Source of the DNA: an uncultured Eubacteriales bacterium
Lineage (GTDB): Bacteria > Bacillota > Clostridia > Christensenellales > Aristaeellaceae
Length of the DNA stretch: 35,250 nucleotides
NCBI GenBank assembly: GCA_900318145.1
Contig: ONJM01000023.1
Coordinates: forward strand, 1-35,250
Reading direction: 5' to 3'
In this document: one piece after another, positions 1 through 35,250 of the stretch
Layout of the letters: every line of letters begins with the position of its first letter
Position numbering within the stretch: the first letter of the stretch is position 1
Program-made: the position numbers and the translations under genes
Notes under the pieces: model-generated
Databases searched by the model: none
What the model was told of the DNA's origin: nothing
The model's input: the letters and a program-made list of their open reading frames with translations, nothing else

Positions 1-98
1 CGACCTAGGCTCCAAGGCTGTGTACCGGCTGCCTGCTACGGCTTTTCCGGGTTTGGACTCTCACCGAACTGTATTACAAACGCCGAACTGGCGCACCC
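1..98 (-). ncRNA. Candidate structured leader RNA (weak cobalamin-riboswitch resemblance), cut by window edge
   Basis: The stretch begins just downstream of a promoter-like element on the minus strand and contains no credible reading frame. It starts with a GGTGC segment and a small GCC/GGC hairpin. A stem follows whose loop region reads GGTGAGAGTCC, resembling the L4 loop of cobalamin riboswitches (GGTGAAAATCC-like). The downstream core expected of that class, a CCCGCNACTGT-like segment, is not seen, so it may be a variant, a different RNA class or a coincidence. Any controlled gene would lie beyond base 1. Confidence 0.28.
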
Positions 99-105
99 TG
101 TGTAT

Positions 106-134
106 ATCATACCAGATTATTGCCGCGCAGTCAT
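106..134 (-). promoter_or_regulatory. Candidate extended -10 promoter driving the left-edge leader
   Basis: On the minus strand TATGAT (106-111) is preceded by TGG, giving an extended -10 arrangement. A weak -35, ATGACT (129-134), lies 17 bp upstream. Transcription would start near 98, between the end of the beta-helix gene and the structured leader, and run off the window. No experimental start is known, and the -35 is poor. Confidence 0.4.
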
Positions 135-179
135 GCCCCGGATATCATCATCCCGTATTCGGGCTGTCTTTCGCGGAAT

Positions 180-1349
180 TCACCGTCCGCGGCGGCCGCC
201 TCTCCCGCCGCCTTCCTGAGCGCCCCATCCGCCCTGGCCGCCCCATCCGCCATGGCCGCCGCCCATCATCGAATTGGGAATGGAAGAAACCTGCTGGCCG
301 TTGACAATAATCGTTCCGCCGTTGTACTGGGCAGTTCCGTCATAGTCGAAAGTGCTGTTGCCGGTTACCCGGATGATACCGCCGTTGACAACGACGCTGC
401 CGTTCGCGTCAATGCCGTCTGTATCGCCGCCGCCCATCACGATGGTGTTGTCGCCGTCATTGATCTCGATCAGAGGCGTATAAGCGCTGGATTTTCGGGC
501 CGCGTTGATGCCGTCGTCGCTGCTCTGGATATTTATGGTGCCGCCGTTGATCTGGATGTAGGTTCCCTCAATGCCTTCAGCGGCGCGGATGTTCAGGCTT
601 CCGTTGTCGATCTGTACCACGGATGTGCCGTGAACGCCGTCATCCCCGGCGTTGACTGTTACGCTGCCGCCGCTGATATACACATAACCTTTTTCGGCTT
701 CTTCGTCATTCTCCGCGTGCAGGCCGTCCGTACCCGCGGTGAGATCCAGTGTGCCGCCCGCAATCCGGATCGAATCGTTGGCTTCAACGGCCTTCGAGGC
801 CGCACTGATCCGGTATGTGCCGCCGGTGATCCTGATATCATCCTTGCCAACGATTCCGTTGTCAGTGGATGAAATAACCAGAGAAGCGGTACCATTCAGC
901 GTCAGATCAGCCCTGGAGAAAATGACGCCGTCCATGTTCGTGCTGCCGTCGGCGCGGAAGGTCCCTGTCACGGAAAGGCTGCTGTCCCCGCTGACTGTGA
1001 TGAATACCTTGTCGGCGGATTTTACGTAAATAGCCGGAAAATCGGCATTGGTGACGGAAAGACCGTCCAGCACAAGCTGCACCTTGTCGTCCTTTCCGGC
1101 TTCCACGGTTACCGTGGCATTGTTTGCTGTGCCGGTGAGCACATATGTGCCTGCCGAGACAATTTGAATGTTCTGTCCGTCGGACATCGTATAGCTGACC
1201 GCGCCGGACAGGTCCGGGGTCTGGAGCAGATCGCGTTCGGTGAACTGCTTGTCAGCCGTATAGACCGCGGAAGCCGCGGCGGAAGCGGAAACCGTGAAAA
1301 CAGAAATCAGAAGAACAAATGAAATGAGAAATCCGATTAAACGTTTCAT
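180..1349 (-). CDS. Secreted Cthe_2159-type carbohydrate-binding beta-helix protein
   Basis: The 389-residue protein has a clear signal peptide (MKRLIGFLISFVLLISVF, Ala-rich cleavage region near residues 23-30), so it is exported. The body is a run of short beta-strand repeats (DLTLNGTASL, DIRITGGTYR, SIRIAGGTLD, YVYISGGSVT, YIQINGGTIN) rich in Asn, Gly and Asp. This is the pattern of the right-handed parallel beta-helix of the Cthe_2159/DUF4353 carbohydrate-binding family (PF14262), whose founding member binds acidic plant polysaccharide and cellulose. Recurring DDG(I/V) motifs (DDGVHG, DDGINA) could place acidic residues for calcium. The last 28 residues are a Gly/Trp/Arg-rich tail, unusual and perhaps wall-interacting. 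It is the last gene of the VTC/DUF4956 operon, and AAAGGA precedes the ATG. The family call is good; the ligand in this organism is unknown. Confidence 0.85.
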   Translation of the reverse strand: MKRLIGFLISFVLLISVFTVSASAAASAVYTADKQFTERDLLQTPDLSGAVSYTMSDGQNIQIVSAGTYVLTGTANNATVTVEAGKDDKVQLVLDGLSVTNADFPAIYVKSADKVFITVSGDSSLSVTGTFRADGSTNMDGVIFSRADLTLNGTASLVISSTDNGIVGKDDIRITGGTYRISAASKAVEANDSIRIAGGTLDLTAGTDGLHAENDEEAEKGYVYISGGSVTVNAGDDGVHGTSVVQIDNGSLNIRAAEGIEGTYIQINGGTINIQSSDDGINAARKSSAYTPLIEINDGDNTIVMGGGDTDGIDANGSVVVNGGIIRVTGNSTFDYDGTAQYNGGTIIVNGQQVSSIPNSMMGGGHGGWGGQGGWGAQEGGGRGGRRGR

Positions 1350-1414
1350 AAAACAACCATCCTTTCTGTGGTGAAAAAAAACTGTCTGTTGTGTTTAAAA
1401 GAAATCCGGATGAA

Positions 1415-2086
1415 CTACAGTTCGCTGCCGACATCCGCCGGTCTGGCCAGTGAAACAGGCAGATTGCCGTTTCTTTCCCGGACGGCGTCCAGAAAGCGTT
1501 TGCTTTCCCGGGTATCCCGAAGCGTGCCGCGATAGATCAGCTGATAGGCAGTGCCCATTTCAACCGTGCGAACGCGGATCAGTTCATAAGCTGAAAAAAA
1601 CGCGTCCAGCAGATCGTCAAACAGATCGTCGTAATCCAGGCTTTCCGGAATGGAAATGCGTACTTCGCGCTGGTTCTCCGCTGCCTGCCCGAACCTGCAG
1701 GCTGACAGAACAACGTCGGATATCATGCAGAGCGCTGAAAGCAGGCAGGCAACCGCCACGTACCCGGCGCCCAGGCAAAGGCCTACCACCGCGGCCAGGA
1801 AGATCGCCAGAATCTCCTTTCCGGTGCCCTGAACCAAACGGAAACGGATCAGGCTGAAGGAGCCCGCCACTGCGATTCCCGCCCCGAGGTTTCCGTTGAC
1901 AGCCATGATCACCGTCGCGACAATCACCGGCAGCAGCGCCAGCGTGAAAGCAAAGGAACGCGTGGCCGTCAGGTTCCTCTTTGTGTAATACAGCGATTCC
2001 GCAAAGCCCAGAAGCAGCGCGAGTCCCAGTGTCACCAGGACGTTGCTCCAGGTCAGGCTCCCCGCGATAAAAATACTGTTGAACAA
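1415..2086 (-). CDS. DUF4956 family integral membrane protein
   Basis: I start the gene at TTG 2086 (LFNSIFIAG) because AAAGGAG lies 9 bp before it. The open frame further upstream lies inside the VTC gene. The 223-residue product has about four hydrophobic segments in its first 140 residues (near SLTWSNVLVTLGLALLLGF, FAFTLALLPVIVATVIM, EILAIFLAAVVGLCLGAGY and VAVACLLSALCMISDVVL). A soluble C-terminal domain of about 80 residues follows. The conserved-looking stretch GNLGAGIAVAGSFSLIRFR is typical of DUF4956. Proteins of this family are repeatedly encoded next to VTC-domain proteins, as here, and are presumed to work with them at the membrane. Their biochemical role is unknown. The gene overlaps the end of the VTC gene by about 34 bp, suggesting coupled translation. 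Confidence 0.85.
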   Translation of the reverse strand: MFNSIFIAGSLTWSNVLVTLGLALLLGFAESLYYTKRNLTATRSFAFTLALLPVIVATVIMAVNGNLGAGIAVAGSFSLIRFRLVQGTGKEILAIFLAAVVGLCLGAGYVAVACLLSALCMISDVVLSACRFGQAAENQREVRISIPESLDYDDLFDDLLDAFFSAYELIRVRTVEMGTAYQLIYRGTLRDTRESKRFLDAVRERNGNLPVSLARPADVGSEL

Positions 2087-2802
2087 TTTACTGCACTCCT
2101 TTCGGTTTCTGCTGCGTGAGGCCGGATATACCGCTGGTATGCCAGACCGTACTTGGAAAAATGTGTCCTTTGAACCTCGGTTTCCTGCAGCAGCTGTACG
2201 AGCCACAAGGGATAGATGCCGTCTGTCTTGATTTCCATCAGCCGCTGATCGGCTGGAAGAAGAGAAATCCCTGCAGCCCTGGAATTCAGGTCCGGCTCCC
2301 AGTCCCGGAAAGTCAGATTACGGTCAAAGGTGATGCGCACCCCCGGCTGTTCCCTGCAGAACCATGCGTCCCGGTCGTAGGAAATGACTGCGGCAGGATG
2401 CAGGCCGTAGCGATGCATCATCCATTGTACTTCACGGCCGATCTGTCCGGCTTTTTCCGGCATCCATCCCCGGAGCAGCGCGTCCGTCGCTTCCCGCAGC
2501 GGCATTTCCGTCCGCCGTTTGTAGACCACGCCGCTGTATTTCTTCTTGATTTCAACGAAGGACTGCGTCAGTGTTCCCGGCTCGCCGTATACGCGCAGGC
2601 GAAGCTTTTCCTTATAGGCGGGGCGCTCCAGGGACAGGCGGATCAGGGTATAATCGTCTGTGTCGTAATACAGGCTTTGCACCCTTGGGCTGCCGAAATC
2701 CATTCTTTCAAAGCCCAGCCGCATGAGTCCCATTTCCATTGCGGCAGCCTGGGACAGGGTCAGCAGGTATTTTGTTTCCACTCTCGCGAAATTCTCCTGC
2801 AT
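2053..2802 (-). CDS. VTC-domain polyphosphate polymerase-like protein
   Basis: This protein of about 249 residues matches the VTC domain (PF09359), the triphosphate-tunnel fold that makes polyphosphate from ATP in yeast Vtc4. Visible family features are the N-terminal VETKYLL strand, SLYYDTDDY, the basic KEKLRLRVYG strand, FVEIKKKYSGVVYKRR, and the late acidic MEIKTDG. Alternating basic and acidic strands line the tunnel in this fold. There is no SPX domain or membrane segment, so membrane attachment probably comes from the DUF4956 partner. AGAAAGGA fits best with ATG 2802 (MQENFARVE). An in-frame ATG at 2811 overlaps the previous gene's stop as ATGA and is the alternative start. The polyphosphate-synthesis role is inferred from the family; bacterial VTC proteins in this context are little studied. 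Confidence 0.83.
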   Translation of the reverse strand: MQENFARVETKYLLTLSQAAAMEMGLMRLGFERMDFGSPRVQSLYYDTDDYTLIRLSLERPAYKEKLRLRVYGEPGTLTQSFVEIKKKYSGVVYKRRTEMPLREATDALLRGWMPEKAGQIGREVQWMMHRYGLHPAAVISYDRDAWFCREQPGVRITFDRNLTFRDWEPDLNSRAAGISLLPADQRLMEIKTDGIYPLWLVQLLQETEVQRTHFSKYGLAYQRYIRPHAAETERSAVNCSTVFLSRGA

Positions 2803-2807
2803 AGTCT

Positions 2808-3008
2808 TCATTCCTTTCTGCCGTTCCACGCCGTACTGCATACGCTCTGCAGGATGCCGCTGACGCACAGGGCTGCCAGCAGCCAGCGGGAAATGCCGTT
2901 GTCCACAAAGTTCATCATCGGGTTGAACTGATCCAGAATCAGGAATACCGTAAACATCAGGGACAAAATGATGGTCAGGTGGCTGAAAACTGCCCGGGCT
3001 TTATTCAT
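2808..3008 (-). CDS. Small membrane protein of unknown function
   Basis: The gene encodes 66 residues starting MNKARAVFSHLTI. GGAGGT lies 8 bp before this ATG, which favours it over the ATG two codons upstream. Two hydrophobic segments are visible, around residues 9-28 (FSHLTIILSLMFTVFLILDQ) and 40-56 (SRWLLAALCVSGILQSV), with a short loop between. It starts 5 bp upstream of the previous gene's last base and ends in an ATGA overlap with an in-frame VTC start, so it is translationally embedded in the operon. I recognise no family. It could be an accessory subunit of the neighbouring VTC/DUF4956 membrane system. Confidence 0.7.
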   Translation of the reverse strand: MNKARAVFSHLTIILSLMFTVFLILDQFNPMMNFVDNGISRWLLAALCVSGILQSVCSTAWNGRKE

Positions 3009-4116
3009 AATCATTCACCTCCGTAATCAGCAGCGCGTCGCTGCTCTCCCGTCCTCCGCCGGATGGATTGTTGATGACCGCGCTCTGCCAGACCATGATG
3101 GAGGAATTTCCGCCGTCCAGGTTGTACGCCGCTTTGCAGCCAAGGTCATAAAACAGCTGGCTCAGTGCCGGCAGAGTGATTCCCGCTGATTCTCCCCGCC
3201 CGTCCACGACTACCATGCAGTAGTGGCCGGGCTCATAGTATCCAATGGCCGTACGCGGGTTGGCTGAGATAATACGGCTGGTGCTTGCGAAAGCTGTCAG
3301 TACGCTGCCGTCGGTATCGAGCAGCGCCGGCCCGAAGGTCCAGGCCTGCCAGGCTCCGTTCTGAACAGCTTCCTCCACCGAGAAGGATTGGCCCGGCATG
3401 ACTTCCATCGAACCGTCATAGTACAGGACGCATACGTCGCAGTCAGTTCTGTTAGCCCGGTAGATTACCCCGTTGCGGATTACAACACCCTCGCTGGTGT
3501 TGCCGTAATAATCCCCGTTGACCGCCACCAGCGCGTTGTTCAGCAGCGCCATGTCCTCAATACTGTCCCGGAAGCCGGAACCATAGGTGTTGCCGGCCAG
3601 CGCGGCCTGGAAGCAGGTAATGTCCCGCACATAGATATCCGCCAGGTAATAGGTAGTCCTCCCGAGGGTTTCTTCCGTGACGGTGACGGAAATATCCGGA
3701 CTGGAGTAACTGTTTTCCGTGGTGACAACGGTATCCGTATACTTTTCTGCGAACTTTTCGCTGATCGGCGTGGTATCCTCTGCTTCCGCGGCGCTCTCAC
3801 CGCCGTCCTCTGTCAGGGCACTGCCGCCTTTCCCGTTTGAGCCGCCGCCCCTGCCGCCGTTATTCTGCCTGCCGCCTTTTGCGGCTGTCCGGGACGAGTC
3901 GCTGATTCCCGCTGAAGCGATCAGCATCGTTTTCTCCGGAATTGCCAGGCCGGAGCCGTTCTCTTCAGTATCCGTCTTATACGGATTGCTGATCACGATC
4001 CCAAGGCTTTGCTGCTGCCGGGGCAGTACGTGATGAAACAGGGCAAAGATAATCAGCGCCAGGCCGGCGCATACAAGATCGATCAGAATGTTTCGCAATA
4101 CGCGGTGATTTTTCAA
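3001..4116 (-). CDS. Membrane-anchored phosphodiester glycosidase (NAGPA-domain) family protein
   Basis: I start at TTG 4116 (KNHRVLRNILIDL) because AAGGAGG lies 8 bp upstream. The 371-residue product has an N-terminal membrane segment (VCAGLALIIFALFHHVL) and a long low-complexity Gly/Ser/Asn/Arg linker (GGRQNNGGRGGGSNGKGGS). An extracellular domain of about 240 residues follows. That domain shows the NAGPA (PF09992) pattern: NNALVAVNGDYYGN, VVIRNGVIYR, FGPALLDTDG, NPRTAIGYYEPGHYCMVVVDGRG, and near the end the hallmark AAYNLDGGNSS. The family includes the mammalian uncovering enzyme that hydrolyses N-acetylglucosamine-1-phosphodiester bonds. Bacterial members act on cell-surface glycans or remain uncharacterised. 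It is the first gene of the VTC operon, so an envelope polymer substrate is plausible. Confidence 0.85.
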   Translation of the reverse strand: MKNHRVLRNILIDLVCAGLALIIFALFHHVLPRQQQSLGIVISNPYKTDTEENGSGLAIPEKTMLIASAGISDSSRTAAKGGRQNNGGRGGGSNGKGGSALTEDGGESAAEAEDTTPISEKFAEKYTDTVVTTENSYSSPDISVTVTEETLGRTTYYLADIYVRDITCFQAALAGNTYGSGFRDSIEDMALLNNALVAVNGDYYGNTSEGVVIRNGVIYRANRTDCDVCVLYYDGSMEVMPGQSFSVEEAVQNGAWQAWTFGPALLDTDGSVLTAFASTSRIISANPRTAIGYYEPGHYCMVVVDGRGESAGITLPALSQLFYDLGCKAAYNLDGGNSSIMVWQSAVINNPSGGGRESSDALLITEVNDYE

Positions 4117-4162
4117 AGCGTTTTCCTCCTTCGCCGGTTGCTTTTTCCCTTCCGGCAGACAA

Positions 4163-4190
4163 AGCATAACGCCGAAATTTAAAATGAACC
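4163..4190 (-). promoter_or_regulatory. Weak candidate promoter for the VTC/DUF4956 operon
   Basis: Between the terminator at 4212-4253 and the TTG start at 4116 a promoter is expected. The best I see on the minus strand is TATGCT (4163-4168) with a poor -35 GGTTCA (4185-4190) at 16 bp. An AT-rich spacer supports it slightly. Its position is sensible, but the sequence match is weak. Confidence 0.28.
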
Positions 4191-4211
4191 TAAAAGCTGC
4201 GGCATCGGAAT

Positions 4212-4253
4212 AAAAAAGTCTCCGTGCCATTCTTCCGGCATGGAGACTTTTTT
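4212..4253 (-). terminator. Strong hairpin terminator ending the catabolic operon
   Basis: On the minus strand a long stem pairs AAAAAAGTCTCC with GGAGACTTTTTT, with inner pairing of ATGCC and GGCA(C) around a short loop. It ends in a run of six T. The arms carry A-runs and T-runs on both strands, so it could work in both directions. It lies about 64 bp after the aldolase stop and separates the sugar operon from the VTC operon. Confidence 0.88.
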
Positions 4254-4316
4254 GATTCCGTAAAGGATTTTGCTCTTGTGTACCTTGCTGTAGTCAGCGG
4301 AATGAGATTTTCCGGA

Positions 4317-5153
4317 TCACAGTTTCGCGAAAACCCGCATGGCTTTTTCCGCGTCGGCTTCCATGGCGTTCTGCGCGGCCAGGGCCAGGTCGTGGAAGAA
4401 GGTCACATCTTCCTTCTCCAGCAGTTCTTTTACAGCGGTCACGCCTGCTCTGGACATATAGCTGTAATAGTTGATCTTGCGCAGCCCGTTCCGGATGCCG
4501 GTACGGTAATCCTCGGGCGAAACGCCGCTTCCGCCGTGCATCACCAGGGGCAGCCCTGTCTTTTCGGCAATGGCCTTCACCCGTTCCAGATCCAGCACAG
4601 GTTTGGATTTGTAAATGCCGTGGGCTGTGCCGAAGGAGGGAGCCAGAGCGTCGATGCCGGTTTCCTTGCAGAACACGGCGGCCTGATCGGGATCTGTGTA
4701 TACCGGGCCGCTGCCGGCGGATGCGCCGCCTTCCCTGGATGCCAGTGCGCCCAGTTCCGCTTCCACACCGCAGTTATAGTTTTTGGCCATAGCGACGGCT
4801 GCCTTTGTGTTCGCCAGGTTTTCTTCATAGGGCAGGAGGCTGCCGTCATACATAACGCCGGTAAAGCCGATGTCCAGCGCCTGCTGCATGTAGGATAGCG
4901 TTTCGCAGTGGTCCAGATGCACGCAGACAGGCACCTTTGCCTTTTTTGCCGCTTCAACCATTACCGGGCCGATCACAGATAAAGGCGCTACGGGCTCATG
5001 GAGCTCCGCGTGGGAAATGATGACCGGCACGTTCAGCCGCTCCGCGGCGTTCAGAACCGCGTTGATGCATTCCAGATTGGGGGTGTTGAACGCGCCGGCA
5101 GCGCATTTGTTTTCTTCCGCCATCTTCAGAATTTCAACCAGATTAACCAGCAT
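4317..5153 (-). CDS. Class II (zinc) ketose-phosphate aldolase, FbaA/GatY family
   Basis: The 278-residue length is normal for class II aldolases that cleave ketose mono- or bisphosphates to dihydroxyacetone phosphate plus an aldehyde. HLDHC (residues 79-83) supplies the catalytic Asp81 and a zinc His82. GTAHG (His178) and MHGGSG (His206) give the other zinc ligands, and GVEAELG supplies the conserved acidic residues. The segment usually written KVNxxT(E/D) in fructose- or tagatose-bisphosphate aldolases reads KINYYSYM here, so the phosphate or sugar specificity probably differs. It is the last gene after isomerase and kinase, 12 bp from the kinase stop with AAAGGAG before the ATG. By context it cleaves the phosphorylated ketose those enzymes make. 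The exact substrate cannot be read from sequence. Confidence 0.85.
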   Translation of the reverse strand: MLVNLVEILKMAEENKCAAGAFNTPNLECINAVLNAAERLNVPVIISHAELHEPVAPLSVIGPVMVEAAKKAKVPVCVHLDHCETLSYMQQALDIGFTGVMYDGSLLPYEENLANTKAAVAMAKNYNCGVEAELGALASREGGASAGSGPVYTDPDQAAVFCKETGIDALAPSFGTAHGIYKSKPVLDLERVKAIAEKTGLPLVMHGGSGVSPEDYRTGIRNGLRKINYYSYMSRAGVTAVKELLEKEDVTFFHDLALAAQNAMEADAEKAMRVFAKL

Positions 5154-5165
5154 TTTCCTTCTCCT

Positions 5166-6656
5166 TTACACGAGCGGACGAACCGCCTGATATACTTTCC
5201 TGTAGCGTTCATAGATCTGCATATATTGTTCATGGCGCCGGGGATCGGGATAATAGGTTTCCCGCTGCCGCACCATGATCGAGGCGGCTTCCTCCAGATC
5301 GCTGAACACGCCCGCGGCAACGCCTGTGAGCATTGCGGAGCCTACCGTTCCGGCGTCGGAAGTTTTAAGGGACGTTATAGGCAGATTCAGGATGTCCGCC
5401 TTCATCTGCATCCATACTTTGGATTTGGCGCCGCCGCCGGTGGCATGAAGCTTCGTAAAGTGAATACCGGAATCGGCAAGCGCGTCGTAATTCAGCCGCA
5501 TCTCGTAAGCGACGCCCTCCATGCAGGCCCGGTAGATTTCGGGCAGCGTCGTTCCGGCGGTCAGCCCCAGAACGGCCCCCCTGGAGCCGGTATCCATATA
5601 AGGCGTGGCCGCGCCCGCGAAGTGGGGCAGCACAAGAAGTCCCGTAGGCTCCTCTCTGTCATACTGCTGTTCCAGCAGCGTATGGACGGATATCCCCTGC
5701 CGCCTCGCCTCTTCCGCTTCTGCTTTGGCAAAGGTGTTCACGCACCACTGGATCAGCGCGCCGCCGGTATAGGAAAAGGCATAAGCCACGTATTTCCCGG
5801 GGATCACATAGGGCACCACGGAAAAATACCCCTTGCTCATGACGGCAATATCCGGCAGGCTGTCATAAATGGGCGTCAGGCATTCCACCGTACCCGCTCC
5901 GTCCACAGCGGTTTCCCCGTCAAAAGCTCCGGCCCCTGCTGCCGCCGCCACCTGGTCATGGCTGACAGTAACGATCCGGCAGGAAGGATTCAGCCCCGTC
6001 TTTTCCGCCGCCGCTTTTGTGACGCATCCGGCGGGAGTGCCGGTCGGTACAGGCTTGCTCAGCAGGGAAAGATTGATTCCGGCAGCGTTCAGGATCTCTT
6101 CACTCCAGTTGAGTTTCCCTATATCAAAAGCCATGGATCGGGTGGCCAGGGAATAATCGATCCGGGCGTTCCCCGTCAGGTGCCACGTCACATAGTCCCC
6201 GATAAGGAAAATATGCTTCGCCCGCTGATACACTTCCGGCTGATGTTTTTTCAGCCACATGATTTTGCAGACGGAATACATTTCATGGGGCGCCAGGCCG
6301 GAAATCCGGGCAATGGTATCCGCGCCCAGCTTTTCTGTCAGTTCCGCGCGTTCCTCCGCGCCTCTCGGGTCGGTGTAAAGCATGGCGGTATGCAGCGGCG
6401 CACCCTGTTCATCGGTCATCACAAAAGTTTCCCCGAAACTTGTGATCCCGATACCGCCGATGTCAGGGTACTGCCCGGTCATTTCCCGGATCACAGCGTA
6501 CACGCTGTCCATCACCACGGAAATGTCGATCTCGTGTCCGCTGACCCGGCGGCGTACCGGATAGTCCCGGTAGGCTTTCCCCAGATCGCGGCCCTGTCCG
6601 TCAAAAACCGTTAATTTGCATCCTGTGGTGCCGATATCCAATCCCGCGATTTTCAT
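5166..6656 (-). CDS. FGGY-family sugar kinase (xylulokinase-like)
   Basis: The 496-residue protein has the two-lobed FGGY carbohydrate kinase pattern. The N-terminal phosphate loop reads AGLDIGTTGCKLTVFD and the catalytic Asp lies in VSHDQVAAAAG (about residue 233). An adenosine-binding lobe follows with LPHFAGAATPYMD, ACMEGVAYEMR and the C-terminal LHATGGGAKSKVW. It would phosphorylate a ketose or related sugar with ATP in the cytoplasm. Its ATG overlaps the isomerase stop as ATGA, indicating translational coupling, and the aldolase follows at once. Xylulo-, fuculo-, ribulo- and apulo-kinases share this fold, so the substrate is uncertain; context suggests the ketose produced by the neighbouring isomerase. 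Confidence 0.9.
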   Translation of the reverse strand: MKIAGLDIGTTGCKLTVFDGQGRDLGKAYRDYPVRRRVSGHEIDISVVMDSVYAVIREMTGQYPDIGGIGITSFGETFVMTDEQGAPLHTAMLYTDPRGAEERAELTEKLGADTIARISGLAPHEMYSVCKIMWLKKHQPEVYQRAKHIFLIGDYVTWHLTGNARIDYSLATRSMAFDIGKLNWSEEILNAAGINLSLLSKPVPTGTPAGCVTKAAAEKTGLNPSCRIVTVSHDQVAAAAGAGAFDGETAVDGAGTVECLTPIYDSLPDIAVMSKGYFSVVPYVIPGKYVAYAFSYTGGALIQWCVNTFAKAEAEEARRQGISVHTLLEQQYDREEPTGLLVLPHFAGAATPYMDTGSRGAVLGLTAGTTLPEIYRACMEGVAYEMRLNYDALADSGIHFTKLHATGGGAKSKVWMQMKADILNLPITSLKTSDAGTVGSAMLTGVAAGVFSDLEEAASIMVRQRETYYPDPRRHEQYMQIYERYRKVYQAVRPLV

Positions 6657-8059
6657 TGGTCGATCTCCACCCAGTCATAATGCAGGTAGGTCGTAAACGC
6701 TTCCCTGAGCACATCCTTCACATGGCCTTCTCCGATGGAGGTATGATGCTTGAAACCGCCCCGGGCCAGCCTGATCAGCTTGTTCTGCAGATCTTCGATT
6801 TCCGCCACGCCCGCGCAGCCGAAGTAGCCGTCCTCGATGGGATCGTCGGTGAATCTGGCCTCCGATGCGTAAATGACGATTTTTCCGTCTCTGGTCTGGC
6901 AGTTGGAAATGGTAATGGGCATGGCCTTGATACGGCCCTCGTTGCATCCCCATCCGGAGCCCGGATCGGTCTTGTCGAACATTTTATGATTGGTGACAGT
7001 GCCCTTGCAGGTCATGAGGCCCTGCGCTACGGGGCCGCAGTGGAACAGAATCACCTTGTTTTCATCGTCGCCGTAATTGTTGTTCCAGTCCAGCACAGCG
7101 GTGGGCTTTTCTGTAGCCAGGTTCATAGCCCGCATGGTGAGGGCGGAGCACATGTCGATTTCACAGCTGGCCACGATACCGCGGTCGTTCAGTTCAGAGA
7201 GGATTACGCAGGGGCAGATGCGCAGGTGGGCTTCCATCTCGTTCCAGCAGCGCAGCGCCAGCGCGTCCAGGTGATATTCTTCGATATACCGGTCAATAAC
7301 CACCGCCAGCTTGCCCAGGTTCAGCATGTTCATTTCCGGCACCCGGGAAAAATCGGTGTAGTTTTTCAGATGTTCGATCTTGGCAGTGACGGCGGGATCG
7401 TCGTCCTGCATGGCGGCGATCTTGTCAAACACCTCGGAGAGGTCAAAGGATTCCACGTTGATGCCATGCTTTTGCAGGGCGATTTCATCAAAGCGCACGG
7501 TCTTGAAGGCGGTGGTGCGGGCGCCGATGCAGCCCAGGTTGAACCGCTTCATACCGTTCACCACCCGGCAGATGGCGGCGAAGTCCCGCAGGTTTTCCCG
7601 GAACCGGGGAGAGAGCGGATGCACAACGTGAGGTTTCAGAACTGTAAAGGGCACGCCGTACTGGGTGAACACGTCGGTAACGGAGAACTTGCCGCAGTAA
7701 GCGTCCCGGCGGTGGGCAAAGTCCATTTTGCCGATTTCATCCGGGTACGCCTGCATGAGGATCGGCACCCCCGCGTCCTGCAGGGCGGTGATGGCCCCGT
7801 TTTCATCGGCGAAAATGGGCATGGAGAAAATCACGCCGTCGTATTCGCCTTCATGCTGTTTCAGCCACTTGGCGTACAGCAAGCCTTCGTCCCTCGTTTC
7901 AATACCGCCATAGCGGGTCAAATCCTTGTCCATCATGATGTAGTCATAGCCCGCGTCGGTGACGGCCTTCACCATGTCGTCCCGGGCGCCATAGATCAGT
8001 TCTCCGGGCATGAAGCCGCGGTTGCAGAATGCCAGGGCAAACGTCATTCTCTTAGCCAT
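6653..8059 (-). CDS. L-fucose/L-arabinose isomerase-like protein (COG2407 type)
   Basis: I place the start at ATG 8059 (MAKRMTFALAF), 7 bp after GAGGAGGAG, giving 468 residues. The N-terminal half has Rossmann-like segments (DGVIFSMPIFADENGAI, VPILMQAYPDEI). The C-terminal half carries family-typical acidic and cysteine motifs (ALRCWNEMEAH, ASCEIDMCSALTMRAM, VILFHCGPVAQG) that probably hold the divalent metal. Members interconvert aldoses and ketoses, for example L-fucose/L-fuculose or D-arabinose/ribulose, but many are untested. Canonical rhamnose isomerase is a different family, so despite the rhamnosidases nearby this is not a standard RhaA. The gene overlaps both neighbours (8 bp and 4 bp), fitting a dedicated isomerase-kinase-aldolase route. 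Confidence 0.82.
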   Translation of the reverse strand: MAKRMTFALAFCNRGFMPGELIYGARDDMVKAVTDAGYDYIMMDKDLTRYGGIETRDEGLLYAKWLKQHEGEYDGVIFSMPIFADENGAITALQDAGVPILMQAYPDEIGKMDFAHRRDAYCGKFSVTDVFTQYGVPFTVLKPHVVHPLSPRFRENLRDFAAICRVVNGMKRFNLGCIGARTTAFKTVRFDEIALQKHGINVESFDLSEVFDKIAAMQDDDPAVTAKIEHLKNYTDFSRVPEMNMLNLGKLAVVIDRYIEEYHLDALALRCWNEMEAHLRICPCVILSELNDRGIVASCEIDMCSALTMRAMNLATEKPTAVLDWNNNYGDDENKVILFHCGPVAQGLMTCKGTVTNHKMFDKTDPGSGWGCNEGRIKAMPITISNCQTRDGKIVIYASEARFTDDPIEDGYFGCAGVAEIEDLQNKLIRLARGGFKHHTSIGEGHVKDVLREAFTTYLHYDWVEIDQ

Positions 8060-9047
8060 TGTTTTTCTCCTCCTCAAATGAAATGGTCACAGTATGCTTT
8101 TCTGTTTCAAAAGCTTTCAGCACCGGCAGGGTGCCGTTTTCCCGTTCGTCATGCCGGCCCATGATATAACAGTTGGTGGGCTCCAGACCCAGCACATAGT
8201 CTCCCGCCGCCATGCTGCGCCACTGGGACAGGACGGGCAGCGTATCGCCGCTCCAGGTCATGACCATACGCACCTGCAGATCCGGATTGATGAGCTCCGC
8301 CCGGAAATCCCGCTTCATTTTTTGGAAGAATACCCGCTCTTCCTCGCCGGGAACAGGCGCGTCAAACTCGCATTCCCGTCCCAGGCCTGTTTTTGCGAAC
8401 TCCGTCCGGGGAATGGTTTCCCGGTCTTCAGGCAGAATCAGCTTCGCTTTTTCGCTCAGCAGCGGATAACCGAAGTTGCAGTGATAAATCTGCATGAATT
8501 CCTCGTCCCTGGGCGTCAGGTTGGTGATTTCATCCTCCACCGTCACCGACGCGCCGAACGCGGGAATCCGGATTGTACGCCGGTTTTCCAGCACGTGGCC
8601 GAACAGCGCCGTTTCCCGGATCACGCCCCGGATGATGATTTCATCGCCAGCAATCTCCGCGCATACCTGCTCCGCGGCCATGGAATGATACCGTCCGTGA
8701 AGCGGATGCCATTCGCCATTGTCCCGGTTGGCGGGACTGGCGGAGCGCAAGCCGCAGGTATACAGCAGTCCGCCGGGGAAGGTATTCACAAACTCGTTCT
8801 CATATGGCATGATTACCGCGGGACTGTCATAACCGTTCTTGCTCATCCAGCTCATGCTGATGCCGCGGAATCGGCATTGCCCGATGTCCAGCCCGGCGTC
8901 CGGCAGGATGTCCGCTTCCAGACCGCCCGCTGTTTTCACTTCAATGATGCCCGTCCCCCTGGCTTTCCCCTCCGCCACGGTCATGCGGCGCAGCGTAACC
9001 AGTTGTTCCGGATGGCCGATATAGCCTTTTTCGATCAGGTTCCGCAA
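8052..9047 (-). CDS. DUF4432 family, aldose 1-epimerase-like protein
   Basis: The 331-residue protein begins at a TTG codon, with AAGGGGG 8 bp upstream and no in-frame ATG nearby. It resembles the galactose-mutarotase superfamily, DUF4432 subfamily: ADILPDAGLDIGQCRFRG near the N-terminus, GGLLYTCGLRSASPAN, HPLHGRYHSMAAEQV, MQIYHCNFGYPLLS and VLGLEPTNCYIMGRH. His115/His118-type residues in HPLHGR and an acidic residue in LGLEPTN match the catalytic positions of mutarotases. It probably interconverts anomers of, or otherwise epimerises, the sugar fed to the isomerase, whose start it overlaps by 8 bp. The exact reaction of DUF4432 proteins is not generally established. Confidence 0.8.
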   Translation of the reverse strand: MRNLIEKGYIGHPEQLVTLRRMTVAEGKARGTGIIEVKTAGGLEADILPDAGLDIGQCRFRGISMSWMSKNGYDSPAVIMPYENEFVNTFPGGLLYTCGLRSASPANRDNGEWHPLHGRYHSMAAEQVCAEIAGDEIIIRGVIRETALFGHVLENRRTIRIPAFGASVTVEDEITNLTPRDEEFMQIYHCNFGYPLLSEKAKLILPEDRETIPRTEFAKTGLGRECEFDAPVPGEEERVFFQKMKRDFRAELINPDLQVRMVMTWSGDTLPVLSQWRSMAAGDYVLGLEPTNCYIMGRHDERENGTLPVLKAFETEKHTVTISFEEEKNNG

Positions 9048-9119
9048 ATCACATGCCCCCTTGATAACGCTGTGTTTATTCTGATCAGTTCATGACAGAA
9101 AATATACAGATCCGCCGGA

Positions 9120-10001
9120 TCATCTGTTTTGTGAAAGGCTGTCCAGAAAATTCAATACCGAATCCGCTGTTTCATCCTGATAGAACAGATCATCCCCGTG
9201 CGTGGCGTCCTCGATTACCATGAATTCGCAGGGGACGCCTTTCTTTTGCAGGGCGTCATACAGCGCCTCGCTTTGCGCCATAGGCACCACCGTGTCTTTT
9301 GTTCCGTGCAGGATCATAAACGGCGGCGTCTGTTCAGAAATGTACCGGACTGCGCTGGCTTTTTCCGCTTCCGCCTTTCCGTACCCGACGCCCAGAAATT
9401 CTTCAAAGGCGAAATAAGGAACGTCATTGTTTTGGCTGGCTGCGGCAGCCATGCGGTCTCTTTCCGCGGACGCGCCGGACAAATCAACCACACCGTAGTA
9501 ATCCACCACACCCTGCACAGCGCTGGACTGATCCGGGTAATCACCCTGGTCGAATTCCTTCTGACCGCCCGTCACTCCCAGCAGGCTGGCCATGGTGCCG
9601 CCCGCCGATTCGCCCATGGCATAGATTCTGTCGGGATCAATGCAGAATGCTTTTGCGTGAGCCCGAAGAAACCGCACAGCGGATTTCACGTCGGTCAGCT
9701 GCGCCGGAAAGACAGCCTCATTGCTGGTGCGGTATTCGATACCGGCTACCACATATCCAGCCCTGGCGAACCGCATCATTTCCGGCAGCCATACGGTCCG
9801 GTTCACCACACGGTAAGCCCCGCCGCAAATCCATACGATAGCGGGGCAGGCAGAATGCGCCGTCCGGTTCTTGGGGACGATGACGTCCATTTTCAGGTCG
9901 CGCCTGGAAGCGTTATACCAGCAGGGTACGCAGGAAAAGGAGATGCCTGGAATCAGGGACAGCACTTCCCTTTTTCTTTCCACATGAAGCTGCTTTCGCA
10001 T
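9120..10001 (-). CDS. Cytoplasmic alpha/beta-hydrolase carbohydrate esterase (BD-FAE/acetylesterase type)
   Basis: The 293-residue protein has a complete serine esterase triad: GESAGG (Ser132), LHGTKDTVVP (Asp236) and EDATHGD (His268). The oxyanion-hole strand reads VWICGGAYR, with Cys where many relatives have His. No signal peptide is present. The fold and motifs match the acetyl/feruloyl-esterase group next to glycoside hydrolases (BD-FAE-like, hormone-sensitive-lipase-like), which remove acyl groups from sugar units. GGAGG lies 11 bp before the ATG. It sits between a GH3 gene and the sugar-catabolic genes, so it probably deacylates imported oligosaccharide. A second such domain is fused to the GH2 enzyme at 12248-15229, so the two may act at different positions. 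Confidence 0.82.
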   Translation of the reverse strand: MRKQLHVERKREVLSLIPGISFSCVPCWYNASRRDLKMDVIVPKNRTAHSACPAIVWICGGAYRVVNRTVWLPEMMRFARAGYVVAGIEYRTSNEAVFPAQLTDVKSAVRFLRAHAKAFCIDPDRIYAMGESAGGTMASLLGVTGGQKEFDQGDYPDQSSAVQGVVDYYGVVDLSGASAERDRMAAAASQNNDVPYFAFEEFLGVGYGKAEAEKASAVRYISEQTPPFMILHGTKDTVVPMAQSEALYDALQKKGVPCEFMVIEDATHGDDLFYQDETADSVLNFLDSLSQNR

Positions 10002-10053
10002 GTTTTTTTCATCCTCCGTTTTCAGGGCTGAAAGGGGGGACTCCGGAACAGGT

Positions 10054-12219
10054 TTATTTTTCCCGGATAAATCGCACGTCAGCCTGCAGGGTGTCCCGTG
10101 CGTTACCGCCGATATGGATTTCGATCAGTCCGTCGTCAATCACGAAGTTCATGTCCTGATCATAATAACCCAGCGCTGTTTCGGGAATGTCAAAAGCAAT
10201 CCGTTTGCTTTCCCCGGGCTGAAGATCGGCTTTTTCAAAGGCCGCCAGCTTCCGCACAGGGCGGACGCGCCGGGCTGCCGGATCGCGGAAATAGCATTGC
10301 ACGATTTCACTCCCCGGCCGGTCGCCGGTATTCTGCACAGTGATTTCAGCATGGATGCCGCCCTCCGTCTGAGCGGCGGTAATATCGCTGTACCGGTAGC
10401 CGGTATAGCTCAGACCGAACCCGAAGGGGAACAGAGGCTCCACCGGCGCGTCCAGATACTTGCTGGTATATTTGAACTTTCCGGCCGGCCGGCCCGTTCG
10501 GATGTGGTCATAATACAACGTGGGACACTGGCCGGTGGCTGCCGGGAAGCTGGCGGTCAGCTTGGCGGAGGGGTTCACGCGGCCAAAGAGAAGATCGAGG
10601 ATCGCCGGGCCGGCTTCCGTTCCGGGATGCCAGGCCATCAGAATGGCGTCGGCATATTCTGCCGCGGGCCCCAGGCAAAGGGGACGGCCTGCAAACACCA
10701 CGGCCGCGACTGGCTTTCCGCTTTCCTTCAGGCGCTTCAGGAGCGCAATATCCGCGTCTGTCAGTTCCAGGGAAGCGCGGCTGGCGGCTTCGCCGCTTTC
10801 CGCCTTGCGCTCGCCAATGGCGCAGAGGAACACATCGCAGTCCGGCAGCGGTTCTTCCGTGACCATGGCATAGCTGATTTTTTCTTCGTCCAGTCCGTCC
10901 CGGATGCTCCTGCAGTCTCCGGGCTGCACCGCCCCGGCCCAGGTGCCGCTCATTTCGTCCCCGTCGGACGCAAGCGCTCCGGCCAGGCCGATGCGTGCGC
11001 CTTCTTTCAGCGGCAGCAGCCCGTCGTTTTTCAGCAGCACCATGGATTTCTGAGCCGCTTCCCGGGCCAGCGCAAGATGGGCGGGAGTCAGCATGGCGGC
11101 TTTTTCCTGTTCCGCGTCGGAGCGATAGGGATCGTCAAACAGGCCCAGTTCGAATTTCAGCCGCAGAATATCGCTGACCGCTTCATCCAGCTTCTCCATG
11201 CTGATTTCTCCCGCTTCCACCAGCTCCTTCACGTGATCCAGGAAGCAGCCGGACGTCATATCCATATCCATTCCGGCGTTCAGCGCCAGGCATGCAGCCT
11301 CCCGGCGGTCTGCGGCGATGCCGTGATTGATGCACTCCGCGATGGCGTTGGCGTCGCTGATGGTCATGCCGTCAAAGCCCCAGCGCCCGCGCAGGATATC
11401 CGTCAGCAGCTTTTTATTCACTGAACAGGGCACACCGTTCAGATCGTTGAACGCGGGCATCACGGCGCGCGCTCCCGCCTTCACGGCGCGTTCATAGGAG
11501 GGCAGGTATTCTTCCTCGAACCGCTGCGGGGACATATCCACCCGGTTGTAGTCCCGGCCGCCCTCCGCCGCGCCGTAAGCGGCGAAGTGCTTCACGCAGG
11601 CAGCCAGCGCGTCATGGCGGGTGAGATCGTCGGTCTGGTATCCCCTGACCTTGGCTTCGCCGTACAGCCCGTTCAGCAGGGCGTCCTCGCCCGCGCTTTC
11701 GGCGATACGCCCCCAGCGGGGATCCTTGCTCACGTCCACCATAGGAGAAAAGGTCATCTGGATGCCCGCGGCAGTAGCTTCCTCCGCGGCCATGCGGGCG
11801 GTGCGCTGCCAAAGATCCGGCTCCCAGGCGCAGCTTTCCGCAAGGGGAATGGGCGCGATAGTGCGGAAGCCGTGAATCACGTCAAAGCCGTTGATCAGCG
11901 GAATACCCAGCCTTGTTTCCTCCACGGCAATATGCTGCATACGGTTCATTTCTTCCGAGCCGACCAGCCCCAGATAGGAACCGATGCGCCCGGCGCGAAG
12001 ATCGTCCTCGTGCCAGTCCCGTTTTGCGGTAGAGATCATTTTGTGGGCTTCTTCTTCGGTCATGCGTCCGTCCGCCACCATGGTCAGGATTTCTTCAAAG
12101 GAAAGATCGAACGCGCCGACAATGGAGCCCCCGGCCTGATGGAGCTGCCCTGCCTTTTCCTCCAGTGTCATTCTGCCCAGCAGGTCTTTTATTCTTTTTT
12201 CAATCTCCGGATTTTTCAT
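10054..12219 (-). CDS. GH3 beta-glycosidase (beta-glucosidase/beta-xylosidase type), intracellular
   Basis: The 721-residue protein shows the full GH3 architecture of the BglX type. The N-terminal (beta/alpha)8 barrel carries INGFDVIHGFRTIAPIPLAES, RWGRIAESAGEDALLN, CVKHFAAYGAAEGGRDYN and the nucleophile Asp289 in GMTISDANA. An alpha/beta sandwich follows (KSMVLLKNDGLLPL). The C-terminal fibronectin-III-like domain follows FPFGFGLSYTGYRYSD and continues through TVQNTGDRPGSEIVQ. No signal peptide is visible, so it acts in the cytoplasm on imported oligosaccharide. CAGGAGGG precedes the ATG. Beta-glucosidase and beta-xylosidase cannot be distinguished from sequence. It differs clearly from the GH3 at 19950-22349, suggesting two linkages are cleaved. 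Confidence 0.9.
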   Translation of the reverse strand: MKNPEIEKRIKDLLGRMTLEEKAGQLHQAGGSIVGAFDLSFEEILTMVADGRMTEEEAHKMISTAKRDWHEDDLRAGRIGSYLGLVGSEEMNRMQHIAVEETRLGIPLINGFDVIHGFRTIAPIPLAESCAWEPDLWQRTARMAAEEATAAGIQMTFSPMVDVSKDPRWGRIAESAGEDALLNGLYGEAKVRGYQTDDLTRHDALAACVKHFAAYGAAEGGRDYNRVDMSPQRFEEEYLPSYERAVKAGARAVMPAFNDLNGVPCSVNKKLLTDILRGRWGFDGMTISDANAIAECINHGIAADRREAACLALNAGMDMDMTSGCFLDHVKELVEAGEISMEKLDEAVSDILRLKFELGLFDDPYRSDAEQEKAAMLTPAHLALAREAAQKSMVLLKNDGLLPLKEGARIGLAGALASDGDEMSGTWAGAVQPGDCRSIRDGLDEEKISYAMVTEEPLPDCDVFLCAIGERKAESGEAASRASLELTDADIALLKRLKESGKPVAAVVFAGRPLCLGPAAEYADAILMAWHPGTEAGPAILDLLFGRVNPSAKLTASFPAATGQCPTLYYDHIRTGRPAGKFKYTSKYLDAPVEPLFPFGFGLSYTGYRYSDITAAQTEGGIHAEITVQNTGDRPGSEIVQCYFRDPAARRVRPVRKLAAFEKADLQPGESKRIAFDIPETALGYYDQDMNFVIDDGLIEIHIGGNARDTLQADVRFIREK

Positions 12220-12247
12220 GGCTGCCCTCCTGTGTGATCCATTTCTG

Positions 12248-15229
12248 TTATTTCATCTGTCGCTTCCAGAAAGCTGCTGCGTGATCGATCCAGCCTTCGG
12301 CGGCGGTTTCGGTGCCGGGGCCGACACCGTGATCCACACCGGGGAAGATTTCGCATTGGTACGGAATCCCGGCTTTTTCCAGTGCGGCCGCCATGCGGCG
12401 GGTATTTTCCGGCTTGACGGTACGGTCCGCGTCACCACACCAGATGTAGGTTGGAGGATAATCCGCGTTCACCTGCTCATCCACGCTGGCAAAAGCTTCC
12501 ATGGATGCTTCGGCAGGCTCGCCCAGCAGCTGGTTGTGTGTCTGCTGTTCGGTAAACTCCGGCCGCATGCTGATAACGGGATAGGTCAGCACCAGCGTTT
12601 CAGGTCTGGGCAGGCCGTAATGGGGATAGCCCATATTGCCGGTGCCGAAGCTGGCCGCCAGATGCCCGCCGGCGGAGGAACCCCATACGGAATAATGGGC
12701 GGTATCCAGCATATATTCATCCGCCCGGGCAAAGATCTCCCGTACTGCCTGTGCCAGATCGTCCTGTGGCGCGGGGAACCGGGCCTCCTCCTTCACCCGG
12801 TAATAAACGATGAAGGCGGAAATGCCCATCGCGTTCAGCTTCCGGGCGTAGGGCACACCTTCGATAAAGCTGCACACCATCGTGTATCCCCCGCCGGGGC
12901 AAATGACCGCGAAGGGATGACGCTGCCCGTCCCGAAGAACAAACCGGTCGTCCAATGCATAGCAGTTTTCTTTCCGGTGAGCATCCTTTTCCGCCTGCTC
13001 CATATCCATATCCTTGGGCGGTACATATCTGGCAATCTGATTCAGTTGTTTGTTGATTGCAATGATACGCTCCTTGGGCATATCCGGGGCGCCCATGCGG
13101 ATGAGCTGCAGAAGGCTGAACTGCATCGTCGTCCGTCTGCGGTCTTCAGCGCTCATGCCCTCACCGCTTTTCACGGTCTCTCTTCCGGTTTCCCGCTCCT
13201 TCTGTGCGGCTTTCGCGGTCCGGGCTGCCATCATTTCGGCCAGGAAGGGCTGCACCAGCGCTGCCGCGTCATGCGACTGGGATATATCTTTCAGCAGGTC
13301 TTTCACAGAATAGAACCCTTCGGGCGTATCAATGTCGAACCAGTTGAGCACCGTTCCCTGCTGGAATCGGTAGGCAGGATCGGGCTGCGCCGCGTGCGTG
13401 TACCGTGCTTGTTCAGTCAGATCGCCCGCGGACGCTGTGACGGTATAGGTTCCTTCCGGCTGGGGCACAGTAAAATGAAAGAAATGATCCTCCGCGCGTT
13501 TTGTATAGGCCGTTCCGTTCACCGTCAGGGTGACTTCCGGCAAATTGCTGTACACCACAAATTCCGCGGTGTCCCCGTCCCGATTTACAAATTCCTTGCT
13601 GCACAGATGCAGCATGGGTTCATCCGTCAGCCAGGCCTGGTAGGCATAGAAAGCGTCCTTGCGGGTCTTCCGGTCAAAGGTGACCAGGCCCTTGTTATTG
13701 CGGCCCTTTGTGCCGCCCTCTTCCCGGGCGTCGGCGGCAAAGTCGAACATATTCCACACATGGGTGGCCCACAGGTATTTCCTGGAATACAGCTGTCTGA
13801 TCAGACTTTCATGGTAGATCATCTGATATTCGTTGCTGTAATCCCCGGGCTCGGGATGGGAGGAATGCCACAGACTGTTTTCGCAGCCGTACTCCGATAC
13901 GCCCACGGGCAGGTCGGGATGCAGGGCGTGGAAGCGGTCAAACCAGGGACCGTTATCCTCCAGGTGCCCGCCGTACCAGCCGAAATAATGATTGTAGGAA
14001 AGCACGTCCGGCACGTCCAGAAGGGGATGATCCACGGGCAAGGGCGATATGCAGGCCATGGTGGTGAGCCGGGTATCGTCCATTTCGTGACATAGCGCGT
14101 TCAGCTTTTGATGGAAGGGCACCAGGGTTTCCTGGTCCCCGTGGGCCATGGTGATTTCATTGCTCAGGCCCCACACCACGATGGAGGGATGATTGTAATT
14201 CTGCCCAATCAGCTCCCTCATCTGGCTCAGCGCGTTTTCCCGGGCGTTGTCCAGGTGTTCGCTGATGTAGGGGATTTCCGTCCAGACCACGATGCCCAGC
14301 CGGTCGCACAGATCATAGGTGTGCTGATCGTGCTGATAATGGGCCAGCCGCACGGTGGTGGCTCCCATGTCGTACACGTGGCGCAGGCTTTCCTCCATGT
14401 CCGCTTCGGAAATGGCGTTGCCCTTGCCCAGCCAGTCCTGGTGCATGGCAGCGCCCCGCAGAGGATAGCTTTCACCGTTCAGGATAAACCCTTCATTCGG
14501 GTCAATACGGAAGGAGCGGATCCCGAAGGGGATTTCCAGGAAGTCGCACAGCATATCGCCGTCGTACAGGCAGGCTTTCAGCGTATACATCCAGGGATTC
14601 TTCCGGCCCTGCCACAGGACAGGTTTTTCCAGATGAAAAACAGCCTCGTTCCCCGTCATTGTCTGCCCGTTCAGTTCGAACACAGCCGTGCCGCCGGTGG
14701 TGCGGGCGGAAATACGTACATCGGCGGAGCCGTCTTCCAGCACCGCCGGCGTCACCCAAACGCCGCAGCCGCCCAGGGTGTCCATATCAAAATGCACTTT
14801 GGAAAGCACCACCAGCCGTACTGCCCGGTAGATGCCGCCGTAAAAGGTGAAGTCAGCGATCTGCGGATAAACAGAATCGCAGGCAGCGTTGCTGACGGCG
14901 ACGGTCAGGCGGTTTTCTCCATCCTTCAGGCAGTCCGTGATATTGAACCGGAACCGGCTGTAACCCCCGTGGTGTTCGCCGATAAAATGATCATTCAGCG
15001 TCACCTTTGCGGAGGCGGACACGCCGTCAAACTCCAGATAGACTTCCTCATCCGCCTTCTTCACGGGCACGGTGAAGGTCTTTTCATATACGCATTCGCC
15101 CCGCCAGTAATCCCCGCCGCCGTCCTGGCCGTCCAGGTTGTTCCAGGTGTGAGGAAGCGTGACGGGCACGCAATCCGTTCCGGGTTTCAGAAAGCGCCAT
15201 TGATCATTGAATAAAATAATGGTACGCAT
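12248..15229 (-). CDS. Fusion protein: GH2 glycosidase plus C-terminal alpha/beta-hydrolase esterase
   Basis: The 993-residue protein joins two enzymes. Residues 1-600 form a GH2 beta-glycosidase: sugar-binding domain (LPHTWNN, YGGIYRAVRL), acid/base Glu358 in WGLSNEIT and nucleophile Glu446 in GVSEYGCEN. Residues 625-735 form a helical linker (GFYSVKDLLKDI ... FSLLQLIRMG) resembling small helical modules seen in clostridial carbohydrate enzymes. Residues 770-993 are an alpha/beta-hydrolase with oxyanion segment CPGGGYTM, nucleophile Ser852 in GSSAGG, acid near Asp935 in GDADRTV and His967 in VDHGVG. All key residues are intact in both parts. No signal peptide is present, so it would remove both an acyl group and a beta-linked sugar in the cytoplasm. 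GGGAGTG precedes the ATG. The specific glycosidase and ester substrates are unknown. Confidence 0.86.
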   Translation of the reverse strand: MRTIILFNDQWRFLKPGTDCVPVTLPHTWNNLDGQDGGGDYWRGECVYEKTFTVPVKKADEEVYLEFDGVSASAKVTLNDHFIGEHHGGYSRFRFNITDCLKDGENRLTVAVSNAACDSVYPQIADFTFYGGIYRAVRLVVLSKVHFDMDTLGGCGVWVTPAVLEDGSADVRISARTTGGTAVFELNGQTMTGNEAVFHLEKPVLWQGRKNPWMYTLKACLYDGDMLCDFLEIPFGIRSFRIDPNEGFILNGESYPLRGAAMHQDWLGKGNAISEADMEESLRHVYDMGATTVRLAHYQHDQHTYDLCDRLGIVVWTEIPYISEHLDNARENALSQMRELIGQNYNHPSIVVWGLSNEITMAHGDQETLVPFHQKLNALCHEMDDTRLTTMACISPLPVDHPLLDVPDVLSYNHYFGWYGGHLEDNGPWFDRFHALHPDLPVGVSEYGCENSLWHSSHPEPGDYSNEYQMIYHESLIRQLYSRKYLWATHVWNMFDFAADAREEGGTKGRNNKGLVTFDRKTRKDAFYAYQAWLTDEPMLHLCSKEFVNRDGDTAEFVVYSNLPEVTLTVNGTAYTKRAEDHFFHFTVPQPEGTYTVTASAGDLTEQARYTHAAQPDPAYRFQQGTVLNWFDIDTPEGFYSVKDLLKDISQSHDAAALVQPFLAEMMAARTAKAAQKERETGRETVKSGEGMSAEDRRRTTMQFSLLQLIRMGAPDMPKERIIAINKQLNQIARYVPPKDMDMEQAEKDAHRKENCYALDDRFVLRDGQRHPFAVICPGGGYTMVCSFIEGVPYARKLNAMGISAFIVYYRVKEEARFPAPQDDLAQAVREIFARADEYMLDTAHYSVWGSSAGGHLAASFGTGNMGYPHYGLPRPETLVLTYPVISMRPEFTEQQTHNQLLGEPAEASMEAFASVDEQVNADYPPTYIWCGDADRTVKPENTRRMAAALEKAGIPYQCEIFPGVDHGVGPGTETAAEGWIDHAAAFWKRQMK

Positions 15230-15252
15230 GTCCGTTACACTCCCTTGTTCCG

Positions 15253-17757
15253 TTATTTTACCGGCACGGAGATTTCAGCGCTGCCCAGGCCTTCGGCGGA
15301 TACGGTCAGCTTCGCTTCGCCCGCTTCACAGCCGGACCGCAGCACAGCCAGCGCCCGGCCCTGGTAGCTGGTGAACCAGCCTTTGCTGTAATTTTCGTCG
15401 GTAATAGGATTCCCGCTGCCAAATCCAAGCAGCTCCGCCGCGCCGGATACTTCCGCTTTCAGAAGCATATCGGTATCGGGTACGACATCGCCGTTTTCAT
15501 CGGTCAGTTCCGCGTTCACATAGCACAGGGAGATGCCGTCCGCTTTCATCTCTTCCGTTTCGGCGTTCAGGCGGATGGAAACAGCCTTGCCGGTGGTCTT
15601 CAGCACCGTGCGGGAAACTTCTTTGCCGCCCGAGTAGCTCACCGCCTCCACCGTACCGGGCTGATATACTGCCCGGAAGAGGAAGGTCAGCGGCATATCG
15701 TGGATCAGCGCTTCGCCGGCTTTTTTACGGCCGAGGCTCTCCCCGTTGACGATCAGCTCCGCTTCCTCAGCGCTGCTGAACACAGCGATATTCACAGCTT
15801 CGCCTTCCCGTCCCTGCCAGTTCCAGCGCGGCCACACGCCGGGGAAGCCCCAGCTGGACAGGGTTTCCGCCTTGCCGGTCACGGCGGGATCATACGAGAA
15901 CACCGCGGTTTCCCTGCTGCCCCACACAATGCGGCGATAGACGCCCTGGGGCCGGATGCCGCCGGTTACGTCAAAATCCGCGTCATTTGCCGTGCGCCAC
16001 GGGAAGGGCGAAGGCGCGCCCCAGGGATTGCCGATATTGGGATCACCGGGCTCATAGAAGGTGGCCTTGCCGATACCGGCTTCGCCGATATAATCCCATG
16101 CCGTCCAGGTGAAATCACCGATCACCCAGGGGGTCTTTTCGATCATAGGCCAATGCATGCCGATCTCTTTGGGGTAGTTTTCGCTGCCTAAAATCACCCG
16201 TTCCGGGAACATCTGGTGATCCTGTTCGTATTTGCCCTCCATGTAGTTGTAGCCCACCACGTCCAGGCCATTGGCAAAGCCCTCGGTGTACTGCTCCCAC
16301 AGCAGGTCCTTTTTCCCTCCGATATCCGCGTTTTGCAGGCCGCCGGACATGCTTTCCATCCGCTTTTTCATCTGTTCAGCCATGATGAAATCATCCAGTC
16401 CGTTCCAGAAGGAGCAGATGCCGTTGGAAATGGGACGGCTGGGATCGAGAGAACGGACGGTTTCAGCCAGTTTTACCGCCCACGCGTAGCCGTCGTTCAG
16501 ACCGCCGCGCTCGGTGATTTCATTGCCGGTGGACCAGATCGTCACACAGGGATGGCAGCGGTCGCGCTTCACAAAAGCAGTCAGGTCCTTCTGCCAGTCG
16601 GTTTCAAAATACTGGTTGTAGTCACCGGGCTGTTTGCCCATGCCCCATGCGTCGAAGGCCTCGTCAAATACGTACATGCCCAGCCGGTCGCAGGCTTCGA
16701 TCAGGGCGGAAGACGGCGGGTTGTGGGTGGTTCGGATAGCGTTGAAGCCTGCTTCCTTGAGCTTTTTCACCTTCCGGGCTTCGGCGTCATATACCGTCAC
16801 CGTACCGATTGGCCCGTTATCGTGATGCAGGCAGCCGCCCCGGAGCTTGACAGCCTTGCCGTTGATGCGCAGTCCGTGCTTTACATCCGCCTCGATGGTG
16901 CGGATGCCAAACAGTACGCTTTCAGTGTCCTCCGTGGGCTGGGCGCTCGGAATAATATGCGTTTTGAAGGTCCCCGCGTCCCTGGCCGTGGCATGCAGGC
17001 GGTACAGATTTGGATGCCCGGCATCCCAGAGCTGAGGTTCGTCCACGGTCAGGGTCATGTACGCGGTGCCGGCGCTCAGCGGTTGCACCTGGATCAGCGT
17101 TTTGCTGGTTTTGACCGTCCCGCCAGTCTTTTCGTCGGTCAGTGCGAAGGTCACTTCAGCCAGGCGGCTTTCCGCCATCTCGTTTTTGATTTCCGCCGAC
17201 ACCTGCAGATAAGCGGTTTCGGGGGTGCCGTCCGCTTTGTATTCGATTTTTTTCGTATAGCCGGATAAGCCTCCAAAGGCGATATGCAGCTTGGGCATGT
17301 GCGCAAGCTCCACACCCCGGAACAGCCCTGCGCCGGAGAACCAGCGGGAGTTTGGCTGCATGCTGGGGTTCACGGTGATGACAATCCGGTTCTTCTGCCC
17401 CGGATACACAAGCCGCGTGATATCCGTTTCAAAAGGCGCGTAGCCGTAATGCTGCAGGCAGGCCAGATTGCCGTTCACCTCGACCGTGGCGTTCATCATG
17501 GCCCCGTCGAAGCGAAGGAAAATCCGGTCGTTTTCCCAGTCCGCCGGAATCTCGATCTCCCTGGCATAATGGGCCACACCCGCGTTGTAATAGCCGCTGG
17601 CGGGACCGGAGGGCGCGCTTTCATACACATCGCCCTCGATCATGTAATCATGGGGCAGATTAACCTTTTTTTCTCCGAAGATTCCGCGAAGCCGTTTCCC
17701 CAGGTCCACCGGACCCGGGCCAAAGTCCCATTCCCGGTTGATTTGCATGCTGCGCAT
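15253..17757 (-). CDS. GH2 beta-galactosidase-like glycosidase with C-terminal beta-sandwich domains
   Basis: The 834-residue intracellular enzyme follows the LacZ/BgaB-like GH2 plan: jelly-roll (VNLPHDYMI, SRWFSGAGLFRGVEL), immunoglobulin-like domain and barrel. The barrel has RGGCLHHDNGPIG, RTTHNPPS, acid/base Glu413 in STGNEITE and nucleophile Glu526 in LGSENYP. After about residue 600 come DUF4982-like and Big/C5-like beta-sandwich domains (ELIVNGESLGRKKAG; YVNAELTDENGDVVPD; LLGFGSGNP), as in many gut-bacterial GH2 beta-galactosidases. Beta-galactosidase is the usual annotation, but activity on other beta-linked sugars is common in this group. GGAGG lies 8 bp before ATG 17757, and the GH78 gene ends 13 bp upstream. 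It is a different subtype from the adjacent GH2-esterase fusion. Confidence 0.88.
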   Translation of the reverse strand: MRSMQINREWDFGPGPVDLGKRLRGIFGEKKVNLPHDYMIEGDVYESAPSGPASGYYNAGVAHYAREIEIPADWENDRIFLRFDGAMMNATVEVNGNLACLQHYGYAPFETDITRLVYPGQKNRIVITVNPSMQPNSRWFSGAGLFRGVELAHMPKLHIAFGGLSGYTKKIEYKADGTPETAYLQVSAEIKNEMAESRLAEVTFALTDEKTGGTVKTSKTLIQVQPLSAGTAYMTLTVDEPQLWDAGHPNLYRLHATARDAGTFKTHIIPSAQPTEDTESVLFGIRTIEADVKHGLRINGKAVKLRGGCLHHDNGPIGTVTVYDAEARKVKKLKEAGFNAIRTTHNPPSSALIEACDRLGMYVFDEAFDAWGMGKQPGDYNQYFETDWQKDLTAFVKRDRCHPCVTIWSTGNEITERGGLNDGYAWAVKLAETVRSLDPSRPISNGICSFWNGLDDFIMAEQMKKRMESMSGGLQNADIGGKKDLLWEQYTEGFANGLDVVGYNYMEGKYEQDHQMFPERVILGSENYPKEIGMHWPMIEKTPWVIGDFTWTAWDYIGEAGIGKATFYEPGDPNIGNPWGAPSPFPWRTANDADFDVTGGIRPQGVYRRIVWGSRETAVFSYDPAVTGKAETLSSWGFPGVWPRWNWQGREGEAVNIAVFSSAEEAELIVNGESLGRKKAGEALIHDMPLTFLFRAVYQPGTVEAVSYSGGKEVSRTVLKTTGKAVSIRLNAETEEMKADGISLCYVNAELTDENGDVVPDTDMLLKAEVSGAAELLGFGSGNPITDENYSKGWFTSYQGRALAVLRSGCEAGEAKLTVSAEGLGSAEISVPVK

Positions 17758-17770
17758 TGCTGTATCCTCC

Positions 17771-19936
17771 TTATTTTTCTGTCCAGAAGGTATATTTGCC
17801 GGGGTTCACCCCGGTTTCTTTCCCGTTCAGGCAAACCCTTGTCCGTACCGGGGTTTCCAGTTCATAACGAATGCCGTCCTCCCGGCATACCCAAAGGGCG
17901 CTGACCGTGCCGTGGCGGGTTTCCAGTCTGGCCTGCAGCCAGCCCGGACGCGCATCCGGGTGCGGCGCATAGATCAGTTCTTCGAATCCGGGCCTGTCCT
18001 CGGCGTGCTGAATACCTGCCGCCTGCTCGAACACCCAGTCCGCCATGGCGCCGTAAGCATAATGATTGAAGGAATTCATGTCGGCAGACCAGAAGGAGCC
18101 GTCCCCGTGGATGCCGTCCCAGTGTTCCCAGATGGTGGTGGCTCCCTTGGTGACGGGGTACAGCCAGCCGGGATATTCCCGCCGCAGCACAAGGTCCCAG
18201 GCCAGATCCGCGTAGCCGTATCGGCTCAATACGTGCAGAATATAGGGCGTACCCACAAAGCCGGTCCGCAGCTGCGCACCGTCCGCTTTCACCATCTCAG
18301 CCAGGGCATCGGCGGTCTTTTGCGGGTCCTCCGCCAGGCCGAAGTGAACAGCCAGCACATGCTCGGTCTGGGTTTTGTATTCGGGGAAAGTTTTGCGGAA
18401 AGCTGCCGCAATGTCCTGATACAGCTTTTCGTAGGCGGAAACATCCTTGCCCAGCAGTTTCCCCGCTTTTACAACAAGCTCAGCGGAATGGGCGTAAAAC
18501 GCGCTGGCGATGAAATCATCCCGCGAAGATCCCTTGTAACTGCCGCTGGGCGCGTCCAGGCCCAGCCAGTCGCCGAAATGAAAATGATCCGTCCAGAGGT
18601 CAGGCGTTTTGGTAGCGGAGGTGATATAATCCACCCATTTGCGCATGCACTCATACTGGTCTTCCAGCACGGCCTTGTCACCGTAGGTCTGGTATACCTG
18701 CCACGGGCAGATGACCGCGGCGTCGCCCCATGCGGCACTGCCGGGCCCTTCGGGCATCAGATCCGGGATCACCTGGCCCACCTCGCCGCTTGGGCGCTGA
18801 TCAGCCGCCATATCATGGAGCCATTTTTTGAAGAATCGCTCGGTGTCAAAGAGATAGCTGGCGGTTTTGATGAACACCTGGGCGTCCCCCGTCCAGCCCA
18901 GCCGTTCATCACGCTGCGGGCAGTCGGTGGGCACATCCAGAAAGTTGCCCCGCTGACCCCACACAATGTTGGAAAACAGTTGGTTCAGTTCAGCGTTGCC
19001 GGATTTCAGCCAGCCGGTGCGTTTCATATCGGAATGCACGGCGATTGCGGTGAAATTCTCCGTCTTGGCTTCTCCCGGCCAGGACAGCAGCCGGATATAC
19101 CGGAAGCCGAAGAAAGTAAGCTGCGGATGCCAGGTTTGCTGTCCTTCCCGGCAGATATACCTTGCCTGTGCCTTGGCGCTCCGGTAATTTTCGTTGTACC
19201 AGTTGCCGTCCCTATCCTGCACCTCGGCGTGATCGAACAGCACTTCATCCCCCGCGTGCGCGTTCAGCGTGATCTCCACATAGCCGGTAACCTCCTGGCC
19301 GAAGTCCGCCACGGTGTCACCCTGAGGCGTTTTGAAAATGCGTTTCGCTGCCACGCGCTCCGTTTCCCGGATGGTCTCACCCTCCTGGGGGATCAGGATA
19401 TCCTTGCTCCATGCCAGCGGCTTCACCGGCTGCCAGTTTGTCGGCTCGATCCGGGCGTCGCAGGTTTCGCCGTCATAGATTTCGCTGAACAGAATCCGGC
19501 TGTTCGCCCACTGCCAGGTTTCATCTGTGGGAAATCTTTCTTCCGTTCCATCCGAATAAGCGATATGCAGCGAAGCAATCAGTCCGCAGGGCTGATTCAT
19601 CCGCCGCTGTTTGTCCTCGCTGTTCAGCCAGCCGGGCATGGGCGAACGGAACCAGCCCCGGCCCACGGTGACGCGCAGGTCGTTTTCCTGCTGCAGCAGC
19701 GCCGTAATGTCATAGGTCTGCACCTGCAGGCGGTGATCGTAGCTGGTCCAGCCCGGAGCCAGCACAAAATTGCTGACCCGCTGACCGTTGATTTCGGCAT
19801 GATATACGCCCAATGCGGTTATTTGCAGTTCGCCTTTTTCAATCGTTTTTTTCGCATCAAACTGCTTGCGGAATACCGGGCAGCTATCGCCCGTATTCTG
19901 GGATACCGTGATCCAAGAGCCGGTTTTGATTTCCAT
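17771..19936 (-). CDS. GH78 alpha-L-rhamnosidase, intracellular
   Basis: I start at ATG 19936 (MEIKTGSW), preceded by AAGGAGG at 8 bp, giving 721 residues. The order fits a compact GH78: N-terminal beta-sandwich (ALGVYHAEINGQRVSN, APGWTSYDHRLQVQTYDIT), concanavalin-like domain (TVADFGQEVTGYVEI), then the (alpha/alpha)6 catalytic barrel. The barrel begins at DVPTDCPQRDERLGWTGDAQ, with Asp338, Asp343, Glu344 and Asp351 in the positions of known GH78 acidic residues. The second half has GATTIWEHWDG, SFNHYAYGA and a C-terminal sheet. It would release terminal alpha-L-rhamnose in the cytoplasm. It is about 200 residues shorter than many secreted rhamnosidases because it lacks extra N-terminal modules. 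A second GH78 lies at the right edge. Confidence 0.92.
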   Translation of the reverse strand: MEIKTGSWITVSQNTGDSCPVFRKQFDAKKTIEKGELQITALGVYHAEINGQRVSNFVLAPGWTSYDHRLQVQTYDITALLQQENDLRVTVGRGWFRSPMPGWLNSEDKQRRMNQPCGLIASLHIAYSDGTEERFPTDETWQWANSRILFSEIYDGETCDARIEPTNWQPVKPLAWSKDILIPQEGETIRETERVAAKRIFKTPQGDTVADFGQEVTGYVEITLNAHAGDEVLFDHAEVQDRDGNWYNENYRSAKAQARYICREGQQTWHPQLTFFGFRYIRLLSWPGEAKTENFTAIAVHSDMKRTGWLKSGNAELNQLFSNIVWGQRGNFLDVPTDCPQRDERLGWTGDAQVFIKTASYLFDTERFFKKWLHDMAADQRPSGEVGQVIPDLMPEGPGSAAWGDAAVICPWQVYQTYGDKAVLEDQYECMRKWVDYITSATKTPDLWTDHFHFGDWLGLDAPSGSYKGSSRDDFIASAFYAHSAELVVKAGKLLGKDVSAYEKLYQDIAAAFRKTFPEYKTQTEHVLAVHFGLAEDPQKTADALAEMVKADGAQLRTGFVGTPYILHVLSRYGYADLAWDLVLRREYPGWLYPVTKGATTIWEHWDGIHGDGSFWSADMNSFNHYAYGAMADWVFEQAAGIQHAEDRPGFEELIYAPHPDARPGWLQARLETRHGTVSALWVCREDGIRYELETPVRTRVCLNGKETGVNPGKYTFWTEK

Positions 19937-19949
19937 TGAAAAAGCCTCC

Positions 19950-22349
19950 TTACTTGATTTCACCCAGGGCATAGAACGCTCGGGTTCTGCCGGCCAGCCA
20001 AGCGTTTTCCGTTACACGGAAGGAATCCTTGAGGCGGATATCCTCAGAGGAAGACCCGATCTGCACTTCAAATTCGCCCTTTTCGATCTTCCAGCGCATG
20101 TCTTCGTCCAGGAAAGCCATCTGGCTTGGCTGCAAAGTGAAGATTACTTCTTTTTCCTCCCCGGGCTGTAATGCCGCCCGGATGAAGCCCTGCATCTCCT
20201 TCTGAGGTCTGGTCATGGACGCGTTCACGTCTTTCACATACAGCTGCACAATTTCTGTCCCGGCACAGGTGCCGGCGTTCTTCACATTCAATGAAATCCT
20301 CACTGCTTCAAAGGGGTTGATCTCCTTCCTGTCCAGTTTCAGGCCGCTGTATTCAAAACTGGTGTAGCTCAGTCCGTAGCCGAAGCAGTAACGGGGACGG
20401 TGGGGACAGTCCACGTAATCCGTAAAGCCGATACTGGGAGCCTGGGTCCACATGGAGCCGTTGGGATGGTTATAATACACCGGAATCTGTCCCGCGCACC
20501 GGGCAGTGGACAGTGGCATTTTGCCGGAGGGATTCCATTTGCCCAGCAGCGTGTCGGCAACGGCCTCCGCTGTATAAACAGCAGGATTCCAGCATTCCAG
20601 GATGGCGTCCAGACATTCATCCGCCGCGTCGCTGGAGATGGGGCGTCCGTCAAAGTGAATACCGACCAGGGGTTTACCCAGCCTCTTCGCTTCCCGGATG
20701 AAAGCGTCCTGGCAGGCGGGCAGATTGATGTCGGTGCCATCCACACCCTCGCCCATGGTGGCGACAGAGCCGGAGCCGTTCTTGCCGCCCAGGGTCAGGA
20801 GGATCACGTCGGCCTGTCCGGCGATTTCCAGCGCTTCGGGGAACAGGCTTTCATCCGCGCCCGCCTTGTGATAACCGGGTGCATACAGGATACGGGTATC
20901 CGGCAGGGCATCCGTCAGGACCTGCACCAGATTTTTGCAATGAGGCTTTAATTTGGTCAGCACGCCGGCAAATTCTTCGTTTTCGTCATCCTCCACATTG
21001 GTCCCTGGCACAAAGCGCACTTCATTTTTTTCGCCGTTGCCATTCACACCGGCCATGGAATTGCGGGCAGCGTGCTTGGCTTCCACCATGGACAGGTGGG
21101 TGTAGCCGCCGAAATAATACCGGGCGTTGGCAGCCGCGGGGCCGATGACGGCGATGGTCTTCTCCCGGCCGGTCAGGGGCAGCGCGCCGTCGTTTTTCAG
21201 CAGCACCAAGGCTTCCCGGGCGGACCGGGCGGCAAGCTGTTCGTCCTCCGCGTGATGCACGGTCTTGTCCAGTTCTTCACCCTCCAGGGCAAAGGGATGC
21301 TCGAACAGGCCCATGCGGAATTTGGCTTCCAGCACACGGATCACCGCGCTGTCCAGCAGGGCCATGTCCGCTTCGCCGGATGCGAATTTCTGTTTCAGTT
21401 CATCCGCGTAAGCCTTGGGCATCGGCAGTTCCACATCCAGTCCCGCGGCCAGGCAGCGAAGGCCCGCGTCGCCCATGGTTTCGCCGATCCCCTGATATTC
21501 ATGGGCGTTGCTGGCTCCGCCGTAGTCGGACACGGTGACGCCCTCAAAGCCCATCTCGTCCCGCAGAATACCGTTCAGGTAATGTCTGGAGGCGTGGATG
21601 GGCAGGCCGTTCACGGATCCGTAGCAGGGCATTACGCCCTTGAGGCCGGCTTCGGTGATGGCCGCCTGAAAGGGTTTGCCGTAGACTTCCAGCAGCAGCC
21701 GGTCTCCCGCGTCCACATGGGCGCCATGGATCGCGCCGGCGGAATTGTGGAAGCCGAAAAAGTGCTTGGCGGCAGCGTCCGGGGTGCGGCCCGCGGTTTC
21801 GGTCTCCTGGATGCCGTGGGTGTAGGCTGCTCCCATGGCCGCGGCCAGGGTTGGATCTTCGCCGTAGGGTTCGCACTGGCGGCCCATGCGGGAATCCCGG
21901 GAAATATCCAGCACAGGCGCTAAAACCTGGGTAATACCGACAGCTGCTTCCTGGCGGGACACGGTTTCACCGATCCTCCGTTCCAGCTCAGGGTCAAAGG
22001 AGGAGCCCCGGGCCACGCCGGAGGGGAATGTGGTGGTATCCTGCATCAGCGGCCCGCACAGGCCCTCCATATGGAACACGGCGGGAATATGCAGGCGGCT
22101 GCTTTCCATTACGATGGACTGCAGCTGCCGCTGCCAGGCGGCGGTTTCCTCCAGGCTGTCGCAGGAGCGGAACTCCAGGGAACTGATCTGGCCGATGCCG
22201 TGCTTGAAAAAGGCTGCCATGCGGTCCTCCGCGCCTTTGATGGCGAATACGCCTACCAGCTGCGCCATCTTTTCGTCCAGGTTCATTTCCCTGAGCAGCA
22301 GTTCCGCCCGTTCCCGGGAAGTCAGAGACGCGTTCATGTATTCCTTCAT
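19950..22349 (-). CDS. GH3 beta-glycosidase, intracellular (second GH3)
   Basis: The 799-residue protein is a three-domain GH3. The barrel includes PAVFHMEGLCGPLMQDTTTFP, QVLAPVLDISRDSRMGRQ, AAAKHFFGF and the nucleophile Asp275 in GVTVSDYGGA. The alpha/beta sandwich starts at EALVLLKNDGALPL. The fibronectin-III-like domain follows YCFGYGLSYTSFEYS. The HFFGF segment carries the conserved Lys-His pair. The subgroup resembles xylan beta-1,4-xylosidase/beta-glucosidase annotations; substrate is not resolvable. No signal peptide is seen. AAAAGGAGG precedes the ATG. It is 14 bp from the DUF5060-type gene and 13 bp from the GH78 gene, so it belongs to the same transcript. Confidence 0.9.
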   Translation of the reverse strand: MKEYMNASLTSRERAELLLREMNLDEKMAQLVGVFAIKGAEDRMAAFFKHGIGQISSLEFRSCDSLEETAAWQRQLQSIVMESSRLHIPAVFHMEGLCGPLMQDTTTFPSGVARGSSFDPELERRIGETVSRQEAAVGITQVLAPVLDISRDSRMGRQCEPYGEDPTLAAAMGAAYTHGIQETETAGRTPDAAAKHFFGFHNSAGAIHGAHVDAGDRLLLEVYGKPFQAAITEAGLKGVMPCYGSVNGLPIHASRHYLNGILRDEMGFEGVTVSDYGGASNAHEYQGIGETMGDAGLRCLAAGLDVELPMPKAYADELKQKFASGEADMALLDSAVIRVLEAKFRMGLFEHPFALEGEELDKTVHHAEDEQLAARSAREALVLLKNDGALPLTGREKTIAVIGPAAANARYYFGGYTHLSMVEAKHAARNSMAGVNGNGEKNEVRFVPGTNVEDDENEEFAGVLTKLKPHCKNLVQVLTDALPDTRILYAPGYHKAGADESLFPEALEIAGQADVILLTLGGKNGSGSVATMGEGVDGTDINLPACQDAFIREAKRLGKPLVGIHFDGRPISSDAADECLDAILECWNPAVYTAEAVADTLLGKWNPSGKMPLSTARCAGQIPVYYNHPNGSMWTQAPSIGFTDYVDCPHRPRYCFGYGLSYTSFEYSGLKLDRKEINPFEAVRISLNVKNAGTCAGTEIVQLYVKDVNASMTRPQKEMQGFIRAALQPGEEKEVIFTLQPSQMAFLDEDMRWKIEKGEFEVQIGSSSEDIRLKDSFRVTENAWLAGRTRAFYALGEIK

Positions 22350-22363
22350 GATCGTTCCTCCTT

Positions 22364-23908
22364 TTAAATGCGCATGATCAGCAGCGCCAGGTTGTCCCGC
22401 CCGGGCAGGGTCAGTTTGGTTTCGCCGCTGATGCTTTCAGCGATCACTTCCCGGGTCATGTTCCACACGTCGATCAACTCGGCTTTGTACGCCTTATCCT
22501 TGGGCAACTTCACCGTCTGTTCGCCGTAGCATTGCAAATCGAAATAAGTCAGGTACGCTTCTTCGCCGCAATGACTTTCCCAGGCGTGCTCCCCGCCCAG
22601 GTGGGCCGTGCGGTCCTGCTCGGGCATGCGGTGGATGCTGCGGGCAAACAGGGTAAAGAATTCCCTCATTTCTTCCGGAACGCTGGGCAGCGCCGCTTCA
22701 AATTCTTCCTTGTTCAGCCGCGCGATGGACCAGATGCCGCCCGCCTTGGGGGTCAGAGGTCCCGGCAGACTTTCCATGATCTGCCGCAGGAAGGCAATGC
22801 GCTTGGAGCTTTCGCCTTTGAGAACACCGCCCCGGGCCCACCAGACGATCTCGTCATCAGAAAGGAAAGTCTCTCCATGGGTGCAGTACGCGCCACTGGC
22901 ATAGCAGCGCCAGAAGCGGCGCACCATTTCCTGTCCGCTGATGCTGCCCCAGAAGTGGGGCAGATTGCCCTCATAGCAGCATTCGTCAATGATCACCGGT
23001 TTATTGTACTCCCGGATCCACCGGGGGATTTCGGACAGGCCCTTGGTTTGCAGACTGGCGTGGGTCACGTTCTTCCGCGTGGCATCCCAGAAGCACATGC
23101 AGTTGTGATTGGACAGAAGATGATGGAAGGGGTCGTTGGCGGCGACAAATTCTTCGATCTCTTCCCAATCGGCCAGGCTCTTGTCGGCCATGTTCAAATC
23201 GTATTCGTTGGCCAGGCTCCACCAGATGTTGGGAAAGGCGCTCAGGCGACGCAGCAGATAATCCAGATACATCAGGTTGTCCTGCTGCGGCAGCTTGGAA
23301 AACCCCCACCGGTCATAGGGATGGAACAGGATCAGATCGATCTGGATGCCCATTTCCGCAATTTGCTTCAATATCTTTTCAAACCGATGCCAGAAGGCGA
23401 TACAGGGCCGATTCACATCCCAGGAGCCCTCAGCTTTCTTTTCAAAAGCGTACAAGGGCGGCTCGTTGTGGTTGTAATCGTAATGCTTGGGGAATACGCA
23501 CATGCGCACCTTGTTAAACGGCGCGGCTTCAAGGCTTTTTAGGGTCTGCTCTACCAAGTCGTCGTCCTGATGGGCTAGGGCGTACACCGTGGTGCCGAAG
23601 GGGATAAACAGCGAGCCGTCAGCATATTCAAAATGAGTATCCACAGCTTTTACCAACCCGTGAGAACCGTCCGCCGGTTCGCAGCTTTCCGTCCCCTCAG
23701 CGTTCACCACGCCTGTGACCTTCCAGCGCCATTCCCCGGCGATTTCCGGGAGGAAACGGATGACATACCGCCCGTCGCCATCATAAAAGCCCTTGACGGT
23801 TTTGGCGGTATCACCGCATGCAAATTCCGCTGTCAGGTCGGTCTGCGCCCATCGGTCCGTCAGCGTTTCTCCGGAAAAAACCAGCTCGAACATTTCGTAT
23901 TGTTTCAT
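22364..23908 (-). CDS. DUF5060/DUF4038/DUF5605-type (beta/alpha)8 glycoside hydrolase
   Basis: The 514-residue protein starts with a short beta-sandwich (DUF5060-like, residues 1-70: YEMFELVFSG, GRYVIRFLPEIAGEWRW). A (beta/alpha)8 barrel follows (FIPFGTTVYAL, FNKVRMCVFPKHYDYN, LILFHPYDRWGF, WWSLANEYDL, KPVIIDECCYEG). Glu235 in ANEYD and Glu309 in IDECCYEG sit where clan GH-A acid/base and nucleophile occur. A small C-terminal beta domain resembles DUF5605. Relatives with a DUF4038 barrel include GH140 apiosidases, but most proteins of this exact layout are uncharacterised. No signal peptide is seen. It is the first hydrolase after the attenuator hairpin, with AAAGGGAGG at 7 bp. The catalytic assignment is an inference from motif placement. 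Confidence 0.78.
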   Translation of the reverse strand: MKQYEMFELVFSGETLTDRWAQTDLTAEFACGDTAKTVKGFYDGDGRYVIRFLPEIAGEWRWKVTGVVNAEGTESCEPADGSHGLVKAVDTHFEYADGSLFIPFGTTVYALAHQDDDLVEQTLKSLEAAPFNKVRMCVFPKHYDYNHNEPPLYAFEKKAEGSWDVNRPCIAFWHRFEKILKQIAEMGIQIDLILFHPYDRWGFSKLPQQDNLMYLDYLLRRLSAFPNIWWSLANEYDLNMADKSLADWEEIEEFVAANDPFHHLLSNHNCMCFWDATRKNVTHASLQTKGLSEIPRWIREYNKPVIIDECCYEGNLPHFWGSISGQEMVRRFWRCYASGAYCTHGETFLSDDEIVWWARGGVLKGESSKRIAFLRQIMESLPGPLTPKAGGIWSIARLNKEEFEAALPSVPEEMREFFTLFARSIHRMPEQDRTAHLGGEHAWESHCGEEAYLTYFDLQCYGEQTVKLPKDKAYKAELIDVWNMTREVIAESISGETKLTLPGRDNLALLIMRI

Positions 23909-23928
23909 GCGTGTTCCTCCCTTTTTTG

Positions 23929-23959
23929 AAAAAGGCCGCCGTCCAATTTGGGCGGCGGC
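23929..23959 (-). terminator. GC-rich hairpin with T-run, probable attenuating terminator
   Basis: A 10-bp stem (23950-23959 with 23935-23944) has one C-A mismatch and a five-base loop, followed on the minus strand by TTTTT. It lies between the secreted-protein gene and the hydrolase genes, about 20 bp before the next ATG. A promoter is not obvious between them, so it probably reduces rather than blocks read-through. This would make the first gene's message more abundant than the hydrolases'. Confidence 0.7.
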
Positions 23960-24000
23960 GCTGCTTCCAACCGCGCTTTGCGCAGGTTGACGTGTTGCTG

Positions 24001-25065
24001 TTATTCGGTCACGAATTTCAGGGTCTGTTCGATGGCGCCGAAGGGAGCCACCTCGGCAACTTTGTAGTTGAGCACCATGTCGGCGGCGTAGCCTTCGGTA
24101 GTCATGTCGCCGGCGTTCTCAAAGTGGAGCACGAAGGAGTAAGTGGTCATATCGATCTCATAAGTGCCCTTGTCCACATCCATCTGGTTGCCCATGAAGT
24201 CGGCGTACAGCCGCACGGTGTTATCGCTGTACAGGTTGCAGATAAAGTCGGCGTTCGTTCCGTCCATGCCGGGCACGGGGATCTCGCCCTTCAGAGCGTA
24301 AGCCACTTCCACGGGCTTCACTTCCACCAGGGTCACTTCGTCACCGTCGGTGGAAACGTAGGTATAAGTACCGTCTTCATTCTTTGTCACAGTGGCGCCG
24401 GCATCTCCCTCAGAGCTGGGAGTCAGTACGATCTCGGTCTGGTCGGCGTTCATGGCGTAGGTGCCTTCCACAAACATGACTACCAGGTCGTCATACTTGC
24501 CGTTGACTTTCAGGTCCAGGGTGGCGGTGTCATCCTCGGGATTGATCAGGGACAGGAAAGAGACAGCGGGCTCGCCGGCATACTGGGCGGCAAACTTGCT
24601 GTTCTCAGGATCGGTATCCAGGTTCATGGCGCAGTTGCCGCCGCCGATGCCGGTAATATTCGCCATATCGTTGTAGATATGCTCAGCATCCATGGCGCAC
24701 CGGTCCAGTTCATTGCCGGCAAAATCGTAGAATACGACGGTATAGGGGGCGGTGCCCTCGGTCAGGGTACCCGCTTCACTGGCGGCGCGGTCCATCGCCA
24801 CATTGTAGGCACGTTCTTCAGCCAGCACCTCGTAGGTACCGTCGAAGCAGATCTGATCCATGCACATGCCGGCGTGGAAAACCTTGCCTAGTCCGGGAAT
24901 CTCATCATAGAAATGGAAGTAGTAATTCATGAACATGGTTCCGACGTCATAGCCGTAGGAATAGTAGGTACCGGCCAGGTTCGGCACATCCTCCGCCGCG
25001 GCGAAAGATACAGCGGACAGGCACAGCATCAAGCAGAGCAGCAGAGCAGCGATCTTTTTCATCAT
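24001..25065 (-). CDS. Secreted protein of unknown function with repeated beta-rich modules
   Basis: I do not recognise this 354-residue protein. It has a clear signal peptide (MMKKIAALLLCLMLCLSAVSFAAAED, cleavage after the Ala run near 24) and no convincing lipobox or wall-sorting motif, so it is exported and probably released or loosely bound. The mature part is acidic and beta-rich. It contains about three modules that end in G-T-Y followed by hydrophobic strands (FDGTYEVLAEE, VEGTYAMNADQTEIVL, DKGTYEIDMTTYSFVLHF), like lipocalin/calycin-type repeats in Firmicutes secreted proteins. AAGGAG precedes the ATG pair. It is the first gene after a GTCGGATT-repeat regulatory site shared with the importer, so a role in binding or capturing the same glycan is a reasonable guess, with no direct evidence. 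Confidence 0.75.
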   Translation of the reverse strand: MMKKIAALLLCLMLCLSAVSFAAAEDVPNLAGTYYSYGYDVGTMFMNYYFHFYDEIPGLGKVFHAGMCMDQICFDGTYEVLAEERAYNVAMDRAASEAGTLTEGTAPYTVVFYDFAGNELDRCAMDAEHIYNDMANITGIGGGNCAMNLDTDPENSKFAAQYAGEPAVSFLSLINPEDDTATLDLKVNGKYDDLVVMFVEGTYAMNADQTEIVLTPSSEGDAGATVTKNEDGTYTYVSTDGDEVTLVEVKPVEVAYALKGEIPVPGMDGTNADFICNLYSDNTVRLYADFMGNQMDVDKGTYEIDMTTYSFVLHFENAGDMTTEGYAADMVLNYKVAEVAPFGAIEQTLKFVTE

Positions 25066-25131
25066 TTTCGTAATCTCCTTTTTCTTTATTGGGGAAGGCT
25101 TTCTTTATTCTTTCTCCTTCCTTCTGATTGC

Positions 25132-25160
25132 ATTATGCCATTTCCCGCCCGGAAATTCTG
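25132..25160 (-). promoter_or_regulatory. Promoter of the secreted-protein/hydrolase operon
   Basis: The minus strand has CATAAT (25132-25137) 17 bp from a poor -35, CAGAAT (25155-25160). The weak -35 and the direct repeats ending just upstream suggest an activator-dependent promoter. The predicted start is near 25125, giving a leader of about 60 nt before the ATG. Confidence 0.65.
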
Positions 25161-25163
25161 TAT

Positions 25164-25194
25164 GAAATCCGACATAAAATCCCGTAAATCCGAC
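25164..25194 (-). promoter_or_regulatory. Tandem direct-repeat operator, copy A (probable response-regulator site)
   Basis: Two copies of GTCGGATTT read on the minus strand (25165-25173 and 25186-25194), 21 bp apart. Several spacer bases (AC, G, ATTTT) are shared with the site at 31326-31356. Position 25164 extends the second copy as GTCGGATTTC. The site begins 6 bp after the response-regulator stop codon and ends 26 bp before the -10. Two-turn spacing and direct orientation fit an AraC-type dimer. The regulator assignment is an inference from adjacency. Confidence 0.72.
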
Positions 25195-25199
25195 ATCTT

Positions 25200-25970
25200 T
25201 CATTTCTGCAGCTGTTTCTGGTATTCCCGGGGTGTCATGCCGTAGAATTTCTTGAACTGCTCTGTAAAATAGGAATAGTTTCCGAAACCCACCTTGTTCG
25301 CCACCATGGAGATTGACATCTCCTGCCGGCGCATCAGCTCCCCGGCCAGGCGGATCCGTCTCTCCTGCATATATTCAGACACCGATATGCCGAACTTCTT
25401 TTTGAACAGCCGGGTCAGGTGGTCTGCGCTGATAAAGCACACCGACGCCAGTTCCCGTACGGACAGCTCGTCCGTCAGGTGGCTGTCGATATACTGCACG
25501 GCCGTGTCCAGGGCGTTGCCGGAATCGCTGCGGGTTTCCTTTGCCAGGGAATCGATGTACTGCTCTCCGTAGTGCTGGATCTGCTCCTTCCTGCGCCGCT
25601 GGGCGGATCGTTCCTCCGCCTGCATCAGGATCTCCGTCAGCTTCTGGTAGCGGACCGGCTTGAGTACGTATTCCATGCAGTTCAGCCGTACAGCCGTCCT
25701 GGCGTAGTCAAACTCGTCATGGCATGTCAGGATAATGCATTCCGTATTCGGGCTGTGCTCATTGGCATATTCGATCAGCTGAAGTCCGCTCTCCCCCGGC
25801 ATTTCAATATCGCTGACCAGGATATCCACAAAGGTGTTGCTGAAGATGCTCACCGCGTCCTGGTAGCTCCGGGCAGTCAGCACCTTGTCAAAATGAAGCT
25901 GATCCCAGCGGACCCCGTCCAGGATCCCCCGCACCGCCAGCTCTTCGTCGTCCACTATCAGGATCGTCAT
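25200..25970 (-). CDS. Two-component response regulator with AraC-type DNA-binding domain (YesN type)
   Basis: The 256-residue protein has a receiver domain (residues 1-120) with acidic pair Asp7/Asp8 (IVDDEE), phospho-acceptor Asp54 (SDIEMPGESG) and Lys near 104 (YVLKPV). A short linker follows, then a two-helix-turn-helix AraC domain (about 153-256): SVRELASVCFISADHLTRLF for the first and ISMVANKVGFGNYSYFTEQF for the second, ending FYGMTPREYQKQ. It would activate sugar-responsive promoters when phosphorylated by the upstream kinase. Its start is 4 bp from the kinase stop. The paired GTCGGATT repeats before the importer and secreted-protein genes are the obvious candidate targets. RBS and length are ordinary. 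Confidence 0.92.
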   Translation of the reverse strand: MTILIVDDEELAVRGILDGVRWDQLHFDKVLTARSYQDAVSIFSNTFVDILVSDIEMPGESGLQLIEYANEHSPNTECIILTCHDEFDYARTAVRLNCMEYVLKPVRYQKLTEILMQAEERSAQRRRKEQIQHYGEQYIDSLAKETRSDSGNALDTAVQYIDSHLTDELSVRELASVCFISADHLTRLFKKKFGISVSEYMQERRIRLAGELMRRQEMSISMVANKVGFGNYSYFTEQFKKFYGMTPREYQKQLQK

Positions 25971-25974
25971 GCCG

Positions 25975-27408
25975 TCACCCCTGTTTCAATGTCTGTTCCG
26001 CGGTAAGCGAGAAAGGAATGATCAGGTACACCTGTGTTCCTCCGCCGACCGCGCTGGTAAAGTGGATGTCCCCCCGGTTCCCGTAGAACAGTTCCACCCG
26101 GCGCAGACAGTTATAGATACCGATGTGTTTCTGTCCCGCCTCGTCGATGTAGGGTTCCTTCTTCTGAAGCTTCTCCAGCACCTCCGGCCGGATGCCGCTG
26201 CCCGTATCCATGATTGCGATATGCAGCCTGTTTCCCCCGTCTTCGTCCTCTTCCCGGTGTACGGATACCACAATCTCGATAGGTGCCTTCGGATCCAGGG
26301 CGTACTTCGTGGCATTTTCCACAAAGTTTTCAATCAGCAGCGGCGGAATCATGGCGGACATGCAGTCCTCTTCCGCCTGGTATACGTAGGAGAACCGGTC
26401 CGGAAAGCGGATGCGCTGAATGCGGATAAAGTTTTCCACAAACTCCAGCTCCTGCCGTACCGTCACCATCTGCTGCCCCCTGCGCAGCACGTAGCGGAAA
26501 TAATCCGCAAGGCACAGGGTATAATCCTGGATGGTGGCGTAATCCTTCGATTCCGCCAGGGCGTAGATCATGTTGTAGGAGTTCAGCAGCATATGCGGAT
26601 TCACCTGCAGGCGCAGGTTGTCCATCTCCGATTCCAGCAGCTTCACATCCTTCTCGTAACCTGCCTGCACTTCCGCCGCCATGCCGTTAAAATGTTCGAA
26701 CAGCCGGTGAAAGTCATCGCTCACGACCAGGGACTGCTGCGGAATCCGGTAGGACCGGTCCTTCTGAAATTCGGACAGGGCATGGTTCATGGTCTCCATG
26801 GGGTCCAGCACATCCTTCTTCAGCCTGCTGAAAAGGATCGGGCTGATCCCGATGGTCAGCAGGGCGATCCCCAGGGCCGCCCAGAACCAGGCGGGAACAT
26901 TCCGCAGGGAAAAATCGTAGGAAAAGGTGACCAGCACCCGGAAGGGCTGTCCCTCCTTTTCCCACAGGAAGCTGTTCCGCTCCTGCTTCAGGGAAGCAAA
27001 AGACCGTTCTTCCTCCCGCCATGTCCCGTCCTGAAGGATCAGAAACGCCTGTTCTCCGTCCTTTGAAACATACACGCTGCTGCCGTTATCCGCGCGGACG
27101 TCAGGCTGGGGCGCGTTCCAGTGCAGCAGCGTCAGGCTTGGCGCCAGGCCGGCGGGGAAATCCGTCATCACGTCGATATCGCCCAGCTCCTGGCGCAGCG
27201 CCACCTGGTCCAGGTAAAAGCTGAAAGCATTCTGGCTCATGCTGTCAACCGCTTCGCGGGACTTGCAGATGGAAACCACCGAAAGTGTCAGGCAGACCAG
27301 GCTGACCGGGAGGACCAGCGCGACGATCATCGTCATCAGCCGCGGACGGAGCTGACGGAACACGGGCCGGATCCAGACCCACTTATATAAGGCTGAATGT
27401 TCCTTCAT
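25975..27408 (-). CDS. Sensor histidine kinase, YesM type
   Basis: The 477-residue membrane kinase has one transmembrane helix at about 24-46 and a second at 172-193. The extracytoplasmic region between them, about 120 residues, is short and lacks an obvious large Cache domain. A HAMP-like linker follows (KDVLDPMETMNHAL). The His-kinase domain has the phospho-acceptor His272 in LRLQVNPHMLLNS, where the usual form is INPHFLYNT. The ATPase domain has IPPLLIENFVENATKYA (N box), MDTGSGI (G1) and HIGIYNCLRRVELFYG. It should sense an external signal, possibly through the solute-binding protein, and phosphorylate the regulator encoded next. GGGAGG precedes the ATG. The signal is not deducible from sequence. 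Confidence 0.92.
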   Translation of the reverse strand: MKEHSALYKWVWIRPVFRQLRPRLMTMIVALVLPVSLVCLTLSVVSICKSREAVDSMSQNAFSFYLDQVALRQELGDIDVMTDFPAGLAPSLTLLHWNAPQPDVRADNGSSVYVSKDGEQAFLILQDGTWREEERSFASLKQERNSFLWEKEGQPFRVLVTFSYDFSLRNVPAWFWAALGIALLTIGISPILFSRLKKDVLDPMETMNHALSEFQKDRSYRIPQQSLVVSDDFHRLFEHFNGMAAEVQAGYEKDVKLLESEMDNLRLQVNPHMLLNSYNMIYALAESKDYATIQDYTLCLADYFRYVLRRGQQMVTVRQELEFVENFIRIQRIRFPDRFSYVYQAEEDCMSAMIPPLLIENFVENATKYALDPKAPIEIVVSVHREEDEDGGNRLHIAIMDTGSGIRPEVLEKLQKKEPYIDEAGQKHIGIYNCLRRVELFYGNRGDIHFTSAVGGGTQVYLIIPFSLTAEQTLKQG

Positions 27409-27466
27409 GCAGGCATCCTCCCGTGCGCTGAAAATATCCTGTTGATACAGTGAGCCGTCATTTTTG

Positions 27467-27496
27467 ATTATACCCGGATTTTCCGTTTTCTGTAAA
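27467..27496 (-). promoter_or_regulatory. Promoter of the kinase/regulator pair
   Basis: A consensus TATAAT (27467-27472) lies 18 bp from TTTACA (27491-27496). The -35 starts immediately after the terminator of the importer operon. The near-consensus hexamers suggest steady basal expression without activator help, unlike the two promoters with GTCGGATT repeats. The leader is about 50 nt. Confidence 0.75.
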
Positions 27497-27526
27497 GAAA
27501 AAAAAGCAGCCCGCGAACGGACTGCT
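27497..27526 (-). terminator. Hairpin terminator after the importer operon
   Basis: On the minus strand AGCAGTCCG pairs with CGGGCTGCT across a TTCG tetraloop, giving a 9-bp stem with one G-T pair, followed by eight T. It lies 15 bp after the second permease's stop. It cleanly separates importer expression from the kinase/regulator pair. Confidence 0.9.
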
Positions 27527-27540
27527 TTCGTGAAAAGCCT

Positions 27541-28452
27541 TTAGCCCTTGACGCCGCCCTGGATCACGCCTTTCTCCATCTTGTCCTGGAAGAAGGGGAA
27601 GGCGATAATGATGGGGGCGATAGCGGCGATAATCACCGCGAACTGGATCAGGTAACGGCTGTAGTTGGGGTTGGAGGAATTCAGGAAGTCTGCGTTTTCG
27701 CTTGTGATCTGGCGGATGACCAGCTGCAGCGGCCACAGGACCTTTTTGTTGGGCACGTAGATGCTGGCCGGCAGCCAGGAATTCCACTGGCCGATGGTCA
27801 GGTTCAGAATGATTACGCTGCCCATATTCATCGCCTGGGGCAGGGTAATTTCGAACAGGGTGGAAAGGTGGCCTGCCCCGTCGATGTGGCTGGCTTCATA
27901 CATTTCCTTGGGAATGGAATTAAAGGCGTTCATCATCATGATGCAGTACATGCTGTTGGTGCAGCCCGGAATGACCAGCGCCCAGGGGGTGCCGACCCAT
28001 CCCAGGGCACGGATCACCATGTAGGTTGGCACCATACCGCCGCCGAAGAGCATCGTGATCATCAGCGCCATGGTCACCGGCTTCTTCAGTTTTGTATCCC
28101 GGCTCAGGGCGTAACCCGTTACGGCGGAGAGCAGGAAACCGATGGTGACGAAGGCGACGGTATAAATGACAGTGTTGATATAGCCGTCCACAATACTGGA
28201 ATTCTGGAAAATCAGGGAATAGCCGTCCAGGGTAAATCCTCCTACAGGCCACAGTACCAGTCCCACATGGGCCAGCAGTGATTTACCGTCCGAGAACGAG
28301 GACATGAGCACGTGCCACATGGGGATCACGCTGCACAGTGCCACCAGTGCCACGCAGGCGTACACGACAACGTCCACGACCCTGTCCGCCACGGACTTGG
28401 TCTCGACCATGTTGTTTTCCCATTCTTGCTTTTTCCGCTGCTTTCTTGCCAT
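27541..28452 (-). CDS. ABC sugar-transporter permease, LplC/YtcP type
   Basis: The 303-residue inner-membrane subunit has about six hydrophobic segments, beginning VVDVVVYACVALVALCSVIP. The cytoplasmic EAA-type loop MYEASHIDGAGHLSTLFEITLP contacts the ATPase. Early WHVLMSSFSD and the C-terminal FPFFQDKMEKGVIQGGVKG are typical of LplC-like permeases that import oligosaccharides in Firmicutes. It pairs with the LplB-type gene 14 bp upstream. It is the last gene before the terminator. No ATP-binding subunit is encoded in the window, so a shared MsmX-like ATPase is presumably used. RBS is AGAGGAGGGG. Confidence 0.92.
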   Translation of the reverse strand: MARKQRKKQEWENNMVETKSVADRVVDVVVYACVALVALCSVIPMWHVLMSSFSDGKSLLAHVGLVLWPVGGFTLDGYSLIFQNSSIVDGYINTVIYTVAFVTIGFLLSAVTGYALSRDTKLKKPVTMALMITMLFGGGMVPTYMVIRALGWVGTPWALVIPGCTNSMYCIMMMNAFNSIPKEMYEASHIDGAGHLSTLFEITLPQAMNMGSVIILNLTIGQWNSWLPASIYVPNKKVLWPLQLVIRQITSENADFLNSSNPNYSRYLIQFAVIIAAIAPIIIAFPFFQDKMEKGVIQGGVKG

Positions 28453-28466
28453 GGTGACCCCTCCTC

Positions 28467-29423
28467 TCAGAACAGGCTGCTTCCGGCGGCCTTACGCGAC
28501 AGGGCGTTGGAACCCACCAGAAGAATCGTGGAAACGACGGACTGGAACAGACCGGAAGCCGCGGACAGGGAATAGTTGCTGTTGCCCGCGCCGAAGGCCT
28601 GGCGGTAGGTATAGGTGTACACGGTATCGGATACGCTGTAGGTGCTGGGCATGTACAGCAGCAGAATGTTGTCATAGCCCGCCGCCAGCGCCGTACCGAT
28701 GTTGATCACGAACATCATCAGGATCATGGGCAGGATGGAGGGCAGCGTAATCCTGAACATCCGCTGCAGGCGTGTCGCTCCGTCCAGTGCCGCGGCTTCA
28801 TGCAGATCGCCGCTGACCTGGGAAATGGCTGCCACATACATGATGGATCCCCAGCCGATACCCTGCCAGATGCCCATCAGCAGGTAGATGATCCAGAAGA
28901 CGGGAGGTTTGTCATTGGCAAACCAGTTCTGGTTCTCCGCCCCGAATACGTTGGTCAGGAACAGGGACAGGGGGCCGTCTTTTGACAGGAACTGGGTAAA
29001 CAGGGAGCAGACGATGACCGCTGCAACGAAGTTGGGCATGTAGGACATGGTCTGGGCCGTGCGCTTGAATTTCTTGGAGTTGATCAGGCTCAGCATCAGC
29101 GCGAAGATGATCGGGGCCACAAAACCGATCGTGGCGCGCATCACGCCGATTACCACCGTATTGCGGATGGCCTGCAGAAAGTCCTCTCCGCTGAACAGAT
29201 CGATGAAATGCTTCAGTCCGACCCATGGACTGCGGAAGTAGCCGTCGATCACATTGTAATCCTCGAAGGCCATCACGATACCGAACATGGGCAGGTAATG
29301 CAGCACCACTTCATACACGATGATCGGCACGAACAGCAGGTACACCACCCAGTCGCGTTTCAGCTCCGTCTTCCAGCTCCTGCGGGAGGAAGCGGCCAGA
29401 TCGTAAGAGTTTTTCTTTGCCAT
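28467..29423 (-). CDS. ABC sugar-transporter permease, LplB/YteP type
   Basis: The 318-residue membrane protein has the LplB-type start (LKRDWVVYLLFVPIIVYEVVLHYLPMFGIVMAFEDYN), about six helices and an EAA loop (LHEAAALDGATRLQRMFRITLP). The middle region YMPNFVAAVIVCSLFTQFLS and the late LLLYMPSTYSVSDTVYTYTYR are characteristic of oligosaccharide importers related to LplB and YteP, which take up rhamnogalacturonan-type or other complex oligosaccharides in bacilli. It lies between the solute-binding protein (19 bp) and the second permease. The transported substrate cannot be read from it. AGGAGGTG precedes the ATG. Confidence 0.92.
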   Translation of the reverse strand: MAKKNSYDLAASSRRSWKTELKRDWVVYLLFVPIIVYEVVLHYLPMFGIVMAFEDYNVIDGYFRSPWVGLKHFIDLFSGEDFLQAIRNTVVIGVMRATIGFVAPIIFALMLSLINSKKFKRTAQTMSYMPNFVAAVIVCSLFTQFLSKDGPLSLFLTNVFGAENQNWFANDKPPVFWIIYLLMGIWQGIGWGSIMYVAAISQVSGDLHEAAALDGATRLQRMFRITLPSILPMILMMFVINIGTALAAGYDNILLLYMPSTYSVSDTVYTYTYRQAFGAGNSNYSLSAASGLFQSVVSTILLVGSNALSRKAAGSSLF

Positions 29424-29442
29424 ATGTCACACCTCCTGTCGC

Positions 29443-31227
29443 TTATCGGAAGGGATACTCGTCAACATACTTCTGCATAAGTTCGGAAACCTGATCCACC
29501 CTGTACTTCTTCAGCACTGTACACCACTTGTCCCAGTCCTTGTCAAAGTTGTTTTTGCCGGTGATGAAATCCGCACAGTTTTTCGTCATATATTCCAGTG
29601 CTTTGGAATGGATATCCCCCATGTACTTGCTGTCTTCCTGGGTCATGGCGTTTGTGGTGCGGCTGCCCTGGAAGAAGCCTGTGTTGGGATACAGCGACCA
29701 CGTATCGAGGGAAGCCTGGTACGTCGCGGCATATCCCAGGTCCACCGTCCGGACCAGTTCCAGGCCGCAGCACTTGTTGAAGCCCACGGCAGTGTTCAGC
29801 TGGCCGCTGTCGTGCACCAGCACATCGCTCTTGCGGTAACGTCCGTCCACGCCGATATAATAGGCGCCGTCAGCGAGTCCGTTGTCAGCATAGAAGGTAT
29901 TCTCCGTGAATTCCTCCACCTGTTCCTTGTTCAGCCCCAGCGTCTTGATCAGAGCGCCTTCGGTGGTAAAGAAGTAGTCCAGGTAGCTGCACAGGGCCGC
30001 CAGGTCCTTATCCTTGGCCTTGGGAGTGATCAGGATTCCCCCTTTGGTCAGGCCGCTGCCCATCACGCAGTCCGGCGGTACATTCCGGCAGCTTTCCGGG
30101 CCGTACATATCGTTGATCGGATAGGGCGTGCCCTGGACATAGATGCCTTCGGTAAATCTGCCGTCGTGCATATCAAGCCGTCCGCCCAGCTCGCTCTGCT
30201 GCCCGTTCCACATGCCGATCATGCCCTGGCGCACGGACGTGGAGTCGATCTGGTAGAAAGCGTCGGAAGTGCGCTGATTGAAATCATGATCCAGCCAGCC
30301 CTTCTCATACCAGGCGTGCATGCACTGCAGATAGGTTTTGAAAGGTTCCTCATTTCCGCCGAAATGCACCTTGCTGTCCGCGTCCTGGTACCACACGTTC
30401 ACGCCGCCGCCGAAGCAGCTCAGCAGGCCGCCGGACCAGGTGAATCCGGGATAATACAGGCTCATGCAGTATTTATCCGTAATGCCGAGATCCGCCTGTG
30501 CCCGGGTGAAGATTTCGAACATCCATTCCCAGTCGGAGATGTACTTCGGATCCGTACCGCCGGAAGGGAAAACCACGTCGTCCGTCCAGCTGTCCACGTC
30601 GTTCGGGTCGGTATAGCCGCCGGTGAACGCCGCTCCGGTAACAGGGTTGGTTCCGTATTTAACGATCCAGTCCCGGCGGTACATAAAGCCCTGGAACACC
30701 GTGCCGTAGCCGTCTGAAACCGTGGCGATGTTGTAGTAATGCTCCTTGCCGTCCGCATCGACATGAACCGTATTGATATAGACCTCGTGGTTGGAATGTA
30801 CCAGCGCTTTGTAGTTCGGCATATAAGCTTCCACGTAATCGGTCAGTTCGATCGCGTAGCCGTTCTCCACCATGAGGGCAGGCGGATCGCAGATTACGGC
30901 GTCGATGATGTCCGGCAGGTCACCGGAAGCAATCATCGTGCTGTAGTTATCCGCTTCAGACCCGGGCGGAGGCTGCAGGAAATTGAGTGCGATACCCTTT
31001 TCTTCCGGACCCCAGCCTTTTCTCAGGGTATATTGGATTGCCGGGTTTTCGGCGTAGTTTCCGTAGTATTCCGAGGACGTACCGGAATAGATCCACCATT
31101 CAAAGGTGGTTTCCGGGGATGCACTCCGGCCGCTTGTGCCGCCGATATTGCCGTAGTACACCTGCATGCCGACCAGCAGCACCACCACAGCTACCATCAG
31201 CGCGATCCATTTTGCACGAATGGACAT
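29443..31227 (-). CDS. ABC transporter solute-binding protein (LplA/YtcQ-like family)
   Basis: The 594-residue protein is a large extracytoplasmic solute-binding protein of the family paired with LplB/LplC permeases. It begins with a hydrophobic anchor (WIALMVAVVVLLVGMQVYY, about 7-25) that has no lipobox Cys. It is therefore either N-terminally anchored or cleaved, rather than a classical lipoprotein. Two-lobed binding-protein features include MIASGDLPDIIDAV, YMPNYKALV, FMYRRDWIVKYG and NVPPDCVMGSGLTKGGILITPKAKDKDLAALCSYLDYFF. Its operon leader carries the GTCGGATT direct repeats and a promoter, so it should be induced with the hydrolase operon. AAAGGAG lies 12 bp before the ATG. Ligand unknown; context suggests a rhamnose-containing oligosaccharide. 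Confidence 0.88.
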   Translation of the reverse strand: MSIRAKWIALMVAVVVLLVGMQVYYGNIGGTSGRSASPETTFEWWIYSGTSSEYYGNYAENPAIQYTLRKGWGPEEKGIALNFLQPPPGSEADNYSTMIASGDLPDIIDAVICDPPALMVENGYAIELTDYVEAYMPNYKALVHSNHEVYINTVHVDADGKEHYYNIATVSDGYGTVFQGFMYRRDWIVKYGTNPVTGAAFTGGYTDPNDVDSWTDDVVFPSGGTDPKYISDWEWMFEIFTRAQADLGITDKYCMSLYYPGFTWSGGLLSCFGGGVNVWYQDADSKVHFGGNEEPFKTYLQCMHAWYEKGWLDHDFNQRTSDAFYQIDSTSVRQGMIGMWNGQQSELGGRLDMHDGRFTEGIYVQGTPYPINDMYGPESCRNVPPDCVMGSGLTKGGILITPKAKDKDLAALCSYLDYFFTTEGALIKTLGLNKEQVEEFTENTFYADNGLADGAYYIGVDGRYRKSDVLVHDSGQLNTAVGFNKCCGLELVRTVDLGYAATYQASLDTWSLYPNTGFFQGSRTTNAMTQEDSKYMGDIHSKALEYMTKNCADFITGKNNFDKDWDKWCTVLKKYRVDQVSELMQKYVDEYPFR

Positions 31228-31293
31228 CTTTGTTTCCGTCTCCTTTCCGAATCCTTCAGGTTATTGAACTCATAAATATCCTGCCGCATGACC

Positions 31294-31322
31294 ATCATAT
31301 CCGATCGGACAATATTTTTCTT
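31294..31322 (-). promoter_or_regulatory. Promoter of the importer operon
   Basis: TATGAT (31294-31299) lies 17 bp from a poor -35, AAGAAA (31317-31322). As at 25132-25160, a good -10 with a weak -35 and repeats just upstream suggests activator dependence. The spacer contains a perfect 10-bp palindrome, TCCGATCGGA (31300-31309), that could bind a second factor. Transcription would start near 31287. Confidence 0.65.
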
Positions 31323-31325
31323 TGC

Positions 31326-31356
31326 GAAATCCGACCAAAAATACGGTGAATCCGAC
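31326..31356 (-). promoter_or_regulatory. Tandem direct-repeat operator, copy B (probable response-regulator site)
   Basis: Minus-strand GTCGGATTT (31327-31335) and GTCGGATTC (31348-31356) are 21 bp apart and match the site at 25164-25194 in repeat sequence, period, several spacer bases and the 26-bp distance to the -10. The upstream copy is also part of an inverted repeat, TCCGA-N5-TCGGA, at 31351-31365. The response regulator encoded at 25200-25970 is the best candidate binder, by location and domain type. Confidence 0.72.
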
Positions 31357-31389
31357 ATGATCGGAACCGCCCTGTCCGGAACGGTACCG

Positions 31390-33510
31390 TTATGAAACGA
31401 CAATCCGTGCCCGGTCCAGGTTCAGCACCTGGGTGAATGCCCGGGACGGGTCTCCTTCCCGGTTGGTGGCAATTCGCACGGTGGCAAAGTAAGTGCCGGG
31501 CTTGTCATAGCAGCCCACAGTCTCCGCCCGGGCAGTATGGACAGCTCCCTTCACGCCTTTTTCAAAGGTCAGCCTGCCATCCCACATATCGTCTCCCAGC
31601 ATAAGCCGGGCAACACCGTTGACGTCCGTATCCTTGACGGTCAATTCTTTTTCCTCCTGGGCAAAGAGGATTTCCGTCACGTCGCCCGCACCCTCCGGCA
31701 CTTCCACATCAACGGTGAAGCGCACACATTCGCCTGCCTTCACATAGGCGCATTTTTCGCCGTTGGCCTTCAGGGTGGGGATCGCCTGGATCCCGAAGCG
31801 CCTGCTCACATCCGGCTCCGCGTGGATCTGTCCGTCTTCACCCAGGGAATATGCGGTACGGTTCAGGGGCGCAATGCCCTTTTCCACCCAAGCGGAGAGG
31901 TCGATCAGCGCCTGGCGCAGAGCGCCTACATAGTTGACCACCATATAGTTGCCGATGGCGTTGATATCGCCGTGCATGCAGCGCTCCATGAAATAGGTGC
32001 GGTGATCTTTATCGGTGCCCTTGGTTTCTATGATCTTGTTCCGCCACCAATCGGCGCACCAGGGGCAGGTGCTTTCATCCATCAGAGCCTGGATATTGAT
32101 CACCTTGCCCTGAATATCGCCGTCCTGCGGCAGGCCGACGCCTGTAAACGGCACCAGGAAGGGGGCACGCTGGGGCGTTTTGGGCGTGCCGTCCGGATTG
32201 CGGAACTGATCCCAGGCATGGAAGGACAGGTCTGCCGGCACCTGATGGCGATAATAGCTCTGGGCGGCAATATAATCGGAATTGTCCAGCAGGATCTCAT
32301 CACCGGGCTTCACTTTCCGCAGGGTTTCATCCAGGTCGCTCATGCCATAGCATTCGCCGATGGTCACGATGCCGCCTTCGCTGTCGTTAAAGCGCATCAT
32401 CTTGTCCATGAGCAGGGCGGCTCCCTGGGCATCCCCGGTCTGGAAAACCATCGAAAGGCCTTCCAGATACAGGTTGTCGCCCAGCGGCAGCGTTTCCAAT
32501 TCCAGATAAGCCCCGTCGCCCTTGACCGCCTGCTTTTTATAGGAATCGTCCACGCCGTTCTGGCCGTCCTCGGCATCCCGTTTCTCCGTTTTCTCAGTCA
32601 GGTGCACGGACTTTACTTTGGTACGGAAATAGATGCGATCCTTGGAAGCGCTGCTTTGGGGATCGGCCCCGGCATAGCCCGGCTTGGTCCAAAAATCAGT
32701 GAAATAGGTGGGGTCAAGGCCTCTCATGGCAGGCAGCAGCACCGGCAGCGCACCGGGATCAATGACACCCTTGGCTTCCATGTACCAGGCCAGGGGCGGG
32801 AAGCCCATCCTCGTCAACTCCCGCAGCATATCGGCTTCGTCCTTGTTCAGCTCCTGATAAGGGTCGCCGCTGCCGCCCGCATCCAGAGCGTCCAGGATTT
32901 TGGAAAAAGCGTTGCGCAGCACCCGCTGGCCCTGCACGTGCATGGTGATGGTGTTGGGCAGGCTGACGGGAGAGCCGATCACGAAGGGCGCGGCCCCATC
33001 CCAAGCGGAAGTGTTTTCGATGCAGGCCATGGATTTATAGCCGCCGCCGCTGCCGCCGTACACGTAGCCGTAGGGCCGCCGATCCGTGCCATAAATCTCC
33101 ATGGCCTTTATCCGGGAGAATTCCGCCGCCGCCGCGGAGGACTGCCAGGTCAGCTTATCGTCCCGTTTTCCGCCGAACTGAGAATGGGAACCCATGTTGG
33201 TTTCCACATAGTAAGCGCCGCATTTGAGCGCGAAGCCGACGCGGTCTTCCAGGCCGGTGTGGCCCAGGGAAGCCACTTCCTCATCCGGCCCGGGGAAGGG
33301 AGACAGATACTGCTGGAACCGGCCTTCATACCGATCGGCAGGCGGGAAACAGAAAGAGAATTTCACGTCCGTACCCTCAAAATACCCATGCAGATAGCGG
33401 AAGGGAATGGTTTCGCCGCCCGGCAGATGTCGCTCGCGCCATTCGTCCTGGTCGATCACCGGATGCTGAAAACGGGCGTCCTGTTTGGGGTCATAGATCG
33501 TCTTTGCCAT
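31390..33510 (-). CDS. Large tannase-like alpha/beta hydrolase, function unknown
   Basis: The 706-residue protein is not a standard named family to me. It has an alpha/beta-hydrolase core with nucleophile elbow GYVYGGSGGGYKSM (Ser154). A long insertion follows, rich in charged residues (about 200-360). Later come NIQALMDESTCPWCADWW and CMHGDINAIGNYMVVNYVGAL, where His may complete the triad, then ALIDLSAWVEKGIAP, which resembles the C-terminal part of tannase/feruloyl-esterase proteins. From about residue 575 a beta-sandwich (VRFTVDVEVPEGAGD ... YFATVRIATNREGDPSRAF) ends the protein. No signal peptide is present, so it would be cytoplasmic. AGGAGGAA lies 8 bp before the ATG. Its place between a rhamnosidase and the importer suggests it hydrolyses an ester on the imported glycan, but this is an inference. 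Confidence 0.7.
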   Translation of the reverse strand: MAKTIYDPKQDARFQHPVIDQDEWRERHLPGGETIPFRYLHGYFEGTDVKFSFCFPPADRYEGRFQQYLSPFPGPDEEVASLGHTGLEDRVGFALKCGAYYVETNMGSHSQFGGKRDDKLTWQSSAAAAEFSRIKAMEIYGTDRRPYGYVYGGSGGGYKSMACIENTSAWDGAAPFVIGSPVSLPNTITMHVQGQRVLRNAFSKILDALDAGGSGDPYQELNKDEADMLRELTRMGFPPLAWYMEAKGVIDPGALPVLLPAMRGLDPTYFTDFWTKPGYAGADPQSSASKDRIYFRTKVKSVHLTEKTEKRDAEDGQNGVDDSYKKQAVKGDGAYLELETLPLGDNLYLEGLSMVFQTGDAQGAALLMDKMMRFNDSEGGIVTIGECYGMSDLDETLRKVKPGDEILLDNSDYIAAQSYYRHQVPADLSFHAWDQFRNPDGTPKTPQRAPFLVPFTGVGLPQDGDIQGKVINIQALMDESTCPWCADWWRNKIIETKGTDKDHRTYFMERCMHGDINAIGNYMVVNYVGALRQALIDLSAWVEKGIAPLNRTAYSLGEDGQIHAEPDVSRRFGIQAIPTLKANGEKCAYVKAGECVRFTVDVEVPEGAGDVTEILFAQEEKELTVKDTDVNGVARLMLGDDMWDGRLTFEKGVKGAVHTARAETVGCYDKPGTYFATVRIATNREGDPSRAFTQVLNLDRARIVVS

Positions 33511-33558
33511 GTTGATTCCTCCTCAAACGATGTTTTTTCGCTTTGTCGGTTTGCGCTG

Positions 33559-35250
33559 TTACTGAAACACTTCATAGCTGTACGTTCCTGCTTCCACCTG
33601 ATGCATTCCGCTGCCTGGCAGGATGATTTCAGCAGGAATCGGGACGGTGAATTCAAAATGGAGCCGATGATCGGCATAGCGCCATCCGCTGCGGATCTCG
33701 CCCACAGGAGACAGCCATTTCGCCTCCGCATGCCCCAGGGAGGGATGCGGATAGGGACGAAGGGTCAGGCTGCCCGCTTCCAGCCGGATGCCGCACACGC
33801 CGCTCATCAGCCAGCCGCAGATGGCCCCGTAAGCATAATGATTGAGGGATTCGTGTACCGTACCGTCGGGATGCACGCCGTCCCAGGTTTCCCAGATCGT
33901 GGTAGCGCCTTTTTTGACAGCGTAAAGCCAGCTGGGGCATTCCTGCTGCAAAAGCAGCCGATAGGCGGTATCTATATGCCCGTTTTCCGCCAGAACCCGG
34001 CAAAGATCGGGCGTTGATAAAAAGCCCGTATTCAAGTGATACCCGTTTTGGATCACCAGTGCGTTCAGGGCGTCGGCCGCCTGTTGGTTTTCCTCGCCGT
34101 CCAGCAGACCAAAGGCGATGGGCCGCACATATTCGCACTGGCGGTCAGAGGTGATTTGGCCGTCCTTCAGGCAGCAAAAGCGATACGCCTTTTTCGCGTT
34201 TTCGGCAATGAAAGCAAAATGCGAAGCATCATGGGAATGACCCAGGATTCCCGCGATGCGGGACAGCAGGGAGGCGGAGCGGTAATAATACGCCGTCGCC
34301 ACCTCCGGCACGCCTTCCATCGCGTTTTTGCGCATGATCTCCGCGTTGTCCGCCCCCGGCTCGCACCACTCGCCAAAGTGGATGCCCGTATCCACCAGAA
34401 AATCCTTCCAGGGGTTGTTTTCGTTCCGGGGACGGGTCTGGCGGGCACGCTCCTGGCAGAAAGCCAGCCAGCGGGTCATCATGTCATAGTTTTCTTCCAG
34501 GATCGTTTTGTCGCCCAAAGCCTGGTAAAGCGCCCAGGGCACCAGGATGCAGGCGTCGCCCCAGCCGGCGGAGCCCTGGAGCATCATGGCAATTTGATCC
34601 CGCGGATCATTGACGGGGGCGATATTCTGCACGACCCCCTTTTCGTCCTGCGCCAGGCGGCATTCCTCCAGCCACTTTCGCAGAACAGGCGCGCAGTCCA
34701 TCAGCATCACGGCGGTGGGCGCAAACAGCGCCGCGTCCCCCGTCCAGCCCGCGCGCTCCCGGGTGGGACAATCGGTGGGAATATCGCAGAAGTTGGAGCG
34801 CATGCTCCACAAGCAGTTGTGGAACAGCTGATTCACATCCGCGCTGCCGCAGGTAAAGAAGCCCACCTGCGGCATATAGGAATACACGGCGATAGCGGTA
34901 AACCGGGCATCCGTCAGATCAGCGTCGGTCTCCACTTTGGCATATCTGAAGCCCATGATTGTAAAGCTTGGCTTGTATTCATTCAGGCCGTCCTTGCAGA
35001 TATAATCGATCCGCTGAGGCACGCCGCCATTCTGGCTGCGCCAGGTGGGGTTGTAATTGGACTGTGTGAAATTTCCGTTTTCATCCAGGGTCTCGCCATG
35101 CCAGATCGTGATTTTCTGTCCAGCCTTTGCCGTTACACACAGCTCCGTATATCCCGCCAGGTTCTGTCCAAAGTCGATGACCGTTTCCCCATTTGGTGTT
35201 TTGATGAGCTTGCCGGGAAAGCGCTCCTGCTCCAGAACAGGAACACCTGT
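33559..35250 (-). CDS. GH78 alpha-L-rhamnosidase, 5' end cut by window edge
   Basis: The frame stays open to base 35250, so the start lies outside. The internal GTG at 35022 is not the start, because the residues upstream (VIDFGQNLAGYTEL, ITIWHGETLDENGNF) are clear GH78 concanavalin-like domain. The catalytic barrel has DIPTDCPTRERAGWTGDAALF, GWGDACILVPWALYQALGD, GATTIWETWDGVHPDG and SLNHYAYGA, with the acidic residues of GH78 in place. About 563 residues are visible. It should release alpha-L-rhamnose. Compared with the enzyme at 17771-19936 the key stretch differs (TRERAG versus QRDERLG), so the two may prefer different linkages. It ends 48 bp before the tannase-like gene and probably shares its transcript. 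Confidence 0.92.
   Translation of the reverse strand, partial: TGVPVLEQERFPGKLIKTPNGETVIDFGQNLAGYTELCVTAKAGQKITIWHGETLDENGNFTQSNYNPTWRSQNGGVPQRIDYICKDGLNEYKPSFTIMGFRYAKVETDADLTDARFTAIAVYSYMPQVGFFTCGSADVNQLFHNCLWSMRSNFCDIPTDCPTRERAGWTGDAALFAPTAVMLMDCAPVLRKWLEECRLAQDEKGVVQNIAPVNDPRDQIAMMLQGSAGWGDACILVPWALYQALGDKTILEENYDMMTRWLAFCQERARQTRPRNENNPWKDFLVDTGIHFGEWCEPGADNAEIMRKNAMEGVPEVATAYYYRSASLLSRIAGILGHSHDASHFAFIAENAKKAYRFCCLKDGQITSDRQCEYVRPIAFGLLDGEENQQAADALNALVIQNGYHLNTGFLSTPDLCRVLAENGHIDTAYRLLLQQECPSWLYAVKKGATTIWETWDGVHPDGTVHESLNHYAYGAICGWLMSGVCGIRLEAGSLTLRPYPHPSLGHAEAKWLSPVGEIRSGWRYADHRLHFEFTVPIPAEIILPGSGMHQVEAGTYSYEVFQ

Follow-up and report, generated by a model that had tools for sequence, protein, structure and literature searches.

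Two exact copies of a tandem operator were found in the window, a stretch of 35,250 nucleotides that is the whole of contig C60 of a 63-contig genome (3.24 Mb, 88% complete); both copies stand at one fixed distance from a -10 hexamer, and in related genomes the operator is nearly restricted to the operon heads of a single importer and hydrolase cluster. The sites are most probably bound by an AraC-type response regulator, a dimer of which would occupy the tandem half-sites; the foremost candidate is the one encoded at 25970-25200, which would switch the operons of the cluster on together. It is very likely that one activator switches the whole set and probable that this activator is the sensor-controlled one encoded in the cluster.

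Pairs of a sensor kinase and an AraC-type regulator are common beside LplABC importers in Clostridia; to our knowledge, defined DNA targets are available for few of them. Here, comparative genomics resolves an operator to the base, shows a fixed promoter geometry and delimits a regulon that spans eight genera of one family. Because these three are defined, the binder, the sign of regulation and the inducer are open to test with a few oligonucleotides and reporters.

Two tandem operators in one co-directional cluster

The original prediction described two direct repeats with a 21-bp period at both sites, and the motif GTCGGATT-N13-GTCGGATT indeed occurs in the window exactly twice without mismatch, both times on the minus strand and with that period (Table 1). 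A chance origin, already thought unlikely, receives little support: in 100 dinucleotide shuffles of the window, with up to 3 mismatches allowed, matches averaged 0.30, and a single shuffle reached 2. When all octamers with at least 3 different letters were considered at periods of 12-40, GTCGGATT at period 21 (with its complement) was the only octamer/period class in the window to form exact tandems at two places more than 100 bp apart on the same strand; 20 windows simulated with a first-order Markov model each gave 0 such classes. The two promoters had been called unlinked, which does not hold: a distance of 6.2 kb separates them, within a single co-directional cluster.

Table 1. Positions of the operators, promoter elements and genes of the cluster (window coordinates unless a contig is given)
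Feature	Position	Strand	Basis or remark
Tandem operator, importer operon	31328..31356: GTCGGATT 31356-31349, N13, GTCGGATT 31335-31328	-	motif scan
Tandem operator, hydrolase operon	25166..25194: GTCGGATT 25194-25187, N13, GTCGGATT 25173-25166	-	motif scan
Tandem operator, YesL	C53:1479-1451	-	motif scan of genome
-10 hexamer TATGAT, importer operon	31294..31299	-	28 bp after proximal octamer
-10 hexamer CATAAT, hydrolase operon	25132..25137	-	28 bp after proximal octamer
AAAG element at the -35 position, importer operon (operator positions 34-37)	31320..31323	-	64-operator alignment
ACAG element at the -35 position, hydrolase operon	25158..25161	-	64-operator alignment
706-aa protein without known family and GH78 rhamnosidase	31390..35022	-	follow YesL in G020
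Solute-binding protein of LplABC-type importer, 594 aa	29443..31227	-	SBP_bac_1 20.5 bits, below gathering cut-off of 26; two permeases follow; N-terminal hydrophobic segment by eye
Permease, LplB-like	28467..29423	-	BPD_transp_1
Permease, LplC/YtcP-like	27541..28452	-	BPD_transp_1
Sensor histidine kinase, YesM/LytS type	25975..27408	-	His_kinase PF06580 and HATPase_c
Response regulator with AraC-type DNA-binding domain, YesN type; proposed binder	25200..25970	-	Response_reg and HTH_AraC
Secreted protein SEC, first gene of hydrolase operon	24001..25065	-	no Pfam or NCBIfam match at E 0.001
Co-directional run: apiosidase-like (PF13204), GH3, GH78 alpha-L-rhamnosidase, GH2, GH2+BD-FAE, GH3, BD-FAE esterase, DUF4432, FucI-like isomerase, FGGY kinase, class II aldolase	4317..23908	-	domain matches

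An AraC-type response regulator had been predicted between the two sites; its gene lies there, directly downstream of the kinase gene, and its product has the YesN-type domain make-up (Response_reg 73.1 bits, HTH_AraC 81.7 bits, HTH_18 79.7 bits). Among the 23 proteins of the window and 5 of contig C53 that were scanned, this regulator and the kinase are the only regulators, and no ABC ATPase was found. The cluster is therefore Xua/Cua-like in composition, with a solute-binding protein, two permeases, a kinase, an AraC-type regulator, hydrolases and no ATPase of its own. Gaps shorter than 100 bp suggest that the secreted protein gene and the co-directional run behind it form one transcription unit. 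As the degradation enzymes carry no signal peptide by eye, the cluster looks like one for import followed by intracellular breakdown. Four genes at 180-4230 belong to other families.

Across the genome, the only tandems without mismatch are the two in the window. The sole copy with 1 mismatch (C53:1505+) stands back to back with one of the five that have 2 mismatches (C53:1451-), between divergent YesL (DUF624) and MATE genes. Each of the two has a -10-like hexamer 28 bp after its proximal octamer, and the MATE gene is followed by GH3, GH1 and rhamnosidase genes; the further 2-mismatch copies are on C16, C19, C20 and C61. In the closest relative, G020, whose solute-binding protein is 97% identical, a single contig carries two divergent operators, one directed toward MATE and GH3 and the other toward YesL, a rhamnosidase and the 706-aa protein; beyond these follow an operator with the importer, kinase and regulator genes and another with the secreted protein and hydrolase genes. 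Because the genes are contiguous in G020, assembly has very likely split a single cluster with linked promoters between C53 and C60. A complete cluster has four operator-promoters, heading the importer, kinase and regulator; the secreted protein and hydrolases; MATE, GH3 and GH1; and YesL and rhamnosidase. The earlier expectation of a small defined regulon, consisting of importer and degradation operon, was thus right as to the shared operators and wrong as to size, given four operators per complete cluster and a fifth in some genomes.

Promoter geometry and conservation at operon heads

Operators from the cluster were aligned from a hand-made list of 64. This list did not include a second copy of the cluster in G013 (L047), two YesL sites whose cores had more mismatches, or sites on contigs added later; all of these except the G013 copy were open to the operon-head scan described below. 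Each half-site consists of a strong RTCGGAWW box and a weaker A/T-rich element, and the whole repeats after 21 bp. The second element of the proximal half-site contains a near-invariant AG, so that (A/C)AG stands at the -35 place (A36 in 63/64 and G37 in 62/64 operators); by position alone, the proximal half-site is at or overlapping the -35 region at a fixed distance from the -10. A predicted spacing of 26 bp to the -10 is correct when counted from the end of the interval first drawn around each repeat, and equals 28 bp after the proximal octamer at both sites. In the nonredundant subset (42 of the 64, below 85% identity), the -10 falls at offset 28 in 35 operators and at 29 in 7, while other offsets from 10 to 43 all reach at most 4 and offset 5, inside the -35-position element, reaches 9; 2000 letter shuffles of this subset gave no more than 8 at any single offset.

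The poor -35 noted earlier is a general property, with 0-4 of 6 matches to TTGACA across the 64 operators and at most 2 in 45 of them. The adjacency of the proximal half-site to the -35 region would also suit a repressor, in which case the unphosphorylated cluster regulator would block RNA polymerase from the proximal half-site and phosphorylation would release it. AraC/XylS proteins of sugar clusters usually activate, however, and so few TTGACA matches are expected of activator-dependent promoters. CuaR of Ruminiclostridium cellulolyticum is moreover reported, in the excerpted text of PMC10384115, to up-regulate its importer operon. Repression is therefore considered very unlikely compared with activation by the same regulator.

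The operon-head scan covered up to 320 bp upstream in 24 genomes (two represented as contigs) and took the best RTCGGAWW pair at periods of 17-25. It excluded tblastn matches below 60% identity (below 50% for YesL and HK), matches starting after query residue 26, upstream stretches shorter than 150 bases and two rhamnosidase queries. A tandem with at most 2 mismatches and a best period of 21, which spaces the two direct half-sites by about two turns of the helix, was present at 82/82 heads; because the sequences are related, these are not 82 independent events, and the 42/64 subset is the fairer sample. By head, the tandem precedes MATE in 20/20, YesL in 19/19, the solute-binding protein in 23/23 and the secreted protein in 20/20 of the genomes examined, so the operators are kept in relatives that retain the genes. 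With ties assigned to offset 28, the -10 stands at 28 in 75 of the heads and at 29 in 7.

Genes internal to the operons behave differently. Only 1/181 carried such a tandem at period 21, with its best -10 at offset 22; counting this one, 10/181 had a pair with at most 2 mismatches at some period between 17 and 25. Upstream of the regulator gene, a 3-mismatch pair at period 21 was seen in 8/22 stretches, with scattered -10 offsets. The operator instead tracks the operon head: where YesL was lost, in G013 and G015, it stands before the next gene, and the tandem precedes the 706-aa gene in 2/22 cases, both in genomes without YesL where this gene is the new head. Paired changes were also observed, in which both half-sites of the importer operator carry the same variant (GTCGGAAA twice in G017, G043 and G255; ATCGGAAA twice in G009).

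The likeness of the promoters could in principle reflect a promoter segment duplicated between operons without continuing function, and the four operator classes could share one ancestral promoter. In the 64 operators, however, the flanks and most of the stretch from AAAG to the -10 carry little information, whereas both cores, their period and the distance to the -10 are fixed; drift would not keep just these, which leaves mere duplication scarcely credible.

A candidate activator encoded in the cluster

Orthologs of the regulator with at least 70% identity were found in 20/300 genomes of the family (the window's own genome counted), distributed over eight genera, and the tandem is present in 20/20 of these. 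The closest orthologs among named records are from Clostridia metagenome assemblies, several of which are labelled sheep, goat, roe deer or water buffalo gut.

The tandem is rarely found outside the cluster. A strict scan for RTCGGATT twice in the 300 family genomes gave 35 matches in 24 genomes, 29 of which are in the cluster or in contig fragments of it. The 6 elsewhere fall within stop-free frames of 238-627 codons, and none of them has more than 2/6 matches to TATAAT at 28 or 29; the missing -10 is the better argument, because frames of such length without a stop are frequent in these genomes. A looser pattern applied to the 20 genomes with the regulator gave 71 matches, with 64 in the cluster or its fragments and 7 outside. 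Across 45 genomes of the genus, 16/21 matches with at most 1 mismatch are in the cluster and 5 outside, four of these five in genomes without the regulator. A reversed control pattern gave 0 matches in the own-genome, 45-genome genus, 300-genome family and 20-genome scans. Scattered copies throughout the genomes, which would have spoken against the original prediction, are thus not what is seen.

Co-occurrence alone does not name the binder, because the regulator and the operators are passed on as parts of the same cluster. A common activator could be real and yet be encoded elsewhere, for instance as a one-component AraC protein, with the cluster regulator acting at other sites. This is compatible with co-inheritance of the cluster, and the genome holds 21 stretches that match the regulator (its own gene counted), most of them in the AraC domain. 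Such a factor would, however, have to serve almost only this cluster, as the looser scan indicates. The kinase and the regulator are the sole regulators among the cluster proteins scanned, and the tandem accompanies every ortholog with at least 70% identity. A binder encoded elsewhere is accordingly judged unlikely, and the cluster regulator remains the preferred candidate. That it is the binder, that its phosphorylation matters and that it activates are proposed from its domains, its position within the cluster and what Cua-type systems do; the inducer is proposed as well.

In the proposed mechanism, the kinase would sense an extracellular plant oligosaccharide or glycoside and phosphorylate the regulator, a dimer of which would occupy the two half-sites, 21 bp apart on the same helix face. 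The proximal half-site would reach the -35 region and recruit RNA polymerase in a class-II-like activation. The operons headed by the four operators would be activated together, along with a probable apiose operon in some relatives. Positive feedback is expected, because the kinase and regulator genes follow the importer genes behind an operator.

Relation to known systems and a probable apiose route

The arrangement resembles that of dimeric AraC/XylS activators (AraC, XylS at Pm, MekR and MtlR), with two direct half-sites of two elements each and the proximal one beside the -35. As printed in the excerpted text of PMC4514859, the XylS (TGCA-N6-GGNTA-N6-) and MekR (CACC-N5-CTTCAA-N6-) repeats each add up to a 21-bp period and the MtlR site to 22, and the half-sites given there differ from RTCGGAWW. 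Those activators are one-component proteins, whereas the proposed binder in this cluster is a response regulator and carries a receiver domain.

A parallel in both architecture and logic is provided by Xua/Cua of Ruminiclostridium cellulolyticum, in which a kinase, an AraC-family response regulator (CuaR is described as YesN/AraC family), an ABC importer without its own ATPase and cytosolic enzymes are combined (excerpted text of PMC9675976 and PMC10384115); the enzymes differ here, and so the substrate should differ as well. These excerpts hold no operator sequence for Xua/Cua, with 0 occurrences of "promoter" and "direct repeat" in PMC9675976 and of "promoter", "repeat" and "EMSA" in PMC10384115. 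The YesMN two-component systems of Bacillus and the pneumococcal TCS07 and TCS09 share the domain make-up of kinase and regulator and the link to carbohydrate use, and YesL is a neighbour of YesMN in Bacillus. For the pneumococcal systems, the excerpted text of PMC11034029 gives CTWWWWWWAG as a candidate motif of RR07. For YesN, the motif search described there identified no clear repeat but a tentative motif, in which a conserved AATTC and stretches of C and T may belong to a direct repeat. A literature search yielded no recognised description of the operator itself among the matches listed.

The operator does not appear to be a general rule for loci of this kind. Tandem octamers with periods of 12-33, placed 26-30 bp before a -10-like hexamer, were sought in 18 stretches, namely the window, C53 and 16 stretches of the same genome that surround further importer or AraC-regulator loci. 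The most frequent period was 21, with 13 overlapping matches in a scan of incomplete sensitivity, as its ORF mask hid the known 25194 site; 6/13 are operators already known and 7/13 come from three places (L082:7276-7279, L084:3269-3270 and position 34349 of the window). No clear equivalent emerged at the 16 other loci. Among more distant regulators, no such operator with promoter geometry was found in the stretches of Lachnoclostridium sp. An169 (L196, 51% identical) and L198 (39%), and none of this kind in those of L134-L136 (34-38%). Because no clear operator of this kind was found beside the distant regulators or at the other importer loci, we regard this as a well-defined regulon and not as a rule for all such regulators.

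In G140, G246 and G255, a fifth operator stands before an operon that encodes a FucI-like isomerase, two halves of a transketolase and an FGGY kinase. The operator is missing from G043, where the isomerase gene is also found, and is thus present in 3/4 of the relatives in which this operon was seen; the looser-pattern scan found none in the window's genome. For G140, identity to AptA, AptB and AplK of E. coli SE15 is 41% and 37% for the transketolase halves and 39% for the kinase; the E. coli genes are described as apiose genes in the excerpted text of PMC13001218. The operon is probably apiose-catabolic, with the isomerase step assigned tentatively from a weak family match (NCBIfam and Pfam both below cut-off) and the kinase scoring nearly as high as glycerol kinases reach. 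Plant glycans or glycosides bearing apiose or rhamnose are suggested as substrate by this apt/apl likeness, the apiosidase-like protein and the GH78 rhamnosidases, which would tie these enzymes and the probable apiose pathway to one signal.

It is tentatively possible that one sensor-driven operator code runs the full route for such glycans, or for phenolic glycosides, in rumen and gut Clostridia. The substrate would be imported intact, and cytoplasmic enzymes (apiosidase-like, GH78, GH3, GH2, GH1 and esterases) would take off its acyl groups and sugars. The apiose would pass to the isomerase, kinase and split-transketolase operon behind the same operator, and the aglycone would leave through the co-regulated MATE pump. 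If so, the regulator genes behind their own operator would form a self-reinforcing loop with a switch-like response.

Structure prediction was also applied to the two proteins without a family. The model of the 706-aa protein was not usable (mean pLDDT 43.8). That of the secreted protein is beta-rich at low confidence (mean pLDDT 64.7), and its matches in the PDB are mostly meaningless, the only coherent ones being lipocalin-like small barrels (4gzv, 4u3q).

A probable apiose operon and the secreted protein

An operon encoding a FucI-like isomerase, a split transketolase and an FGGY kinase was located behind the same tandem operator. In one of the genomes carrying it (G140), the transketolase halves and the kinase share 37-41% identity with the apiose genes of E. 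coli SE15, and the operon probably encodes an apiose pathway in gut Clostridia.

The secreted protein encoded first in the hydrolase operon (SEC) is without a family match and is conserved, with a mean column identity of 81% across 13 sequences. Low-confidence modeling suggests a beta-rich, possibly lipocalin-like fold, and SEC could be an accessory protein for binding or sensing. In the closest relative, G020, one extra gene, apparently GH43-like by eye, lies between SEC and the apiosidase-like gene; the window's genome is without this gene, and similar-sized gaps separate the two genes in several other clusters.

The 706-aa protein had no matches in Pfam or NCBIfam, and its AlphaFold model, built from 11 sequences, was unusable; mean column identity across 11 sequences is 88%, and a GGSGGGYKS motif looks hydrolase-like by eye.

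Location of the features discussed
Feature	Location
Isomerase operon	L167:11444-17400; L168:1-5667; L169:870-7001
SEC	window:24001-25065
Extra gene, G020	L042:15078-16250
706-aa protein	window:31390-33510
Operator-like pair, An169	L196:3877-3906
Near-tandem, C61	L082:7276-7307
Interrupted matches, G124	L124:11434-13235; L124:16438-17762
Importer promoter, G013	L046:4770-4950

Operator-like pairs at other loci

In Lachnoclostridium sp. An169, a 21-bp-period pair, ACGGAAAA/GCGGAAAA, resembling GTCGGAAA, was found upstream of a 51%-identical regulator; the end of the pair directly precedes a kinase start codon, so that a -10 would not fit. By another importer locus of the window's genome (contig C61), the period-21 near-tandem CATTTCAT/CATTTCGT is followed after 27-30 bp by CATAAT, and could be a different regulator's operator or a chance occurrence.

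Irregular cluster copies in related genomes

The tblastn matches to the solute-binding protein and MATE genes of G124 are each interrupted by about one codon, possibly reflecting in-frame stops or small gaps. G013 has two copies of the cluster (L046 and L047), one on contig C1 and the other on C8; their operators are identical, and the assembly is probably duplicated or mixed. The G013 importer promoter also carries an additional, decayed operator start upstream, with a GC-rich, stem-loop-like element in between; this arrangement looks like a duplication plus a small inserted element.
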